Shown here: in pieces, positions 1-64,000 of the stretch | How positions within the stretch are numbered: position 1 is the first letter of the stretch | Layout: each line of letters starts with the position of its first letter | Source of the DNA: Saccharopolyspora endophytica | GTDB taxonomy: Bacteria > Actinomycetota > Actinomycetes > Mycobacteriales > Pseudonocardiaceae | Length of the DNA stretch: 64,000 nucleotides | Direction: 5' to 3' | Assembly (NCBI RefSeq): GCF_018070075.1 | Contig: NZ_JAGPXE010000014.1 | Location: forward strand, 1 to 64,000 | The notes under the pieces: model-generated | Told to the model about the DNA's origin: nothing | The model's database searches: none | The model's input: the letters and a program-made list of their open reading frames with translations, nothing else | Position numbers and translations under genes: made by a program

Positions 1-68
1 AGCTAAGCTCCCCAGCGCTGATGGTACTGCACTCGCTAGGGTGTGGGAGAGTAAGACACCGCCGACAC
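1..68 (+). rRNA. rrf: 5S ribosomal RNA, 3' end (partial)
   Basis: The first bases match the 3' half of actinobacterial 5S rRNA: the segment ATGGTACTGCACTCG followed by GTGTGGGAGAGTAAGACACC and GCCG is the usual helix IV/V region and 3' strand. The 5' part lies outside the window. An intrinsic terminator follows 11 bases later, as expected for the end of an rRNA operon. The exact 3' end is uncertain by a few bases. Confidence 0.9.
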
Positions 69-79
69 AATCCTTATGA

Positions 80-123
80 GCGGGGCCGGTTGATCCGAGC
101 AGGATCAACCGGCCCCGCTTTTT
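80..123 (+). terminator. Rho-independent terminator of the rRNA operon
   Basis: A perfect 16-bp stem (80-95 with 103-118) closes a 7-nt loop and is followed by TTTTT at 119-123. It lies directly after the 5S rRNA. Nothing gene-like is seen between it and the start at 340. Confidence 0.93.
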
Positions 124-339
124 CGTCGTGGTCTCCGGCCGTGGTCCCGGCCGGTCGCAGCGTGTTGACGAGCTGTACGATTTGTAGAAGGCGGTTCGGT
201 CGTGGCTGTTCAGTCCCGCTCGGGGCTTGGATGACAGCACGGGCGCAGGTGGTCGATCAAGACCCCGCGATGACGGGCGCGCTAAGCCAGGGCTACTACC
301 TTGGTAAGATTTTTTGGCTTTTCTTCTTCAGGAGGTTCG

Positions 340-2382
340 GTGTCCGGTTCCGACGACAAGCGCGGCGGTCCCCGCCGCGGGGCCGGTGCCGGCCGCAGCG
401 GCCAGGGCGGCCGCGGCAACTACGACCGCAAGCCAGGCGGCAACTCGCAGGGCCGCGGTTCGTACGGTGGCCCGCGCCGCGACAACGATGGTGGTCAGCG
501 TCGCTTCAACGACCGGGACAACCGGGGCGGCGAGCGCGGCGGCTACCGCAGCGACCGCAACCGGGATGACCGGGGTGGTTTCCGCAACGACCGCAACGAT
601 CGCGGTGGTAACCGGGGTGACCGGGACAACCGGGGTCCGCGTGATGACCGCGGCGGATTCCGCAACAACCGCGACCGGTTCAACGACAACGACCGCCGGG
701 GCCCGCGCGACGACCGCAACCGGGACGACCGCGGTGGCGCCCGCCGTGACGATCGTCCGCGTCGTGACGACTTCCGGCGCGACGATCGCCGTGATGATCG
801 TCGGGACAACCGTGGTGGCGGTTTCAACCGGGATGACCGTGGCCGGGACAACCGGGCCGGCGACCGCGGTGGGTACCGCAACGACCGCAACCGCGATGAC
901 CGCGGTGGCGTCAAGCGTGACGATCGCCCGCGTCGTGATGACCGGGACAACCGCGGAAGCTTCAACCGCGACGACCGCCCCCGCCGTGATGACCGGGGTG
1001 GCCGCGATGGTTTCCGGCGTGACGACCGTCGTGATGATCGTCGGGACAACCGTGGTGGCGGTTTCAACCGGGATGACCGTGGCCGGGACAACCGGGCCGG
1101 CGACCGCGGTGGGTACCGCAACGACCGCAACCGCGATGACCGTCCGCGTCGGGACGACCGGGGCGGTTTCAAGCGGGACGACCGTCCTCGTCGTGATGAC
1201 CGGGACAACCGCGGGAGCTTCAACCGCGACGATCGCCCCCGTCGTGACGACCGGAATCGGGATGACCGTCCGCGTCGGGACGACCGCGACAACCGCGGCG
1301 GCTTCAAGCGCGATGACCGCCCGCGCCGCGATGACCGCGGTGGCCGGCGCGACGACTTCAAGAAGAAGGACGGCTTCCGCAAGGACGACGGCGGCTTCAA
1401 GCGCGACGGAGACCGCAGGCCGGAGCGCAAGGACGACGACGCGCCGAAGCCCGTCGAGCCGGAGCTCCCCGAGAGCGGTGTCGACCCGTCGGAGCTGGAC
1501 CCGGAGGTCCGCCGCGAGCTGCTGTCGCTGCCGAAGGGCGCTGCCGACAAGGTCGCGCAGCACCTGGTCGCAGCCGGTCAGCTGATCGACGAGGACCCCG
1601 AGCGCGCTCTGGCGCACGCCCGCTTCGCGCGGCAGAAGGCGTCGCGAACCCCGTCGGTGCGCGAGGCCAACGGTCTCACCGCCTACCTGACGGGCGAGTG
1701 GAACGAGGCGCTGTCCGAGCTGCGCGCTGCGCGGCGGATGGGCGGCGGCCCGGGCCACCTGGCGATCATGGCCGACTGCGAGCGGGCGATGGGACGTCCG
1801 GAGCGGGCGATCGAGCTGGTGCGCAGCGAGGAGGCGTTGCAGCTCGACAAGGAGGACGAGATCGAGCTGCGGATCGTCGCGGCCGGCGCGCGGCGCGACC
1901 TCGACGAGATCGAGGCGTCCGTGGTCAGCCTGCAGATCCCGGAGCTGGACCCGAAGATCCAGGAGCCGTGGAGCGCCCGGCTGTTCTACGCCTACGCCGA
2001 CAACCTCCTGGCCGCCGGTCGTGAGCGGGACGCCTTCACCTGGTTCGTCCACGCGGCGCACGCCGACGACGAGGAGGAGACCGACGCTCCCGAGCGCCTC
2101 GAGGAGCTCGCGGTGCAGCTCGGTGGCCCGGAGGTCGTCGAGGAGCTGGTCAACGAGGCCGAGGCCGCAGCGGGGATCGACGACGACGATGACCTCGATG
2201 AGGACGACGCCGACGGAGACGACCTCGACGGCGACGCCGACGACCTCGACGAGGACGAGGACGAGGACGACGCCGAGGAAGGCGACCTCGATGAGGACGT
2301 CGACGAGGCGGACGACGCGAAGGCCGACGAGGACGGCGGCAGCGCCGAGCCCGCGGCCGAAGGAGGATCGCGGACGCGGTGA
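340..2382 (+). CDS. Arg/Asp/Gly-rich low-complexity protein with TPR-like domain (Rv1691-like)
   Basis: The product is 680 aa. I chose GTG 340 because AGGAGG at 330-335 lies just upstream; an in-frame TTG at 301 has no such site. Residues about 1-370 are a low-complexity region of DRG, DDRPRRDD and RDNRGGF units, rich in Arg, Asp, Gly and Asn and resembling an RGG-type disordered RNA-binding tract. Residues about 380-600 form a helical TPR-like domain resembling mycobacterial Rv1691. The last 70 residues are almost all Asp and Glu. It is the first gene of the conserved block and overlaps the next gene by 4 nt. The function is unknown; RNA or ribosome association is only an inference from composition. 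Confidence 0.85.
   Translation: MSGSDDKRGGPRRGAGAGRSGQGGRGNYDRKPGGNSQGRGSYGGPRRDNDGGQRRFNDRDNRGGERGGYRSDRNRDDRGGFRNDRNDRGGNRGDRDNRGPRDDRGGFRNNRDRFNDNDRRGPRDDRNRDDRGGARRDDRPRRDDFRRDDRRDDRRDNRGGGFNRDDRGRDNRAGDRGGYRNDRNRDDRGGVKRDDRPRRDDRDNRGSFNRDDRPRRDDRGGRDGFRRDDRRDDRRDNRGGGFNRDDRGRDNRAGDRGGYRNDRNRDDRPRRDDRGGFKRDDRPRRDDRDNRGSFNRDDRPRRDDRNRDDRPRRDDRDNRGGFKRDDRPRRDDRGGRRDDFKKKDGFRKDDGGFKRDGDRRPERKDDDAPKPVEPELPESGVDPSELDPEVRRELLSLPKGAADKVAQHLVAAGQLIDEDPERALAHARFARQKASRTPSVREANGLTAYLTGEWNEALSELRAARRMGGGPGHLAIMADCERAMGRPERAIELVRSEEALQLDKEDEIELRIVAAGARRDLDEIEASVVSLQIPELDPKIQEPWSARLFYAYADNLLAAGRERDAFTWFVHAAHADDEEETDAPERLEELAVQLGGPEVVEELVNEAEAAAGIDDDDDLDEDDADGDDLDGDADDLDEDEDEDDAEEGDLDEDVDEADDAKADEDGGSAEPAAEGGSRTR
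790..1142. repeat. Duplicated 113-bp segment inside the low-complexity gene
   Basis: Bases 790-902 and 1030-1142 are identical over 113 bp, a shift of exactly 240 bp (80 codons), so the reading frame is kept. Exact identity at the DNA level, not only in protein, points to a recent in-frame duplication or gene conversion within the RDD/RGG region. Confidence 0.9.
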
Positions 2383-3377
2383 GCGGCATGCTGCTCGACG
2401 ATCACGACGTCGTGCTGTTCGACCTGGACGGCACGGTGTACCGGGGCGGGGAACTGGTTCCCGGCGCGCTGGAAGCGATCCAGCAGGTGCACGCCCGCGG
2501 CGTGCCGGTCCGCTACGTCACCAACAACGCTTCCAAGCCCGATCAGGCGGTCGTCGACCACCTGGTCGGGCTCGGGCTGAAGGCCGAGCGCAGCGAGGTG
2601 AGCACCAGCGCCCAGGCGGGTGCGGCGGTGCTCGCCGAGAAGCTGCCCGCCGGTTCCCGGGTGCTGGTCGTCGGTTCCGCGGCGCTGGAGTCCGAAGTGG
2701 ACCGGCTCGGCCTGGTGCCGGTCAGCGAGTTCGCCGACGAGCCGGTCGCGGTGGTGCAGGGCCTGTCCACGGAACTGGGCTACCGCGACTTCGCCGAGGC
2801 GTGCCTGGCGATCCGCGACGGTGCGCTGTGGGTGGCGTGCAACGCCGACCGCACGCTGCCCACCGAACGCGGGCTGATGCCCGGCAACGGCGCCCTGGTC
2901 GAGCTGCTGCGCGCGGCCACCGACCAGGACCCGCTGGTCGCGGGCAAACCGGAGCGCCCGCTGCTCGACCGCGCGGTCTCCTCGGCCGGAGCCGACCGGC
3001 CGCTGATGGTCGGGGACCGGCTGGACACCGACATCGCCGGCGCGGTGAAGGCCGGCATGCCCTCGCTGATGGTGCTCACCGGCGTCAACACGCCTCGCCA
3101 CCTGCTGGAGGCGGCTCCCGGTGAGCGGCCGAGCAGCGTCGCCGCCGATCTGCGCGGCCTGTTCTCGTCCCAGTCCGAGGTCGCCATCGCCGCGCAGCCG
3201 GCGTGGTCGGTGACGGTCGGCGACCGGCTCGAACTGGCCTCGCGAGGCGAGGGCGACGAGCTCGGTGCGCTGCGCGCGCTGTGCGCGGCGTGGTGGTCGG
3301 CGGGTTCCGGCCCGGTGCAGGTCGAGGGCAGCGACGACGCGGCCCGTGCGGCGCTGCGAGCGCTGGACATCGACTGA
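2379..3377 (+). CDS. HAD-IIA family phosphatase (Rv1692-like, glycerol 3-phosphate phosphatase)
   Basis: The product is 332 aa. It has the HAD motif DLDGTVYRG near residue 14, a TNNAS motif II, and a C-terminal GDRLDTDI motif, in the order typical of class IIA (NagD-like) phosphatases. The M. tuberculosis gene in this position, Rv1692, is described as a glycerol 3-phosphate phosphatase that recycles phospholipid head groups. The same role is likely here by synteny. GTG 2379 overlaps the upstream TGA and has AGGAGG at 2361-2366. About 60 extra C-terminal residues follow the catalytic core. Confidence 0.88.
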   Translation: MSGMLLDDHDVVLFDLDGTVYRGGELVPGALEAIQQVHARGVPVRYVTNNASKPDQAVVDHLVGLGLKAERSEVSTSAQAGAAVLAEKLPAGSRVLVVGSAALESEVDRLGLVPVSEFADEPVAVVQGLSTELGYRDFAEACLAIRDGALWVACNADRTLPTERGLMPGNGALVELLRAATDQDPLVAGKPERPLLDRAVSSAGADRPLMVGDRLDTDIAGAVKAGMPSLMVLTGVNTPRHLLEAAPGERPSSVAADLRGLFSSQSEVAIAAQPAWSVTVGDRLELASRGEGDELGALRALCAAWWSAGSGPVQVEGSDDAARAALRALDID

Positions 3378-3468
3378 CCTGACGGGAGCGGCGCCGATCT
3401 GTCGGCTAGCGTGAAGGTGGTGTCGCGCAACGCTCGCGCCCACCGGTGATCGAGGGGAGTACCCGCCC

Positions 3469-3699
3469 ATGACCTCTCCGTGGCAGCAGCAGGCGCCCAA
3501 CCCGGCGATGCTGGCGCGTCAGGCCGACGACGGGCAGTCGGCGATCGACGCGATCTCCGCGGCGATGACCGAGCTCGACGAGGTGCGCGACCAGCCGGTC
3601 GCCGAGCACGTGCAGCGCTTCGAGAACGTGCACAGCTCGTTGACCGAGGCGTTGTCGAAGGCCGACCACCTGCAGTCCCAGAACACCCCTCGGAGTTGA
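3469..3699 (+). CDS. Conserved small hypothetical protein (Rv1693-like)
   Basis: The product is 76 aa, hydrophilic and probably helical, with no signal peptide or membrane segment. ATG 3469 follows a GAGGGGAG site. It ends 4 nt before tlyA, so the two are surely cotranscribed. A short protein occupies this spot in mycobacteria too (Rv1693), which argues that it is real. The middle part (residues 13-68, heptad-like) could form a coiled coil. No function is known to me. Confidence 0.8.
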   Translation: MTSPWQQQAPNPAMLARQADDGQSAIDAISAAMTELDEVRDQPVAEHVQRFENVHSSLTEALSKADHLQSQNTPRS

Positions 3700-3703
3700 C
3701 GAA

Positions 3704-4558
3704 GTGCCTCGCAAGGCGCGCCTGGACGCCGAACTGGTTCGGCGCGGGCTGGCCCGATCCCGGGAACACGCTGGAGAACTGGTCGCCGCAGGCCGGGTGA
3801 GCGTGCGCGGCATGATCGCGCGCAAGGCCGCCACCGCCGTGGAGATCGACGCACCGGTGCTGGTCACCGACGACGTCGACGACCCGGGCTGGGCTTCGCG
3901 CGGTGCCCACAAGCTGGTCGGCGCGCTGGAGGCGTTCGAGCCCGGCGGGCTGTCGGTGGCGGGCAAGCGCTGCCTGGACGCGGGTGCTTCCACCGGTGGG
4001 TTCACCGACGTGCTGCTGCGGCGCGAGGCCCGCGAGGTCGTCGCGGTCGACGTCGGCTACGGCCAGCTGGTGTGGAAGTTGCAGACCGACGAGCGGGTGC
4101 ACATCCACGACCGCACCAACGTGCGGTCGCTGACGCCCGAGGACATCGGCGGTCAGGTGGACCTGGTGGTCGCCGACCTGTCGTTCATCTCGCTGAAGCT
4201 CGTGCTGCCGGCGCTGGTCGCCTGCGCCACCGAGACGGCTGATCTCGCCCTGATGGTCAAACCGCAGTTCGAAGTGGGCAAACAACGGCTAGGCTCGGGT
4301 GGCGTGGTGCGCGATCCGCAGCTGCGCGCCGAAGCGGTGCTGGAAGTGGTCGACTTCGCCGCCGAGCACGGATTGGGCCTGCGCGACGTCGTCGCCAGCC
4401 CGCTTCCGGGCCCGTCCGGGAACGTCGAGTTCTTCGTCTGGCTGCGGCCGGGCGCCGAAGCGGACCACGACCGCGCCAGCAGCATGGTGGCGGACGCGGT
4501 CGAGCGCGGACCGCAGACTTCGACCAGGAATTCATCCCGGCAAGGGAGTGGGAGTTGA
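3704..4558 (+). CDS. tlyA: TlyA, 2'-O-ribose rRNA methyltransferase
   Basis: The product is 284 aa. An N-terminal S4 RNA-binding domain (residues about 4-65) precedes an FtsJ-like SAM methyltransferase with the motif DAGASTGGFTDVLL. A Lys in SRGAHKL and the MVKPQFEVG segment match the family's catalytic lysines. TlyA methylates 16S and 23S rRNA at the sites that make ribosomes sensitive to capreomycin and viomycin. GTG 3704 is 4 nt after the preceding stop. The end overlaps nadK. Confidence 0.95.
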   Translation: MPRKARLDAELVRRGLARSREHAGELVAAGRVSVRGMIARKAATAVEIDAPVLVTDDVDDPGWASRGAHKLVGALEAFEPGGLSVAGKRCLDAGASTGGFTDVLLRREAREVVAVDVGYGQLVWKLQTDERVHIHDRTNVRSLTPEDIGGQVDLVVADLSFISLKLVLPALVACATETADLALMVKPQFEVGKQRLGSGGVVRDPQLRAEAVLEVVDFAAEHGLGLRDVVASPLPGPSGNVEFFVWLRPGAEADHDRASSMVADAVERGPQTSTRNSSRQGSGS

Positions 4559-5442
4559 CCCGACGGGTGCTGCTGGTGGTCCACACCGGCAGGGAGCAGA
4601 ACCTGCGCACAGCGGAGAAGGTCGCCGGTCGTCTGCTCGACGCGGGGATCGAGGTCCGGGCGCTCGCCGGCGAAGCCGATGAGCTGCGGGATTCCGCGTG
4701 CGAGGTCGCGAGACCGGACGAGAACCCCGCCGTCGGCACCGAGCTCGTGCTCGTGCTCGGCGGTGACGGCACGCTGCTGCGCGCCGCCGAACTCGCCAGA
4801 CCCGCCGGGGTGCCGCTGTTCGGGGTCAACCTGGGCAGGGTCGGGTTCCTGGCCGGTGCCGATTCCGACGCCCTCGACGAGGCGATCGCCGCCGTCGTCG
4901 AATCCCGCTACCACGTCGAGGAGCGGATGACCCTGGAGGTCACCGCGACGCTCAACGGTGACCAGGTCGCCGCCACCTGGGCGCTCAACGAGGCCAGCGT
5001 GGAGAAGAGCAGCCGGGAGCGGATCCTGGACGTGGTCGTCGAGGTCGACGGCCACCCGGTGTCGGCGTTCGGCTGCGACGGCGTGCTGTGCTCGACCCCG
5101 ACCGGTTCCACGGCCTACGCGTTCTCCGCGGGCGGACCGGTGGTGTGGCCGGACGTCCAGGCGCTGCTGGTCGTGCCGAGCAACGCGCACGCGCTGTTCG
5201 CGGGACCGCTGGTGGTGTCGCGGGATTCCCTGGTGGCGATGGAGATCGACCAGCACGGGCACCACGCGGTGCTGTGCTGCGACGGTCAGCGGCAGTTCGA
5301 CCTGCCGCCGGGTGCGCGCGTGGAGGTCGTCGGCGGTTCCACGCCGATCCGCCTGGTGCGCCTGCACGACACGTCGTTCACCGATCGGCTGGTCCGGAAG
5401 TTCGAGCTTCCCGTCCAGGGATGGCGCGGACCTGCCAAGTAG
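4555..5442 (+). CDS. nadK: NAD kinase
   Basis: The product is 295 aa, the usual length. It contains the nucleotide-binding GGDGT motif at residues 69-73 and the second signature DGVLCSTPTGSTAY. It phosphorylates NAD to NADP using ATP or polyphosphate. The start appears to be TTG 4555, overlapping the tlyA stop, with a GGGAGTGGGAG purine-rich site immediately upstream; no ATG or GTG in frame fits better. Known elsewhere as ppnK. Confidence 0.95.
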   Translation: MTRRVLLVVHTGREQNLRTAEKVAGRLLDAGIEVRALAGEADELRDSACEVARPDENPAVGTELVLVLGGDGTLLRAAELARPAGVPLFGVNLGRVGFLAGADSDALDEAIAAVVESRYHVEERMTLEVTATLNGDQVAATWALNEASVEKSSRERILDVVVEVDGHPVSAFGCDGVLCSTPTGSTAYAFSAGGPVVWPDVQALLVVPSNAHALFAGPLVVSRDSLVAMEIDQHGHHAVLCCDGQRQFDLPPGARVEVVGGSTPIRLVRLHDTSFTDRLVRKFELPVQGWRGPAK

Positions 5443-5543
5443 CGACCGCCCGCCGAACAGATCGAACACAGTGTCTAACGATTTCGGTGGCGATCACCGC
5501 AGTGGGGCGTTCTCCGGGGCTCAGTGCCGATAGGGTGCTGAGT

Positions 5544-7340
5544 GTGTTGGCGGAGATGCGTATCCAGGGACTGGGCGTCATCGACGACGCCACGCTCGCA
5601 CTGCACGCCGGCCTGACCGTGGTCACGGGTGAGACGGGCGCGGGCAAGACGATGGTGGTCACGGGACTCCATCTGCTCAGCGGCGGCAGGGCCGACGCCT
5701 CGCGGGTCCGGTCCGGTGCGCAGCGTGCCGTCGTGGAGGGCCGTTTCGCGACCACCCCGGACTCACCGGCGGCGAAGGTCGCCGGCGACGCCGGTGCCGA
5801 ACCCGACGACGACGGAAGCCTGATCGCGCTGCGCACGGTGACCTCCGACGGGCGTTCGCGGGCGCACCTGGGCGGGCGTTCGGTGCCCAACGGCGTGCTC
5901 TCGGAGCTCTCCGAGCAGGTGCTCGCGGTGCACGGGCAGAACGACCAGCTGCGGCTGCTGCGCCCCGGCGAGCAGCGCGCGGTGCTCGACCGCTTCGCCG
6001 GTGAACCGGTGCTGCACGTCCTGGCCGACTACCAGCGGGTCCGCACCGAGTGGGCCGAGGTGGTGGGCGAGCTCACCGAGCGCACCGAGCGGTCCCGCGA
6101 GCTGTCCCGCGAAGCCGACCTGCTGCGCCACGGGCTGGCCGAGATCGAAGCCGTCAACCCCGAAGCGGGCGAGGACGTTTCGCTGGTCGACGAGGCGCGG
6201 CGACTCGCCGACGTGGACCAGCTGCGGGAGATCGCCGCGGGCGCGCAGCACGCGCTGTCCGGTTCCGCTGACGCCGACCCGGAGGCTCCGGGCGCGATCG
6301 GGCTGATCGGGGAGGCCGCCCGGCGGCTGTCCTCCTCGGAGGACCCGGCGCTGCGGGAACTCGAACCGCGCGTGGCCGAGGCCGTCGCGGTGCTCTCCGA
6401 CGTGGGCGGCGAACTGGGCGCCTACCTGGACAAGCTCGACGCCGACCCGGCCCGCCTGGAGCAGGTGCTGGCCCGCCAGGCCGAGCTCAAGCAGCTCACC
6501 AAGAAGTACGCCGCGGACGTCGACGGAGTGCTGGCCTGGGCGGAGGACGCCCGCTCCCGGCTGTCCGGGATGGACACCTCCGAAGAGGCGCTGGCCGCGC
6601 TGGCGGCCCGCCGCGACGAGCTCGCGGTGGAACTCGCCGAGCACGCCAAGGTGCTCAGCGCCGCCCGCGCCGAAGCGGCCGTGCGCCTGGCCGACGCGGT
6701 CTCCGAGGAGCTGTCCGGACTGGCGATGGCGCAGGCCAAGTTGCAGGTCCTGGTGCACGCCAAGGAAGCCGAGGACGGCGACCCGAACGGGATCCCGGTC
6801 GACGACCGCAGGCTGCACGCCGGGCCGGAAGGCGTCGACGAGGTCGAGCTCCAGCTCATCGCGCACTCCGGTGCGCCCGCGCTGCCGATCCACAAGGGCG
6901 CCTCGGGCGGTGAGCTCTCCCGCGTCATGCTGGCGCTGGAGGTCGTGCTCGCCGACGCGGACACCGTGCCCACGCTCGTCTTCGACGAGGTCGACGCCGG
7001 CGTCGGCGGCCGTGCGGCGGTGGAGATCGGGCGTCGGCTGGCCCGGCTCGCGCGCACCCACCAGGTCATCGTGGTCACCCACCTCCCGCAGGTCGCGGCG
7101 TTCGCCGACCGGCACCTGGTGGTCGACAAAGGCCAGGTCGACGGCGGTCTCACCAAGAGCGACGTGCGGCTGGTCGCCGACGAGCGCCGGGTGGTGGAGC
7201 TCGCGCGCATGCTCGCGGGCATGGAGTCGACCGAGACCGGGCGCGCGCACGCCGAGGAGCTGCTCGAGACCGCGAACACGTACAAGCTCACCCAAGAGAA
7301 GTTCGGCCGAAAGGCCAAGACCGCCAAGAAGAAGTCCTAG
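5544..7340 (+). CDS. recN: DNA repair protein RecN
   Basis: The product is 598 aa. It is an SMC-like ATPase of recombinational repair. Walker A GETGAGKT lies at residues 29-36, the long middle is coiled coil, and the C-terminal lobe holds the ABC signature SGGELSR and Walker B VFDEVDAGVGG. An open frame extends further upstream, but family members begin a few residues before MRIQGLGVID, so GTG 5544 is chosen; ATG 5556 is an alternative. The gap from nadK is about 100 bp, so a separate promoter is possible. Confidence 0.95.
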   Translation: MLAEMRIQGLGVIDDATLALHAGLTVVTGETGAGKTMVVTGLHLLSGGRADASRVRSGAQRAVVEGRFATTPDSPAAKVAGDAGAEPDDDGSLIALRTVTSDGRSRAHLGGRSVPNGVLSELSEQVLAVHGQNDQLRLLRPGEQRAVLDRFAGEPVLHVLADYQRVRTEWAEVVGELTERTERSRELSREADLLRHGLAEIEAVNPEAGEDVSLVDEARRLADVDQLREIAAGAQHALSGSADADPEAPGAIGLIGEAARRLSSSEDPALRELEPRVAEAVAVLSDVGGELGAYLDKLDADPARLEQVLARQAELKQLTKKYAADVDGVLAWAEDARSRLSGMDTSEEALAALAARRDELAVELAEHAKVLSAARAEAAVRLADAVSEELSGLAMAQAKLQVLVHAKEAEDGDPNGIPVDDRRLHAGPEGVDEVELQLIAHSGAPALPIHKGASGGELSRVMLALEVVLADADTVPTLVFDEVDAGVGGRAAVEIGRRLARLARTHQVIVVTHLPQVAAFADRHLVVDKGQVDGGLTKSDVRLVADERRVVELARMLAGMESTETGRAHAEELLETANTYKLTQEKFGRKAKTAKKKS

Positions 7341-7356
7341 GGCTCTGTGGTCCTCG

Positions 7357-7534
7357 TGCTCAGCGGTGCGGGTAGCGGAACCTCAGACGCCTTCCGGCTC
7401 CGGGATCCGAGACTGATGTACGCCAAATACACGGCGCTACGGCTGTCCTCGCCAGAAGACGTCTGAGAACCCGCGGCGGTGCCGGTTGCTCGGGTGGGGC
7501 ACGGAGAAAGCGCCTTCGGCGCTTGCCTGACGGG
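7357..7534. repeat. Dispersed intergenic repeat, copy A
   Basis: It starts 17 nt after the recN stop. Landmarks shared with copies at 32890 and 63221 are TGCTCAGCGGTGCGGGTAGC, then GGAACCTCAGACGCCTTC, then GAACCCGCGGCGG, TTGCTCGGGTGGGGCA, and GGAGAAAGCGCC ending in GCCTGACGGG. CTCAGACG (7382-7389) is matched by CGTCTGAG (7460-7467), so the ends of the inner part can pair. The remaining 7535-7647 before steA shows nothing further that I can name. Confidence 0.7.
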
Positions 7535-7647
7535 TGGGCTGCTCCTGGATGACTGGGCTGGTTAGTCCATTGCGTGTTGCGGTATATGGCGCAGTGGTTT
7601 CGGCGTGGCGCGGCCACGATCGGTGATGGGTTTGTCACCATCGGCGT

Positions 7648-8832
7648 ATGAAAATCAGCGGACTGCTGACTCGACAGCAGGAGGACCTGCCCGGTCTCGC
7701 CGGGATCGCCAGGGTGGAACGCCGCTCCGGTGATCTGCCGCGCCGGGTCCGCGCCGGTGACATCGCGGTGATCGACCACGCCGACCTGGACCGCCGCAGC
7801 GCCGAGGCACTGGTCGCGGCCGGGGTGATCGGTGTGGTCAACGCCGCCCCGTCGATCTCCGGGCGCTACCCGAACCTCGGTCCCGAGGTGCTGCTCGCCG
7901 CCGGGATCGCGCTCGTCGACGGCATCGGCAGCGACATCCTCAACCAGGTCAAGGACGGCGCGAAGATCCGCCTGTTCGAGGGCGGTGTCTTCGCCGGGGA
8001 ACGCGAGCTGGGCCGCGGCGTCGAGCAGGACGCCAACTCCATCGCCGACCAGCTCATCGAGGCCAAGGCCGGGATGGCCACGCAGCTGGAAGCGTTCTCC
8101 GCCAACACCATCGAGTTCCTGCGCACCGAGCGCACGCTGATCCTCGACGGCATCGGCGTTCCCGAGCTGTCCGGCTCCATGGAGGGCCGGCAGGTGCTGG
8201 TGGTCGCGCCCGGGTACGGCCACGCCGACGACCTGCGCGCGCTCAAGCGCTACATCCGCGAGTACAAGCCGGTGCTGATCGGCGTCGAGGGCGGCGCCGA
8301 CTCCCTGCAGCGCGCCGGCTACAAGCCGAACGTCATCGTCGGCGCCCCGGACACCGTCAGCACCGACACGCTGCGCAGCGGTGCCGAACTGGTCATCCCC
8401 GCGCACCTCGACGGGCACGCGCCCGGTCTGGAGCGCATCCAGGACCTCGGCGTGGGCGCCATGACCTTCCCCGCCTCCGGCAACCCGGAGGACCTCGCGC
8501 TGCTGCTGGCGGACGCGCACCAGGCGAGCCTGGTGGTGACCGTCGGGTTCCAGGCCACGCTCAGCGAATTCCTCGACCGCGGCCGCTCGGGTTCGAACCC
8601 GTCGACGTTCCTGACCCGGCTGCGGCTGGGCAGCAAGGTCATCGACGGCCCGGCCGTCGCCGCTCTGCAGCGCAACCGCACGCCGATGTCGGCCGTGGTG
8701 CTGCTGGTGCTGGCGGTGCTGCTGGTGGTCGCCGTGGCGCTGCTGGTGTCCGGGCTCGGCGCCGCCGCCATGAGCCAGATGGCCGACACCGCCGGTGTCG
8801 TGTCGGCTTACTTCAAGGGGCTGTTCTCGTGA
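7648..8832 (+). CDS. steA: SteA-like cell-separation protein (Rv1697-like)
   Basis: The product is 394 aa. It is strongly similar to actinobacterial SteA: PSISGRYPNLGPEVL, KDGAKIRLFEGGVFAGE and HAPGLERIQDLGVGAMTFPA. The fold is related to thiamin pyrophosphokinase-like domains. One C-terminal transmembrane helix (about 347-372) anchors it in the membrane. In Corynebacterium, SteA and SteB act together in daughter-cell separation by controlling peptidoglycan hydrolysis. It overlaps steB by 4 nt, which supports a complex. Confidence 0.9.
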   Translation: MKISGLLTRQQEDLPGLAGIARVERRSGDLPRRVRAGDIAVIDHADLDRRSAEALVAAGVIGVVNAAPSISGRYPNLGPEVLLAAGIALVDGIGSDILNQVKDGAKIRLFEGGVFAGERELGRGVEQDANSIADQLIEAKAGMATQLEAFSANTIEFLRTERTLILDGIGVPELSGSMEGRQVLVVAPGYGHADDLRALKRYIREYKPVLIGVEGGADSLQRAGYKPNVIVGAPDTVSTDTLRSGAELVIPAHLDGHAPGLERIQDLGVGAMTFPASGNPEDLALLLADAHQASLVVTVGFQATLSEFLDRGRSGSNPSTFLTRLRLGSKVIDGPAVAALQRNRTPMSAVVLLVLAVLLVVAVALLVSGLGAAAMSQMADTAGVVSAYFKGLFS

Positions 8833-9773
8833 TCACGCTGCGCTACCACATCGTCTCGATCGCCGCGGTCTTCCTCGCGCTGGCCGTGGGCGTGGTGCTG
8901 GGCACCAGCTCGGTCAGCGAAGGCCTGCTGACGGCCGTGAGCGGGGAGAAGCAGGAGCTGCGCGCTCAGGTCGACGAGCTCGGTGCCGAGCGCGCCCAGC
9001 TCAAGGCCCAGGCCGACGCCGCCGACCGGTTCGACACGACCATCGCGCCGATGGCCGTGCGGGGTCAGCTCTCCGGCCGCAGCGTGGTCGTGATCAGCTC
9101 CGCCGACACCGACGACGGCCACCGCGCCGCGATGACCGAGCTGCTGCGCGACTCCGGCGCCGACATCACCGGTGAGGTTCGCCTCGGCGAGGCGCTCACC
9201 GACCCGGACCGCACCGATCAGCTGCGCGGCGTCGTCACCCAGCTGCTCCCCGCCGGGGTCCAGCTGCCCACGGCGGCGGACCCGGGCACCCTCGCCGGTG
9301 GCCTGATCGGCCCGTTGGCGCTGGTCAACCCCCAGACCGGGCAGCCGCAAGCCGCCGATGACGCCCGCGCGGCGGCGCTGTCCGGCCTGGCCGGCGGCGG
9401 CTACGCGACCGCGTCGGAGGGGCTGCGCCCCGCGCAGCTGGCGGTGGTGCTCACCGGCGGTCGCATGGAGGGCGACAACGCGGCGGACCGGGCGACGGCG
9501 CTGGCGCGCTTGGCCACGCAGATCGACCGCTCCGGGCAGGGCGCGGTCCTGGCCGGTACGACGGGCTCCGCCGACGGGCGCGGCGCGGTCGGCGTGGCGC
9601 GCGTCGACCCGGCGATGTCGTCGAGCCTCTCCACGGTGGACAACGCGGAGACCGGTGCCGGTCGCGTGGCGGTCGTCATGGCCGCCCGCGAGCAGGCGGA
9701 CCGCCAGGCCGGGCACTACGGTGTGGCCAGCAGCGCGCAGGGACCCGTGCCGGGCACCCGCGGCGCTTCGTGA
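8829..9773 (+). CDS. steB: SteB / MctB-like membrane protein (Rv1698-like)
   Basis: The product is 314 aa. An N-terminal hydrophobic helix (about 9-29) is followed by a short coiled coil (about 35-65) and a large extracytoplasmic domain. GTG 8829 overlaps the steA stop. The mycobacterial counterpart Rv1698 was named MctB for a role in copper export. The corynebacterial counterpart SteB partners SteA at the septum. Gene order here favours the SteA-partner role; copper transport is not visible from sequence. Confidence 0.87.
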   Translation: MITLRYHIVSIAAVFLALAVGVVLGTSSVSEGLLTAVSGEKQELRAQVDELGAERAQLKAQADAADRFDTTIAPMAVRGQLSGRSVVVISSADTDDGHRAAMTELLRDSGADITGEVRLGEALTDPDRTDQLRGVVTQLLPAGVQLPTAADPGTLAGGLIGPLALVNPQTGQPQAADDARAAALSGLAGGGYATASEGLRPAQLAVVLTGGRMEGDNAADRATALARLATQIDRSGQGAVLAGTTGSADGRGAVGVARVDPAMSSSLSTVDNAETGAGRVAVVMAAREQADRQAGHYGVASSAQGPVPGTRGAS

Positions 9774-9919
9774 CCCGCGGGTTCGCCCCTGGTCGTGCGC
9801 GGTTCACCGAGACGTCACGGTTGACCGGCCGGTAGACCGCCGGATGGCGGTTGACCCGGCCGGTTCGCCATTTCCAGGAAGGGCGGGTCTCGGTGCGGGC
9901 CCCGACCGTCGTGCGTTAG

Positions 9920-11725
<1,806 letters not shown>

Positions 11726-11739
11726 TTCCTCGCAGGTGA

Positions 11740-11775
11740 GCGGCCCGCACGACCGGTGACGGTGGTGCGGGCCGC
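11740..11775 (+). terminator. Hairpin after pyrG
   Basis: Arms 11740-11754 and 11761-11775 pair over 15 bp with one mismatch around a 6-nt loop, followed by TTCAT. It lies between pyrG and the Nudix gene and is likely a terminator or attenuator, although it lacks a long T tract. Confidence 0.6.
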
Positions 11776-11810
11776 TTCATCGGTGGGCGATCGGCTCTAG
11801 GGTGGTGCTC

Positions 11811-12458
11811 GTGGAGACCACGGGTAGCGGTGTCGCGCGCACCAACGGAGAGCACGAGTTCACCACGCTGGCCAGCGAAGACGTCTACGTCGGGCGGATC
11901 CTGGCGCTGCGGGCGGACGAAGTGGGCATGCCCGGCGGAGGTCACGCCCGCAGAGAGGTCGTCGAGCACTACGGCGCCGTGGCCATCGCCGCGGTCGACG
12001 AGCAGGACCGGGTCGTCCTGGTCCACCAGTACCGCTATCCGATCGGCCGCAGGCTGTGGGAACTTCCCGCCGGTCTGCTGGACGTCGCCGGTGAGCCGCC
12101 GGTGCGCACCGCGCAGCGCGAGCTCGCCGAGGAGGCGGGGTTGGCCGCTGAGGACTGGTCGGTGCTGGTCGACGTGGCCACCTCGCCGGGCTTCACCGAC
12201 GAGGTGGTGCGCGTGTTCCTCGCCACCGGCCTGTCGGAGGTGACCCGTCCCGACGCCGTCGGCGATGAGGAAGCGGACCTGATCATCGAGCGGTTCCCGC
12301 TGGCGGAAGCGATCCGGATGGCGTTCGCGGGGGAGATCGTGAACGGTCCGGCGGTGGCCGGTCTGCTGGCCGCCCAGGCGGCCCGCAGCGGTGTCGCGCA
12401 GACCCGCCCGGCCGACGCCGAGTGGGTCGACCGGCCGCGGCGATTCGCTGCCCGGTGA
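11811..12458 (+). CDS. Nudix hydrolase, ADP-ribose pyrophosphatase type (Rv1700-like)
   Basis: The product is 215 aa. The Nudix box reads GLLDVAGE then RELAEEAGL, with the Glu residues that bind the divalent metal. The region ending in DRPRRFAAR resembles actinobacterial ADP-ribose pyrophosphatases, which split ADP-ribose into AMP and ribose 5-phosphate. Start choice: GTG 11811 is 5 nt from AGGGTGG; GTG 11802 and 11805 are alternatives. The stop overlaps xerD. Confidence 0.88.
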
Positions 12459-13402
12459 AGGGTTTCGAGTCGCTGCCGCCGGGATTGCGCACCGCCGTCG
12501 GCGAATACCTCGACCACCTCGCGGTCGAGCGCGGAACCGCGCGCAGCACGCTGGACTCCTACGCCCGCGACCTGCGCCGGTACGCGGAATTCCTGGTGGC
12601 GCAAGGCGTTTCCGGGCTCGACGAGGTGCGCACCGAGCACCTGGCGGAGTTCCTGGCGCAGCTCCGGGAAGGCGTCGAAGGCCGACCGCCGCTGGCGTCG
12701 TCGTCGGCGGCGCGGGCGCTGGTGGCCGCGCGCGGCCTGCACCGGTTCGCCCACGCCGAGGGCAGGATCGCCGTCGACGTGGCGCGCGAGGTCGCGCCTC
12801 CGAGCCCGCCGAAGCGGCTGCCGAAGGCGCTGTCGGTCGACGACGTCGGACGGCTGCTGGAGCACGCCGGCGGGGACGATCCGCGCGGGCTGCGGGACCG
12901 GGCGCTGCTGGAACTGCTCTACTCGACCGGGGCGCGCATCTCCGAAGCGGTCGGGCTCGACGTCGACGACATCGACCGCACCGACCGCACCGTTCTGCTG
13001 GACGGGAAGGGCGGCAGGCAGCGGCTCGTGCCGATCGGGCGTCCCGCGCTGGCGATGCTGGAGGCGTACCTGGTGCGGGCGCGGCCGGTGCTGGTGGCGC
13101 GCGGGCGCGGCAGTTCGGCGGTGTTCCTGAATTCGCGCGGCACCGGACTTTCCCGCCAGAGCGCGTGGAACGCGTTGAAAACGGCTGCGCAACGGGCGGG
13201 AATCGCGGAAACGGTTTCGCCGCACGTGCTGCGCCATTCCTTCGCCACGCACCTGGTCGAAGGCGGGGCGGACGTGCGCGTGGTGCAGGAGCTGCTGGGG
13301 CACGCCTCGGTGACGACGACGCAGGTGTACACGCTGGTCACGGTCAACACGCTTCGGGAGGTCTACGCCACGGCACATCCGCGCGCACACCTTTCGGGGT
13401 GA
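12455..13402 (+). CDS. xerD: Tyrosine recombinase XerD
   Basis: The product is 315 aa. It has an N-terminal SAM-like DNA-binding domain and a C-terminal catalytic domain. The active-site set is present: Arg in STGARISE, Lys in [19 protein letters not shown] for His/Arg, His in LLGHASV, and Tyr in TQVYTLV. With XerC it resolves chromosome dimers at dif. GTG 12455 overlaps the Nudix TGA. Location next to ParA and ScpAB genes fits a chromosome-maintenance cluster. Confidence 0.93.
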
Positions 13403-13576
13403 GATCACCGCTTGCGCATGCGCGTGATCAACGAAAGCGGTAGATCTTCATCACACGCACATCACGAACTTCCGCCGACCCAATTACCGACACGACGGCG
13501 AGGCACGTTGCCGCAGGTCGTTTGAGCGACTTAGGCTGCGATCGATCGCCACCGGTACCGAAGGAGTCAGATCGCC

Positions 13577-14518
13577 ATGTCGTTGCCGCATCCTTCCGCC
13601 GCCCGGCGGCCTCGGGGCGCGGTCGACCTGAGCATCGCCCCCGAGACCACAGGTCCTGCGGCCAACGCCGATCAGAACCAGGACGCCCGCGGTCTCGGTC
13701 CGACCGGTCGGCCGCTCCGGCACATCCCCGAACCCCCGCTGCTGGACGAGCACGGTCCCGCGTCGGTGCTCGCCATGTGCAACCAGAAGGGCGGCGTAGG
13801 CAAGACCACCTCGACGATCAACCTCGGTGCCGCGCTCGCGGAACACGGACGCCGGGTGCTGCTGGTGGACTTCGACCCGCAGGGCGCGCTCTCGGTCGGT
13901 CTCGGCGTTCAGCCGCACCAGCTCGAGCAGACGATCTACAACGTCATCATGGAGCGCGGGGTCACCGTCGAGGACGTGGTGCGCCGCACCACCGTCGAGG
14001 GCATGGACCTGCTGCCCAGCAACATCGACCTCTCCGCCGCCGAGGTGCAGCTGGTCACCGAGGTCGGCCGCGAGCAGACGCTGCACCGCGTGCTGCGGCA
14101 GTCGATCGAGGAGTACGACTACATCCTGGTGGACTGCCAGCCCTCGCTCGGCTTGCTCACGGTGAACGCGCTGGCCGCTGCCGATGGCGTCATCATCCCG
14201 CTGGAGTGCGAGTTCTTCAGCCTGCGCGGGGTGGCGCTGCTGATCGACACCATCGAGAAGGTGCGCGAGCGGCTGAACCCGAAGCTGGAGATCAGCGGCA
14301 TCCTGGCGACGATGTTCGACCCGCGCACGCTGCACTCCCGCGAGGTCATGCAGCGCGTGGTGGAAGCCTTCGGCGACGTCGTCTACGACTCGGTGATCAA
14401 CCGGACGGTGCGGTTCCCGGAGACCACGGTCGCCGGCGAGCCGATCACCAGGTGGGCGCCCCGTTCCGCCGGTGCCCAGGCGTACCGGGCGCTGGCCCGC
14501 GAGGTGATCGCTCGATGA
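13577..14518 (+). CDS. ParA-family ATPase (Rv1708-like)
   Basis: The product is 313 aa. A 60-residue disordered N-terminus precedes a deviant Walker A KGGVGKTT at 71-78, with DFDPQGALSVGLG and VDCQPSLGLLT further on. This is a second ParA of the Soj/MinD class, distinct from the origin-linked parA. ATG 13577 has GAAGGAG upstream at about 13560. It overlaps the next small gene by 4 nt and precedes scpAB, implying a role in chromosome organisation. The 174 bp upstream contain a short GATCAC/GTGATC hairpin. Confidence 0.93.
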   Translation: MSLPHPSAARRPRGAVDLSIAPETTGPAANADQNQDARGLGPTGRPLRHIPEPPLLDEHGPASVLAMCNQKGGVGKTTSTINLGAALAEHGRRVLLVDFDPQGALSVGLGVQPHQLEQTIYNVIMERGVTVEDVVRRTTVEGMDLLPSNIDLSAAEVQLVTEVGREQTLHRVLRQSIEEYDYILVDCQPSLGLLTVNALAAADGVIIPLECEFFSLRGVALLIDTIEKVRERLNPKLEISGILATMFDPRTLHSREVMQRVVEAFGDVVYDSVINRTVRFPETTVAGEPITRWAPRSAGAQAYRALAREVIAR

Positions 14519-14874
14519 CGCGTCGGGTCGCCCTGCCCGGAGCCGCGGAACTGTTCCGTACTACTGTTCCTCGGACGGATCAGGGCTCCGCGCCGCAGGA
14601 GGACCCGAAGCCGGCGGCCCCGGTCAAGGAGCAGGGGCGGGCACGGTCGGCGGGTTCGGGTCGGCGCAAGCACGATTCGAAGATCACCGTGTACGTGTCC
14701 GACGAGGAGTTGCTGGGTTTGGAGCAGGCTCGGCTCGCGTTGCGGGCGGACCACGGCATCGCCGTGGACCGCGGCCGCGTCGTGCGCGAGGCGATCGCGG
14801 TGCTGCTGGCCGACTTCACCGAGCACGGTGCGGACTCGGTGCTGGTCCGGCACCTGCGGGAGTCCGGCGAGTGA
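14515..14874 (+). CDS. Small protein with putative ribbon-helix-helix domain, ParA partner candidate
   Basis: The product is 119 aa. Residues 1-55 are charged and likely disordered. Residues about 58-105 start with a predicted beta strand (KITVYVSDEE) followed by two helices, which looks like a ribbon-helix-helix fold. ATG 14515 overlaps the ParA stop, and its end overlaps scpA by 4 nt, so all are translated together. I infer a DNA-binding or ParA-stimulating partner, by analogy with ParF-ParG pairs. No direct homology was checked. Confidence 0.75.
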   Translation: MTRRVALPGAAELFRTTVPRTDQGSAPQEDPKPAAPVKEQGRARSAGSGRRKHDSKITVYVSDEELLGLEQARLALRADHGIAVDRGRVVREAIAVLLADFTEHGADSVLVRHLRESGE

Positions 14875-15776
14875 CCGATGCCCCACAACCCGGCGCCGAA
14901 CTCGCACCGTCCGACGCCGGGATCGATGCAGCACAACAGGATTCCGCGTTAGCGGAGACCGAGGCGAAGTCCGGTGACGGGAAGTTCACCGTTCGGCTGG
15001 AGAACTTCGAAGGCCCCTTCGACCTGCTGCTCCAACTGATCTCCGCGCACGAGCTCGACGTCACCGAGGTGGCGCTGCACAAGGTCACCGACGAGTTCAT
15101 CGCCTACACCCGCACGTTCGGTGAGCACTGGGACCTGGACGAGACGACCGAGTTCCTGGTGGTCGCCGCGACGCTGCTGGACCTCAAGGCCGCCCGGCTG
15201 CTGCCCGCCGCCGACGTCGAGGACGAGGCCGACCTCGCGCTGCTGGAAGCCCGCGACCTGCTGTTCGCGCGGCTGTTGCAGTACCGCGCCTACAAGCAGG
15301 TCGCCGCGCTGTTCGCCGAGTTGGAAGCCGGTGCGCTGCGCCGCTACCCGCGCTCGGTGTCGGTGGAGGAGCGCTACGAGAACCTGCTGCCGGAGGTGGT
15401 GATCGGCGTCGACCCGCAGCGGTTCGCCGAGATCGCCGCCTCGGTGTTCCGGCCGAAACCGCCGCCGACGGTGTCGCTGGACCACATCCACCAGCACGGG
15501 GTGTCGGTGCGCGAGCACGCCGCTCTGCTGCGGGTGCGGCTGGCGGAGAAGGGCACGTTGACCTTCACCGACCTGGTGTCGGACTGCGGGCACACCGTCG
15601 AGGTCGTGGCCAGGTTCCTGGCGCTGCTGGAGCTGTACCGGGAGAAGGTGCTGCAGTTCGAGCAGGACAGCCCGCTCGGCGAGCTGCAGGTGACCTGGGT
15701 CGGCGGCAGCCTCGCCCAGGCGCAGGCCGAGGCCGAGGCGCAGCGAGCCACGAAGGAAGAAGAGGAGTACGGCTGA
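14871..15776 (+). CDS. scpA: Segregation and condensation protein A (kleisin)
   Basis: The product is 301 aa. After an acidic leader of about 40 residues comes the ScpA signature FTVRLENFEGPFDLLLQLIS and the helical body ending in a winged-helix-like region. ScpA bridges the SMC heads and binds ScpB. GTG 14871 overlaps the preceding stop; the end shares one base with scpB. Confidence 0.94.
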   Translation: MTDAPQPGAELAPSDAGIDAAQQDSALAETEAKSGDGKFTVRLENFEGPFDLLLQLISAHELDVTEVALHKVTDEFIAYTRTFGEHWDLDETTEFLVVAATLLDLKAARLLPAADVEDEADLALLEARDLLFARLLQYRAYKQVAALFAELEAGALRRYPRSVSVEERYENLLPEVVIGVDPQRFAEIAASVFRPKPPPTVSLDHIHQHGVSVREHAALLRVRLAEKGTLTFTDLVSDCGHTVEVVARFLALLELYREKVLQFEQDSPLGELQVTWVGGSLAQAQAEAEAQRATKEEEEYG

Positions 15777-16447
15777 TGGCCGCCGAAGCGGAACCCGAGG
15801 TCGACGTGCAGCCGGAGGAGGTGACGGGCGCGGAGGAAGCTCCCGCCGAACCCGGCCCGGAGGCCGTGGCCGACGAGGCGGTGGAGACCCCCGGTGCTCC
15901 CGACCTCACCGCCGATTCCGAGCTGGACGCCGCGCTGGAGGCGTTGCTGCTGGTCGTGGACGTGCCGGCGGGGGACGAGCTGCTCGCGGAGACGCTGGAG
16001 CAGCCGGTGGCCCGGGTCCGCTCCGCGCTGCGGAGGCTGTCCGAGGCCTACGCGGAGAGCGAGCGCGGCATCGACCTGCGCTACGTCGGCGACGGCTGGC
16101 GCTTCTACTCGCGCGAGAAGTACGCGCCCTACGTCGAGCGCTACCTGCTCGACGGGCAGCGGACCAAGCTGACCCGCGCTGCGCTGGAGACCCTCGCGGT
16201 GATCGCCTACCGTCAGCCGGTGACGCGCTCCCGCGTCGCGGCGGTACGGGGTGTGAACGTGGACGGCGTCATCCGTACCCTTGTGGGGCGCGGTCTGATT
16301 AGCGAGGCCGGCACCGACCCGGAGACGGGCGGCATCCTGTACTGCACGACCGAGCTGTTCCTGGAACGGCTGGGGCTGTCGTCGCTCAAGGACCTGCCGC
16401 CGCTCGCACCCCTGTTGCCCGAAGTGGATTCGATCGATGACGTCTGA
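15776..16447 (+). CDS. scpB: Segregation and condensation protein B
   Basis: The product is 223 aa. An acidic leader (1-45) is followed by tandem winged-helix domains with the family segments ALEALLLVVDVP, RFYSREKYAPYVERY and LAVIAYRQPVTR. ScpB dimers bind ScpA in the SMC condensin complex. It is coupled to scpA by TGATG and overlaps rluB by 11 nt. Confidence 0.94.
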   Translation: MAAEAEPEVDVQPEEVTGAEEAPAEPGPEAVADEAVETPGAPDLTADSELDAALEALLLVVDVPAGDELLAETLEQPVARVRSALRRLSEAYAESERGIDLRYVGDGWRFYSREKYAPYVERYLLDGQRTKLTRAALETLAVIAYRQPVTRSRVAAVRGVNVDGVIRTLVGRGLISEAGTDPETGGILYCTTELFLERLGLSSLKDLPPLAPLLPEVDSIDDV

Positions 16448-17210
16448 ACGCCGTTCCCCGTCCAGTGCCGCGAAGGACCCCAACGACGAGGGGGTGCGCC
16501 TGCAGAAGGTGCTGTCGCAGGCGGGTGTCGCGTCTCGGCGGGCAGCCGAGGAGATGATCGTCGAGGGCCGCATCGAGGTCAACGGCGAGGTCGTCATGGA
16601 GCTGGGCCGCCGCGTCGACCCGGAGACCGCGGTGATCCACGTCGACGGCAGCCGGGTGATGACCAACACCAACCTGACGCACCTGCTGCTCAACAAGCCC
16701 GCCGGGATCCTGTGCACGATGTCCGACGACAAGGGACGTCCGTGCATCGGTGACTACCTGCGGGAGCGCCAGGGCAAGCTGTTCCACGTGGGGCGCCTGG
16801 ACCAGGACACCGAGGGTCTGCTGCTGATCACCAACGACGGCGAGCTCGCCAACCGGCTGATGCACCCGTCGTACAAGGTTCGCAAGACCTACATGGCCGA
16901 GGTGCTGGGACCCATCCCGAAGGACCTCGGGCAGCGGCTGCGCGAGGGCGTCGAGCTGGAGGACGGCCCGGTGAAGGTGGACCGCTTCAAGCTGGTCGAC
17001 CAGAACCAGAACCGCGCGCTGGTGGAGATCGTGCTGCACGAGGGTCGCAAGCGCATCGTGCGCCGGCTGCTCAAGCACGTCGGGCACCCGGTGCAGCGCC
17101 TGGTGCGCACCCGCATCGGCGACGTGCAGCTCACCACCGAGCGCCAGGGAGCGATCCGGCCGCTCAACGGCCAGGAGATCGCGTCCCTCTACAAGATCGT
17201 CGACATGTGA
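16437..17210 (+). CDS. rluB: 23S rRNA pseudouridine synthase, RluB/RsuA family
   Basis: The product is 257 aa. An N-terminal S4 domain (RLQKVLSQAGVASRRAAEEMI) is followed by the catalytic segment GRLDQDTEGLLLITNDG, with the active Asp. It probably makes pseudouridine in helix 89 region of 23S rRNA. ATG 16437 lies inside the scpB end. A strong terminator follows, closing the operon. Confidence 0.93.
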   Translation: MTSERRSPSSAAKDPNDEGVRLQKVLSQAGVASRRAAEEMIVEGRIEVNGEVVMELGRRVDPETAVIHVDGSRVMTNTNLTHLLLNKPAGILCTMSDDKGRPCIGDYLRERQGKLFHVGRLDQDTEGLLLITNDGELANRLMHPSYKVRKTYMAEVLGPIPKDLGQRLREGVELEDGPVKVDRFKLVDQNQNRALVEIVLHEGRKRIVRRLLKHVGHPVQRLVRTRIGDVQLTTERQGAIRPLNGQEIASLYKIVDM

Positions 17211-17228
17211 GCTTCAGCTGAGAACACT

Positions 17229-17254
17229 CCGCGGCCGGGACTTCCCGGCCGCGG
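17229..17254. terminator. Bidirectional terminator between rluB and the antiporter gene
   Basis: A perfect 11-bp stem (17229-17239 with 17244-17254) with a 4-nt loop is followed by ATTTCTTCG. It separates the convergent genes ending at 17210 and 17282. Confidence 0.8.
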
Positions 17255-17281
17255 ATTTCTTCGTTCTGGGCGGTGCACCGC

Positions 17282-18457
17282 TCACGCGGTCTGAGGCTTG
17301 CGCATCAGGACCGCGCGGGCGAGGGGCTCGACGACGCGGGCCGCGACCGGGCCGATGATGGCCATGAGCAGGACGTAGGCGGTGGCCAGGGCCGCGAGCT
17401 CGCCGTCGACCGCGCCGGAGGACACCGCCAGGCCCGCGATGACGATGGAGAACTCGCCGCGCGCCACCAGGGCCGCGCCCGCGCGCAGCCGGCCCATCCG
17501 GGCCACGCCCTGCATGCGGGCCGCGATCCAGCCGGTGAGCACCTTCGTGGCGCAGGTCAGCGCGGCCAGGCCCAGCGCGATCGGCAGCACCGGCGGGATC
17601 TGCACGGGATCGGTGTTGAGGCCGAAGACGACGAAGAACACCGCGGCGAACAGGTCGCGCAGCGGCTCCAGCATGCGGGTCGCGTTCTGCGCGGTGGACC
17701 CGGAGATCGCGATGCCGAGCAGGAACGAGCCGACCGCGGCCGAGACCTGCAGCTCGGAGGCCAGCCCGGCGACCAGCAGCGCGGCGCCGAGCAGCCGCAG
17801 CAGGAAGACCTCGGGGTCGGGGCTGTCCACGATCGCGGAGACGTACTTGCCGAAGCGCAGCGCGATCAGCAGCACCACGGTGATCACCAGCAGCGAGATG
17901 CCGACCGCGGTCAGACCGCCGACGAAGCTGACCCCGGCCAGCAGCGCGGTGAGGATCGGCAGGTAGACGGCCATCGCGAGGTCTTCGAAGACCAGGATCG
18001 ACAGGATCACCGGTGTCTCGCGGTTACCGAGCCTGCCCAGATCGCCGAGCACCTTGGCCACGATGCCCGACGAGGAGATGTAGGTGACGCCGGCCATCGC
18101 CAGCGCGCCGATCGGGCCCCAGCCCAGCATCAGCGCCACGATGGCTCCGGGAGCGGCGTTGAGCACGATGTCGATCAGCCCGGCCACCCAGGAGCGGCGC
18201 AGCCCGGTGACCAGTTCGCCTGCGGAGTACTCCAGCCCCAATAACAGCAGCAGGAGCACCACGCCGATCTCGGAGGCGATGTGGGTGAACGGCTGGATGC
18301 CGTGCAGCGGGATCAGTCCGCCGGTGCCGAACGCGACTCCACCGAGCAGGTACAGCGGGATCGGTGATATGCCGATCTTCCACGCGAGTCTCCCGAGGAT
18401 GCCGAGACCGAAGAACACCGCTCCCAGCTCGATTAGGGAGATCGCCGTGTCGTGCAC
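17282..18457 (-). CDS. Cation/proton antiporter, KhtU/KefB-like (CPA2)
   Basis: The product is 391 aa with about 11-12 hydrophobic helices and the Na/H exchanger fold; EIGVVLLLLLLGLE and VFEDLAMAVYLPIL carry acidic residues inside helices typical of CPA2 antiporters. No TrkA-N domain is attached; instead the regulatory subunit is encoded separately 82 bp upstream. GTG 18457 has GAGAGGA upstream. It likely exports K+ or Na+ in exchange for protons. Confidence 0.87.
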   Translation of the reverse strand: MHDTAISLIELGAVFFGLGILGRLAWKIGISPIPLYLLGGVAFGTGGLIPLHGIQPFTHIASEIGVVLLLLLLGLEYSAGELVTGLRRSWVAGLIDIVLNAAPGAIVALMLGWGPIGALAMAGVTYISSSGIVAKVLGDLGRLGNRETPVILSILVFEDLAMAVYLPILTALLAGVSFVGGLTAVGISLLVITVVLLIALRFGKYVSAIVDSPDPEVFLLRLLGAALLVAGLASELQVSAAVGSFLLGIAISGSTAQNATRMLEPLRDLFAAVFFVVFGLNTDPVQIPPVLPIALGLAALTCATKVLTGWIAARMQGVARMGRLRAGAALVARGEFSIVIAGLAVSSGAVDGELAALATAYVLLMAIIGPVAARVVEPLARAVLMRKPQTA

Positions 18458-18539
18458 CGTGTTTCCTCTCGCGTGTTCCCTGCGTATGGAGTTGTGACGG
18501 TCGGTCGGCGTCGACCTTCGCCGGCCGTGCTCTGCCGGC

Positions 18540-19022
18540 TCAGCCCTGGGTGAGGATCTCCCCGGCCGCCCGCAGCCCTTCGGCCGTGCCCACCACGACC
18601 ACCAGGTCACCGGCGGCGAAGACGAAGTCCGGCCGCGGCGACGGGTGGACGACGCCCTCCCGCACCACCGCGACGATCGACACCGAGGTGCGGGTGCGCA
18701 TCTCGGTGTCGCCCAGCTCGCGGCCCGCGTAGGGCGAACCGGCGGGGACCGGCAGCTGCCAGGTGGTCACCCCGGCGACCTCCCGCTGCTGCTCGGCGAG
18801 CTTCGACACCAGCTGAGGCGCCCCCAGCAGACCGGCCAGCGTGCTGGTCTCGGTGCTGGACAGCTCGACCGAGGCGGCGACCTTGTCCGGGTCCTCGTGG
18901 TCGGAGACGATCAGCTCGAAACGCCCGTCCCGATAGGTGATCACCCCGACGCGGTGACCAGATCCAGTGGTGAAGTCCTGGCGCGTGCCGAGCCCCGGCA
19001 GCGGAGTCACAGTTACGTCCAC
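18540..19022 (-). CDS. KhtT-like antiporter regulatory subunit with TrkA-C domain
   Basis: The product is 160 aa. An N-terminal KhtT-type segment (VTPLPGLGTRQDF) precedes a TrkA-C/RCK-C domain (about 75-160) that ends in VVVGTAEGLRAAGEIL. In Bacillus, KhtT controls the K+/H+ antiporter KhtU in response to nucleotide ligands. The same pairing is seen here. GTG 19022 is chosen by fit to the family N-terminus; longer open frame upstream is ignored. It is divergent from cmk with 183 bp between. Confidence 0.87.
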   Translation of the reverse strand: MDVTVTPLPGLGTRQDFTTGSGHRVGVITYRDGRFELIVSDHEDPDKVAASVELSSTETSTLAGLLGAPQLVSKLAEQQREVAGVTTWQLPVPAGSPYAGRELGDTEMRTRTSVSIVAVVREGVVHPSPRPDFVFAAGDLVVVVGTAEGLRAAGEILTQG

Positions 19023-19205
19023 TCTTGCAACCCTAAAGGGCTTTGCGCGTATTCCTTGATCCGCCCGGGGGAAGTTCCCGGTCTCGGTCCGGTTCCGATC
19101 CCGAACCGGACGCGATTGGGATTCACCGGTAGCGGCCAGGCAGAATGGTTGGTTGGTTCCGGCGATCCGCCGGGAAGGATTCCGTGAACGGGGAGGAACG
19201 GCGAC

Positions 19206-19919
19206 GTGGCGCAGGCCAGGCTTCGTGGAGTAGTGGCTCTCGACGGACCGTCGGGTACCGGCAAGTCCACGGTGTCGAAGAAGTTGGCGGCGGCTCTCGG
19301 CGCGACCTACCTCGACACCGGTGCCATGTACCGGGCGGTGACGCTTGCAGTGCTGCGCGCGGGTGTCGATCCCACCGACGCCGCGGCGGTGACCCGGGTC
19401 GCTCGCGCCGCCGAGCTGGGCATGGGGACCGATCCGCTCGCGCCCGCCGTGCGGCTCGACCGCGCGGACGCGGAACCGGAGATCCGCGGCCCCGAGGTCA
19501 CCGCCGCCGTCTCGGCGGTCTCCGCGGTGCCCGAGGTTCGCGAGCTGCTGGTGGCGATGCAGCGCGAGCTGATCGGCGAAGCGATCGAGGAGCCGGGCGG
19601 CATGGTCGTCGAAGGCCGCGACATCGGCACGGTCGTCGTGCCGGACGCGGGCCTGAAGGTCTACCTGACGGCCTCCGCGGACGCGCGCGCCGCGCGCCGG
19701 ACCGCGCAGGACGCCTCCGACGGCCGCGAGAGCGACCTGCGCAGCACCCACGCCGACGTGCAGCGCCGCGACGCGCTGGACTCCGGCCGCGCGGTGGCTC
19801 CGCTGCGCCAGGCCGAGGACGCCGTCGAGGTCGACACCACCGACCTCGACATCGCCGGGGTGCTCGAACAGCTCACCAAGCTCGTGGAGTCGCGCGGCCT
19901 GCTGGGAGGTGCGGCGTGA
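19206..19919 (+). CDS. cmk: Cytidylate kinase
   Basis: The product is 237 aa. The P-loop GPSGTGKST spans residues 14-22, followed by YLDTGAMYRAVT and VEGRDIGTVVVPDA. It phosphorylates CMP and dCMP. GTG 19206 has GGGGAGG upstream. It overlaps the acyltransferase gene by 4 nt. Confidence 0.95.
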   Translation: MAQARLRGVVALDGPSGTGKSTVSKKLAAALGATYLDTGAMYRAVTLAVLRAGVDPTDAAAVTRVARAAELGMGTDPLAPAVRLDRADAEPEIRGPEVTAAVSAVSAVPEVRELLVAMQRELIGEAIEEPGGMVVEGRDIGTVVVPDAGLKVYLTASADARAARRTAQDASDGRESDLRSTHADVQRRDALDSGRAVAPLRQAEDAVEVDTTDLDIAGVLEQLTKLVESRGLLGGAA

Positions 19920-20587
19920 GCGAAGAACTTCCCGAGGGCGCCTCGGCCGGCCTGCACCGCGTGGCCCGGTGGATCTCGCGCTGGCCGCTGCGGCTGCCGT
20001 TCCGCGTGAAGGTGCGCGGTCGCGAGCACATCCCGCGCAGCGGTCCGGTGGTCCTGGTGGCCAACCACAGCTCGCTGCTGGACGGTCCGCTGCTGCTGGG
20101 AATGGTTCCGCGCCCGATGGTGTTCCTGATCAAGCAGGAGATGTTCAGCGGTGCGCTGGGCTGGTTCCTGACCCGCATCGGGCAGATCGGCGTCCGGCGC
20201 GGTGAACCCGATCGAACCCCGCTGCTGACCGCGGTCCGCGTGCTCAAGGGCGGCGGCGTGGTCGGGGTGTTCCCCGAGGGCACGCGTGGTTCCGGGGAGA
20301 TCGACAACGCCCAGCACGGGGCGGCGTGGCTCGCGCGCGCCTCGGGGGCGCAGATCCTGCCGGTGGCGTGCCGGGGCACCCGACGTCCCGATGGATCGGG
20401 CCGTAGGCTGTTACCCAGGATCGACGTGTTGTTCGGGGAGCCGATTTCCCCGGCGGGCGGCAAGGGCCGCGCCGGGCTGGTGGCGGCCACCGAGACCGTC
20501 CGCAACGAACTGGTCGAGCTGATCGCCGAGTTGGATCGGCAGGTCGCCGACCGGACCACTGACGATGTGAGAGGTAAACGAGCGTGA
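19916..20587 (+). CDS. 1-acylglycerol-3-phosphate O-acyltransferase-like protein (PlsC family)
   Basis: The product is 223 aa. It has the HX4D motif in NHSSLLDG and the FPEGTR substrate motif, so it should transfer an acyl group from acyl-CoA or acyl-ACP to a glycerolipid. An amphipathic or short hydrophobic segment (about 15-30) could bind the membrane. It lies between cmk and der with overlaps at both ends, an arrangement also known from Streptomyces but not from M. tuberculosis. Confidence 0.9.
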
Positions 20588-22011
20588 CCGACGAGTCGCT
20601 GGAGGACCTGGACGGCACGTGGTCCGACGAGTCCGAATGGGCGGAATTCGACGAGGCCGCCGCGCAGGGCGATGAGGCGCCGCCGAAGCCGCAACCGGTC
20701 CTGGCCGTGGTCGGACGCCCCAACGTGGGCAAGTCCACCCTGGTCAACCGCCTGCTGGGGCGTCGTGAGGCCGTCGTGCAGGACACCCCGGGCGTGACCC
20801 GGGACCGCGTCGCCTACGACGCGTTGTGGAGCGGACGCCGCTTCACCGTCGTCGACACCGGCGGTTGGGAGCCCGACGCCAAGGGGCTGCAGAGCGCCGT
20901 CGCGGCTCAGGCCGAGATGGCCATGCACACCGCCGACGCGATCGTGCTGGTCGTCGACGCCAAGGTCGGCGCCACCGCCACCGAGGAAGCCGTGGCCCGC
21001 GTGCTGCGCCGCTCGAAGCGGCCGGTGATCGTGGTGGCCAACAAGGTCGACGACGAGCGCGGCGTGTCCGACGTGCACTCGCTGTGGTCGCTGGGCCTGG
21101 GCGAGCCGATGCCGGTCAGCGGTCTGCACGGGCGAGGCTCGGGCGACCTGCTGGACCGGGTGCTGGAGGCGCTGCCGGAAACCCCGCGCGAGGTCTTCGG
21201 CGCCACCGGCGGACCTCGCCGCGTCGCGCTGGTCGGCAAGCCCAACGTCGGCAAGTCCAGCCTGCTCAACAAGCTCACCGGCGAGGACCGCTCGGTGGTG
21301 CACGACGTCGCCGGCACCACCGTGGACCCGGTCGACTCGCTGGTCGAGCTCGACGGCCAGGTGTGGCGCTTCGTCGACACCGCCGGCCTGCGCAAGCGGG
21401 TCAAAACCGCCAGCGGCACCGAGTACTACGCGTCGCTGCGCACCAAGGCCGCCATCGAGGCCGCCGAGGTCGCGATCGTGCTGGTCGACGGTTCGGAGCC
21501 GATCAGCGAGCAGGACCTGCGGGTGATCACGATGGTGGTCGAGGCGGGACGCGCGCTGGTGCTGGCCTACAACAAGTGGGACAAGGTCGACGACGACCGC
21601 CGCAACCAGCTGGAGAAGGAGATCGACCGCGAGCTGGTGCGGGTGCGCTGGGCGGAGCGGGTCAACGTCTCGGCGCTGACCGGCCGCTCGGTGGCCAAGC
21701 TGGCGCCGCAGCTGCGCACCGCGCTGGACTCCTGGGACACCCGGGTCTCCACCGGTCGCCTCAACGGCTGGCTCAACGAGCTGGTCGCGGCCAACCCGCC
21801 GCCCGCGCGCAGCGGTCGTCAGCCGAAGATCCTCTTCGCCACCCAGGCGCAGACCCGGCCGCCGACGATCGTGCTGTTCACCACCGGCTTCCTGGAGGCC
21901 GGCTACCGGCGGTTCCTGGAGCGCAAGTTCCGCGAGACCTTCGGATTCGTCGGCAGCCCGGTGCGCATTTCCGTGCGGGTCCGCGAGCGCAAGGCCAAGG
22001 GCAAGCGCTGA
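20584..22011 (+). CDS. der: Ribosome-associated GTPase Der (EngA)
   Basis: The product is 475 aa. Two tandem G domains are clear: GRPNVGKST and VDTGGWE in the first, [18 protein letters not shown] and NKWD in the second, followed by a C-terminal KH-like domain. It is needed for 50S subunit assembly. An acidic N-terminal extension of about 35 residues is typical of actinobacterial members. GTG 20584 overlaps the preceding stop. Confidence 0.95.
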
Positions 22012-22102
22012 GCCGGTCGTCCGCGGGTGGTGCGTGCGCTGAGGACATCCGCTCCCGTTAGTCTGCTGGCGACCCTCGGGAACGGCGGAGGTGAACCGAG
22101 AG

Positions 22103-22780
22103 GTGGCGGCAACCGACGGCGGCGGGCCGATCCGGGTCGTGCTGGCCGACGACGAGCCGATGCTGCGACGCGGGCTCAAGGTCATGCTGGAGAGCAGCGG
22201 CACCATCGAGGTGGTGGCCGAGGCCGGTGACGGTCACGGACTGCTCACCCAGGTGCGCGCGCACCGGCCGCACGTCGCCCTGATCGACGTCCAGATGCCG
22301 GGCAAGGACGGGCTCACCGCGCTGCGCGAGGTGGCGCGGTTGCCCGAGCCACCCGTGTCCGCCGTGCTGACCACGTTCGACCTCGACGACTACGTCGCCG
22401 ACGCGCTGCGCTTCGGCGCTCAGGGGTTCTTGCTCAAGGACGCCGAGCCGGAGGTGCTGGTGCGCGCGGTGCAGGACCTGGCCGGAGGCGGCGCGGTGCT
22501 GGACCCGAGGATCACCGCGCGGCTGCTGCCGCGGCTGCGCGTCACCAGCGACAATGCCCGCGAGCTCGACCTGGTCAAGGCGCTGTCCGCGCGGGAGCGG
22601 CAGGTGCTGCAACTGCTCGCCGACGGTCGTTCCAACGCCGACATCGGTTCCCGGCTGGGACTGACCGAGGCGACGGTGAAGAGCTACGTCTCCACCGTCC
22701 TGTCCAAGCTCGGCGCGCAGAACCGGGTGCAGGCCGCTCTGATCGCGCAGCGGGTCTCCGGCGTCGGCGGTGCGCGGTGA
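22103..22780 (+). CDS. NarL/LuxR-family response regulator
   Basis: The product is 225 aa. The receiver domain has DDEP, the phosphoryl-accepting Asp in LIDVQMPG, and a Lys in FLLKDAEP. The C-terminal LuxR helix-turn-helix begins LSARERQVLQLLADG. GGAGGTGA at 22087-22094 favours GTG 22103 over GTG 22091. It overlaps its kinase gene by 4 nt, an order (regulator first) that is less common than the reverse. Confidence 0.9.
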   Translation: MAATDGGGPIRVVLADDEPMLRRGLKVMLESSGTIEVVAEAGDGHGLLTQVRAHRPHVALIDVQMPGKDGLTALREVARLPEPPVSAVLTTFDLDDYVADALRFGAQGFLLKDAEPEVLVRAVQDLAGGGAVLDPRITARLLPRLRVTSDNARELDLVKALSARERQVLQLLADGRSNADIGSRLGLTEATVKSYVSTVLSKLGAQNRVQAALIAQRVSGVGGAR

Positions 22781-23856
22781 ACGGCGTGAACTGGCGGTTC
22801 TGGGGCCTGGAGGTCCTGGCGGCCGGCCTGCCCGTTGCCGCCGTCATCGCCACCCCGGACCCGATGGGCTACAAGGTCCTGTCCGGGTTAGCGGCGGGAC
22901 TGCTGCTGCCGTTGCGGCATCGCTGGCCCCGGCTGGCCGTGCTCCTGTGCATGCCGGCGATGGCCGGTGGCCTGGGCTGGGCGGCGATCCTGGTGGCGAT
23001 GTTCCGCCTCGGGCGGGTGCGTCCGAAGCCGCCCGAACTGGCCGGGTGGGTTCTGCTGACCTGCGTGGTCGCCGTCGCGCCCGTGCTGATCACGCAGTCG
23101 CTGACACCCGGCTCGATCCTGCTGACCCTGGCGTTCGTGGTGCTGTCGGCGGGGGCGCCCGCCGTGCTGGGGCTGCTGGTGGCGCTGCGCGAGCAGCTGG
23201 CCGAGAGCCTCCAGCGGCTCGCCGACGCCGGTGAAGTGGTCGCGCAGGCCAAGGCCGAGATGGCCAAGTCCGAGGAGCGCGCCCGCATCGCCCGGGAGAT
23301 CCACGACGCCGTCGGCCACCACGTCACGCTGATCGCCGTCGAGTCCGCCGCGCTCGGCGCGAGCAGCGGTGAGGCGTCCGTGCGCGAGGCCGCCACGCGG
23401 GTGCGCGGGTTGGCCAAGCAGGCGCTGGAGGAGATGCGCACGACGCTCGGGCTCAGCTCGAGCACGGCCGAGGCCGAGGCCAAGACGATCACCGACCTCG
23501 TGGGCCAGGCGCGCGCGTCCGGTGTGGACGTCGAGCTGACCGGCGAGCTGGAGCACCACGAGGTGCCGGGCGCCGTCGAGCGGGCGGCCTACCGGGTCGT
23601 GCAGGAAGCGCTGACCAACGCCTCCAAGCACGCGCCCGGCGCGGGGGTCCGGGTGGACCTGAGCAACCGGGCCGACGCGCTGCGCATCGTGGTCACCAAC
23701 GACGCCCCGGACGCCGAGCCGATCACCGAGCTCACCGGCGGAGCCGGGCTGGAGGGCCTGTCAGAGCGGATCCGCATGGCCGGCGGCGAGCTGGACGCGG
23801 GCCCGTCCGAGGACGGCGGTTTCCGGCTCGTCGCGCTGCTCCCGCAGGATTCCTAG
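22777..23856 (+). CDS. Sensor histidine kinase, HisKA_3 type
   Basis: The product is 359 aa. Residues about 5-130 hold four to five membrane helices without an obvious extracellular sensor domain. A coiled coil leads into REIHDAVGHHVTLIAVE with the phospho-His, then a HATPase domain with NAxKHAPG and a GLEGLSERI G-box. It should phosphorylate the regulator encoded just upstream; the signal is probably sensed in the membrane. Its stop overlaps that of the convergent peptidase gene in a shared CTAG. Confidence 0.9.
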   Translation: MNGVNWRFWGLEVLAAGLPVAAVIATPDPMGYKVLSGLAAGLLLPLRHRWPRLAVLLCMPAMAGGLGWAAILVAMFRLGRVRPKPPELAGWVLLTCVVAVAPVLITQSLTPGSILLTLAFVVLSAGAPAVLGLLVALREQLAESLQRLADAGEVVAQAKAEMAKSEERARIAREIHDAVGHHVTLIAVESAALGASSGEASVREAATRVRGLAKQALEEMRTTLGLSSSTAEAEAKTITDLVGQARASGVDVELTGELEHHEVPGAVERAAYRVVQEALTNASKHAPGAGVRVDLSNRADALRIVVTNDAPDAEPITELTGGAGLEGLSERIRMAGGELDAGPSEDGGFRLVALLPQDS

Positions 23857-25931
23857 CGCGCCAACGACGCGCGCAGGAAGTCGACCTGCATGAGCAGCAG
23901 GTTCTCGCTGGTCGTCTCGTCGGTGGGCATGTGGCTCACGCCCGCGAGCGGGAGCACCGAGTGCGGGCGTGCGGCGGCGGTCAGCGCCGCCGACAGGCGC
24001 AGGCCGTGGGCCAGGACCACGTTGTCGTCCACCGTGCCGTGCACGATCAACATCGGGCGTTCCAGCTTCGCGGCGTCGCGCAGCAGCGAGTTCGCCTCGT
24101 AGACCTCGGGCGAGGTGTTGGGATCGCCCAGGTAGCGCTCGGTGTAGTGGGTGTCGTAGAGCCGCCAGTCGACGACCCCGGCTCCGACGATGGCGGCGTG
24201 GAAGACGTCCGGGCGGCGCAGCACGGCCAGTCCGGCGAGGTAGCCGCCGAAGGACCAGCCGCGGATCGCCACCCGGTCGAGGTCGAGCTCGGGGTGTTCG
24301 GCAGCGGCGGCGTGCAGCGCGTCGACCTGATCCTGCAGCGGCGGACCGGCCAGGTCACCGGCGATGGCCCGGTCCCAGTCGGGCCCGCGCCCGGCCATCC
24401 CGCGGCCGTCGGTGATCAGCACCGCGAAGCCCTGGTCGGCGAACCACTGTGAGGTCAGGTAGCCCTGCTGGCGGGCCAGCACCCGCTGGGCGTGCGGGCC
24501 GCCGTAGGGGTCCAGCAGCACCGGCAGCGGCCCGTCCGCCGCGGTGTACCCGCTGGGCAGCAGCAGGGCGCTGCGCAGCTCGCGCTCCCCGAGCCGCAGC
24601 AGCCGGACGTCGAGGTCCAGGCCGTGGGCCTCGGCGTGGTTGTCGATCTCGGCGATCGTCCGCTCACCGCGCCGCACGACCACGCCCGTCCGGGCCCGGT
24701 CCAGGTCGCTGGTGGCCACGACCAGCACGTCGCCGCCGCGGGTGCCGGTGTGCACGCCGAAACCGCTGGTCAGGCGCTCGTGCCCGGTCGTGGTGACGCG
24801 GTAGAGGTGCACCTCGGCCGGGTCGTCCTCGGAACCGGAGACCAGCACGTCCTCGGTACCGATGTCGACGATGCCGCGCACCTGCAGCGGAGCCGCCGTC
24901 CACGGCCGGTCGCCGACGACCAGGCGGTAGGCGCCCTCGGCGGCGTCGATGCGCACGAGCTCACCGCCGGGAGTCCACGACGGCCAGCCCGGCTTGATGT
25001 CGATCCAGTGCGGGTCGGTGTCCCGGTGGATCTCGGTGGTGGTGCCGGCCTCGGTGTCGACGGCCAGCAGCAGCTGGGTGCGCTGGTCTCGGGTCTGCAC
25101 CGCGATCAGCGGGCTGCCGTGCCGCGACCAGTGCGCCGTGACCAGGTACGGGTAGGCGCTCCGGTCCCACTCGACGGCGACGCGTTGCCCGTCCAGCCCG
25201 ATCGCGGCGAGCGTGACCTCGGCGTTGGCGGTCCCGGCGGCCGGGTAGCGGGTGGCGACGGGTACGCGGTCGGGGTGGGCGGGATCGCCCAGGTACCAGT
25301 GCCGGACCGGGGTTTCGTCGACGCGCGCGACCAGCAGCTCCTCGCCGCTGGGCGCCCACCAGTAGCCGCGGTGGCGGTCCATCTCCTCGGCCGCGATGAA
25401 CTCGGCGGCTCCCCAGGTGACGTTGTCGCCGTCCGGTTCGGCCAGGGCGCGGTCGCCGGAGCCGTCGGCGGCGATCACGCGGAGCTGACCGGCGGAGAGG
25501 TAGGCGATGTGCCGTCCGTCGGGGGAGGGGCGCGGGTCGGCGACGGGCTGCTGGACCGGGAGCTCGCGGGCGTCACCGGTGGAGACCTCGGCGATGAACA
25601 GGCGTCCGGACAGGGTGAACACGACCTGCTCGCCGTTGCGGTCGGTGCTGTAGCCGGTGATTCCGGTCGCCCGTTCCCGCGCGCGTTCCCGCCGGGCCTG
25701 CTCTTCGGCGGTCACCTGGTCGTCGGCCTGCAGCTTCGCCGGGTCCACCAGCAACCGCTCGGCTCCGGTGGCGGTGTCCAGTGCCCAGAGCGCCGTGGTG
25801 CGGTCGGTGCCGCTGGTGGAGCGCAGGAACAGGACGCGCGCGCCGTCGCCGACGACGGTGAAGTTGCGTGGCGCACCGAGGCTGAACCCCTGCGTGCGCG
25901 CGCTCCGGCGAGGAAACGATGCGGACGACAT
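23853..25931 (-). CDS. S9 family serine peptidase (dipeptidyl peptidase IV-like)
   Basis: The product is 692 aa. An N-terminal beta-propeller (about 40-450) precedes an alpha/beta-hydrolase domain with Ser in GWSFGGYLAG, Asp in GTVDDNV and His in GVSHMPTD. AAEEMDRHRGYWW supplies the double-Glu motif that binds the substrate N-terminus in DPP4-like enzymes. No signal peptide is seen, so it is probably cytoplasmic. ATG 25931 is chosen because the family N-terminus fits; no strong ribosome site is visible. Confidence 0.92.
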   Translation of the reverse strand: MSSASFPRRSARTQGFSLGAPRNFTVVGDGARVLFLRSTSGTDRTTALWALDTATGAERLLVDPAKLQADDQVTAEEQARRERARERATGITGYSTDRNGEQVVFTLSGRLFIAEVSTGDARELPVQQPVADPRPSPDGRHIAYLSAGQLRVIAADGSGDRALAEPDGDNVTWGAAEFIAAEEMDRHRGYWWAPSGEELLVARVDETPVRHWYLGDPAHPDRVPVATRYPAAGTANAEVTLAAIGLDGQRVAVEWDRSAYPYLVTAHWSRHGSPLIAVQTRDQRTQLLLAVDTEAGTTTEIHRDTDPHWIDIKPGWPSWTPGGELVRIDAAEGAYRLVVGDRPWTAAPLQVRGIVDIGTEDVLVSGSEDDPAEVHLYRVTTTGHERLTSGFGVHTGTRGGDVLVVATSDLDRARTGVVVRRGERTIAEIDNHAEAHGLDLDVRLLRLGERELRSALLLPSGYTAADGPLPVLLDPYGGPHAQRVLARQQGYLTSQWFADQGFAVLITDGRGMAGRGPDWDRAIAGDLAGPPLQDQVDALHAAAAEHPELDLDRVAIRGWSFGGYLAGLAVLRRPDVFHAAIVGAGVVDWRLYDTHYTERYLGDPNTSPEVYEANSLLRDAAKLERPMLIVHGTVDDNVVLAHGLRLSAALTAAARPHSVLPLAGVSHMPTDETTSENLLLMQVDFLRASLAR

Positions 25932-26088
25932 GCGAACCAGCCTGCCATCACGCACACCCCGATGCCGCACCAGGTCCGGTCATTCCCACCGGTGCCACCA
26001 CCACGCGTCGACCGATGTGCCCGGCACCGTGGACACCCCTCCACGACCGGCACCGGACCTGGACACCACACCTCCGCCACCTCCACGA
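25932..26088. other. Non-coding stretch upstream of the S9 peptidase
   Basis: This is the first part of a 484-bp divergent intergenic region (25932-26415). It is rich in CACC and ACC triplets and shows no convincing gene or promoter. Repeats begin at 26089 and are listed separately. The tail, 26248-26415, holds only the GT2 gene leader. Confidence 0.5.
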
Positions 26089-26136
26089 GGGCCCCCGAAC
26101 ACCGCCGTTTTCGGGGGCCCGATTACCGCCGTTTTC
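26089..26136. repeat. Imperfect 24-bp tandem repeat, two units
   Basis: Units 26089-26112 and 26113-26136 match at 20 of 24 positions, and both end in ACCGCCGTTTTC. They lie in the intergenic region between the peptidase and the glycosyltransferase gene. Confidence 0.75.
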
Positions 26137-26177
26137 CGGGGCACGAGGCGCCTGATCCCTGACTTGCACTCCCACGA

Positions 26178-26247
26178 CCGGATTTCAGTGGAAATCGGGA
26201 TGCGGATGTCAGTGGATCTCCGCGTTCCGATTTCCACTGAAATCCGG
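26178..26247. repeat. Array of three 24-bp palindromic units
   Basis: Three 16-nt palindrome-like cores sit exactly 24 bp apart: GATTTCAGTGGAAATC (26181), GATGTCAGTGGATCTC (26205) and GATTTCCACTGAAATC (26229). The outer two form a perfect 21-bp inverted repeat (26178-26198 with 26227-26247). The middle unit keeps a stem using different flanking pairs (GCGGA/TCCGC). It could be an operator array or a structured RNA element. Confidence 0.85.
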
Positions 26248-26415
26248 TTCTCCGGTGAGGAACTGACGCTGGGGTGGGGGATTCGCCGGTGTGTTGGGAG
26301 GGGGTGGAGGTGGGTGCGGCGGGCATGGTTCGGGGCGATCCAGCAAGGCCCGCAGCGGTTTCCGGAGTTCCGGGGTGCGCGGGCCGCCGGCCCCGAGACG
26401 GATGAGAACTGCACC

Positions 26416-27354
26416 ATGCACCTGTCGATCGTCGTGCCGTGCTTCAACGAGGAGCACGGATTGCAACGGCTGCGCGACGCGCTGGTCGAGGCGCTGTCCG
26501 GACACGTCCGGGATTACGAGGTGATCCTGGTCGACGACGGCAGCACCGACCGCACGTTGTCCGAGGCCCGGCGCCTCAGCGAGCACGACCCGCGGTTCCG
26601 CTACGTGTCGTTGAGCCGCAACTTCGGCAAGGAGCCCGCGATGCTCTGCGGGCTCCGGCACGCCCGCGGCCACCGGGTGGCGCTGCTCGACGCCGACCTG
26701 CAGCACCCACCGCGACTGCTCCCCCGGATGCTGGTGCTGCTCGACACCGGCTACGACCAGGTCGTCGCCCGGCGCAGCCGCTCCGGCGAACGGGCCTGGC
26801 GGACCGCCTCGTCGCGCGCCTACTACCGGCTGGCGAGCCGGTGGCTGGACGTGCGGCTGCAGGACGGTGCCGGGGACTTCCGGGTGCTGTCGCGGCGCGC
26901 GGCCGATGCGCTGCTGTCCCTGCCCGAGCACCACCGCTTCTCCAAGGGGCTGTTCGCCTGGATCGGTTTCGACACCGGCTGGGTCACCTACCGCAACGTG
27001 CCGCGCGAGACCGGTGAGTCGCGGTGGCGGCTGGCGGACCTGGTCGATCACGGCATCGACGGGCTGACCGCGTTCAACGACAAGCCGCTCCGCCCGGCGA
27101 TCTACCTCGGACTGCTCGTCGCCGGTCTCGCGGGCGTGCTCGCAGCGCTCACCGGAGCCGAGAAGCGCTGGGCAGCAGTGCCTCTCGGGTTGGGCGGTGT
27201 CCAGGTGCTGATGCTCGGCGTTCTCGGGGAGTACGTCGGTCGCGGTTACGCCGAGTCCCGGCGGCGGCCGCACTACCTGGTCAAGGAGACCGGTCCGGTA
27301 CCGGAGCCGCTGCCCGGCGAGCACCGGTTGTGCACCGCGGGACTGGTGTCGTGA
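26416..27354 (+). CDS. Family 2 glycosyltransferase, GtrB/DPM1-like
   Basis: The product is 312 aa. The GT-A domain starts LSIVVPCFNEEHGL and carries VDDGSTD and LLDADLQHPP, the nucleotide-sugar and metal-binding acidic residues. Two C-terminal membrane helices (about 228-285) match GtrB-like enzymes that load a sugar from a nucleotide donor onto polyprenyl phosphate. ATG 26416 is the family start; the frame is open further upstream but not conserved. The next gene encodes a GtrA domain, the usual partner. The sugar is unknown; GlcNAc is suggested only by the deacetylase gene downstream. Confidence 0.88.
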   Translation: MHLSIVVPCFNEEHGLQRLRDALVEALSGHVRDYEVILVDDGSTDRTLSEARRLSEHDPRFRYVSLSRNFGKEPAMLCGLRHARGHRVALLDADLQHPPRLLPRMLVLLDTGYDQVVARRSRSGERAWRTASSRAYYRLASRWLDVRLQDGAGDFRVLSRRAADALLSLPEHHRFSKGLFAWIGFDTGWVTYRNVPRETGESRWRLADLVDHGIDGLTAFNDKPLRPAIYLGLLVAGLAGVLAALTGAEKRWAAVPLGLGGVQVLMLGVLGEYVGRGYAESRRRPHYLVKETGPVPEPLPGEHRLCTAGLVS

Positions 27355-29783
27355 TGCGGCGGCTGATCGGGTCCTCGCAGTTCGGCCGGTTCGCGCTGGT
27401 GGGCGGGGTGAACACCGGCGTGCACTGGGCGGTGTACCTGGCGCTGTGGCTGGTGCTGCCGTACCTGGTGGCGCACGCGCTGGCCACCGGCGCGGCGATG
27501 CTGTGCTCCTACGCGCTGAACTGCCGGTTCACCTTCCGGGTGCGGCCGAGCGGGCGCTCGTTGCTGCTGTTCCCGCTGTCGAGCCTGGTGCTGCTGGGCG
27601 TGAGCACCTCGGCGGTGGCGCTCGCGGTGGCCGTGTTCGGGGTCGATCCGAGGCTCGCGCCGCTGGTGGGGTTCGCGCTGGTGCCGGTGACGTTCATGGC
27701 CAGCCGCTCGGCGCTGACCCGCCCGGACCGCGGTGAGTGGCGCGGTGCTGCCGGGGTGGGGCTGACCGTGGCCGGGCTCGGGACGTTGCCGCTGCTGGTC
27801 AACCCCTCGTTCTACTTCGCCGACGACAGCGCCGCCCAGTTCCTGCCGATGTGGCACCGCCTCGGCGAGCGGTTGCTGGCGGGCGAGTGGGCGCTGGGGC
27901 TGGAACCGGATTCGTGGATGGGCGGGAACCTGGCCGCCGAGTCGCTGTTCGGCATCTGGAACCCGGTGCACCTGCTGGACTTCGTCGTGGTCGCGCTGAT
28001 CGGCGACCTGGCGGTCGCGGCGGCGGTGGTGAAGATCCAGTTCCTGGTGCTGCTGGCGGTCGGGACCTACCTGCTGAGCCTGGGCTACGGGGCGAAACCC
28101 GCTGCGGCGTCGGTGATGTCGGTGGCGCTGCCGGTGTCCGGGTTCGTGCTGCACTTCCAGGCCGCGAGCTGGGCCGGTGGGCTGATGGGTCTGGCGTGGC
28201 TGCCGTGGGCGTGGTGGGCGCTGCGCCGGTACTTGAACGGAGGCGCACCGGCGGTGCTGCCGTTCGGGCTGTGCTACCTGTGCGTCTCGGCCGGAGACCC
28301 GTACGGCCTGCTCGCGTTGTGCCTGGTCTTCGCCGGGCTGGCGGTCGAATCCGGGCCGCGCCGGTTGGTCGCGATCGGTGTCGCGGTGGCCGGGTGCCTG
28401 CCGCTGGTGTTCTGGCCGGTGCTGGCGACCGCCGCGGTGGGCTGGAGGTCCGGTCGCGAGCTGTTCAACTCCGGTCTGCTGGTGCCGGGCATCGGCGATC
28501 TGCTCAACGCGAGCACGCCCGGGTTCCTGCCGCAGATCATCTCCTTCGGCGACTACCGGATGACGGTCCCCGCCACCTTCCTGTCGTGGTTCGCCGTCCC
28601 GCTGCTGCCCTGGCTGAGGTGGCGCGAGATGCCGTGGCGGCGGTGCACCGCGGTGGTGCTGGTCGCGGGGTTCTTCGCACTGCTGTGCCTGGGCCCGTCG
28701 AACGTGTGGATGTTCCGCTGGCCGCTGCGGCACATCGCGGTCGTGCACCTGGCCGTGGCGGTGCTGCTGTCGGTGGCGTTGTCCAGCGGCCTGCGACGGG
28801 ACCGCGCCTCGACGCGCACGGCGGCCTCGGCGCTTCTGATGCTGGCGGGCGGCTACCTGGCCTTCGCGGCTTGGCCCGCGCAAGCGCCCAAGCACCTGCT
28901 CGGACTGGTGCTGGTCGCCGGGCTGCTGGCGTGGGCCCTGCGCGGCAGGGTGTTCCCGGTGCTGCACCTGGGGACGGCGTTGGTGCTGGGGCTCCAGCTG
29001 CTGTGGTTCCCGATCAACCGCGACGTCGCCGACTACAACTTCCCGACCGACGTCGACGCCCTGCGCCGCGCCCACGCGCCGCTGCGCGGCGGCACGGTGG
29101 TGCAGGTGGCGGCACGGGAGCGGATCCCGCCGGAGCACATCGCCGACCGCAGCGCGTGGTCGGACCTGCTGCTGGGCAACATGCCGGCCGCTGCCGGTGT
29201 CGCGAGCCTGGTGTCCTACACCGGGATCGGCCACGACGCCCTGCACACGTCGTTGTGCCTCAGCTACTTCGGCGGAACGTGTCCGCGTGCCTACGATCGA
29301 CTGTGGGGTCCCGATCGGCTCGCCGACCAGCTCAAGGCCACCCACGTCGTGGTGCAGCGACGGCTGCGCGAGGTCACCCAGCCGCCGCCGGGCTGGCGGA
29401 TCGCGCACCGCAGCGGTGAGGTCGTCGTGCTCACCCGCATCGCTCCGGTGCCGTGGCCGCAGGGGCGGTTGAGCGCGGCTCGCGGGGTTGAGGTGCTGGA
29501 GGACGTGCAGCGCGGCGCGCGGACCGAGACCGTGAGGTTCACCGGGAGCGGGGACCTCGTGTTCGCGCGGCTGTTCTGGCCCGGCTATCGGGCCACTGTG
29601 GACGGACGTCCGGTGCCGATGTCCGCGACCGGACCGGGGCTGCTGCACGTGCGGGTTCCGCGTGAGATCTCCGGCGGGACGCTGACGTTGTCGTGGTCGC
29701 CACCGGGCGCCGAGGTGGGGCTGCTGCTGGTGGTCGCGGGGGCGCTGGGCGCGCTGTGGATGTCGTGGCGGTGGGCGCGATGA
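27354..29783 (+). CDS. GtrA flippase domain fused to large YfhO-like membrane protein
   Basis: The product is 809 aa. Residues about 1-125 form a GtrA-like four-helix domain (FGRFALVGGVNTGVHWAVY, then CSYALNCRFTFR). From about 135 on there is a second protein-like unit: a long extracytoplasmic loop with FADDSAAQFLPMWH, about ten further helices, a soluble domain (about 570-780) and a last C-terminal helix. This part resembles YfhO/GT-C glycosyltransferases, whose first loop carries acidic catalytic residues. The gene shares one base with the GT2 stop and overlaps the next gene by 4 nt. I infer that it flips the polyprenyl-linked sugar and then transfers it. The fusion is the odd feature. Confidence 0.82.
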   Translation: MRRLIGSSQFGRFALVGGVNTGVHWAVYLALWLVLPYLVAHALATGAAMLCSYALNCRFTFRVRPSGRSLLLFPLSSLVLLGVSTSAVALAVAVFGVDPRLAPLVGFALVPVTFMASRSALTRPDRGEWRGAAGVGLTVAGLGTLPLLVNPSFYFADDSAAQFLPMWHRLGERLLAGEWALGLEPDSWMGGNLAAESLFGIWNPVHLLDFVVVALIGDLAVAAAVVKIQFLVLLAVGTYLLSLGYGAKPAAASVMSVALPVSGFVLHFQAASWAGGLMGLAWLPWAWWALRRYLNGGAPAVLPFGLCYLCVSAGDPYGLLALCLVFAGLAVESGPRRLVAIGVAVAGCLPLVFWPVLATAAVGWRSGRELFNSGLLVPGIGDLLNASTPGFLPQIISFGDYRMTVPATFLSWFAVPLLPWLRWREMPWRRCTAVVLVAGFFALLCLGPSNVWMFRWPLRHIAVVHLAVAVLLSVALSSGLRRDRASTRTAASALLMLAGGYLAFAAWPAQAPKHLLGLVLVAGLLAWALRGRVFPVLHLGTALVLGLQLLWFPINRDVADYNFPTDVDALRRAHAPLRGGTVVQVAARERIPPEHIADRSAWSDLLLGNMPAAAGVASLVSYTGIGHDALHTSLCLSYFGGTCPRAYDRLWGPDRLADQLKATHVVVQRRLREVTQPPPGWRIAHRSGEVVVLTRIAPVPWPQGRLSAARGVEVLEDVQRGARTETVRFTGSGDLVFARLFWPGYRATVDGRPVPMSATGPGLLHVRVPREISGGTLTLSWSPPGAEVGLLLVVAGALGALWMSWRWAR

Positions 29784-31429
29784 GAACTGCCGCGCTGCTG
29801 CTCGCGGTCGCGTTGCTGCTGGTCGCCTCGGGGGTCGCGGCGGCGGGTTCACCGAGGCCGTCGCACCTGCAGGTCGTGGCGCACCCCGACGACGACATGC
29901 TGTTCATGAGCCCGGACGTGCCCTTGGCGATCCGCTCGGGTGTTCGGGTCACGACGGTGTTCCTCACCGCCGGCGAGAGCGACGTGCGCCCGCCCGCGGA
30001 CTACGCGGCGAGCCGCCAGGCCGGTGCTCGCGCCGCGTTCGCGGCGATGGCCGGGGTCGCCGACGACTGGACGCGCTCGGCGCTGGACCTCCCCGGAGGT
30101 CGCTGGGCGGAACTGCACCGGCTCCGCGGGCGCCCCTCGGTGGGCCTGGTGTTCCTCGGCCTGCCCGACGACAACGACCCGCGCGCGCGGCACGCGCTGA
30201 GCGAGCTCTGGCGGAATCCGGCGCACCGCGTGGAGACCGTCGCCGCGACGGGGTCGGTCGTGCCCGTGACCGGCCACGACCGCGGTTCAGTGATCGATGC
30301 GCTGATCCGCCTCCGGGAGCTGTTCGCGCCGACGCTCGTCCGCACCCAGGACCCGCGACCGGACCCGCGCCACCAGCAGCAGTGGGGGAGCGCCCACGAC
30401 CACCCCGACCACCTCGCCACCGCTCGGTTCACCGAAACCGCGCTGATCGGAACCGATCTGCCGCTGCTGCACTACCGCGATTACAACGTCGCCGACGCAC
30501 CGCCGAACCTCCCGCAACGCGTGGTGGAAGCAAAGCGCGCGGTGTTCGCCCGCTACGCCGAGCACGATCCGCTGGTCAGCCTCGACGAGCCCTACGACGC
30601 CTGGCTCGCCGCGATGCGCCTGCGCAGGCCGTGGGGAACGCGGTGGCTGACCGGCGGTCGCCACGCGCACGTGCGCGGCCGTGACCTGGTGATCGGGGAA
30701 TCCGTTGTGGACACACCCGGGTTCGATCCGCGCGAGGGGTCGGCGTCCTTCGCCGATCCCGCGACGCTGCTGGTGCAGGACCGGGATTCGGGTGCGGTGT
30801 GGCTCAAGGCCGCGGGCCGGCCGTGGCGGTCTCTGGGCGTGCCACCGCCGCGGGAACCGGGCGTGGACCTCGGGCCGCCGTCGGCGGTGTCGGTGCGGGG
30901 GCGCGTGGTGGTCGCGGTCCGCGACTCCGGCGGCGGGGTGAGCGTCCGCGACACCGGGGCGTGGTGCCGGCTCGGCGGCTCCGACGTGGGCGACGAGGTG
31001 TCGGTGCTGGTCTCGGGGAGCGGCGGGATCCACGTGATGGCCGCTTCCCGGAGCGGGATGCTGCACTGGCGGCTGACCGACTCCGGATGCGGTGCGCCCC
31101 TTGCTTCCTCCGAGCGTCCGGTCGGCGCCATCGCCACCACCAGCGGGTACGCCGCCTACCGCGACTCCCGAGGCGATCTGGTGGTGCTGGCCGAGCACGC
31201 GGGGTGGAAGCGGGTGCGGACCATCGCGGCCGGGGCGATCTCCGACCCGGCGATCGCCCCGGGCCCGGTGCTGGCCGCCCGCAACGCCGACGGACTCCTG
31301 CAGATCTTCCGGCCGGACGGCACGACCACTCTCGGACCCGTCGAAGGGCAACCCGCCTTGTCGCCGAACGGAGATCAGGCCGCCGCCCTCACGGGCGACG
31401 GCCTGATCAGGACCTTCTCCGTTCCCTAG
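29780..31429 (+). CDS. Secreted PIG-L (LmbE-like) deacetylase with C-terminal propeller-like region
   Basis: The product is 549 aa. A signal peptide or anchor (residues 1-23, LLLAVALLLVASGVAAAG) precedes a PIG-L domain with AHPDDDMLFMS and a second metal motif HDHPDHLAT. Such enzymes remove acetyl groups from N-acetylglucosamine units. Residues about 310-549 contain repeated beta-rich stretches (WLKAAGRPW, MLHWRLTDSG, LQIFRPDGTTTLG) that look like a propeller or lectin-type domain. ATG 29780 overlaps the preceding stop, so it is translationally coupled. Its stop forms a shared CTAG with the convergent permease gene. An extracellular deacetylase fits a role after sugar transfer. Confidence 0.87.
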   Translation: MRTAALLLAVALLLVASGVAAAGSPRPSHLQVVAHPDDDMLFMSPDVPLAIRSGVRVTTVFLTAGESDVRPPADYAASRQAGARAAFAAMAGVADDWTRSALDLPGGRWAELHRLRGRPSVGLVFLGLPDDNDPRARHALSELWRNPAHRVETVAATGSVVPVTGHDRGSVIDALIRLRELFAPTLVRTQDPRPDPRHQQQWGSAHDHPDHLATARFTETALIGTDLPLLHYRDYNVADAPPNLPQRVVEAKRAVFARYAEHDPLVSLDEPYDAWLAAMRLRRPWGTRWLTGGRHAHVRGRDLVIGESVVDTPGFDPREGSASFADPATLLVQDRDSGAVWLKAAGRPWRSLGVPPPREPGVDLGPPSAVSVRGRVVVAVRDSGGGVSVRDTGAWCRLGGSDVGDEVSVLVSGSGGIHVMAASRSGMLHWRLTDSGCGAPLASSERPVGAIATTSGYAAYRDSRGDLVVLAEHAGWKRVRTIAAGAISDPAIAPGPVLAARNADGLLQIFRPDGTTTLGPVEGQPALSPNGDQAAALTGDGLIRTFSVP

Positions 31430-32769
31430 GCCGAAGCCCCAGCGGCTTCCGGTGCCCCGGCGCGCGGCGCGCGGTGCTCGCCCGGGTCGCTGTCGTCCTT
31501 CATGCGCAGCGACAGCACGCCCACCGCCAGGTACATCAGGCAGAACACGATCGTCGCGCCACCGCCCCCGACCAGCGGGTACAGCACCGTCACCACGACC
31601 GGGCCGACGAAGGCCGCGCCACCGGCGCCGAAGTTCAGCACCGCCAGCGCCGAACCCTTGTCCTTGGTGGCGACCATCGAGGGCATCAGCGCCGACAGCG
31701 GCACGAAACCGGCGAGCAGCAGGCCGTAGACCACGCCGAGCACGGCCGCCACGGCGAAGCTCTGCGAGGCCACCGAGCTGAAGTACCAGAGCGGGGTGGC
31801 GATCGCGCAACCCAGGCAGCCGAACCAGGTCACCGTGCGGCGCCAGCCGAAGCGGTCGCCGAACACGCCGAAGAACAGGTTCGCCGCGATGTTGGCGCCG
31901 TAGGCGATCGAGGCCAGCGACGCCACCTGCGCCGCGGTCAGGAATCCGCCGTCCGGCGCCGCAGGCCCGAAGGTGAACGGGAACATCGCGAAGAACCCGT
32001 ACTGCGGCGCGGTGTTGACGATGCGGATCAGGCCACCGGCGAGCACCCGGCGGTCCCGCCACAGGATGTCCACGCCTTCCGCGAGCCGCTTGAGGCTGCG
32101 CGGGTTCTCCACCGTCTCATCCGCGATCGGCTTGAGCCCGTGCTCCTCGCGCACCGCGAAGGACCCCAGCAGCACGCCGACCGTCACCACGACCAGCGAC
32201 AGCACCAGGGTCTCGTAGTCGCTGAGGCCGAACACGCCGATCGACAGCGCCGCCAGCGCGGCACCCAGAGTCGGCAGACCACCGGTGAAGGCGAACCAGA
32301 ACCAGCCGGCCACCGAACCGCGCATCTTCGTCGGGCTCGCGACCTGCGCCCACGCCAGGAACGAGAACGCGAACAGCGGATACGCCAGGCCGCGGATGCC
32401 GTAGGTCGCGACGATGAACGCTCCGCTGTGCGAGGGCAGCGCCACGAACAGGAACAGGCACTCGAACCCGACCCACCACGCACCGCCGAGCCACATCACC
32501 CGGCGCGGACCCCAGATCGCAGAGAGCGTTCCGGAGAACCACGCCGCGATCATGGCCGCGACACCGTAGAGGGTGACCGTGGCGAACGAGGCCGTCGCGC
32601 CGGGCAGCGCGCCGCCCTCGGGTCGCTGCAGGTAGTCGGACAGGAACGTGGTCTCCACGCCGTCGCCGATCATGAAGATCAGCACGGCGACGAAACCCCA
32701 GAAGAGCTGCCGCGGAATGCCTATGCGGTCGAGGAAGCCCGGGTACCCGGCTGCGGACGTTTGGGACAT
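31426..32769 (-). CDS. MFS polyol permease (RbtT/DalT/CsbX family)
   Basis: The product is 447 aa with about 12 membrane helices. The N-terminal GIPRQLFWGFVAVLIFMIGD then GVETTFLSDYL matches polyol permeases that import ribitol, arabitol or similar. ATG 32769 has a GGAGAC site upstream. A TTAAC-N9-GTTAA palindrome lies 83-101 nt upstream, shared with the operon across the DeoR gene, so it is likely the importer for that pathway. Confidence 0.87.
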   Translation of the reverse strand: MSQTSAAGYPGFLDRIGIPRQLFWGFVAVLIFMIGDGVETTFLSDYLQRPEGGALPGATASFATVTLYGVAAMIAAWFSGTLSAIWGPRRVMWLGGAWWVGFECLFLFVALPSHSGAFIVATYGIRGLAYPLFAFSFLAWAQVASPTKMRGSVAGWFWFAFTGGLPTLGAALAALSIGVFGLSDYETLVLSLVVVTVGVLLGSFAVREEHGLKPIADETVENPRSLKRLAEGVDILWRDRRVLAGGLIRIVNTAPQYGFFAMFPFTFGPAAPDGGFLTAAQVASLASIAYGANIAANLFFGVFGDRFGWRRTVTWFGCLGCAIATPLWYFSSVASQSFAVAAVLGVVYGLLLAGFVPLSALMPSMVATKDKGSALAVLNFGAGGAAFVGPVVVTVLYPLVGGGGATIVFCLMYLAVGVLSLRMKDDSDPGEHRAPRAGAPEAAGASA

Positions 32770-32851
32770 CACTGTCTCCAACAAGGTCGGATGTGTCGGT
32801 GCGTCGCCGCACCTAGCCAACGAATGTCGGCCATCATGCACCCTGTGGAAG

Positions 32852-32870
32852 TTAACGCACAAGATGTTAA
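32852..32870. promoter_or_regulatory. Candidate DeoR operator 1
   Basis: TTAAC-N9-GTTAA, within GTTAACGCACAAGATGTTAA (32851-32870), lies upstream of the polyol permease gene. An identical half-site pattern with the same spacing occurs at 33902-33920. Both are followed by GCATCAGTG a few bases to the right. Confidence 0.65.
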
Positions 32871-32889
32871 ACCGCATCAGTGGTCATTT

Positions 32890-33037
32890 TGCTCAGCGGC
32901 GCGGGTGGCGGACGCCGAGCAGCTTCGCGGGCTCCGCGCGCAGCTCCTGCATGCCAACACGACGTGCACGCCGCGAAGCCGCTGAAGAACCCGCGGTTGT
33001 TTGAGGAGAAAGCGGCTGCGTCGCTCGCCTGACGGGG
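32890..33037. repeat. Dispersed intergenic repeat, copy B
   Basis: It shares with copy A the left end TGCTCAGCGGCGCGGGT, the middle GAACCCGCGG, and the right end GGAGAAAGCGGC to GCCTGACGGGG. AGCAGCTTCGCGG (32918-32930) pairs with CCGCGAAGCCGCT (32971-32983) with one mismatch. It lies just beyond the DeoR stop at 33043 and lacks the part holding TTGCTCGGGTGGGGCA. Confidence 0.7.
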
Positions 33038-33042
33038 CGCGC

Positions 33043-33831
33043 TCAGCTCGTCGCGGACAGGCGGACCTCGGTCTGCTCCCGCATCTCCTCGACCAGCGCG
33101 TCGTCGAGCTTCCCGGCGAGCAGGACGTGGTCGAAGGCGCTGACCGGGGCGAGCTGGTGCAGCGCCGAGCGGGCGACCTTGCTGGCGTCCATCATCAGCA
33201 CCTTGGTCGTGGCGCTGCCCATCATCGCGCGCTTGACCAGCACGATCTCCTGCTCCTGGTGGTAGGTCAGGCGGGCGTTCATGGCGGAGGTGGACAGGAA
33301 CACGATGTCCACCGAGAACGTCGAGATCATCTCCTGGCACGGCAGGCCCAGGTAGGAGTCGTGCGTGCGCGAGTATTCGCCGCCGAGGCCGATGAGCCGG
33401 ATGTCGGGCACGTCGCGCAGCGCCTCTTGGACCTGCCGGTAGTTGCTGACCACGGTCAGCGGGCCGACCTCCGGCAGCAGCCTGGCCAGCGCGAGCGCGG
33501 TGGTGGAGTCGTCGAGCATCACCGACATGCCGGGCGTGATGAACCGCAGGGCGTCGGCGGCCAGCGCCTCCTTCTCGGCGGTGTGGGTGTGCAGCCGGAA
33601 GTCCGAACTGGACTCGAACACCGTGGACGGCTGGGCCGAAACCCCGCCGTGGTACTTGCGCAGCAGGCCCCGCGTCGCCAGGTCGTCGAGGTCGCGGTGC
33701 ACGGTCATCAGGCTGACCCCGGTCAGCGTGGACAGCTCCGCGGCGCTGGCGAACCCCTGCGAGAGCACGTGATCGACGATCTTCTGCTGTCGCTGGAGGC
33801 GGGGGGACTGCTTCTTCGGTGCTGACGCCAT
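33043..33831 (-). CDS. DeoR-family transcriptional regulator
   Basis: The product is 262 aa. An N-terminal DeoR helix-turn-helix (about 13-68; RQQKIVDHVLSQG, TGVSLMTVHRDLDDL) precedes the sugar-phosphate-binding DeoR-C domain with SVMLDDSTTALALA. Such proteins are usually repressors released by a phosphorylated sugar. It is divergent from the catabolic operon and between two matching palindromes, so it is the likely controller of both the permease and the operon. Confidence 0.9.
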   Translation of the reverse strand: MASAPKKQSPRLQRQQKIVDHVLSQGFASAAELSTLTGVSLMTVHRDLDDLATRGLLRKYHGGVSAQPSTVFESSSDFRLHTHTAEKEALAADALRFITPGMSVMLDDSTTALALARLLPEVGPLTVVSNYRQVQEALRDVPDIRLIGLGGEYSRTHDSYLGLPCQEMISTFSVDIVFLSTSAMNARLTYHQEQEIVLVKRAMMGSATTKVLMMDASKVARSALHQLAPVSAFDHVLLAGKLDDALVEEMREQTEVRLSATS

Positions 33832-33894
33832 GGGCTCATCTTGCCTCGTCGGGTGCGCGGAGCGGCGCAGACCTGCCGGAGTATCACTCTACTA

Positions 33895-33923
33895 GTGACA
33901 GTTAACGGCCTGAGTGTTAATTT
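33895..33923 (+). promoter_or_regulatory. Candidate promoter with overlapping DeoR operator 2
   Basis: GTGACA (33895-33900) and TAATTT (33918-33923) are 17 bp apart and could be -35 and -10 boxes for the operon starting at 33954. TTAAC-N9-GTTAA (33902-33920) fills the spacer, so a bound repressor would block RNA polymerase. Confidence 0.6.
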
Positions 33924-33953
33924 GGGTGCATCAGTGATTGGCGGGAGGTACGT

Positions 33954-34646
33954 ATGACCCAGCCGGATCGGCCGAACAGCGCCCACAGCGCGGTCGTGTT
34001 CGACATGGACGGCGTCCTGGTCGAGAGCGAGCACCTGTGGGAGCGGATGTGGACCCGCTTCGCCGCGGCTCGCGGACGCACCTGGACCGGGCAGGAGACC
34101 CGGCAGGTCCAGGGCATGAGCGCGCCGGAGTGGGCCGCGTTCCTCGCCGAGTTCAGCGAGGCCGCTGAATCCGCGGTCGAGACCGAGCGGATCGTGGTCG
34201 ACGACATGATCACCGCGCTCGACGACGGCGAGATCGACCTGCTGACGGGCGCGGAGAAGATGGTCACCGACGTCGCCGCCCGTGCACCCATCGCGCTGGC
34301 CTCCTCGGCGCCGCGACGGCTCATCGACGCCGTCCTCGACCGCCACGGGCTGACCCCGCACTTCTCGGCGACCGTGTCCAGCGCCGAGGTGCCGCGCGGC
34401 AAGCCGAGCCCCGACGTGTACCTGGCCGCGGCCGAGAAGCTCGGCCACGAGCCGCAGCACTGCCTGGCCGTCGAGGACTCCAGCAACGGGTTGCGCGCCG
34501 CCGCCCGAGCGGGCATGACGGTGGTGGCCATCCCCAACGGTGACTACCCGCCTGCCGAGGACGCGCTCGCCGGAGCCGCCCACATCGCCACCGACCTCGA
34601 TGACGTGCGGCTGAAGCTGGTCGGCTCGCTGCCGCAGGCACGCTGA
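33954..34646 (+). CDS. HAD-superfamily phosphatase or phosphoglucomutase-like protein
   Basis: The product is 230 aa. Motif I is FDMDGVLVESE, motif II ASSAP, motif III a Lys in RGKPSPDVY, and motif IV VEDSSNGLRAA. The helical cap is between motifs I and II, as in beta-phosphoglucomutase-like phosphatases. ATG 33954 has GGGAGG upstream. As the first gene of the operon it may dephosphorylate a sugar phosphate, possibly to limit toxicity; the substrate is unknown. Confidence 0.88.
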   Translation: MTQPDRPNSAHSAVVFDMDGVLVESEHLWERMWTRFAAARGRTWTGQETRQVQGMSAPEWAAFLAEFSEAAESAVETERIVVDDMITALDDGEIDLLTGAEKMVTDVAARAPIALASSAPRRLIDAVLDRHGLTPHFSATVSSAEVPRGKPSPDVYLAAAEKLGHEPQHCLAVEDSSNGLRAAARAGMTVVAIPNGDYPPAEDALAGAAHIATDLDDVRLKLVGSLPQAR

Positions 34647-34688
34647 ACTGAGCTGAGCTCGCACACCTCGCGACAAAGGAGTCCGGAG

Positions 34689-35744
34689 ATGACAAGCGTT
34701 CTGGCCGCCGGCGACCACTTCGTGCACCCCGAGGTGTTCGTCGACGCCCTGCGCCGCGCGACCACGCGCGAACTGCGCTTCGACACGCTGAAGCTGCCGT
34801 GGCCGGTGGAGCCGTTCGGCCCGGTCGGCAACGTGCAGGAGGCCAGCGGCACCGAGCAGCGGCTGCTCGACGCCCTCGGCGACAACGAGATCGTCGCCAC
34901 CCAGATGGCGCCGTTCACCGGAGACGTGCTGAGCGCCGCCGAGAACCTCAAGTTCGTCGGCGTGTGCCGGGGCGGCCCGGTCAACGTCGACCTGCAGGCC
35001 GCCACCGACAACGGCGTCATCGTCAGCTACGCGCCCGGTCGCAACGCGGCCGCCGCGGCCGAGTTCGCCGTCGGGCTCATGCTCGCCGCGCTGCGCCGGA
35101 TCCCGGGCTCGGACGCCGAGCTCAAGGACGGCAACTGGCGCGGCGACTACTACGCCTACGAGAACGGCGGCATCGAGCTCGAAGGCTCCACCGCCGGACT
35201 CGTCGGCTACGGCGCGATCGGTCGCATCGTCGCCCGCGTGCTGCGCGCGTTCGGGGCGAACGTCCTGGTGGCCGACCCGTTCGTGAACTCCGCCGAGGTC
35301 GCCGGCGAGGGCGTCGAACTGGTCGAGCTGGAGGAACTGCTGCGGCGCAGCTCGGTGGTGAGCCTGCACGCGCGGCTGACCCCCGAGACCCGCAACCTGC
35401 TCAACGCCGACAACCTCAAGCTGCTGCCGGAAGGCGCGGTGCTGGTCAACTCGGCGCGCGGCGGGCTGCTGGACTACGCGCCGCTGCCCGACCTGCTGCG
35501 CACCGGCAAGCTCGGCGCGCTGGCGGTCGACGTCTACGACATCGAACCCCCGCCGCGCGACTGGCCGCTGTTCGACGCGCCGAACGTGATCACCACCCCG
35601 CACCTGGCCGGTGCCACCCGCCAGACCGCGCACCGGGCGGCCGAGATCGTGGCCGGTGAGGTCGCCAGGTTCCTCGACGGGCAGCGGCCGCGGTTCGTGG
35701 CCAACCCGGACGTGCTGGCGAAGTTCGGAGACCTGCGGCCATGA
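34689..35744 (+). CDS. D-isomer 2-hydroxyacid dehydrogenase family protein
   Basis: The product is 351 aa. The NAD-binding motif is GLVGYGAIGRIVARVL, with catalytic Arg in NSARGGLLD and His in TTPHLAGATRQT, as in phosphoglycerate dehydrogenase relatives. AAGGAG lies at 34676-34681. It overlaps the FGGY kinase gene by 4 nt. In this operon it could oxidise or reduce a sugar acid; the substrate cannot be read from sequence. Confidence 0.88.
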   Translation: MTSVLAAGDHFVHPEVFVDALRRATTRELRFDTLKLPWPVEPFGPVGNVQEASGTEQRLLDALGDNEIVATQMAPFTGDVLSAAENLKFVGVCRGGPVNVDLQAATDNGVIVSYAPGRNAAAAAEFAVGLMLAALRRIPGSDAELKDGNWRGDYYAYENGGIELEGSTAGLVGYGAIGRIVARVLRAFGANVLVADPFVNSAEVAGEGVELVELEELLRRSSVVSLHARLTPETRNLLNADNLKLLPEGAVLVNSARGGLLDYAPLPDLLRTGKLGALAVDVYDIEPPPRDWPLFDAPNVITTPHLAGATRQTAHRAAEIVAGEVARFLDGQRPRFVANPDVLAKFGDLRP

Positions 35745-37201
35745 TCATCGGAGTGGACGTCGGCACTTCGGTGACCAAGGCATCGCTGCTGGGCCGCGAC
35801 GGGTCGGCGCTGCTGACCCGCGGCGTGCGCTCCACTCTGCACCGGCCCGCGCCCGGACTGGTGGAGCAGGACCTCGACGAGGTCGTCGATTCGGTCGTCC
35901 AGGTCGTCCGCCAGGTCGCGGCCGCCGCCACCGAACCCGTGCAGGCCCTGGCCATCACCGGCCAGGGCGACGGGCTGTGGCTGCGCGACGAGCACGGGCG
36001 CGGCGTCGGGCGCGTCATCTCCTGGCTGGACGCCCGCGCCGCCGGTGTGCTGCGCGACTGGGAGGCCAGCGGCGTGCAGCGGAAGGTGCACGCGCTGACC
36101 GGTTCCGGGATGTTCCCCGGTTCGGCCGGGCCGCTGCTGGCCCACCTCGCCGAGCACGAGCCGGAACGCCTCGAACGCGCGGCCGTCGCCGGGTACTGCG
36201 TGGACGCGATCGTCCAGCGCTTCACCGGTGAGGTCACCGTGGACGCCTCCGACGCCTCGATGCCGTTCCTCGACGTGCCCGAGCGCGTGTACTCGACCGA
36301 GGCTCTGGAAGCCTGCGGCATCGCCGAGCACCGCCGCCTGCTGGCCGACACCACCCCCGTCGGCAAGCTCTTCGCGCTCTCCGGCAAGGCCGCGGCCGAA
36401 CTCGGGCTGCCGTCCGGACTTCCCGTGTCGGCCGGGCCGTTCGACCTGCCCGCCTGCGCCTTCGGCTCCGGTGTCAGCGACATCGGCGACGGGAGCCTGG
36501 TGATCGGCACGACGCTGGGCTGCCAGGTGCTGCGCGACGAGGTCGTCATCGACCCCCGCGGCGAACCCGCCGGGATGTGGCTGGCCACGCCGATCCCGCA
36601 GCGCTACCTGCGGGTGATGCCCGCGATGGTGGGCACCGCCAACCTGGACTGGGTGCTGTCCACGACGGGATCGAGCGTCGAGCAGCTGGAAACCCTGCTC
36701 GCGCAGAGCAGGCCGGGAGCCGGTGGCGTGTCGGCGCTGTCGTTCCTGTCCTCCTCGGGCGAGCGCGCGCCGTTCGTCGACTCGCGGGCGCGCGGCCAGT
36801 TCACCGGGCTGTCGCTGGAGACCACGCCCGCCGACATGGTGCGCGCGATGTGCGAGGCGGTCGCCTACGCCGCCCGGCACAACCTGGAGAGCGCCGGGCT
36901 CAGCGGAGAGGTCGCGGCCTGCGGCGGCGGTGCCCGTTCGCAGGCGTGGAGCCAGATCTTCGCCGACGTCCTCGGCCGGCCGCTGAACGTCCCGCACGAA
37001 GAGGGCGTCGGCGCGCGGGGAGCGGCGATGACCGCGTGGGACTCGCTGGGCGAACCCGTCGACCGGGAGCAGTGGGCCGCCGACCGGCGCGTCGTGCACC
37101 CCGACCCTCGAGCCGTGGAGTTCTACGACCGCGGCTACCACGACTACTTGACCGCCATCGAACGCGCCCGGCCGCACTGGGCGCCCGTCGAGGAGGGCTG
37201 A
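35741..37201 (+). CDS. FGGY-family carbohydrate kinase (xylulokinase-like)
   Basis: The product is 486 aa. The N-terminal phosphate motif is VDVGTSVTKASLL, and the C-terminal FGGY domain contains ACGGGARSQAWSQIFADVLGRPL. It phosphorylates a ketose or polyol with ATP. The end is 1 nt from the DAK gene. It is the first of two sugar kinases in this operon, which suggests two entry points or two successive substrates. Confidence 0.92.
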   Translation: MIIGVDVGTSVTKASLLGRDGSALLTRGVRSTLHRPAPGLVEQDLDEVVDSVVQVVRQVAAAATEPVQALAITGQGDGLWLRDEHGRGVGRVISWLDARAAGVLRDWEASGVQRKVHALTGSGMFPGSAGPLLAHLAEHEPERLERAAVAGYCVDAIVQRFTGEVTVDASDASMPFLDVPERVYSTEALEACGIAEHRRLLADTTPVGKLFALSGKAAAELGLPSGLPVSAGPFDLPACAFGSGVSDIGDGSLVIGTTLGCQVLRDEVVIDPRGEPAGMWLATPIPQRYLRVMPAMVGTANLDWVLSTTGSSVEQLETLLAQSRPGAGGVSALSFLSSSGERAPFVDSRARGQFTGLSLETTPADMVRAMCEAVAYAARHNLESAGLSGEVAACGGGARSQAWSQIFADVLGRPLNVPHEEGVGARGAAMTAWDSLGEPVDREQWAADRRVVHPDPRAVEFYDRGYHDYLTAIERARPHWAPVEEG

Positions 37202-37202
37202 C

Positions 37203-38933
37203 GTGACGCGCTTGTACGATGATCCGGCCACTTTCACCGAGGACATGGTCACCGGTTTCGTGGCCGCGCACCCCGATCACGTGCGCCGCGTCCCCGGCGG
37301 CGTGGTGCGCTCCCGACCGGCCCGGCCGGGCAAGGTCGCCGTGGTCACCGGCGGCGGATCCGGCCACTACCCGGCGTTCTGCGGGGTCGTCGGGCCCGGT
37401 TTCGCCGACGGTGCGGTGATCGGCAACATCTTCACCTCGCCCTCGGCCGCCGACGCCTACTCCGTGGCGCGCGCGGCCGACCGAGGCGCTGGAGTGGTGT
37501 TCTCCTTCGGCAACTACGCCGGCGACAACATGAACTTCGGGCTCGCCGTGGAACGCCTGCGACGCGAGGGAACCCGCGCGCACAACGTGGTCGTCACCGA
37601 CGACGTCGCCAGCGCTCCCACCGAGGAGCAGGCCAAGCGGCGCGGCGTGGTGGGCGACTTCGTGGTGTTCAAGGTCGCCTCCGCGGCGGCCGAGGAGGGC
37701 TACGACTTCGACGAGGTGGTGCGCGTCGCCGAGCACGCCAACGCGCGCACCCGCAGCCTCGGAGTCGCCTTCGACGGCTGCACGCTGCCCGGCCAGGACC
37801 ACCCGCTGTTCGAGGTGCCCGAAGGCCGGATGGGCCTGGGCCTGGGCATCCACGGCGAGCCCGGCGTGTCCGAGACCCCCATGCCCTCGGCGTCGGAGCT
37901 GGCGAAGACCCTGGTGGACGGCCTGCTGGCCGAGGCCCCGGCCGGAGGTGGTCGGGTCACGGCGATCCTCAACGGGCTCGGTGCCACCAAGTACGAGGAA
38001 CTGTTCGTGGTGTGGGGAACCGCGTCGCGGCTGCTGGCCGAAGCCGGTGTCGAGGTCGTGGCCCCGGAGGTGGGCGAGCTGGTGACCAGCCTGGACATGG
38101 CCGGCTGCTCGCTGACCCTGACCTGGCTGGACGACGAGCTCGAACGGCTCTGGCTGGCCCCGGCCGACACTCCCGCCTACCGCAGGGGAGTCGTCGAACC
38201 GTCCACATCGGACGTCGAGGTCGAGGACCCGGTGGTGGCCGAACCGGAGGTCGTGGTCGCACCGGAGCAGGGGCAGGCCACGGCCGCCGAGGTGGTCGCG
38301 TCGTTGCGCGCGGTCGCAGACCTGTTGCGCGACAACGAGGACGAGCTCGGGCGCCTCGACGCCATCGCGGGCGACGGTGACCACGGACGCGGCATGACGC
38401 GCGGCAGCTCGGCGGCGGTCGACGCCGCCGTGGCCGCAGCGGCCCAGGGCGTCGGTCCCGCAGCCGTGCTGCTGGCGGCCGGCGACGCGTGGGCGTCGAA
38501 GGCCGGCGGGACTTCGGGAGTGCTGTGGGGAGCCGCGCTGCGCTCCTTCGGCGACCTGCTGCCCGACGACCGCGAGGCTCGCGCGGCCGACCTGGTGGCC
38601 GGTGCCGCGGCCGCGCTGGCCTCGGTGCAACGCCTCGGACGCGCCGAACTCGGCGACAAGACCCTGGTCGACGCTCTGGTGCCGTTCGCCGACGAGCTCC
38701 GCGGCGCGGTCGACGAGGGCAGCGGCGCCGCCGCGGCGTGGCGTCGCGCGGCTGCGGTGGCGACCAAGGCGGCCACCGCCACCGCGGAACTGCGGCCCCG
38801 GACGGGCCGGGCCAGGCCGCTGGCCGAACGCAGCGTGGGAACACCGGACCCGGGCGCGACGTCGCTGGCGCTCGTGCTCACCCGGGTCGGGGAGCTGATC
38901 GGCGAACACCGCGAAGGGGGAGAGGACCAGTGA
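37203..38933 (+). CDS. ATP-dependent dihydroxyacetone/erythrulose kinase (DAK1-DAK2 fusion)
   Basis: The product is 576 aa. The DhaK-like domain covers about 1-330, with His217 in GIHGEPGVS, the residue that binds ketone substrates covalently. The DhaL-like ATP-binding domain covers about 365-570, with GDGDHGRGM and GGTSGVLWG. Full-length fused kinases use ATP rather than PEP. In mycobacterial threitol pathways similar kinases act on erythrulose, and an RpiB-type isomerase follows, as here. That makes tetrulose a plausible substrate, with dihydroxyacetone the alternative. Confidence 0.9.
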
Positions 38934-39406
38934 GCGAAGAGCCGTACCGCATCGTCGTCGGATCCGACGACGCCGGGCTGGAGTACAAGAACGCGCTGAA
39001 GAAGGACTTGGAGAACGACTCCCGGGTCGCCTCCGTCGTCGATGTCGGTGTCGGCAACGACGAGCACACCGCTTACCCGCACGTGGCGGTCCAGGCCGCC
39101 CGGTTGGTCGCCGAGGGGTCGGCCGACCGGGCGCTTCTGGTGTGCGGGACCGGGCTCGGCGTGGCCATCAGCGCCAACAAGGTGCCCGGGATCAGGGCTG
39201 TCACCGCGCACGACAGCTACTCGGTCGAGCGGTCGGTGCTGAGCAACAACGCGCAGGTGCTGTGCTTCGGGCAGCGCGTGATCGGGCTCGAACTGGCCCG
39301 CAAGCTCGCCGGTGAGTGGCTCGACTACCGTTTCGACACGAGTTCGGCCTCGGCCGAGAAGGTCGCGGCGATCGACGGCTACGAGGGCACCGGGGTGGCC
39401 TGTTGA
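38930..39406 (+). CDS. RpiB/LacAB-family sugar-phosphate isomerase
   Basis: The product is 158 aa. It has [12 protein letters not shown], the catalytic Cys in [15 protein letters not shown] and [14 protein letters not shown]. Members isomerise ribose 5-phosphate or erythrulose 4-phosphate. It overlaps the DAK kinase gene by 4 nt, supporting a kinase-isomerase pair that would give erythrose 4-phosphate. Confidence 0.9.
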
Positions 39407-39416
39407 GCGGGAAGGG

Positions 39417-40064
39417 ATGAGCGCATTGCGTTTGGCCGAGCAGCGCGGCGAGGTCATCGACATCGCGCGGCGGATGACCTCCGACCGGCTGGTGGTGGGA
39501 ACCTCCGGCAACGTGTCGGTGCGCAGCGGCGACCTCGTCGCGGTCACGCCCTCGGGCGTGGAGTACGACGAGCTGCGGCCGGTGGACATCCCGCTGGTCG
39601 ACCTCAGCGGTGAGGTCGTGGAGGGCGAGCTCAAGCCCACCTCCGAACTGCCGATGCACCTCACCGCCTACGTGGAGCACGACGCGGGCGCGGTCGTGCA
39701 CACCCACTCGCTGCACGCCACGGCGCTGTCGCTGCTGCGCGACGAGGTCCCGGCCGTGCACTACCAGCTGGCCGACTACGGCGGTGCCGTGCGCGTCGCC
39801 GACTACGCCACCTTCGGCACCGACGCCCTCGCAGTGTCGATGTCCGAGGCGCTGCGCGACCGCAACGGCTGCATCCTCCGCAACCACGGCACGGTCACCA
39901 TCGGCAACAGCCTCACCAAGGCCTACAACCGGGCCCGGCAGCTCGAATGGCTCTGCGAGCTCTGGCTCACGGCGGCCAAGCTCGGCGACCCGGCCGTGCT
40001 CTCCGACGAAGAGCTCGCCCACTGTGCGACCCTCTTCGCGGGCTACGGCCAATCGGTTCGCTGA
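39417..40064 (+). CDS. Class II aldolase (L-fuculose-phosphate aldolase family)
   Basis: The product is 215 aa. GTSGNVSVRSGD, the zinc ligands in VVHTHSLHATAL and NHGTVTIG mark the AraD/FucA fold. ATG 39417 is preceded by GGGAAGGG. It is the last gene of the operon and probably cleaves a phosphorylated ketose into dihydroxyacetone phosphate and an aldehyde, but some family members are epimerases. Confidence 0.9.
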   Translation: MSALRLAEQRGEVIDIARRMTSDRLVVGTSGNVSVRSGDLVAVTPSGVEYDELRPVDIPLVDLSGEVVEGELKPTSELPMHLTAYVEHDAGAVVHTHSLHATALSLLRDEVPAVHYQLADYGGAVRVADYATFGTDALAVSMSEALRDRNGCILRNHGTVTIGNSLTKAYNRARQLEWLCELWLTAAKLGDPAVLSDEELAHCATLFAGYGQSVR

Positions 40065-40160
40065 TGCTCGCGCGTGCACCGCTCGGTGTGATGCCCGGCT
40101 GTTAACACCGGTGTGATCCGGGTTCGTCCCGGTGAAACGTGGTGCCTGAAGCATGGGGGC

Positions 40161-41459
40161 ATGACTCCCAGCGAGCACCGTCGAGCCCACGGGGACTGGA
40201 CCCGCGAGATCATCGAGCTGGCCGCGCTGTTGCTGGTCGCAGGCGCGGCGAACCTCGTCGTCACCGGCGTGCGCAGCCACTCCGCCGCGACGCTGGTGCT
40301 GATGTCCCTCGGAGCGGCCCTGCTGGTGGCGGGTGCCGCGCGGTGGTGGTCGCGCCGCGGGACCGTCACGGCCGAGGACGGTACGGAACCGGTCCCGTCC
40401 GAGGTGGCGTTCGTCCCGCAGAACCTGTGGCGGCTGCGGGCTCGCGTCACCGACACGCCCGGCCGCCTGGCGAAGCTGGCCGGGGCGCTGGCGGCGCTCG
40501 GCGGCGACATCCGCACCATGCAGGTGCACCCGGTCGCGGACGGGGCGGTCGACGAGGTGCTGCTGCACGTCCCCACTCGGATCCGGCACGCCGACCTGGT
40601 CGGCGCGGTGGAGAGCGCCGGCGGCTACGACGTGACCGCCTCGCGGGCCGATGTCCGCGAGCTCGACGACGTGCCCACCCGCACCGCCACCCTCGCCAAC
40701 GACCTGGTCAACGGCCGGACCGACCTGGTGCGGGGTCTGCGCTCGCTGCTGGGGCACGTCGACGTGCGCTGGCAGGAGGAACCCGAGCCGTCTATGGAAG
40801 CCGGGGTCTTCACCGAGGATGCGCTGTGCCTGGCCGAACCCGGCGGCGGGTTCCTCGTGCTGACCCGGCCCGGAGGCGCGTTCACCCCCGCCGAGTTCGC
40901 CCGCTCCCGCGCACTGGTCGACCTGGTCACCAGCTGCCGCGCCCGCGTTCGGCCGACGGAGCGGACCGCGACCACACCCGGCGGGATCGAGCTGACCCTG
41001 CGCCCGGCCGATCGCGCCGACCTCGACCTGGTCGCTGAGTTCCACGAGCGCTGCTCCAGCGCGGCGCGGTTCCGCCGCTACTTCAGCCCCGGACCGGCCC
41101 CGGGCGAACGCGGGCTGCGACGCCTCCTGACTCCGGCGCTGGGGCGCTCCACGCTGGCGCTCGGACCGCAGGGCGAGGTTTTGGGGATGGGGAACCTGAT
41201 GTACGACGGCGACAGCGGCGAGCTCGCCCTGCTGGTGCGCGACGACTGGCAGCGCCGGGGCGTCGGTGCGGTGCTCGCCCAGCACATCGTCGACCAGGCC
41301 GCTGAGCTGGGGATCACGACGCTCACCGCGCACACCCACGTAGACAACACCGCGATCTCCCGGACGCTGCGGAGCGCGGGCATGAAGCTGGTCGGTGCGC
41401 CCGAACCCGGCGAGTGGAGCTGGTCGCGCGACCTCACCTCGCTCGCACGGGCCGAGTAG
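40161..41459 (+). CDS. Membrane-anchored ACT-domain GNAT acetyltransferase
   Basis: The product is 432 aa. Two membrane helices (about 19-36 and 43-60) are followed by an ACT domain (about 91-160), a variable middle, and a GNAT domain (about 285-425) with DDWQRRGVGAVLAQ, the acetyl-CoA loop. Actinobacterial ACT-GNAT proteins are known lysine acetyltransferases switched by amino acids. The membrane hairpin is an addition to that design. Start ATG 40161 is chosen; GTG 40113 would add 16 residues. Confidence 0.82.
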   Translation: MTPSEHRRAHGDWTREIIELAALLLVAGAANLVVTGVRSHSAATLVLMSLGAALLVAGAARWWSRRGTVTAEDGTEPVPSEVAFVPQNLWRLRARVTDTPGRLAKLAGALAALGGDIRTMQVHPVADGAVDEVLLHVPTRIRHADLVGAVESAGGYDVTASRADVRELDDVPTRTATLANDLVNGRTDLVRGLRSLLGHVDVRWQEEPEPSMEAGVFTEDALCLAEPGGGFLVLTRPGGAFTPAEFARSRALVDLVTSCRARVRPTERTATTPGGIELTLRPADRADLDLVAEFHERCSSAARFRRYFSPGPAPGERGLRRLLTPALGRSTLALGPQGEVLGMGNLMYDGDSGELALLVRDDWQRRGVGAVLAQHIVDQAAELGITTLTAHTHVDNTAISRTLRSAGMKLVGAPEPGEWSWSRDLTSLARAE

Positions 41460-41465
41460 CGCTCG

Positions 41466-41506
41466 CCGAGCGGCCCGGGACTCAGCCGAGTCCCGGGGCC
41501 GCTCGG
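41466..41506. terminator. Bidirectional terminator between the GNAT and idi genes
   Basis: Arms 41466-41483 and 41488-41506 pair along their full length with a single bulged base and a 4-nt loop, followed by CTTTG. It separates genes that converge at 41459 and 41520. Confidence 0.85.
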
Positions 41507-41519
41507 CTTTGCGCGGTTC

Positions 41520-42113
41520 TCAGGCCACGCGGGCCGCCGGCGGGAGGTTCGCCGGGGTGCCGATGGGCCACTGCGCGGGTTCGGGCCCCAGCTCGGTGAG
41601 CTCGCGCACCTGCAGCGCGCACCAGGGGGAGACCTCGGTGTCACCGGAGAGGACCCCGGTGCTGAACTCCTTCCAACCCAACCACCGAGTCGAGGCGACC
41701 TCGTCCGGGTTCGGCGCGGGGGTGCTGTCGGTGAAAGCGACGAACACAGGGCACATCTCGTTCTCCATGACCCCGTTGTCCATTGTGGCCTGATAGCGGA
41801 ACGCGGGCAGCGCCAGTTCGAGCCCGCGCACCTCCAGGCCGAGCTCTTCACCGAGCCGGCGGGTGATGGCGGCCTTCATCTCCTCCTCCGGAGCCGGGTG
41901 CCCGCAGCAGGTGTTGGTCCACACGCTCGGGAAGGTCCGCTTGTGGTGCGCCCGCTGGGTGAGCAGGAATTCGCCGTGGTCGTTGAACACGTAGCAGGAG
42001 AACGCCAGGTGCAGCGGCGTCTCCTGGTGGTGCACGGTCGCCTTGTCCTCGACGCCAATCGCCTGGCCGGCTTCGTCGAGCAGGACCACCTGTTCCACGT
42101 GCGGTACCTCCAT
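41520..42113 (-). CDS. idi: Isopentenyl-diphosphate delta-isomerase, type 1
   Basis: The product is 197 aa. The Nudix-fold isomerase motifs are present: catalytic Cys in TNTCCGHP and Glu in MENEMCPVF, plus HLAFSCYVFN. It interconverts IPP and DMAPP. ATG 42113 is chosen because family members start a few residues before VEQVVLLDE, although no good ribosome site is visible. It stands alone, not in an isoprenoid cluster. The 253 bp divergent region to the next gene shows no clear signal. Confidence 0.94.
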   Translation of the reverse strand: MEVPHVEQVVLLDEAGQAIGVEDKATVHHQETPLHLAFSCYVFNDHGEFLLTQRAHHKRTFPSVWTNTCCGHPAPEEEMKAAITRRLGEELGLEVRGLELALPAFRYQATMDNGVMENEMCPVFVAFTDSTPAPNPDEVASTRWLGWKEFSTGVLSGDTEVSPWCALQVRELTELGPEPAQWPIGTPANLPPAARVA

Positions 42114-42366
42114 GGGGTAGTGGGGTGTCGCCCCAGCTTGCCTCAGCACCGCCGGGAGAACAACGCGAGCCCCGATCGGGCCGAGCGCACCGAGCGTCCG
42201 GTTGTGCTCCGCAACCGTGAAATCCCGCCGCGAATACGGGAAAAACGTGTTGCTGAGGCGACTTTTGGTCAAAACGGTCTCCCTCGTGATTTCCGCCGAT
42301 ACGTTCGCCTGGCGAATACGCGATCGATCGAGATCGACTCCGACATCGACGAAGGGGATCGCGGAG

Positions 42367-43341
42367 ATGCCGAACCGCCCGATGCTCGCCACCGCTGCCG
42401 CGCTCGCGGCGGCCGCAGCGCTGGTGCTGCCCACCGCGGCCGTTGCCGACAACAGCGCACGCGCCGGTGCCATGGCCGTGCAGGACCACCTGCAGGAACT
42501 GCAGAACATCGCCGGTGCCAACGGCGGGAACCGAGCCGCCGGCACGCCCGGCTACCAGGCTTCCCTGGACTACATCAAGGGCAAGCTCGACGAAGCCGGT
42601 TTCACCACGTCGGTCCAGGAGTTCGACTCCCTCGGCGGTCCCACCTACAACCTGATCGCCGAAACGCCGGGTGGCGACGCCAACAAGGTCGTCATGTTCG
42701 GCGCCCACCTGGACAGCGTGGGCGAGGGGCCGGGGATCAACGACAACGGAACCGGTTCGGCCGCGATCCTGCAGGCCGCGCTCGACTACGCGGCCGGCGG
42801 TGACACGCCGACCAACAAGCTCCGCTTCGCCTTCTGGGGCGCGGAGGAAGAGGGCCTGGTGGGCTCCACCCACTACGTGGAGACGCTGCCGGAGGCCGAG
42901 CGCGGGAAGATCGCCGCCTACCTGAACTTCGACATGGTCGGCTCGCCCAACGCCGGCTACTTCACCTACGACGGCGACGACTCCGACGGCGTCGGCGCCG
43001 GTCCGGGCCCGGAGGGCTCGGCGCAGATCGAGAAGCTGCTCAACGACTCGCTGGGTGCGGCCGGTGCGCCCGCCGAGGGCACCGATTTCGACGGTCGCTC
43101 CGACTACGGTCCGTTCATCGAGGTCGGTATCCCAGCCGGTGGCACCTTCACCGGCGCGGAGCAGACCAAGAGCCCGGAGCAGGCCGAGAAGTGGGGCGGC
43201 CAGGCCGGTGAGGCGTTCGACGCCTGCTACCACCAGGCCTGCGACACCGTCGAGAACGTCGACGCCCAAGCCCTGGAACGCAACTTCGCGGCCATCGCCA
43301 ACGCCGTGAAGACCTACGCGGCGCAGTTCCCGCAGCCGTAG
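42367..43341 (+). CDS. Secreted M28 zinc aminopeptidase
   Basis: The product is 324 aa. A signal peptide ends about residue 27 (PTAAVADN). The zinc ligands of Streptomyces griseus-type aminopeptidase are visible: His in FGAHLDSVGEG, Asp in GINDNGTG, Glu pair in WGAEEEGLVGS, Asp in NFDMVGSP and His in CYHQACDT, where two Cys can form the known disulfide. It should release N-terminal residues from peptides outside the cell. AAGGGG upstream supports ATG 42367. A terminator follows. Confidence 0.94.
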   Translation: MPNRPMLATAAALAAAAALVLPTAAVADNSARAGAMAVQDHLQELQNIAGANGGNRAAGTPGYQASLDYIKGKLDEAGFTTSVQEFDSLGGPTYNLIAETPGGDANKVVMFGAHLDSVGEGPGINDNGTGSAAILQAALDYAAGGDTPTNKLRFAFWGAEEEGLVGSTHYVETLPEAERGKIAAYLNFDMVGSPNAGYFTYDGDDSDGVGAGPGPEGSAQIEKLLNDSLGAAGAPAEGTDFDGRSDYGPFIEVGIPAGGTFTGAEQTKSPEQAEKWGGQAGEAFDACYHQACDTVENVDAQALERNFAAIANAVKTYAAQFPQP

Positions 43342-43368
43342 ATCTCAAGCCATCGGGAGAGGGAAGAG

Positions 43369-43416
43369 GCCGTCCCCGGCAGCACCGCAGCGCAGGCGGT
43401 GGCTGCCGGGGACGGC
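43369..43416 (+). terminator. Terminator after the aminopeptidase gene
   Basis: A perfect 15-bp stem (43369-43383 with 43402-43416) is extended by an inner ACCGC/GCGGT stem and is followed by TGTTCTCG. Confidence 0.8.
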
Positions 43417-43452
43417 TGTTCTCGCGCATCAGTCCCATGTCTGACGGGCCTA

Positions 43453-43468
43453 CATCAATGGATTGATG
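43453..43468. promoter_or_regulatory. Palindrome upstream of the HcnA-like gene
   Basis: CATCAATGGATTGATG has perfect 7-bp arms around GG. It lies 114 nt before the start at 43582 and is a good operator candidate. No regulator gene is adjacent, so the binding protein is unknown. Confidence 0.45.
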
Positions 43469-43581
43469 CGCGATCTGTTCTGGGGCAGTTCAATTTCTCC
43501 TGTCGGTTCGATCGGGAACCGAGCGCACCGGGCACCGGGTGAGAGCGCCGTGCCGGTGCAGATCCAGGAGGTGGGCGGCTG

Positions 43582-43899
43582 TTGACCGGACCGTACCTGC
43601 TGCCCGCCCACCTGGACCCCGCGCAACCGCGCTACCAGGCCAGCTTCGCCGTCGAGGTGGACGGACGCCGGATCACCGCGCACGCCGGGCAGACGGTCGC
43701 CGCCGTGCTGATGTCGCTGGGGTTGACCTCGTGGCGCGAATCCGGCGGTCGTGGCCGGAGGCGCGGGCTGTTCTGCGGGATCGGCGTGTGCGCCGAATGC
43801 GTGCTGCTGGTCAACGGAACCCCGGGCGTTCGCGCCTGCCTGCGGTCGGTCGAACCCGGCGACGTGATCAGCACCCGCGGCAGGGAGGAGCGGGGATGA
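43582..43899 (+). CDS. (2Fe-2S)-binding oxidoreductase subunit, HcnA-like
   Basis: The product is 105 aa. The plant-type ferredoxin loop is GLFCGIGVCAECVLLVNG with a further Cys in RACLRS. HcnA-like subunits pair with two flavoproteins in hydrogen cyanide synthase, opine oxidase and D-hydroxyproline dehydrogenase. TTG 43582 is the start: AGGAGGTG (43566-43573) is 8 nt upstream and no ATG or GTG fits. It overlaps its flavoprotein partner by 4 nt. Confidence 0.87.
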   Translation: MTGPYLLPAHLDPAQPRYQASFAVEVDGRRITAHAGQTVAAVLMSLGLTSWRESGGRGRRRGLFCGIGVCAECVLLVNGTPGVRACLRSVEPGDVISTRGREERG

Positions 43900-45206
43900 G
43901 CGTCGTCGTCGTGGGTGCGGGCCCGGCCGGCATGACCGCCGCCCTGAACGCAGCCCGAGCCGGGGCCGAGGTGCTGCTCGTCGACTCCTCGACCGCACTG
44001 GGCGGGAAGTACCACCAGGCCCCGCCCGAGCAGTTCGGCCTCGCCCAACCGCAGCGGATCCGGCGAGGGCAGGGGAGTGTCACGACCCTCGCCGAGGAGG
44101 TCGGCGCGCACCCGCGCATCCGGCGGTTGTCCGGCGGCGTGAGATCGCTGGACGGGCACGACGTCCACGTGACCACCGGCCCCGGGGGCGCGGGGGAGAC
44201 CGCCCACGCCGACGCGCTGGTGCTGGCCACCGGAGCGCACGACCGGGTGCTGCCGTTCCCGGGCTGGGAGCTGCCCGGCGTGTTCACCGCTGGGGCCGCG
44301 CACGCGCTGGCGAGTGGCCAGCGGATCGCGGTGGGAAGTCGGGTGCTGGTCGCGGGAACCGGGCCGCTGCTGCTGCCGGTCACCGAATCGCTGCTGGGTG
44401 TGGGAGCCGACGTGGTGGCCGTGCTCGACGCGGGGAGCCCGGCGGCCTGGTTGCGGCGAGCACCGGATCTGGCCGGGCAGTGGGACAAGCTCGCCGGGTT
44501 CGCCGGTTACCTGCGCAGGCTCGTCGGCAACACGCAGTTCCGCACCCGGGCCGGTGTCGTGGCGGCGGTCGGCGAGGAACGGGTCAAGGAAGCCGTGGTC
44601 GCCAAGCTCGACGCGCGGTGGCGGCCGGTCCCGGGCACGCACCGGAGGATCCCGGTGGACGCGATCTGCGTCGCCCACGGCCTGGAACCGCGCCTGGAAC
44701 TCGCGAGAGCGGCGGGTTGCGCGATCGAGGACGGCTTCGTGCGGGTCGACGGAGCGCAGCGGAGCTCGACGCCGTGGGTGTTCGCGGCTGGTGAGGCCAC
44801 CGGCATCGCCGGAGCCCGAGCCGCAGCGGCCGAGGGCGCCGTCGCGGGCCTCGCCGCAGCGGTGCACGTCGAGGCGGCCGCGTGGCGCGAGGTCGAAAAA
44901 TCCGCTCGCCGAGCCATGCTCGTCGTCCGATGTGGACAGCGCTTCGGCAGGGCGATGGCGTCGGCGACCCGCATCGGTGAGGACTGGAACGAGTGGCTCA
45001 CCCCGCAGACCGTCGTCTGCCGCTGCGAAGAGGTTCCCTACCAGGCCCTTCGGGACAGCGCGCCCGCCCAGCGCGACGCGAGCTCGCTGAACCTGTCCTG
45101 CCGCGTCGGACTGGGGTCCTGCCAGGGGCGGATGTGCGGGCGCAACGCCAGCGAGCTCGCCGAGAACCTGATCCGGACGTCCGCGAAAGAGCCCCCGGTC
45201 GCCTGA
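43896..45206 (+). CDS. FAD-dependent oxidoreductase subunit, HcnB-like
   Basis: The product is 436 aa. An N-terminal FAD motif VVVGAGPAGMTAALNAARAG, a second NAD(P)-type region (VLVAGTGPLLLPVTE), and a C-terminal BFD-like Fe-S domain with Cys in CRCEEV and GSCQGRMC are seen. This is the middle subunit of HcnABC-type amine oxidoreductases. The third, DAO-type subunit is not adjacent; one DAO gene lies 9 kb away at 53977. The substrate is likely a cyclic imino acid or opine, by family only. Confidence 0.87.
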   Translation: MSVVVVGAGPAGMTAALNAARAGAEVLLVDSSTALGGKYHQAPPEQFGLAQPQRIRRGQGSVTTLAEEVGAHPRIRRLSGGVRSLDGHDVHVTTGPGGAGETAHADALVLATGAHDRVLPFPGWELPGVFTAGAAHALASGQRIAVGSRVLVAGTGPLLLPVTESLLGVGADVVAVLDAGSPAAWLRRAPDLAGQWDKLAGFAGYLRRLVGNTQFRTRAGVVAAVGEERVKEAVVAKLDARWRPVPGTHRRIPVDAICVAHGLEPRLELARAAGCAIEDGFVRVDGAQRSSTPWVFAAGEATGIAGARAAAAEGAVAGLAAAVHVEAAAWREVEKSARRAMLVVRCGQRFGRAMASATRIGEDWNEWLTPQTVVCRCEEVPYQALRDSAPAQRDASSLNLSCRVGLGSCQGRMCGRNASELAENLIRTSAKEPPVA

Positions 45207-45226
45207 TTCCTGCCATCATGTGCCGC

Positions 45227-45766
45227 ATGGCCGAATTGCGGACAGCGCACACCGCGGATCTCGACGTGGCGAGCCTGCGCGCGGCGCGCGGGCTGCTGTG
45301 GGACGTCTTCATCGAGGACGACGCCATGACCGAAGCCGACTGGGAGCACTGCCTCGGCGGCATGCACGTGCTCGCCTGGGAGGGTGATGAACTGGTCGGG
45401 CACGCCGCGCTCGTGATGCGGCGCCTGCTGCTCGGCGACCGCGCCCTGCGCACCGGTTACGTGGAGGGCGTCGCGGTGCGAGGAGACCGCCAGGGCCAGG
45501 GCATCGGCGCCGCCCTCATGGCCGAGGTCGAGCGCATGATCCGCGCGGCCTACGACCTCGGCGCCCTCGGCGCCAGCGAAGCCGGCCGCCCCTTCTACGA
45601 AGCGCGGGGCTGGAAGCCCTGGCCCGCGCCGACCAGGGCTCTCACGCCCACCGGGATCCACCCGACGCCCGACGAGGACGGCTGGATCTACTACTACCCG
45701 GCCGGGGCCGCCCTCGACCGCAGCATGCCGCTCACCTGCGACCCCCGCCCCGGCGAACCCTGGTGA
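45227..45766 (+). CDS. Aminoglycoside 2'-N-acetyltransferase, AAC(2') family
   Basis: The product is 179 aa. It resembles mycobacterial AAC(2')-I: TEADWEHCLGGMHVLAWEGDE, YVEGVAVRGDRQGQG, LGALGASEAGRPFY and ARGWKPWPAPT. GNAT motif A (RGDRQGQGIGAAL) binds acetyl-CoA. Such enzymes acetylate the 2'-amine of gentamicin-like drugs and are intrinsic in mycobacteria. ATG 45227 or 45218; no clear ribosome site for either. It lies 20 nt after the oxidoreductase gene and may be read from the same transcript. Confidence 0.88.
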   Translation: MAELRTAHTADLDVASLRAARGLLWDVFIEDDAMTEADWEHCLGGMHVLAWEGDELVGHAALVMRRLLLGDRALRTGYVEGVAVRGDRQGQGIGAALMAEVERMIRAAYDLGALGASEAGRPFYEARGWKPWPAPTRALTPTGIHPTPDEDGWIYYYPAGAALDRSMPLTCDPRPGEPW

Positions 45767-45790
45767 TCGCGCCGGCCTCCCACCGATGAC

Positions 45791-45826
45791 GAACGGGGAA
45801 CCCCGCCGCAGCGGGGTTCCCCGTTC
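45791..45826. terminator. Perfect hairpin between convergent genes
   Basis: Arms 45791-45806 and 45811-45826 form a perfect 16-bp stem with a 4-nt loop. There is no T tract. It separates the AAC(2') gene from the ALDH gene. Confidence 0.75.
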
Positions 45827-45839
45827 GCTCGCGCCGCGA

Positions 45840-47399
45840 TCAGGTCTGCGGATAGCGGTGGTAGCCCGGGAAGTTGCCGTAGAGCTGCTCTCCCGGAGGC
45901 CCCTGGGTGACAGCGTGGACCAGGTGCTGGCCCCCGACGAACGCGCCCTTCCACGACGCGCCCCGGCCGCCGAACGGCTCGTCCCGGTCACCGCGCGAGC
46001 GCGGCTTGTTGATGCCGACCTTGAACGCCTGGACGCTCTCGGCCAGCTCGGCGGCGAACGATTCGTCGTCGCAGGCGACGGTGGCGACCAGCGCGCCGTT
46101 GGAGGCGTTCATCTGCGCCAGCAGCTCGGCCTCGGTGTCGACCACGACGATGGTGTCGACCGGCCCGAACGGCTCCTCGTGCATGAGCCGGCTGGCGCCC
46201 GGCGGCGCCAGCAACGTCACCGGTGCGGCGTAGGCGGAGACGTCCTGACCTTCCAGGAAGTGCCCCTGGGAGCGGTCGCCGTGGTGCAGCGGAACGGCAC
46301 CGTGGCGCAACGCCTCGGCGACCCGGCCTTCCAGCTCGGTCGCCTTCGCCGCCGAGATCAGCGGGCCGAAGTCCAGCGCGGGCGGCTCGCCGTTCTCGCC
46401 GGCCAGCGGGTGGCCGAAGCGCACCGACTGCACCACCGGGAGGTAGGTGGCGAGGAACTTGTCCACCAGCTTCCGCTGCACCACGAACCGCGGGTAGGCG
46501 GTGCAGCGCTGCTTGGCGTACTCGAAGCCCTTGCGCAGGTGCGCGCTCAGTCCGTCCCAGTCGGAGAACTCCCACAGGCCCCAGGTGTTGAGGCCCTCCT
46601 GCTCCAGCATGTGCCGCTTGCCGGTGTCGACCAGCTGCGCGGCGATCTTGCCGCCGTTGGATCGTCCGCCGACGAACGCGAGCGCGCCCACCTCGGGCGA
46701 GCGCACCAGCGGGTCCGACAGGGCCGACCCGTCCCCGGACAGCAGCGTGGCCGGTAGCCCGGCGCGGGCCATCAGCGCGTGTGCGACGGTGAGCGTCACC
46801 GCGCCGCCCTGCGTCGGTGTCTTGGCGATCACGGCGTTGCCGGCGAGCAGCTGCACCAGCTCGGCGTGCACCAGGACGCTCATCGGGTAGTTCCAGCTGG
46901 CGATGTTGCTCACCGGGCCGGGCAGCGGCTGGCGCTTGTACGGCGCGCCCTCCACGTCCTGGTTGAGCATCTGCTCGGTGTGCTCGGCGTACCAGCGCAC
47001 GCCGTCGAGGCAGCGATCGACGTCGGCGCAGGCGGCCTTCCACGGCTTGCCGATCTCCCAGGCGAGCAGCAGTGCGAGGTCGTCGCGGACCTGCGACATG
47101 GCCTCGACCGCGCTGGTCACCGCTTCGCGACGCTGCTCGAAGGTCGTCTGCGCCCACGCCTGGTGGGCCCTGGCCGCTGCGCGCACGGCGTCTTGCGCGG
47201 TCGCGGCGTCGATCTTGGGCAGCTGGGAGAAGACCGTGCCGTCCACCGGGGTGACCTGCGGGGCGGGCTCCCCGACGGCCTGCCAGCGGCGGTCGATGAG
47301 GTTGCGGGGCACGCCGTCGTCGAACGCCTCCGGCACTGCGGCGATGGCCCGCGAGAGCACCGCCGAAGCGGTGTGGTGATCGGGAACCCGGAGTGTCAT
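45840..47399 (-). CDS. Aldehyde dehydrogenase superfamily protein, atypical
   Basis: The product is 519 aa. The catalytic Cys is in KQRCTAYPRFVV and the NAD-binding region includes SNIASWNYPMSVLVH. In place of the usual ELGGKN motif there is LEQEGLNTWG, which keeps a Glu but changes its surroundings. HEEPFGPVDTIVVVD and the C-terminal KPRSRGDRDEPFGG are conserved. ATG 47399 is preceded by GAGGAGG. The aldehyde substrate is unknown. Confidence 0.88.
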   Translation of the reverse strand: MTLRVPDHHTASAVLSRAIAAVPEAFDDGVPRNLIDRRWQAVGEPAPQVTPVDGTVFSQLPKIDAATAQDAVRAAARAHQAWAQTTFEQRREAVTSAVEAMSQVRDDLALLLAWEIGKPWKAACADVDRCLDGVRWYAEHTEQMLNQDVEGAPYKRQPLPGPVSNIASWNYPMSVLVHAELVQLLAGNAVIAKTPTQGGAVTLTVAHALMARAGLPATLLSGDGSALSDPLVRSPEVGALAFVGGRSNGGKIAAQLVDTGKRHMLEQEGLNTWGLWEFSDWDGLSAHLRKGFEYAKQRCTAYPRFVVQRKLVDKFLATYLPVVQSVRFGHPLAGENGEPPALDFGPLISAAKATELEGRVAEALRHGAVPLHHGDRSQGHFLEGQDVSAYAAPVTLLAPPGASRLMHEEPFGPVDTIVVVDTEAELLAQMNASNGALVATVACDDESFAAELAESVQAFKVGINKPRSRGDRDEPFGGRGASWKGAFVGGQHLVHAVTQGPPGEQLYGNFPGYHRYPQT

Positions 47400-47435
47400 A
47401 CGCCCTCCTCAAAAGATTGGGATGGGGTGCCGGGA

Positions 47436-47451
47436 GGCATAGGACTATGCC
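47436..47451. promoter_or_regulatory. Palindrome upstream of the ALDH gene
   Basis: GGCATAGGACTATGCC has perfect 7-bp arms around GA and lies 37 nt before the ALDH start. It may be an operator. Confidence 0.4.
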
Positions 47452-47718
47452 AGGTCGTGAGGCGCCGCGCCTGCTGCAATCGTACGAATTCGAACAAAAC
47501 GTACGTGCGTCTTGTGAGCCCTTTCAGGGCCTCGCCGCTCCGCCGGGATTGGGAAAACCGGCGAAACCGGAACCCGGAATTGTCCTGATGGCGGCTACCG
47601 GTGTGACGTTCGAGCTGCCGCGAGAGCCGGTTACTGGCGGGTACTCGCCAAGTTCTCCGAAATTCGGCGCGGACTTCCTTGAATGAAGGAGCTTTTCGCG
47701 CTCCGAACGGAGGAAAAC
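47452..47718. other. Divergent intergenic region, ALDH / SGNH hydrolase
   Basis: Together with 47400-47451 this is a 319-bp gap. Two CGTACG copies (47481-47486 and 47500-47505) flank a TTCGAA (47489-47494). They could be regulatory. No gene is supported. Confidence 0.4.
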
Positions 47719-48528
47719 ATGCGTCACGCAAGGTACCTCATCGGTGCGGTGGCAGCCTGCACGGTCGTCTCGGGCACGGCCGCACCGGCCTTCGCAGCTG
47801 ATTCCGACTCCGCATCCGCCGCCGAGAACTACGTCGCCCTGGGCGACTCCTACGCCTCGGGAACCGGCACCCGGGAGTACTTCGAGGACAGCGGGAGTTG
47901 TCTTCGAAGCCCCAAGGCATATCCGCAGTTGTGGGCCGACTCGCACGGAGTCGCCAGCTTCGAGTTCGCGGCCTGCTCCGGTGCCGTCACCGACGACGTC
48001 AACGCCGACCAGCTCGGCTCGCTCAGCGCCGACACCACGCTGGTCACCATCTCCATCGGCGGCAACGACATCGGATTCGTCGACGTCATCACCAGCTGCG
48101 TCGCCGGTACCGACCAGGGCTGCGACAACGCCGTCAACGACGCCTCCGAGAAGGCCCACAACGAGCTGCCGGCCAAGCTCGACACCACCTACGCCAACAT
48201 CCGCTCCGCCGCGCCCAACGCCGAGGTCGTGGTGCTCGGGTACCCGAAGATCAACGAGATGGGCGACTGCGGGATCCCGTTCTACTCCGAGTACAAGCGC
48301 CAGCGGATCAACGAGGGCGCCGACGAACTCGCCTCGGTGATCTCCGAACGAGCCTCGGCCGCCGGGTTCTCCTTCGCCGACCCGCGAAGCGCCTTCGAAG
48401 GGCACGGCGTGTGCGCCTCCGACGAGTGGATCAACGGGCCGAGCAACCCGATCCAGGAGTCCTTCCACCCCGATGTCGACGGGCACGCCAACGCGTACCT
48501 GCCGACCCTGAACTCCGTCACCGGCTGA
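47719..48528 (+). CDS. Secreted SGNH-hydrolase family lipase/esterase
   Basis: The product is 269 aa. A signal peptide ends near AAPAFAADS (about residue 27). Block I GDSYASGTG holds the nucleophile Ser, block III GGNDIGF the Asn, and block V SFHPDVDGH the catalytic His. Cys pairs are consistent with three disulfides, as in Streptomyces extracellular lipases of this family. GGAGGA at 47709 supports ATG 47719. Confidence 0.93.
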   Translation: MRHARYLIGAVAACTVVSGTAAPAFAADSDSASAAENYVALGDSYASGTGTREYFEDSGSCLRSPKAYPQLWADSHGVASFEFAACSGAVTDDVNADQLGSLSADTTLVTISIGGNDIGFVDVITSCVAGTDQGCDNAVNDASEKAHNELPAKLDTTYANIRSAAPNAEVVVLGYPKINEMGDCGIPFYSEYKRQRINEGADELASVISERASAAGFSFADPRSAFEGHGVCASDEWINGPSNPIQESFHPDVDGHANAYLPTLNSVTG

Positions 48529-48545
48529 CACTCCCGGAGGCGGAA

Positions 48546-48594
48546 GAGGCGTGTCGCGCGGAGAAACCTCCCGTCGTTCCGTGCGGCACGCCTC
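48546..48594. terminator. Hairpin between the lipase and SDR genes
   Basis: Arms 48546-48561 and 48579-48594 pair over 16 bp, two of them G-T wobbles. It lies between convergent genes ending at 48528 and 48613. Confidence 0.75.
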
Positions 48595-48612
48595 GTGCAG
48601 CCATCGCTGGTG

Positions 48613-49386
48613 TCACAAGGTGGGGACGAGGCCCCCGTCGCAGCGGATCGCGGTCCCGGTGATGTAGGAGGCGTGGGCGCTGCACAGGAACGCCGCCGTG
48701 GCGCCGAATTCGGCGGGCTCGCCGTAGCGCTTGGCCGGAATCGCAGACTCTCCCCGGGCGCGGACCTCCTCGATCGGCAGGCGTTCGCGCTCCGCCGTGG
48801 CGCCGTCCAGCGACGACAGGCGGTCGGTGGCGATCCGGCCCGGCAGCAGCAGGTTGGCGGTGATTCCCTCGTCGGCCACGTCGATGGACAGGCTCTTCAG
48901 GTAGGCAGCCAGCGCGCTGCGACCGATGTTGGACAGCGCGAGGTTCGGGATCGGGGCCTCCACGCCGCTGGAGGCGATCGCCAGCAGCCGGCCCCAACGG
49001 CGCTCCCGCATCCCCGGCAGCACGCCGCCGACCAGCTTCTGGTGCACCAGCAGCAGGTTCCGCACCGCCTCGGCGGTGTCGTCCGGACCGACCTCGGAGG
49101 CGCTGGCCGGGCGCGGCCCGGGGCCGTTGAGCACCAGGATGTCGATCTGCCCCAGCGCGTCCTGCGCCGCCGACAGCAGCTTCTCGGCCCCGCCCTGCGC
49201 GGTCAGGTCCACCTCGACGCCGGTGGCACCGGGCAGTTCGGCGGCGATCGCCTGCGCGCGCTCACCGCGACGGCCGGACACCACCACGTTGACGCCCTCG
49301 GCTGCCAGCGCCCGCGCGGTCGCCTCACCCAGTCCACCTGTCGAGGCGCAGACCAGCGCATTGCGGCCGGCGATTCCCAGATCCAT
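48613..49386 (-). CDS. Atypical short-chain dehydrogenase/reductase family protein
   Basis: The product is 257 aa. The cofactor motif CASTGGLGEATARAL and VLNGPGPRP (replacing NNAG) mark an SDR fold. Where the YxxxK pair is expected the sequence is SNIGRSALAAYLKSL, so both Tyr and Lys seem replaced. The C-terminus ITGTAIRCDGGLVPTL is normal. A known SDR subgroup shares this altered region. Coupled to the DapA-like gene by TGATG. Its activity is uncertain. Confidence 0.85.
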   Translation of the reverse strand: MDLGIAGRNALVCASTGGLGEATARALAAEGVNVVVSGRRGERAQAIAAELPGATGVEVDLTAQGGAEKLLSAAQDALGQIDILVLNGPGPRPASASEVGPDDTAEAVRNLLLVHQKLVGGVLPGMRERRWGRLLAIASSGVEAPIPNLALSNIGRSALAAYLKSLSIDVADEGITANLLLPGRIATDRLSSLDGATAERERLPIEEVRARGESAIPAKRYGEPAEFGATAAFLCSAHASYITGTAIRCDGGLVPTL

Positions 49387-50282
49387 CAGTTCTCCATGTT
49401 CTCCACGGCCGCCAAGTGCCGATCCAGTTGTTTCTCCAGGCTCTCCGGCATGCCGGGCGCAGGTGCTCGCACCCGCGATTCGGCGATGAGGCCCCGCCGG
49501 CGCAGCGCCTCCTTGCGGATCGCCAGCCCGATGCGGGCCTGAGCCTCGAAGTTCACCAGCGGCAGGTACCGCAGGTACGCCTCGAGCGCTGCCTGGTAGC
49601 CACCTCGCCGCCACGCGTCCACGCAGGCCTTGAGCCCTTCGGGGAACGAGAACCCCGTCATCGCTCCCGCCGAGCCCGCGGCCAGCTCGTCCAGCAGTCC
49701 GACGCCGCCGAGCCCACCGAAGACCGGCACACCGGTGCGCGCGGTCAGCGTGGCGATCGTCGGGGGAGTGGGCGGGGCCTCGGCCTTGACCGCCACCACC
49801 GATTCGACCTGCTCGACCGCCGAGGCCAGGTCGACCGCGCTGATCGACACGCCGGTGACCAGCGGGTAGTCCTGCACGACCAGGCCGGCGCCGGTCGCCG
49901 CGTGCAACGCGTTGAGCTGGGTGGCCAGCAGCGCCGGGTCAGGGGTGTTGACCTGCACCATCGCCCCGGCCAGCCGGTCGCCGACCACGTCGGTGGCCAG
50001 TTCGACCTCTTCGGTCACGGGTGCCGGCGAGGTGCTGGAGGCACCCACCACGATCGGCAGGTCCACGGTTTCCACCACGACTTCGAGCACCGCTCGCTTC
50101 TCGGCCGCCGACAGGCGCACCGCCTCGCCGAAGACGCCCAGCACGGTCAGCCCGGTGACGCCGATCCGGCGGTAGTGCCCGACGAGCGTGGCCAGCGACG
50201 CCAGATCGACGTCCTGTGTGGACTCGGTGAACGGGGTGGCGACCACGCCCCAGACGCCGGGAGCGAGCGGATCCGCAGCCAT
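49386..50282 (-). CDS. DapA-family (dihydrodipicolinate synthase-like) lyase
   Basis: The product is 298 aa. The TIM-barrel class I aldolase features are Tyr in VVQDYPLVTG and the Schiff-base Lys in VVAVKAEAPP. It is not lysine-pathway DapA: no dap genes are near, and the substrate-contact loop GVFGEAVRLS differs from the usual GTTGES. Members degrade keto-sugar acids or hydroxyproline-derived acids. GAAAGGG supports ATG 50282. It is cotranscribed with the atypical SDR. Confidence 0.85.
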   Translation of the reverse strand: MAADPLAPGVWGVVATPFTESTQDVDLASLATLVGHYRRIGVTGLTVLGVFGEAVRLSAAEKRAVLEVVVETVDLPIVVGASSTSPAPVTEEVELATDVVGDRLAGAMVQVNTPDPALLATQLNALHAATGAGLVVQDYPLVTGVSISAVDLASAVEQVESVVAVKAEAPPTPPTIATLTARTGVPVFGGLGGVGLLDELAAGSAGAMTGFSFPEGLKACVDAWRRGGYQAALEAYLRYLPLVNFEAQARIGLAIRKEALRRRGLIAESRVRAPAPGMPESLEKQLDRHLAAVENMEN

Positions 50283-50466
50283 CTGCACCCTTTCAGCCAG
50301 CGGCTCGACCGGCGATCTTATGCACGTCGAATCAGATCGCGTCAAGGTCGCGCCCCGTGATCTCGGCCAGTCCGAGGGGGCGCCCACAGCGCATCCGGCC
50401 GAACGGCTCGCCGGTTCGGAAGTCGATTTCGCCCACAACGCGGCCTCCATCGGCTATGGTGGACGG
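50283..50466. other. Intergenic, left part of a 526-bp gap
   Basis: Non-coding region between the divergent DapA-like gene and the J-domain gene. TATGGT at 50455-50460 could be the -10 box of the candidate RNA that follows; no good -35 box is seen. Confidence 0.4.
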
Positions 50467-50665
50467 CGATGCCGGACGGGTCCCCGCCCGCCGAGCACTC
50501 ACCCAGACTTACGCGGTCGCGCACCGCACAGCAGGCCGAGCCGGTCCCAGGCGCCATCCAGGACCGAGCCCGGCTCCCGGATGGCCAAAAGGGAGGGGCG
50601 GCGGAGCGCCGCCTCGGTCATCCGCGTGGAAGAGCCCGCTGGCCAAGCAGGTCAGCGGGTTTTTT
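50467..50665 (+). ncRNA. Candidate structured non-coding RNA with intrinsic terminator
   Basis: Four successive stems can form on the plus strand: 50538-50544 with 50570-50576, CTCCC 50575-50579 with GGGAG 50591-50595 (overlapping the first by two bases), a 7-bp GC stem 50597-50603 with 50607-50613, and a terminator 50635-50644 with 50650-50659 followed by six T. A separate promoter candidate lies after the terminator, so this may be an independent small RNA and not a leader. The 5' end is a guess. I could not match it to tRNA, tmRNA, SRP RNA, RNase P RNA or 6C RNA by eye. Confidence 0.4.
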
Positions 50666-50718
50666 CGTTCCCGCAGGGCGGTTGGTGGTCCGGTTCGTGG
50701 TGATTTCCTGCCGGTCGG

Positions 50719-50749
50719 TTGATCTTGATCTCGGCTCACGTCCTATCAT
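50719..50749 (+). promoter_or_regulatory. Candidate promoter of the J-domain gene
   Basis: TTGATC (50719-50724) and TATCAT (50744-50749) are separated by 19 bp, slightly long. The start codon is 60 nt downstream. Confidence 0.35.
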
Positions 50750-50808
50750 TGCCGGGCGTTCTCATTGCAGCTCGTTGTTGCCGCGCGGTCCGGGAGGCGG
50801 GGAGGGTA

Positions 50809-51912
50809 GTGCGCGGGGTCGACTACTACGAACTCCTCGGTGTGGGGAGCGACGCGACACCGGTCGAGATCAAATCGGCTTATCGGACGCTCGCCCGCAG
50901 CATGCACCCCGACGTCGGGGGTAGCGACGGTGCGTTCCGGCTCCTCCAGGAGGCCTACGAGACGCTCACCGACCCGGTGCGCCGCGCTTCCTACGACAGC
51001 GCTCGGCGCCGTCCGGTCGAGGCAGAGGCCGCTCCGCCGAGGCGTCCGCGACGGCCGGGGGGAACCAGGCGGCCCGGCCGCGACTTCGGGGAGGACCCCG
51101 ACTACGTGCCCCGGATGCCGCGGGTGCGGCTCGACGACCTCGACTGGTGGGACGGCGTCGACCCGCAGGCGCGAGTGCAGTACCTGCCGGTTCTCGGCCC
51201 GGACCGGATGCCGACGTTCGCGCTGGTCGGCGCCTGGTCGTTGCTGCTGCTGGCCGGGATGGCCGTCGAGCTCAACGCGGTGCTGATGGCCACTTGGCTG
51301 GGACTGCTGATCAGCTCCGGGGTCGTGATCGTGGTGCTCCTGCGCCGCCACATCGGCGCCCACCGGGAGCACCGGATGTTCACCGCCGAGTTCGGCAACC
51401 AGCGCATCTTCGGGCTGCCCGACATCCAGCACGAGCGGGCCCAGCTGCTCACCGCCGAGCTGTGCGCGAAGTACCTCATCCGGTTGCCCGGTGTGCGGGT
51501 CTTCCACGGTCTGACCTGGCCGGACTCGGTGTTCGAGGACGTCCACCACGCGGTGCTGTGCGGACGCCGGTTGGTGCTCGTGGAGTCCAAGAGCTGGCTG
51601 CCCGGCCACTACACGACCGACGAGAAGGGGTCGCTGTGGCGCAACGGGCACCCGTTCCGCGGTGGCGTCACCCGGCTGAACGAGGGCGTGGCCAACTTCG
51701 AGGCGCTGCTGCCCGAGGTCGAGGTGCGCGGTGCGGTGCTGATCTACCCCAGCCGAGCAGGCGAGATCACCACCGTCGAGCAACCTGACGAGCAGGTGGT
51801 GCCGATGACCCCGGCGCAGTTCGTCAAGGACATCGGGCACTGGCTCGCCCAAGACCCGGTCACCGTGGACCGCGACGTCTTCACCACTGTGCTCGACCAG
51901 TTGGTGGACTGA
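50809..51912 (+). CDS. J-domain / transmembrane / NERD-like nuclease-fold fusion protein
   Basis: The product is 367 aa. A J domain (about 4-66) has the HPD motif at 33-35, so it can stimulate an Hsp70. A basic linker (70-92) leads to two membrane helices (about 137-153 and 156-178). Residues about 205-320 match the NERD domain of the restriction-endonuclease fold: HERAQLL, an acidic pair in FEDVHHAVL (Asp244), and LVLVESKSW with Glu259 and Lys261. These are the usual metal-binding and catalytic positions. GTG 50809 follows GGAGGG. A membrane-tethered nuclease or DNA-binding function linked to chaperones is an inference. Confidence 0.82.
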   Translation: MRGVDYYELLGVGSDATPVEIKSAYRTLARSMHPDVGGSDGAFRLLQEAYETLTDPVRRASYDSARRRPVEAEAAPPRRPRRPGGTRRPGRDFGEDPDYVPRMPRVRLDDLDWWDGVDPQARVQYLPVLGPDRMPTFALVGAWSLLLLAGMAVELNAVLMATWLGLLISSGVVIVVLLRRHIGAHREHRMFTAEFGNQRIFGLPDIQHERAQLLTAELCAKYLIRLPGVRVFHGLTWPDSVFEDVHHAVLCGRRLVLVESKSWLPGHYTTDEKGSLWRNGHPFRGGVTRLNEGVANFEALLPEVEVRGAVLIYPSRAGEITTVEQPDEQVVPMTPAQFVKDIGHWLAQDPVTVDRDVFTTVLDQLVD

Positions 51913-52009
51913 CACCCCTTTCGTCGGCGACACCGATGAGTTTCCAGCGCGCGTCGAGTCGATACCTGCGATCGAATCTCAACAGCGCGTTTGGGAAGGG
52001 TGCGTCCGA

Positions 52010-52414
52010 ATGACTACGAGTGCGAACGAGACCAAGGCTCCGCCGGGACGGGCGGTCAACATCGGGCTCTGGGTGCTGCAGGTGCTGCTCGCCGCGTTCT
52101 TCGTCTTCGCATCGGTCCCGAAGCTGCTCGGTGATCCGATGGCCGTGCAGATGTTCGACCTGATCGGCTTCGGGCAGTGGTTCCGCTACCTGACCGGGTC
52201 GGTCGAACTGCTCGGTGCTATCGGCCTGCTGATCCCGCGGCTGTGCGGGCTCGCGGCGTTCGGGCTGGCGCTGGTGATGGTGGGCGCCGTGCTGGCGCAG
52301 ATCTTCCCGCTCGGCGCCCCCGTGGTGGCCCTGTCGCCGCTGGTGCTGTGCGTGGTGCTGCTGCTCGTCGCGTGGGCTCGGCGCGGCACCGTCCCCTTCC
52401 TCGCCCGATCCTGA
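52010..52414 (+). CDS. DoxX-family membrane protein
   Basis: The product is 134 aa with four membrane helices. The first helix region GLWVLQVLLAAFFVFASVPKL and later TGSVELLGAIGLLIPR are typical of DoxX. GGAAGGG precedes ATG 52010. It is followed 33 nt later by the VOC gene, so they may be one transcript. Family roles include redox or quinone-linked functions; none can be assigned here. Confidence 0.87.
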   Translation: MTTSANETKAPPGRAVNIGLWVLQVLLAAFFVFASVPKLLGDPMAVQMFDLIGFGQWFRYLTGSVELLGAIGLLIPRLCGLAAFGLALVMVGAVLAQIFPLGAPVVALSPLVLCVVLLLVAWARRGTVPFLARS

Positions 52415-52447
52415 CAGTTCCGACCTCAACTGAGTGGAGTGATGACG

Positions 52448-52840
52448 ATGGCCATGAAGACCTTCCTCAACCTGCCCGTCAAGGACCTGAATCGTTCGGT
52501 GGAGTTCTTCACCGCGCTGGGGTTCACCTTCGACCAGAACTTCACCGATGAGAACGCCACCTGCATGGTGATCAACGACGACAGCTACGCGATGTTGCTC
52601 GTGGAACCGTTCTTCAAGTCCTTCATCACCAAGGACCTGGCGGATTCGACCAAGGTCACCGAGTTCATCACCGCCCTCACCGCCGACTCGCGCGAGGAGG
52701 TGGACCAGCTCGTGGCGAAGGCCCGCGAGGCGGGGTCGCCGCGCATCGGGGAGGTCGTGGAAGAAGGCCCGATGTACAGCCGGAGCTTCGAGGACCCGGA
52801 CGGGCACACCTGGGAGATCTTCCACATGCCGCTCGACTGA
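52448..52840 (+). CDS. VOC superfamily (glyoxalase/extradiol dioxygenase-fold) protein
   Basis: The product is 130 aa. It has two beta-alpha-beta-beta-beta modules starting FLNLPVKDLNRSVEFFTALGF and ending SFEDPDGHTWEIFHM. The subgroup resembles bacterial lactoylglutathione lyase-like proteins with few conserved metal ligands. ATG 52448 has the best spacing (8 nt) from GTGGAG; ATG 52442 and GTG 52439 are in frame too. Confidence 0.87.
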   Translation: MAMKTFLNLPVKDLNRSVEFFTALGFTFDQNFTDENATCMVINDDSYAMLLVEPFFKSFITKDLADSTKVTEFITALTADSREEVDQLVAKAREAGSPRIGEVVEEGPMYSRSFEDPDGHTWEIFHMPLD

Positions 52841-52928
52841 GGGCTGCGATCAGCCGTTCGCGGCGGGATCATGGTGCGGGCACGAGCGGCCCCGGCGAAC
52901 GGTCTTCCTCCGACGAAGGAGCACGAGC

Positions 52929-53612
52929 GTGACGAACCCGCACCAGAACGTCAGCTTCGCCAGCAACGGGCGGACCGCCCACGGCTACCTGGCGACTCCC
53001 GGGCGACCGGGCCCGGGAGTGGTGGTGATCCAGGAGTGGTGGGGGTTGACCGACCACGTTGCCGATGTCGCGAACCGCTTCGCCGCCGAGGGCTTCGTGG
53101 CCTTGGCCCCGGACCTCTACGGCGGCCACACCACGCACGACGCGAAGGAAGCCGCCCGGATGATGCAGGAGCTGCCGGTCGACCGGGCGGCGCGTGACCT
53201 GGCAGGCGCGGTGGACTACCTGCTGGGGCACGAGCTGGTGACCGGGTCGGCCGTCGGCACGGTCGGCTTCTGCATGGGAGGCAAGTTCGCGCTGGTCCTG
53301 GCCGCTCAGCAGGGTGACCGCATCGGCGCCGTCATCCCCTTCTACGGGATTCCGCCGGTCGAGACGGACTTCTCCGCGATGACGGCACCGATGCTCGGAC
53401 ACTTCGGCGAGTACGACCGCGGCGTCACGGTGGACGCCGTCGGCGAGGTGGCGGACAAGATCAAGAAGCAGACGGACGTCCACCCCCAGATCCACGTGTA
53501 CGCGGCCGGCCACGCGTTCTTCAACGACCAGAACCCCGCTTCGTACCACGAGGAATCGGCCCGCGTCGCCTGGCCGCGCACCCTGGACTTCCTGCACCGC
53601 CACCTGGGCTGA
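52929..53612 (+). CDS. Dienelactone hydrolase family protein
   Basis: The product is 227 aa. The catalytic Cys is in GFCMGGKFAL, the Asp in the region of FGEYDRGV, and the His in AAGHAFFND. DLH opens dienelactones in chloroaromatic breakdown, but many paralogues act on other esters. GAAGGAG lies 7 nt before GTG 52929. No aromatic pathway genes are near. Confidence 0.9.
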   Translation: MTNPHQNVSFASNGRTAHGYLATPGRPGPGVVVIQEWWGLTDHVADVANRFAAEGFVALAPDLYGGHTTHDAKEAARMMQELPVDRAARDLAGAVDYLLGHELVTGSAVGTVGFCMGGKFALVLAAQQGDRIGAVIPFYGIPPVETDFSAMTAPMLGHFGEYDRGVTVDAVGEVADKIKKQTDVHPQIHVYAAGHAFFNDQNPASYHEESARVAWPRTLDFLHRHLG

Positions 53613-53669
53613 GCTTTCCCGCTGTGGAGTTGTCAAACAACAGCCGTGCTCTGGAGGGGCGTACCGGGT

Positions 53670-53695
53670 GGACCGGTCTCCGCGGAGGCCGGTCC
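53670..53695. terminator. Hairpin after the dienelactone hydrolase gene
   Basis: GGACCGG and CCGGTCC, with CTCC/GGAG inside, form a near-perfect hairpin 57 nt after the stop codon. Confidence 0.65.
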
Positions 53696-53976
53696 TCGGT
53701 GATCATCTGACGGCGCCTGGCTCGTGATCCCGTGGTCTGGGGACCAGCAGGTGAGTCACGTCGCGTTGGGCGGAATTCCTCGCCACGCCACCGCATCCAG
53801 GTGCTCGCAACCGGTGTCGGGTCAGTGCCCGAGTCGTCGAACTCATGTGCCCATTGTGCCGCCGCGCATTCGAAAACGCGAGCGAATGGCGATCGCTGGA
53901 TGGGATGATCCACCTGATCACGCTCCGAAATCGATTGGAGCGGAGAGCGTTTCATCACACCACTGCGGAGTGACCG
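53696..53976. other. Intergenic region without supported gene
   Basis: With 53613-53695 this is a 364-bp gap between convergent genes. Short frames exist on both strands, but none has gene-like composition, a ribosome site or a recognisable domain. The lower GC content than its neighbours suggests decayed or non-coding DNA. Confidence 0.5.
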
Positions 53977-55146
53977 TCATTGCTGGCCCGCGAACCGCAC
54001 CTTCTCCAAGGGCGGCAACGAGTCTCGACCGACGAGCCGGTCAGGGCGGAAGTCCCGGAGCTCGGGAGCGGCTCCACCACCGAGCACCTCGGACGCGGCG
54101 AGTCTGCCGAGCAGCGGTCCCAGCGTGACCCCGCTGTGCGTGGCCAGCACGTAGACCCGACCGGTCTCGCCGAGGAAGCCCGCCGCCGTCAACCCGTCAC
54201 CGGGCATCGACCGCTGTCCGACCCGGAAGGACTCCAGCACCGCGCCGGAGGTCCCCGCCAGCAGGTCGTTCAGCCGCCGGCACAGCTCCTGGGCGTGGTG
54301 GCCGTCCACCGCAGGCGGATTCGCCGGATCCGCGTCGGCGTCCAGGTCCAGGCCCTGCACCACGAGCCGCCCGCCGCCGTCGGGGCGCACGTTCAGGGCA
54401 GGCGTGGTGAGCACGGCGTCCAGCCGCGTCGGCAGCGCAGCGGTGTAGCCCAGCAGTCCGACGGTGGCCGATCCGGCGACGTCCGGATCGGCCATCGCCA
54501 CCCGGTGCCCGGTGGTCGTGGTCAGCGCCTCGGTCCACCGCCCGGCCGCGAACACCACCGCGTCGGCGGTGGCGACCTCCCCGTCCGACAGGGTGATCCG
54601 CACCCCGTCCCCGGTCTCGGACACCGAGACGACTTCGGCCGGGCACCGCAGCTCGGCACCGTTCTCGCGGGCCTCTCCCCACAAGCGCGCGACCAGCAGA
54701 GCCGGGATCAGGTGGCCCTCGGTGGGGTAGTGGGCGATGTCCCGCACGCCGTCCGGAACGAGGAGGTCGGGCACCAGGTCGCGGGCCTGCGACGGCCCGA
54801 TCCACTCCACCGGGTAGTCCCGCTCCTCCAGTTCGCGCACCGAGGCGGCCAGCCGTTCGGTCCCGGCCGGGTCCGCGGCCCACTCGATGTTCCCGCCCAG
54901 CGTCAGCCACGGCGCGCACCGGCCCGGCGAGGCCGCCAGGACGTCGTGCTCGGCCATGCCCGCCACGTTCAGGTCGTGGTACGGGCGCGGGTTCTTGCTG
55001 TGCGAGTTCACCCAGGCGAACGAGGTGTTCGAGGTGCCCGCCAGCGGCGCGGTGCGTTCGAAGACGGTGACCTGGGCACCTGCGAGGCTCAGCGAGCGCG
55101 CGATTGCCGCGCCCAGGACACCCAGGCCGATCACGGCGATGTTCAT
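53977..55146 (-). CDS. FAD-dependent DAO-family oxidoreductase
   Basis: The product is 389 aa. The FAD motif is IAVIGLGVLGAAIARSLSLAG. TSFAWVNSHSKNPRPYH and the C-terminal THSGVTLGPLLGRL are typical of D-amino acid or glycine oxidase-like proteins (DAO fold). ATG 55146 overlaps the symporter stop, so transport and oxidation are coupled. It could also be the missing third subunit of the HcnA/HcnB pair at 43582-45206, but that is a guess. The end has a 364-bp gap before the next gene. Confidence 0.9.
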   Translation of the reverse strand: MNIAVIGLGVLGAAIARSLSLAGAQVTVFERTAPLAGTSNTSFAWVNSHSKNPRPYHDLNVAGMAEHDVLAASPGRCAPWLTLGGNIEWAADPAGTERLAASVRELEERDYPVEWIGPSQARDLVPDLLVPDGVRDIAHYPTEGHLIPALLVARLWGEARENGAELRCPAEVVSVSETGDGVRITLSDGEVATADAVVFAAGRWTEALTTTTGHRVAMADPDVAGSATVGLLGYTAALPTRLDAVLTTPALNVRPDGGGRLVVQGLDLDADADPANPPAVDGHHAQELCRRLNDLLAGTSGAVLESFRVGQRSMPGDGLTAAGFLGETGRVYVLATHSGVTLGPLLGRLAASEVLGGGAAPELRDFRPDRLVGRDSLPPLEKVRFAGQQ

Positions 55147-56576
55147 GCTCGGACTGCCCTTTCGTTCTCGACTGCGGGACGGGTGGGGGTCAGCAGCGCG
55201 GTTCCCAGCACTGCCACGGCCGAGACGGCGATGCCGTAGACCGCGTAGGGCACGGTGGTGTCGGCGAGCTGGGCGAGGGCGCACCCCAGGATGCCTGCGA
55301 CCATGCCCGCGATGGCGGCGGCCGGGGTGAGCCGGCGTCGCCGGTGCAGCAGGTACCCGAGGAAGATCGGCGCCGCGAGCGCCGCCGCGGAGTAGGCGTA
55401 GGTCGCCACCAGCCAGGTCAACGCCTTCGGGAACAGGATCGCCAGCACCGCGGCGAGCACCGACACGCCGACGGTGATCATCCGCGAGAGCGTCACGGTC
55501 TGCCGCTCACCGGCCTGCTTGCCCGCGATGTTCTGGTAGACGTCGCGGGTCAGGTTGGCGACCACCGACTGCAGCGCCGCACCGGTGGTGGAGATGATGG
55601 TGGACACCAGGAACGCGCCGAAGACGATCACCAGCCAAGCCGGCAGCTGGGTGAGCAGCCAGCCTGCGGCGTCCTCCTCGTTGGCCAGGCCCGGGTTCAT
55701 GGAGTGAACGGCGAGGCCGATGCACCCGGCGTAGACGCCCCCGATGAGCATCGTCAGGCCCGACAGGCCGAGCCCGCGACGGGCGTCGGAGACCTTCTTG
55801 GTGGCGAAGACGCGCTGGTAGTAGAGCTGGTTGGTGAGGGTTCCGGGCAGGATCGCGGCGACCCACAGCCAGATCTGGTCCCAGCCGGCCGCCGTGAACC
55901 CCTCCCAGCCCCACAGCTGCTGCGGGACGGTCGCGGTGATCTGGCCCCAACCGCCTGCGAGGTGGACGGCGTAGGCGGCCACGCCCAGGGACATGGCGAT
56001 CATGAAGATGCCGAACACGAAGTCGGTCCAGGCGACCGAGGTCAGGCCGCCGGGCAGCACGAACAGCAGCGACGCCACCATGATCACGAGGATGAGCGTG
56101 GTCGGTGACACACCGGTGAGCTGACCGAAGAGCTGCGCGAACGCCACGAACTGGGTCGCGAGCCAGCCGAACGGCACGACCAGGGCGGCCAGCGCGGCGA
56201 TCGCGATGGCCAGCCGGTTGCGGCCGAAGAGCTTGGTGATGATGTCGGGAACGGTGGTGAAGCGCTGCTCGCGCAGCCACTTCGCGATCCACATCAGCAC
56301 CAGGAATCCGACCAGCACGCATCCCTCGTAGAGGAAGACCGACCACCCGGAGCGGTAGCCGATGCCGACGTGCGCGATGAGCACGCCGCCGCCGGTGGCG
56401 GTGGCGAACTGCGTGATGATGACGACGATCAGCGGCAGCGATTCACCCGCGGACAGCCAGTCCGCGGAGTTCTTCGCCTTGCGTCCGAAGTAGACGGACA
56501 TGCCGATGCCGAATCCGATGACCAGCAGGCTGGCGATGATGATCCCGGCGATCTGGCCGGTGGAACCGGTGAGCAT
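55143..56576 (-). CDS. Sodium:solute symporter (SSS family)
   Basis: The product is 477 aa with about 13 membrane helices. LSAGESLPLIVVIITQFATATGGG and GGLTSVAWTDFVFGIFMI match the SSS/LeuT fold (proline, pantothenate and similar solutes). Lying between two amine oxidases it probably imports an amino acid, imino acid or N-methyl compound. GGAGG precedes ATG 56576. Confidence 0.9.
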   Translation of the reverse strand: MLTGSTGQIAGIIIASLLVIGFGIGMSVYFGRKAKNSADWLSAGESLPLIVVIITQFATATGGGVLIAHVGIGYRSGWSVFLYEGCVLVGFLVLMWIAKWLREQRFTTVPDIITKLFGRNRLAIAIAALAALVVPFGWLATQFVAFAQLFGQLTGVSPTTLILVIMVASLLFVLPGGLTSVAWTDFVFGIFMIAMSLGVAAYAVHLAGGWGQITATVPQQLWGWEGFTAAGWDQIWLWVAAILPGTLTNQLYYQRVFATKKVSDARRGLGLSGLTMLIGGVYAGCIGLAVHSMNPGLANEEDAAGWLLTQLPAWLVIVFGAFLVSTIISTTGAALQSVVANLTRDVYQNIAGKQAGERQTVTLSRMITVGVSVLAAVLAILFPKALTWLVATYAYSAAALAAPIFLGYLLHRRRRLTPAAAIAGMVAGILGCALAQLADTTVPYAVYGIAVSAVAVLGTALLTPTRPAVENERAVRA

Positions 56577-56594
56577 GGTTGGCCTCCAGTGGGC

Positions 56595-57722
56595 TCACAG
56601 CGGGAAGCGGTTCGGGTCGAGCGTTGCGATGTCGTGCGAGGTGCCTCCGGTCAGCGCGAGGTCCGCGCCGATCTCGCCGAAGGCGGGCGCGAGCTTGAAG
56701 CCGTGCCCGGAGAACCCGGTCATGACGGTGGCCCGGCGGTGGCCCGGGAGCGGACCGAGCAGGGCGTGGTCGTCGGGGGTGAAGCCCTCGGCGAAGGTGC
56801 CGGTCCGCATCGGGTGCGGTGTCACCCCCGGCAGCAGTCGCGCGGCGGCGGCCGAAGCGGCTCGTGCGTGGTCGGTGGTGGAGGTGCGCGGGAGGTCGTC
56901 GGGGCCCTCGAGGTCGGTCCACCCGAGGTGGTGCGGCACGATCTTGATCGCGACTCCGTCGAGGGCGGGGAAGCAGGAGAACCCGGCTTCGGGGTGCCTG
57001 CGGATGGCGATGGGAAGCGACTCCGGTGAGTGCGCCGCGACGTCGCGCGCGGCGAACCAGTAGGCGGTGATCAGCCGAGCCTGGACGGGGAGGTCCCGCA
57101 GTGGCGCGAGCTGTCGCGCCCACGGGCCGGGTGCGAAGACCGCGTGGTCGACGTCGAAGGTGGTGTCGTTGCTGGTGATCCGCCAGCCGTTCGCGGTCTC
57201 GGTGGCGTCGGTGACGGGGTGGTAGGACAGGATCCGAGCCCCCGCCGCCTCGGCGGACCGCAGCGCGGCCTGCACGGCGGGTTCCGGTCGCAGCACGCCT
57301 GCCGCCGGGTCGAGCACCATGACCTCGCCGTCGTCGATCCGGTGCTGAGGGAACCGCTTTCGCGCCTCTGCGGTGTCGAGGACCTCGTGGTCGAGACCGG
57401 CGTCCTCGGCGCAGCGGCGCACGGCGGCGACGTCGGGGTTGTTGTGCGCACCGATGGTCAGCCCGCCGCACATCGTCAGCAGTTGTGCGTCCGCGCCGCG
57501 TTCCAGCTCGCGCCACAGCGCTTCGGCGCGTTGCAGCAGCGGCACGTAACTGGCGCCCTCCTTGTAGGCGGTGCGGAAGATGCGGGACTCGCCCGCTGAG
57601 GCGCCCCGGTCGTGGCCGGGGCCGTAGGCGTCGAAGGCCAGCACCTCGGCTCCGCGCAGCGCGAGCCGCCAGGCCGTCATGGCACCGATGACGCCGGTGC
57701 CGATCACCGCGACGCGAGTCAT
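56595..57722 (-). CDS. Monomeric sarcosine oxidase / N-methyltryptophan oxidase family
   Basis: The product is 375 aa. The dinucleotide motif is VAVIGTGVIGAMTAWRLALRG, and GASAGESRIFRTAYKEG and FTPDDHALLGPLPG are family segments. In family members a Cys near 308-315 holds FAD covalently; here the aligned position (about 310, in GTFAEGF) appears to be Phe, so flavin may be non-covalent. GGAGGAGCG precedes ATG 57722. It is 75 nt after the GntR gene and 18 nt before the symporter gene. Confidence 0.9.
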   Translation of the reverse strand: MTRVAVIGTGVIGAMTAWRLALRGAEVLAFDAYGPGHDRGASAGESRIFRTAYKEGASYVPLLQRAEALWRELERGADAQLLTMCGGLTIGAHNNPDVAAVRRCAEDAGLDHEVLDTAEARKRFPQHRIDDGEVMVLDPAAGVLRPEPAVQAALRSAEAAGARILSYHPVTDATETANGWRITSNDTTFDVDHAVFAPGPWARQLAPLRDLPVQARLITAYWFAARDVAAHSPESLPIAIRRHPEAGFSCFPALDGVAIKIVPHHLGWTDLEGPDDLPRTSTTDHARAASAAAARLLPGVTPHPMRTGTFAEGFTPDDHALLGPLPGHRRATVMTGFSGHGFKLAPAFGEIGADLALTGGTSHDIATLDPNRFPL

Positions 57723-57796
57723 GAACGCTCCTCCAAGGTTTTCCGGGCAGGCTGAACGAACGGTTCCGTCGTGAAACCGTTGTGGGTGAAGGGGAA

Positions 57797-58519
57797 TCAG
57801 CGGTCCTGCGTGGACAGGACGCTGTGCTCGATGAAGAACTCGACGAGGTCGGGCCGGATGATGTGCCACATGGCTTCGGCGAGCTTGCCGTCGGTGAGCC
57901 AGGTCAGCCGCCGCAGCCGGATCACGGCCTGGCCGGGGGTGAGGTGCAGCCGGGACGCGGTGTCGTCGTCGAGCAGCACCGGGTCGATGTAGACGCGGGA
58001 CTTGGCCGCGGGGACGCCGTTGCGGGAGAAGTAGTCGTGCACGGTCAGGTGGGCCAGGTCCTCGTCGAGCAGTCGTGGTGCCAACGAGAACGGGACCGCG
58101 GAGAGTTCGACGGCGATCGGGTTGTCGTCGACGTCGAACTTGAGCCGGCGCAGCTGCGTCACCGGCGCGTCGTCGTCCACCCCGGGCATCTCCACGTCGG
58201 CGTCGCGCGCCGGGATGACCGCAGCGGAGTCCACCGCGTGCCGCCCGGGGATCTCCGGGCCCTGCAGCGCGGGGTTGACCAGGCGCAGCAGGTTCTCCTG
58301 CCGCGCACCTTCGGCGACGAACGTGCCGCGCCGACGGTGTCGTTCCACCAGCCCGGCTTGGGCCAGTTCGGTCAGCACCCGCTGCGCGGTGGCACGGCTG
58401 ACCGAGTACTGCTCGCGCAGCTCCGCCTCGGTGGGGAGTTTGCTGCCGGGCAGCAGCGCACCCGAGCGGATCCGCTGCTCCAGTTCGGTGCGGATGCGCA
58501 GGTACGCCGGGGTTGCCAT
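57797..58519 (-). CDS. GntR-family transcriptional regulator, HutC subfamily
   Basis: The product is 240 aa. The winged helix-turn-helix (about 5-70; LPTEAELREQYSVSRATAQRVL) precedes a UTRA effector domain (about 90-235). It is the first gene of the oxidase-symporter operon and has paired palindromes upstream, so autoregulation is likely. The ligand is probably the transported substrate or a product. Confidence 0.92.
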   Translation of the reverse strand: MATPAYLRIRTELEQRIRSGALLPGSKLPTEAELREQYSVSRATAQRVLTELAQAGLVERHRRRGTFVAEGARQENLLRLVNPALQGPEIPGRHAVDSAAVIPARDADVEMPGVDDDAPVTQLRRLKFDVDDNPIAVELSAVPFSLAPRLLDEDLAHLTVHDYFSRNGVPAAKSRVYIDPVLLDDDTASRLHLTPGQAVIRLRRLTWLTDGKLAEAMWHIIRPDLVEFFIEHSVLSTQDR

Positions 58520-58542
58520 GGACGGAATCTAGCTCCGCGCAT

Positions 58543-58574
58543 TTGACCGGTCAATAGAAAATTCGAACGGTCAA
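58543..58574. promoter_or_regulatory. Paired candidate operators of the GntR regulator
   Basis: TTGACCGGTCAA (58543-58554) is a perfect 12-bp palindrome. TCGAACGGTCAA (58563-58574) matches it at 10 of 12 positions exactly 20 bp away, on the same DNA face. They lie 24-55 nt before the GntR start. Confidence 0.6.
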
Positions 58575-58670
58575 AAGATGTGACGCCATGTTGACGCGCG
58601 TTGACCCGCAGGCAACACGGTGCCTCCGGGTCACGGTCAGCGGGCGCGAGCCGTGCAGGGGCCCATCCCC

Positions 58671-58914
58671 GAAGCCGTCCGTGGACTCCTGGCGCAGCGC
58701 TTCCAGCAGCGTGCGCACGGCGTTCTTGGTGCCCGCGTAGACGGCTTGCGTCGGGGCGATCTGCAACCCCGAGGTCGACACCGTGGTGACGAGGTGCCCG
58801 AAGCCCTGGCTCCGGAAGACCGGAAGGGCGGCGGCGAGTCGTCGACGTCGAGGTCGGTGAGGGGTGCGATCCGGGCGACTCCGGCGTTGCTCACCAGGAC
58901 GTCGAGGCGTCGAG
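58671..58914 (-). pseudogene. Degenerate short-chain dehydrogenase remnant
   Basis: On the minus strand, one frame reads RLDVLVSNAGVARIAPLTDLD (58914-58852 region). Another frame reads ALPVFRSQGFGHLVTTVSTSG and on through VYAGTKNAVRTLLEALRQES (to 58671). Together they hold the NAG motif and YxxxK of an SDR, but a segment between them is deleted and the frame is shifted. The Rossmann N-terminus and the C-terminus are missing. A divergent TetR gene starts at 58922, the usual neighbour of such SDRs. Confidence 0.82.
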
Positions 58915-58921
58915 GTGTCCC

Positions 58922-59482
58922 GTGGTGGGTCGTGAACGCCGATCAGACGCCGTCGCCAACCGCGACCGGATCGTCGAAGCCGCGCGCGCGGAGCTGAGCA
59001 GGACCAACGGTGCGGTGGCGGACCTGAAGCTGCACCGGGTCGCCAAGGCGGCCGGCGTGGGGCAGGGCACGCTGTACCGGCACTTCCCGACCCGCGAGCA
59101 CTTGCTCGCCGAGGTGTACCGGCACGAGCTGGCCGAGCTCGTGGACGCCGCCGGACCGCTGCTGGCCGAGCACCCGCCGCTCCGGGCGCTGACCTGCTGG
59201 CTGCAGCGGTTGGTCGAGTACGCGCGGGTCAAGCGCGGTGTCATGGCGGCGATCGAGGCCTCGGCGTGGCGCGATCTCCACTCGGACCAGCACCAGCGCC
59301 TCGACGACGCGCTCGAGGTGCTGCTCGAGCAGGGGAGGGCCGCCGGCGAGGTGCGCGACGACGTCGGCGCGGCGGACGTCATCCTGCTGCTGGGCGGGTT
59401 GGCCCGCGTGTCCGAAGCCGAATGGGACGCGCGGGCTCAGCCGATGGTGTCGGTCATCGTCGACGGGCTTCGCGCGCGTTGA
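58922..59482 (+). CDS. TetR-family transcriptional regulator
   Basis: The product is 186 aa. The helix-turn-helix region is LHRVAKAAGVGQGTLYRHFPTREHLLAEVY (about 37-66). The C-terminal ligand domain is typical of repressors that guard a neighbouring SDR gene. Here that SDR is a pseudogene, so the natural target may be lost. GTG 58922 and 58925 are both possible starts; no strong ribosome site is seen. Confidence 0.9.
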   Translation: MVGRERRSDAVANRDRIVEAARAELSRTNGAVADLKLHRVAKAAGVGQGTLYRHFPTREHLLAEVYRHELAELVDAAGPLLAEHPPLRALTCWLQRLVEYARVKRGVMAAIEASAWRDLHSDQHQRLDDALEVLLEQGRAAGEVRDDVGAADVILLLGGLARVSEAEWDARAQPMVSVIVDGLRAR

Positions 59483-59525
59483 TCGAGGAAGCGGGAAGCC
59501 GGTGTCCCGCAGCGCGCCCCCGCGA

Positions 59526-61628
59526 CTAGGTCAGGATTGCGAGGCAGTCGACCGCCACTGCGCCGTTGTCGTCGATCAGCAGTGGGTTGACGTCGAGTTC
59601 GGCGACGTCGTCGGCGAGGTCGTGGGCCAGCCAGGACAGCCTGGCGACGGCGTCGGCCGCGGCGTCTAGATCGCGCGGTGCCTGACCTCGGACGCCCGCG
59701 AGGACCTTGCTGCCGCGCAGGGAAACCAGGAGCCGCTTCGCCGAGGCGGTGTCCAGGGGTGCGACGCCGACCTGGCTGTCGGCGAGGACTTCGACGAGGA
59801 CGCCGCCGAGCCCGACCACCACGACCGGGCCGAACGCGGGGTCGCGCTTGATGCCGACGATCAACTCCGTGCCGGTCGTCATCCGCTGCACGAGCAGCCT
59901 GGCGTCCGGATCCAGTCGCAGCAGGTCATCGGCCGCTTCCAGGATCTCGGCATCGGTGGACAGGTTCAGGCGCACTCCGCCGATGTCGGACTTGTGACCG
60001 ATGGTGCGGGACAGGAGCTTCACCGCCACGGGCGTGCCCAGGTCGTGCGCGGCGGCGACCGCGCTCTGCGGGTCCTTGGCGGGGAAAGCGCCCGCGCAGG
60101 GCACTCCGTAGGCGGCGATGAGCCTGCTGGACTCGTGCTCGTCGAGCTGCCTGCGTCCGTGATCGCGCGCTTCGCACAGGATCGCGCGCACCGCGCGGCT
60201 GTCGATGTCGCGCGGCCGCTGCGGGCTCGGCGGGGCCGGGCGCAGGCTGTACCCGGCCAGCGCGCCCAATGCCGCGGCTGCGCGCCCGGGGTCCGTGAAG
60301 CACGGAATCCCCAGCTCTCGCAGCCACTCCCGGGGACGTCCGCTGCCGCCGGTCCACACCACGACCAGCGGCCGGTCGGTGGCGCGGTAGGCGTGCTCGA
60401 CGGCGCCGATGAGCTCGTCCGCGACGTGGTCGGAATTGCCCAGCAGGACCGCGATCATGTCCGAGCCGGGGTGCTCCACCGCGATCTCCAGGGCGCGCCG
60501 CAGCATCGCCGGGTCGCTGATCAGGTTCGCGGTGAGGTCCACCGGGTTGCGCGGGGAGCCGAAGGCGGGCAGGACCTCGGCCATCCGGTGCTGCCACTCG
60601 GGTTCCCACGGGGAGACGTCCAGGTCGTGGCGGGCGGCGGCATCGGCCATCAGCACGCCGGCGCCGCCGGACAGCGACAGCGTGGTCAGGCGCCTGCCCC
60701 TGGCCCGGCGGCCGTCGGCGAAGATCATCCCCGCGTCGAGCAGGTCCTCCATCCCCTCCACCCGGACCACGCCGAACTGCCGCACGACGCCGTCGAAGAC
60801 CGCGTCCTCGCCGGCCAGCGACGCGGTGTGCGACGCCGCGGCCCTGGCGCCGGCGTCCGACCGCCCGACCTTGACCGCCAGGACGGGTTTGTCCAGCTCG
60901 TGGGCTCGGCGCGCCACGGTGAGCAGTTCGCGGCCGTCGTGGACGCCTTCCAGGTAGGCCATCAGCACCCGGACCTCGTCGAGCTCGACCAGCCCGCCCA
61001 GCAGCTCGGCGACCGACAGATCGGCTTCGTTGCCGGTGTTGAGGAAGTTCGAGATGCCGATCCCGGCGTGCTGGGCGGCGGAGAAGATGAAGGTGCCGAA
61101 CGCACCGCTCTGGCTCACGAAAGCCAACGGCCCCTCGCGCAGCTGGAAGTCCCCGTCCATCGCCGAGGTGAACGTCGGCATCGCCTTGTCGCGCAGGCTG
61201 AACATGCCCAGGCAGTTCGGCCCGAGCACCCGGATGCCGGTTTCGGCGACGACCTCGCCGAGCTGCTGCTGAAGTCGCGCTCCCTGCTCGTCGAGCTCGG
61301 CGAACCCCGCCGCACCCACGATCGCCGCCGGAATCCCCCGATCGGCGCAGTCCCGAACGGCGTCGACGACCTGGTCGGCGGGAAGCATGATCATCGCGAG
61401 GTCGATCTCGCCGTCGACGTCGGCCAGCCGCGGGTGAGCGGGGAGTCCCTGCACCCGCGCGCGCACCGGGTTGATCGGCAGCAACCTGCCCGCGTAGCCG
61501 AAGCGCTTCATCAGCGCGATCGCGCGGCCGGAGAGCTTGACCGGGTTGTTCGAAGCGCCGAGGACCGCGATCGACCTCGGGTGCAACATGCGGTGGATCG
61601 CCGGATGCGGGGCCGTGGTGCCGTCCAT
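59526..61628 (-). CDS. ADP-forming acyl-CoA ligase (acetyl-CoA synthetase family)
   Basis: The product is 700 aa. A CoA-binding Rossmann domain (about 15-110; SIAVLGASNNP), two ligase-CoA domains with the phospho-His in ARAAASHTASLAGED, and a C-terminal ATP-grasp domain (about 480-700; DIGGVRLNL, LDVNPLLID) fuse the alpha and beta parts. It interconverts acyl-CoA plus ADP and acid plus ATP. GGATGGAG supports ATG 61628. A 253-bp gap upstream contains CTCCACTGTGGAG, a 13-bp palindrome at 61755-61767. Confidence 0.9.
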   Translation of the reverse strand: MDGTTAPHPAIHRMLHPRSIAVLGASNNPVKLSGRAIALMKRFGYAGRLLPINPVRARVQGLPAHPRLADVDGEIDLAMIMLPADQVVDAVRDCADRGIPAAIVGAAGFAELDEQGARLQQQLGEVVAETGIRVLGPNCLGMFSLRDKAMPTFTSAMDGDFQLREGPLAFVSQSGAFGTFIFSAAQHAGIGISNFLNTGNEADLSVAELLGGLVELDEVRVLMAYLEGVHDGRELLTVARRAHELDKPVLAVKVGRSDAGARAAASHTASLAGEDAVFDGVVRQFGVVRVEGMEDLLDAGMIFADGRRARGRRLTTLSLSGGAGVLMADAAARHDLDVSPWEPEWQHRMAEVLPAFGSPRNPVDLTANLISDPAMLRRALEIAVEHPGSDMIAVLLGNSDHVADELIGAVEHAYRATDRPLVVVWTGGSGRPREWLRELGIPCFTDPGRAAAALGALAGYSLRPAPPSPQRPRDIDSRAVRAILCEARDHGRRQLDEHESSRLIAAYGVPCAGAFPAKDPQSAVAAAHDLGTPVAVKLLSRTIGHKSDIGGVRLNLSTDAEILEAADDLLRLDPDARLLVQRMTTGTELIVGIKRDPAFGPVVVVGLGGVLVEVLADSQVGVAPLDTASAKRLLVSLRGSKVLAGVRGQAPRDLDAAADAVARLSWLAHDLADDVAELDVNPLLIDDNGAVAVDCLAILT

Positions 61629-61881
61629 CGCGCTCCATCCCACCTGGCGCGTTGGCGCGCCGGTGTTTTCGATGCGTCGCGCCCGCAGCGTCGCGGGCAC
61701 CGGGTTCGAGGCTAGGCGAGCGTCGCTCCGGGGCCAAGACTCGAATCAACGTCCCTCCACTGTGGAGCATGTGGTGCAGTCCACTCGCGAGATCGCTAAC
61801 TCCAGAGCTTCGCGAAACGAAGTAACGGATGAGTAAGCGTTCGCAGGACGTTGTTGACATGAAGAACACGGGAGGGCATTC

Positions 61882-63207
61882 GTGGCTGCCGACCGACCGG
61901 AGAGTCGGGCATGGTGGATCTGGAGCGTGGCGGTGGTCGCCTACCTCGCCGCGGTATTTCACAGGGGCAGCCTGGGGGTTGCCGGGACGCAGGCGCTCGA
62001 TCGGTTCGACGTCGGACCGGCCGCGCTCAGCGCGTTCACGGTGCTGCAGGTCGGCATCTACGCCGGCATGCAGATTCCCACCGGTTTGCTGGTGGATCGC
62101 TTCGGCGCACGCCGGGTGATCACCACGGCGGTGTTGTTGCTGGGGACCGGCCAGGCGCTGTTCGCGCTGGCCGACACGTACGCGATGGGGCTGGCCGCGC
62201 GCGGTGTGCTGGGCCTGGGCGATGCGTTGATGTGGGTGAGCATTCTGCGCCTGGTGGCGGCGCACTTCTCGGCGCGGCGCTACGCGCTGGTGGCCACCAT
62301 CTCCAGCGCGCTGGGGGCGCTGGGAGGTGTCGCGGCCACGTTCCCGTTGGCCGCGGCGCTGCGCACGATCGGCTGGACCGGGACGTTCCTGCTGGTGGGT
62401 GCGCTGACGATGGCCTACGCGGCGGTGACGGTCTCGGTCGTGCGGGACACCACGCCGAAGGCTTCGGCTCCCAAGAGCGGGGGAGCGGTGCTGGCTCAGG
62501 TGCGGGACGCGTGGTCGGTGCCGGGAACGCGGCTGGCGTTCTGGACGCACTTCTGCACCATGTTCGTCTCCGGTGCGCTGACCCTGCTGTGGGGTTTCCC
62601 GTACCTGGTCGACGGGCTCGGCGTGGCGGCCTCCACGGCGAGCGTGCTGCTGAGCCTGCTGATCATCGGCCAGGTCGTGGGCGGCCCGCTGGTCGGAGCG
62701 CTCATCGGTCAGCGCCCGGAGTGCCGGATGTGGCTGGTCATGGGCTATCTCAGCCTCAACGCGCTGTCGTGGTGCGCGCTGCTGACCTGGCCGCAGGGTC
62801 GCCCGCCGCTGGCGGTGATCGCGGTGACGTTCCTGATCTTCGCCATCGGCGGTCCGGTGTCCTCGGTGGCCTTCGCCCTGGTGCGCGACTACAACTCGCT
62901 GCGCCAGGTCGGCACCGCCACCGGTGTGGCCAACGCCGGCGGGCACTCGGCCACGGCGCTGGGCGTGCTGACCGTGGGTCTGGTGCTCGACATGTTCGAG
63001 TCGATGCCCGGCGGCTCGGAGTACCGGGTGGCGATGCTGGCCCTGGTCGCGCTGCTGATCTTCGGCGCCTCGCGCACCTGGGTCTGGTGGCGCCGTGCCC
63101 GCGCCGAGGTCTTCGCCGCCGCGCAGCGCGGTGAGCAGGTGCCGGTGCTGCTGCACCGCCACCGCTGGGACCTGGAGATCCCGCGCCGCGAGGCCGTAGC
63201 GGCCTGA
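61882..63207 (+). CDS. MFS transporter
   Basis: The product is 441 aa with 12 predicted membrane helices. The loop motif is GLLVDRFGARRV between helices 2 and 3. No substrate-defining signature is recognised. GGGAGGGC precedes GTG 61882. The neighbouring UxaA-type dehydratase suggests a sugar-acid substrate, but the two genes converge and need not be linked. Confidence 0.87.
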   Translation: MAADRPESRAWWIWSVAVVAYLAAVFHRGSLGVAGTQALDRFDVGPAALSAFTVLQVGIYAGMQIPTGLLVDRFGARRVITTAVLLLGTGQALFALADTYAMGLAARGVLGLGDALMWVSILRLVAAHFSARRYALVATISSALGALGGVAATFPLAAALRTIGWTGTFLLVGALTMAYAAVTVSVVRDTTPKASAPKSGGAVLAQVRDAWSVPGTRLAFWTHFCTMFVSGALTLLWGFPYLVDGLGVAASTASVLLSLLIIGQVVGGPLVGALIGQRPECRMWLVMGYLSLNALSWCALLTWPQGRPPLAVIAVTFLIFAIGGPVSSVAFALVRDYNSLRQVGTATGVANAGGHSATALGVLTVGLVLDMFESMPGGSEYRVAMLALVALLIFGASRTWVWWRRARAEVFAAAQRGEQVPVLLHRHRWDLEIPRREAVAA

Positions 63208-63220
63208 GCACGCATCGACT

Positions 63221-63356
63221 GCGGTAGGGGAACCTGAGCGGCTTCGTGGACTCCGCGCGCCACGAAGCCGCTCAGAACCCCCGGCGGAGCCGATTGCTCA
63301 GGTGGGGCAAGGAGAAAGCGGCTCCGCCGCTTGAGACGAGGCGGAGCCGCTTTCTC
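63221..63356. repeat. Dispersed intergenic repeat, copy C, with terminator hairpin
   Basis: It shares with copy A the series GCGGTAGGGGAACCT, GAACCCCCGGCGG, TTGCTCAGGTGGGGCA and GGAGAAAGCGGC. Two perfect inverted repeats are present: 63234-63249 with 63260-63275 (16 bp) and 63312-63328 with 63340-63356 (17 bp). The second spans the stop of the minus-strand gene and probably terminates both convergent genes. Confidence 0.75.
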
Positions 63357-64000
63357 AGAGCACGGTGGAGAGGTGCCAGGGGACGAATTCCTCTTCGCCG
63401 TAGCCGAGTTCCTCGCTCTTGGTCTCCTCGCCCGAGGCGACGCGCAGGATGTGCTGGAAGATCTGCTCGCCCATCTGCGCCACGGTCATCTCGCCGTCGG
63501 CGATGACGCCGCAGTTGATGTCCATGTCGTCGGTCATCCGCTCGTACAGCGGCGTGTTGGTGGCCAGCTTGATGCTCGGCGCCGGCTTGCAGCCGAACGC
63601 CGAACCGCGCCCGGTGGTGAAGCACAGCAGCTGCGCGCCGCCCGCGATCAGCCCGGTGGCGTTGACCGGGTCGTAGCCGGGGGTGTCCATGAACATCAGC
63701 CCGCGGTCGGTGATCGGCTCCGCGTACTGCAAGACGTCGACGAGGTTGGTGGTGCCGCCCTTGGCGGCCGCGCCGAGCGACTTCTCCAGGATCGTGGTGA
63801 GCCCGCCCGCCTTGTTGCCGGGGGAGGGGTTGTTGTTGATCGAGCTGCCGTCGACCTGGACGTGCTTCTCCCACCAGTCGATCCGGTCCACCAGCTTCTC
63901 GCCGACCTCGCGGCTGACCGCGCGGCGGGTGAGCAGGTGCTCGGCACCGTAGATCTCGGTGGTCTCGCCGAAGACCGCCGTGCCGCCGTGGCGGATCAGC
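63355..64000 (-). CDS. UxaA-family altronate/galactarate dehydratase, C-terminal part (runs off window)
   Basis: The visible 215 codons run from the stop at 63355 to the window edge without a start; in-frame GTG 63891 is internal because GETTEIYGAEHLLTRRA, upstream of it, is conserved. FTTGRGSAFGCKPAPSIKLATN is the family signature with its metal-ligand Cys. These enzymes remove water from hexuronate-derived sugar acids such as altronate or galactarate, using iron. Which one cannot be told from this part. Confidence 0.9.
   Translation of the reverse strand, partial: LIRHGGTAVFGETTEIYGAEHLLTRRAVSREVGEKLVDRIDWWEKHVQVDGSSINNNPSPGNKAGGLTTILEKSLGAAAKGGTTNLVDVLQYAEPITDRGLMFMDTPGYDPVNATGLIAGGAQLLCFTTGRGSAFGCKPAPSIKLATNTPLYERMTDDMDINCGVIADGEMTVAQMGEQIFQHILRVASGEETKSEELGYGEEEFVPWHLSTVL

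Follow-up and report, generated by a model that had tools for sequence, protein, structure and literature searches.

The described systems that most resemble the locus reported here are the three-component glycosylation systems, namely CsbB/GtcA/YfhO of Bacillus and Staphylococcus, Lmo2550/GtcA/Lmo1079 of Listeria, and GtrB/GtrA/GtrX. Each of these combines a GT2 glycosyltransferase, a GtrA-type flippase and a GT-C transferase, as does our locus. According to passages of two papers, the CsbB and Lmo2550 systems add GlcNAc (PMC5836110, PMC7389260). Our locus differs in that GtrA is fused to the transferase, that an exported PIG-L protein is part of the set, and that near relatives of the unit lie among arabinogalactan (AG) genes. 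In a word search of the review PMC8035078 the terms 'fusion', 'fused', 'deacetyl', 'PIG-L' and 'arabinogalactan' each occur 0 times.

A second point of comparison is the galactosamine decoration of AG in mycobacteria and corynebacteria (PpgS, Rv3632/Cgp_0393 and Rv3779/Cgp_0658), which likewise employs a GT2, a small membrane protein and a membrane transferase, and in which an acetyl group is removed. The relevant passages of one paper call the flipping and deacetylating factors unidentified in 2022, and link AG decoration with the infection of Corynebacterium glutamicum by phages (PMC9671496); those of another link it with host immunity (PMC7502851).

The LmbE-like or PIG-L deacetylases, such as MshB, BshB and the teicoplanin deacetylase, have the HxDD + H metal motif in common with the PIG-L protein of our locus, which is set apart by an export-type N-terminus and a C-terminal propeller. 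NaxD, whose partners are FlmF2 and FlmK, is presumably of another deacetylase family than PIG-L, with another location. It is an acetyl-galactosamine deacetylase that serves the addition of an amino sugar, although its acceptor system is lipid A, according to part of PMC8232278. In the PIG-L family review PMC4101496 a word search for extracellular, secreted and signal peptide gave 0 occurrences each.

Here we describe a three-gene unit in a window of 64,000 nucleotides from Saccharopolyspora endophytica, the window being the whole stretch of DNA that was analysed. Among the matches listed for openly licensed PubMed Central papers, we found no description of a GT2, a GtrA-YfhO protein and an exported PIG-L protein in combination. 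We propose, as an evenly balanced judgement, that the unit is an envelope-decoration operon by which N-acetylhexosamine (HexNAc) would be loaded, flipped, transferred to AG and N-deacetylated outside the cell. More broadly, and with a confidence that falls a little short of even, the GT2, GtrA, YfhO-type GT-C transferase and exported PIG-L of the Pseudonocardiaceae may form an undescribed AG-decorating system that leaves a free amino sugar. Its PIG-L protein would be the first candidate for the outside deacetylase, and mycobacteria would achieve the same outcome by means of unrelated components.

Organization of the unit

The preliminary description read three genes joined by stop-start overlaps, encoding a GtrB-like glycosyltransferase, a flippase domain fused to a large membrane protein, and a PIG-L deacetylase with a signal peptide. 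Coordinates, Pfam matches, the GT-C fold of a model and a hydrophobic N-terminus bear this out (Table 1). The first junction is TGATG, an overlap of 1 nt, and the second is ATGA, an overlap of 4 nt. Since both flanking genes lie on the minus strand, the three-gene unit stands alone. An Rfam scan of the whole window returned nothing at the gathering cut-off, and a scan for a sigma-70-type promoter and a terminator found neither.

Table 1. Features of the unit and its flanks, in window coordinates
Feature	Position	Strand	Evidence
S9 peptidase, one flank	23853..25970	-	Pfam, NCBIfam
Predicted GT2 glycosyltransferase, GtrB/CsbB/PgfS type	26416..27354	+	312 aa; Pfam Glycos_transf_2, 119.7 bits
GtrA-YfhO fusion, flippase-like domain with predicted GT-C type transferase	27354..29783	+	809 aa; Pfam
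GtrA domain, fusion residues 12-118	27387..27707	+	Pfam GtrA_DPMS_TM, 71.5 bits (cut-off 26.1)
Predicted YfhO/GT-C domain with FYxxDD motif	27738..29780	+	AlphaFold2 model, Foldseek
Predicted exported PIG-L (LmbE-type) deacetylase with C-terminal beta-propeller	29780..31429	+	549 aa; Pfam PIG-L, 45.9 bits (curated cut-off 28.2); model; Foldseek
PIG-L signal peptide, residues 1-22 (boundary judged by eye)	29780..29845	+	Hydrophobic stretch ending AAAG
PIG-L domain with H35-x-D37-D38 and H208-P-D-H211	29867..30442	+	Pfam; invariant residues
PIG-L C-terminal beta-propeller	30659..31426	+	Model strands from residue 294 on; Foldseek
RbtT/DalT-type MFS transporter, other flank	31426..32877	-	Pfam, NCBIfam

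The encoded proteins

The first protein is a GtrB/CsbB-like GT2, judged by its similarities. Its best solved relative is the glycosyltransferase sll0501, which we take to be a GtrB (residues 2-292, E 1.4e-60). It scores 298 bits against the NCBIfam family PgfS, below the cut-off of 500, and two membrane helices can be seen by eye at its C-terminus.

The GtrA domain of the second protein places it with the GtrA-type flippases. The remainder is harder to name: it scores 21.7 bits against Pfam YfhO, under the cut-off of 28.5, so that Pfam YfhO alone would not assign it, and an NCBIfam search with the fusion protein yields no family, even with E allowed up to 0.1. A phmmer search of solved structures with the fusion gave a chance match only (E 0.83). 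Given the weak Pfam match, it is chiefly the modelled GT-C fold (pLDDT 89) that supports the label 'YfhO'; for this model Foldseek finds AftD (6w98, E 5.5e-7) as best match, followed by STT3/PglB, with a TM of about 0.45 at best. This predicted fold points to a GT-C transferase of YfhO type. In the FYxxDD motif the second D is present in 43/43 rows and the first in 39/43.

The third protein is a putative N-deacetylase of the PIG-L/LmbE family. Its metal-site motif is intact, with H35, D37, D38, H208, D210 and H211 invariant in 29/29 rows, and this motif matches the one given in part of PMC4101496. All 28 aligned PIG-Ls carry the HxDDD and HPDH motifs. Two proteins were left out of that alignment, one (L139) whose contig ends inside the gene and one (L130) whose C-terminal part looks out of frame; the latter reads HTDH where others have HPDH. 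The model (pLDDT 86) has as its top Foldseek match the lectin PLL (5c9o, E 1.2e-7, TM 0.34/0.50), the unrelated BamB and WD40 propellers scoring nearly as well, and the teicoplanin deacetylase 3dff appears at rank 43 (E 5.8e-6). A phmmer search against solved structures gave no match for PIG-L. Some PIG-L reading frames are long (up to 1161 aa) and were considered as having extra domains. This was rejected: the added length seems to lie over the oppositely oriented transporter gene, and was trimmed away before modelling.

Kinship with the arabinogalactan locus

Relatives were gathered as 65 named loci found with YfhO, all from related actinobacteria, so that counts are not independent; the GT2-GtrA-YfhO triple is present in 41 of them. 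AG genes (Glf, GlfT1, GlfT2, Wzt, DprE, Emb or UbiA) flank 16/41 triple loci and 7/29 triple loci with a PIG-L gene, in counts that cover 64/65 loci, one with a broken YfhO (L177) being left out. The AG query proteins Glf, GlfT1, the galactan-export Wzt, DprE1, DprE2 and the decaprenyl-phosphate phosphoribosyltransferase are over NCBIfam cut-offs, and Emb and GlfT2 over those of Pfam. The unit stands immediately before UDP-galactopyranose mutase (Glf), among AG genes, in Streptoalloteichus, Crossiella, Allokutzneria and Solihabitans. At 4 of the 8 loci examined (L134-L137) the ATG of Glf overlaps the stop of YfhO as ATGA, in frame.

The kinship of these units with that of the window is close. 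In a YfhO tree, from which eight near-copies and L177 were omitted and in which two loci (L135, L136) are represented by only part of YfhO, the window falls in a clade of 25 rows (98/96). PIG-L is present throughout this clade, and 7 of its rows are AG-linked. The sister of Saccharopolyspora is Crossiella (95/91), and the second copies of Saccharopolyspora lie outside the clade. The PIG-L label needs several changes on this tree, and has thus been gained or lost more than once. Having near relatives in the AG locus narrows the likely acceptor.

That said, the window's own unit has no adjoining AG genes. There are 6 Emb-type genes in the genome of the window, whose AG locus is on contig C16, apart from the unit. 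No AG gene above thresholds is found in the flanks of any of the 16 window-type Saccharopolyspora loci or of the 5 second copies. The acceptor assignment is therefore transferred by kinship, and the Saccharopolyspora unit has probably left the AG locus by relocation. These observations favour the strongest alternative, in which the same machinery and outside deacetylation serve another wall or surface glycan in Saccharopolyspora, be it an exopolysaccharide, a teichoic-type polymer, a glycoprotein or a glycolipid. Precedents are found in passages on the CsbB/GtcA/YfhO systems, which in Firmicutes work on LTA and WTA (PMC7389260, PMC5836110), and on a GtrA cluster that acts in Actinoplanes sporangium formation (PMC13390465). 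However, the closest relatives outside Saccharopolyspora, which have the same kind of PIG-L, adjoin Glf, and more distant branches in Rhodococcus and Blastococcus are likewise near galactan genes. We consider this alternative unlikely, although a serious one, and AG remains our preferred acceptor.

Partnership with PIG-L

The recurrence of the PIG-L gene beside the other two, which would follow from the preliminary description, is indeed seen in other genomes. A PIG-L gene lies beside 29/41 triple loci, across six genera of Pseudonocardiaceae and with two gene arrangements, a count that favours PIG-L loci since 5 of the 8 sequences in the search alignment came from PIG-L-bearing loci. In all 29 the PIG-L match is 69-308 bp from the nearest match to a unit gene (distances, bit-score thresholds and groupings are of our own choosing). 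It is present at 16/16 window-type loci and 5/5 second copies in Saccharopolyspora, and at 8/8 triple loci of Streptoalloteichus, Crossiella, Allokutzneria, Saccharothrix and Solihabitans, where it is divergent from the GT2. A less selected set, the neighbourhoods of window-protein matches in 249 genomes of the order, has PIG-L at 5/8 triple loci. The window genome has 7 PIG-L matches in 7.17 Mb (6 above cut-off), so that chance would put a PIG-L next to any one gene at about 1-2% of loci. This is no chance neighbourhood. The unit PIG-Ls form one tree group of 31 rows (support 87/96), and two Propionibacterium MAGs (L151, L153) have PIG-Ls of a different tree lineage near YfhO. A 2x2 count over the 249 genomes, weak and kinship-confounded with few candidates per genome scored, has YfhO (E <1e-50) in 21, PIG-L (E <1e-10) in 28 and both in 7 (Fisher p 0.004).

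The partnership is not universal. PIG-L is absent near 12/41 triple loci, 9 of these AG-linked and one (L141) with its contig cut 780 bp before the GT2, so glycosylation seems able to work without PIG-L. Saccharomonospora piscinae (L172), for which 5 of its 17 candidates were scored, showed nothing that matched the window PIG-L with E up to 0.001. Related PIG-Ls also occur apart from the unit, in genomes that lack it. The 12 triple loci and the PIG-Ls of genomes without the unit lend some weight to a second alternative, in which the sugar added by the triple is a plain or a different one, and the PIG-L protein, merely co-transcribed, acts on an unrelated extracellular substrate. Yet PIG-L is kept within the same short distance of the triple in both arrangements, in the second copy and across six genera, and in the window its start overlaps the preceding stop. 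We regard an unrelated substrate as quite improbable, and return to a PIG-L protein that acts on the product of its neighbours.

Proposed mechanism

The architecture of the unit and its gene partnership are well supported; the identities of the sugar and of the acceptor we infer. Inside the cell, the GT2 would move a sugar, most likely an N-acetylhexosamine in view of the GT2 family and the PIG-L partner, from a UDP-sugar to polyprenyl phosphate. The GtrA domain, going by its family, would flip the lipid-linked sugar. The fused GT-C domain, assigned by its predicted fold, would then place the sugar on a wall glycan outside, most likely AG as suggested by relatives in an apparent operon with UDP-galactopyranose mutase. 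The load-flip-transfer scheme first put forward for this unit agrees with the published three-component systems (passages of PMC7389260 and PMC5836110). Finally, deacetylation outside the cell by the exported PIG-L protein, with either the polymer or the lipid donor as substrate, may yield an amino sugar that carries a positive charge.

An outside rather than cytoplasmic PIG-L, as was proposed from the outset, fits well with the N-termini, which are hydrophobic and either signal-peptide- or lipoprotein-like in 28/28 aligned rows. Among the 12 PIG-L rows that belong to second copies or to divergent loci, a Cys closes the hydrophobic stretch in 12/12 and a lipobox pattern of PROSITE type fits 9/12. 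Most window-lineage rows have a cleavable-looking signal and no Cys at its end. This last observation, together with a propeller that could bind polymer, weighs against a third, very improbable alternative, in which the PIG-L protein first deacetylates the flipped polyprenyl-P-HexNAc and the GT-C enzyme then uses a HexN donor, even though this order is stated for the mycobacterial pathway in part of PMC9671496, NaxD offers a parallel in lipid A galactosamine modification (part of PMC8232278), and the lipoprotein-like N-termini of relatives would hold PIG-L at the membrane.

We also considered whether the unit belongs to the PpgS-Rv3779 pathway of mycobacteria, and dropped this idea. The window GT2 scores 27.6 bits against a PpgS cut-off of 370, and the GT2s of three further triple loci score 29-46 bits against the same model. 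In one genome a 670-aa membrane protein beside Wzt-GlfT1, presumably the Rv3779 orthologue by its position and size, has no detectable similarity to the window YfhO.

Free amino sugars alter the charge of the cell wall, and the AG-locus setting of the near relatives is one where such a deacetylase has been missing. The unit offers a compact set for testing in soil actinomycetes, the flippase and transferase being one protein and the deacetylase the next gene. The joining of GtrA and YfhO in one open frame is found at 14/65 named loci, all of them in Saccharopolyspora, where the fusion probably arose once.

Organization of the unit

The GT2, GtrA-YfhO and PIG-L genes lie where the preliminary description placed them (see the table). 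As the genes flanking the unit at either end are on the opposite strand, it is organized like a stand-alone operon. Pfam backs the GT2, GtrA and PIG-L assignments; YfhO scores under the Pfam cut-off. The YfhO model (pLDDT 89) has a GT-C fold, with AftD as the best structural match, and the second D of the FYxxDD motif is kept in 43 of 43 YfhO rows. For the GT2, the nearest structure is the glycosyltransferase sll0501 and the nearest model is PgfS, scored under the PgfS cut-off. The window genome (7.17 Mb, 34 contigs) has one YfhO match only; among named relatives, Saccharopolyspora aridisoli comes nearest at this locus (93% over the YfhO part).

Downstream lies an apparent pentitol or sugar-use cluster. 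Its RbtT/DalT-type transporter was identified by profile (NCBIfam), and a DeoR-like regulator, HAD hydrolase, 2-hydroxyacid dehydrogenase and sugar kinase were named by eye.

Coordinates of the unit and of related features (L numbers denote gene neighbourhoods)
Feature	Sequence	Coordinates	Remark
GT2	Window	26416-27354	TGATG overlap with next gene
GtrA-YfhO	Window	27354-29783	ATGA overlap with PIG-L gene
PIG-L	Window	29780-31429	
Sugar-use cluster (apparent)	Window	31426-37201	
Tandem DprE1-like genes; also a further GT2-GtrA pair	L217 (arabinogalactan locus on contig C16 of the window genome)	1351-2767 and 11268-13990	GT2-GtrA pair adjoins Emb gene
Second YfhO-like gene	L134 (Streptoalloteichus)	13414-15789	Immediately 3' of Glf
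PIG-Ls near YfhO gene	L151 (Propionibacterium MAG)	724-8608	One on each side
PIG-L near YfhO gene	L153 (Propionibacterium MAG)	8902-15302	
GlfT2-family galactofuranosyltransferase-like protein	L171	12224-14110	Also in L231-L240, there near GlfT1
Extended PIG-L frame	L125 (Saccharopolyspora)	5668-9012	Also L126-L129, L132, L175

Conservation in other genomes

A first survey looked for the window fusion protein across 249 genomes belonging to the order. Within the 20-kb neighbourhoods extracted, GT2, GtrA and YfhO occur together (a triple) at 8 loci, the window's included, with PIG-L near in 5. For a second survey, 8 YfhO parts were aligned, 5 of which came from loci with PIG-L, and named genomes were scanned with this alignment; the scan picks up only genes keeping two short motifs. 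It yielded 65 loci, each taken with flanks of up to 10 kb, and these were queried with the unit proteins, several PIG-Ls and arabinogalactan (AG) proteins from genome G111.

The three genes stand in a row at 41 of the 65 loci, and at 29 of these a PIG-L lies within 6 kb, the gap to the closest match of a unit protein being 69-308 bp. Downstream PIG-Ls characterize 16 window-type loci and 5 second copies with separate GtrA, all in Saccharopolyspora; in the other 8 loci (Streptoalloteichus, Crossiella, Allokutzneria, Saccharothrix and Solihabitans) PIG-L is divergent from GT2. No PIG-L lies within 6 kb at 12 triples, from Saccharomonospora, Amycolatopsis, Umezawaea, Rhodococcus/Rhodococcoides and Blastococcus. 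By the chosen thresholds, PIG-L is found at 2 of 24 loci lacking the triple, both Propionibacterium MAGs; chance, given 6 to 10 PIG-Ls per genome, would place one in the span at 1-2% of loci. Kinship among the loci and the seeding of the scan lead us to weigh the two arrangements and the genera count (PIG-L-bearing triples in 6 of 11 triple-bearing genera, Rhodococcus and Rhodococcoides counted together) above any p-value.

The Propionibacterium PIG-Ls belong to another tree lineage, and their pairing with YfhO is apparently independent.

Evolutionary history

One group of the 59-row PIG-L tree gathers the 31 unit PIG-Ls of Pseudonocardiaceae (support 87/96, short of the tool's star), separate from 25 unlinked and 3 Propionibacterium PIG-Ls; an additional PIG-L of G111 (L089) falls outside it. 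The YfhO tree (58 rows) holds a clade of 25 rows (98/96), made up of Saccharothrix, the 7 units with PIG-L that are AG-linked, and 17 rows from Saccharopolyspora, the window among them; PIG-L is present at all 25. The five second copies are placed outside this clade, at an unresolved fork that also leads to Umezawaea, Amycolatopsis and Saccharomonospora. Fusion of GtrA to YfhO is seen in 14 of 16 window-type loci; the other two, L130 and L133, are the earliest to branch, so a single origin of the fusion is probable.

The second units (L155, L159, L162, L180 and L182, in five Saccharopolyspora genomes) are diverged, and their PIG-L N-termini end in Cys, as in lipoproteins. The second YfhO-like gene of Streptoalloteichus is long-branched and scores only 15.8 bits against Pfam YfhO.

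Features of the PIG-L protein

A hydrophobic N-terminus and the HxDDD and HPDH motifs are common to the 28 PIG-Ls aligned. In the 16 window-type rows the hydrophobic stretch mostly closes, as judged by eye, with an AxA-like site, and L131 and L133 have a Cys there; in the remaining 12 rows a Cys closes it, and the lipobox pattern fits 9. The model (pLDDT 86) combines a PIG-L domain and a propeller, and Foldseek lists teicoplanin deacetylase (3dff) at rank 43 (E 5.8e-6). For the propeller, the lectin PLL (5c9o, E 1.2e-7) ranks first; because BamB and WD40 propellers score nearly alike, that it might bind sugar is only a guess.

At several Saccharopolyspora loci (see the table) the PIG-L frame stays open for hundreds more codons, apparently overlying an opposite-strand transporter gene, and gene callers may overestimate the length of PIG-L there, at up to about 1160 aa.

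Link to arabinogalactan genes

Glf comes after YfhO in G111 as well as in every divergent locus but that of Saccharothrix (7 of 8); at L134 to L137 the ATG of Glf, which is in frame, overlaps the stop codon of YfhO. Additional genes, for example GlfT2, UbiA, DprE2, Emb or GlfT1/Wzt, are also near in G111 and in 6 of these 7 loci. Glf, GlfT1, the galactan exporter subunit Wzt, DprE1, DprE2 and decaprenyl-phosphate phosphoribosyltransferase were identified over NCBIfam cut-offs, and Emb and GlfT2 domains by Pfam. At least one AG marker exceeds the chosen thresholds at 32 of 64 loci, four of them from Blastococcus and counted solely through a GlfT2-family protein. Such markers accompany 16 of 41 triples, 7 of them among the 29 that have PIG-L, and no Saccharopolyspora locus among the 64. 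Six Emb-type genes occur in the window genome, and its contig C16 carries an AG locus (GlfT1, Wzt, DprE1, DprE2, Emb) from which the unit is absent.

Proposed function

We are confident that the three genes include a glycosylation unit and, equally, that PIG-L is located outside the cell; that PIG-L is its working partner is only slightly less assured. Conversion of HexNAc to HexN is the probable PIG-L step, and arabinogalactan is, by a somewhat smaller measure, the favoured acceptor in Saccharopolyspora. Since these estimates are not independent, we put all five holding together at about an even chance.

Comparison with known systems

CsbB/GtcA/YfhO systems work with GlcNAc, according to two reports (PMC5836110, PMC7389260), and two others (PMC7502851, PMC3485146) assign the transfer step of AG galactosamine decoration to Rv3779. 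The window unit resembles this galactosamine pathway in its manner of working but may not belong to it: its GT2 is distant from PpgS, and a 670-aa membrane protein adjoining Wzt in the GlfT1 stretch L222 had no match to the YfhO profile (profile-profile probability 0.3%).

GlfT1 surroundings were examined in 20 stretches from the family that includes Rhodococcus, chosen among the 60 genomes, out of 61, that gave a match. Five (L233, L234, L236, L237 and L238) have a strong YfhO-profile match; L236 and L238 are apparently on the same contigs as L183 and L171. Ten of the 20 encode a GlfT2-family galactofuranosyltransferase-like protein in the vicinity of GlfT1, and 5 of the ten have a YfhO gene while 5 do not; two proteins of this kind were checked with Pfam.
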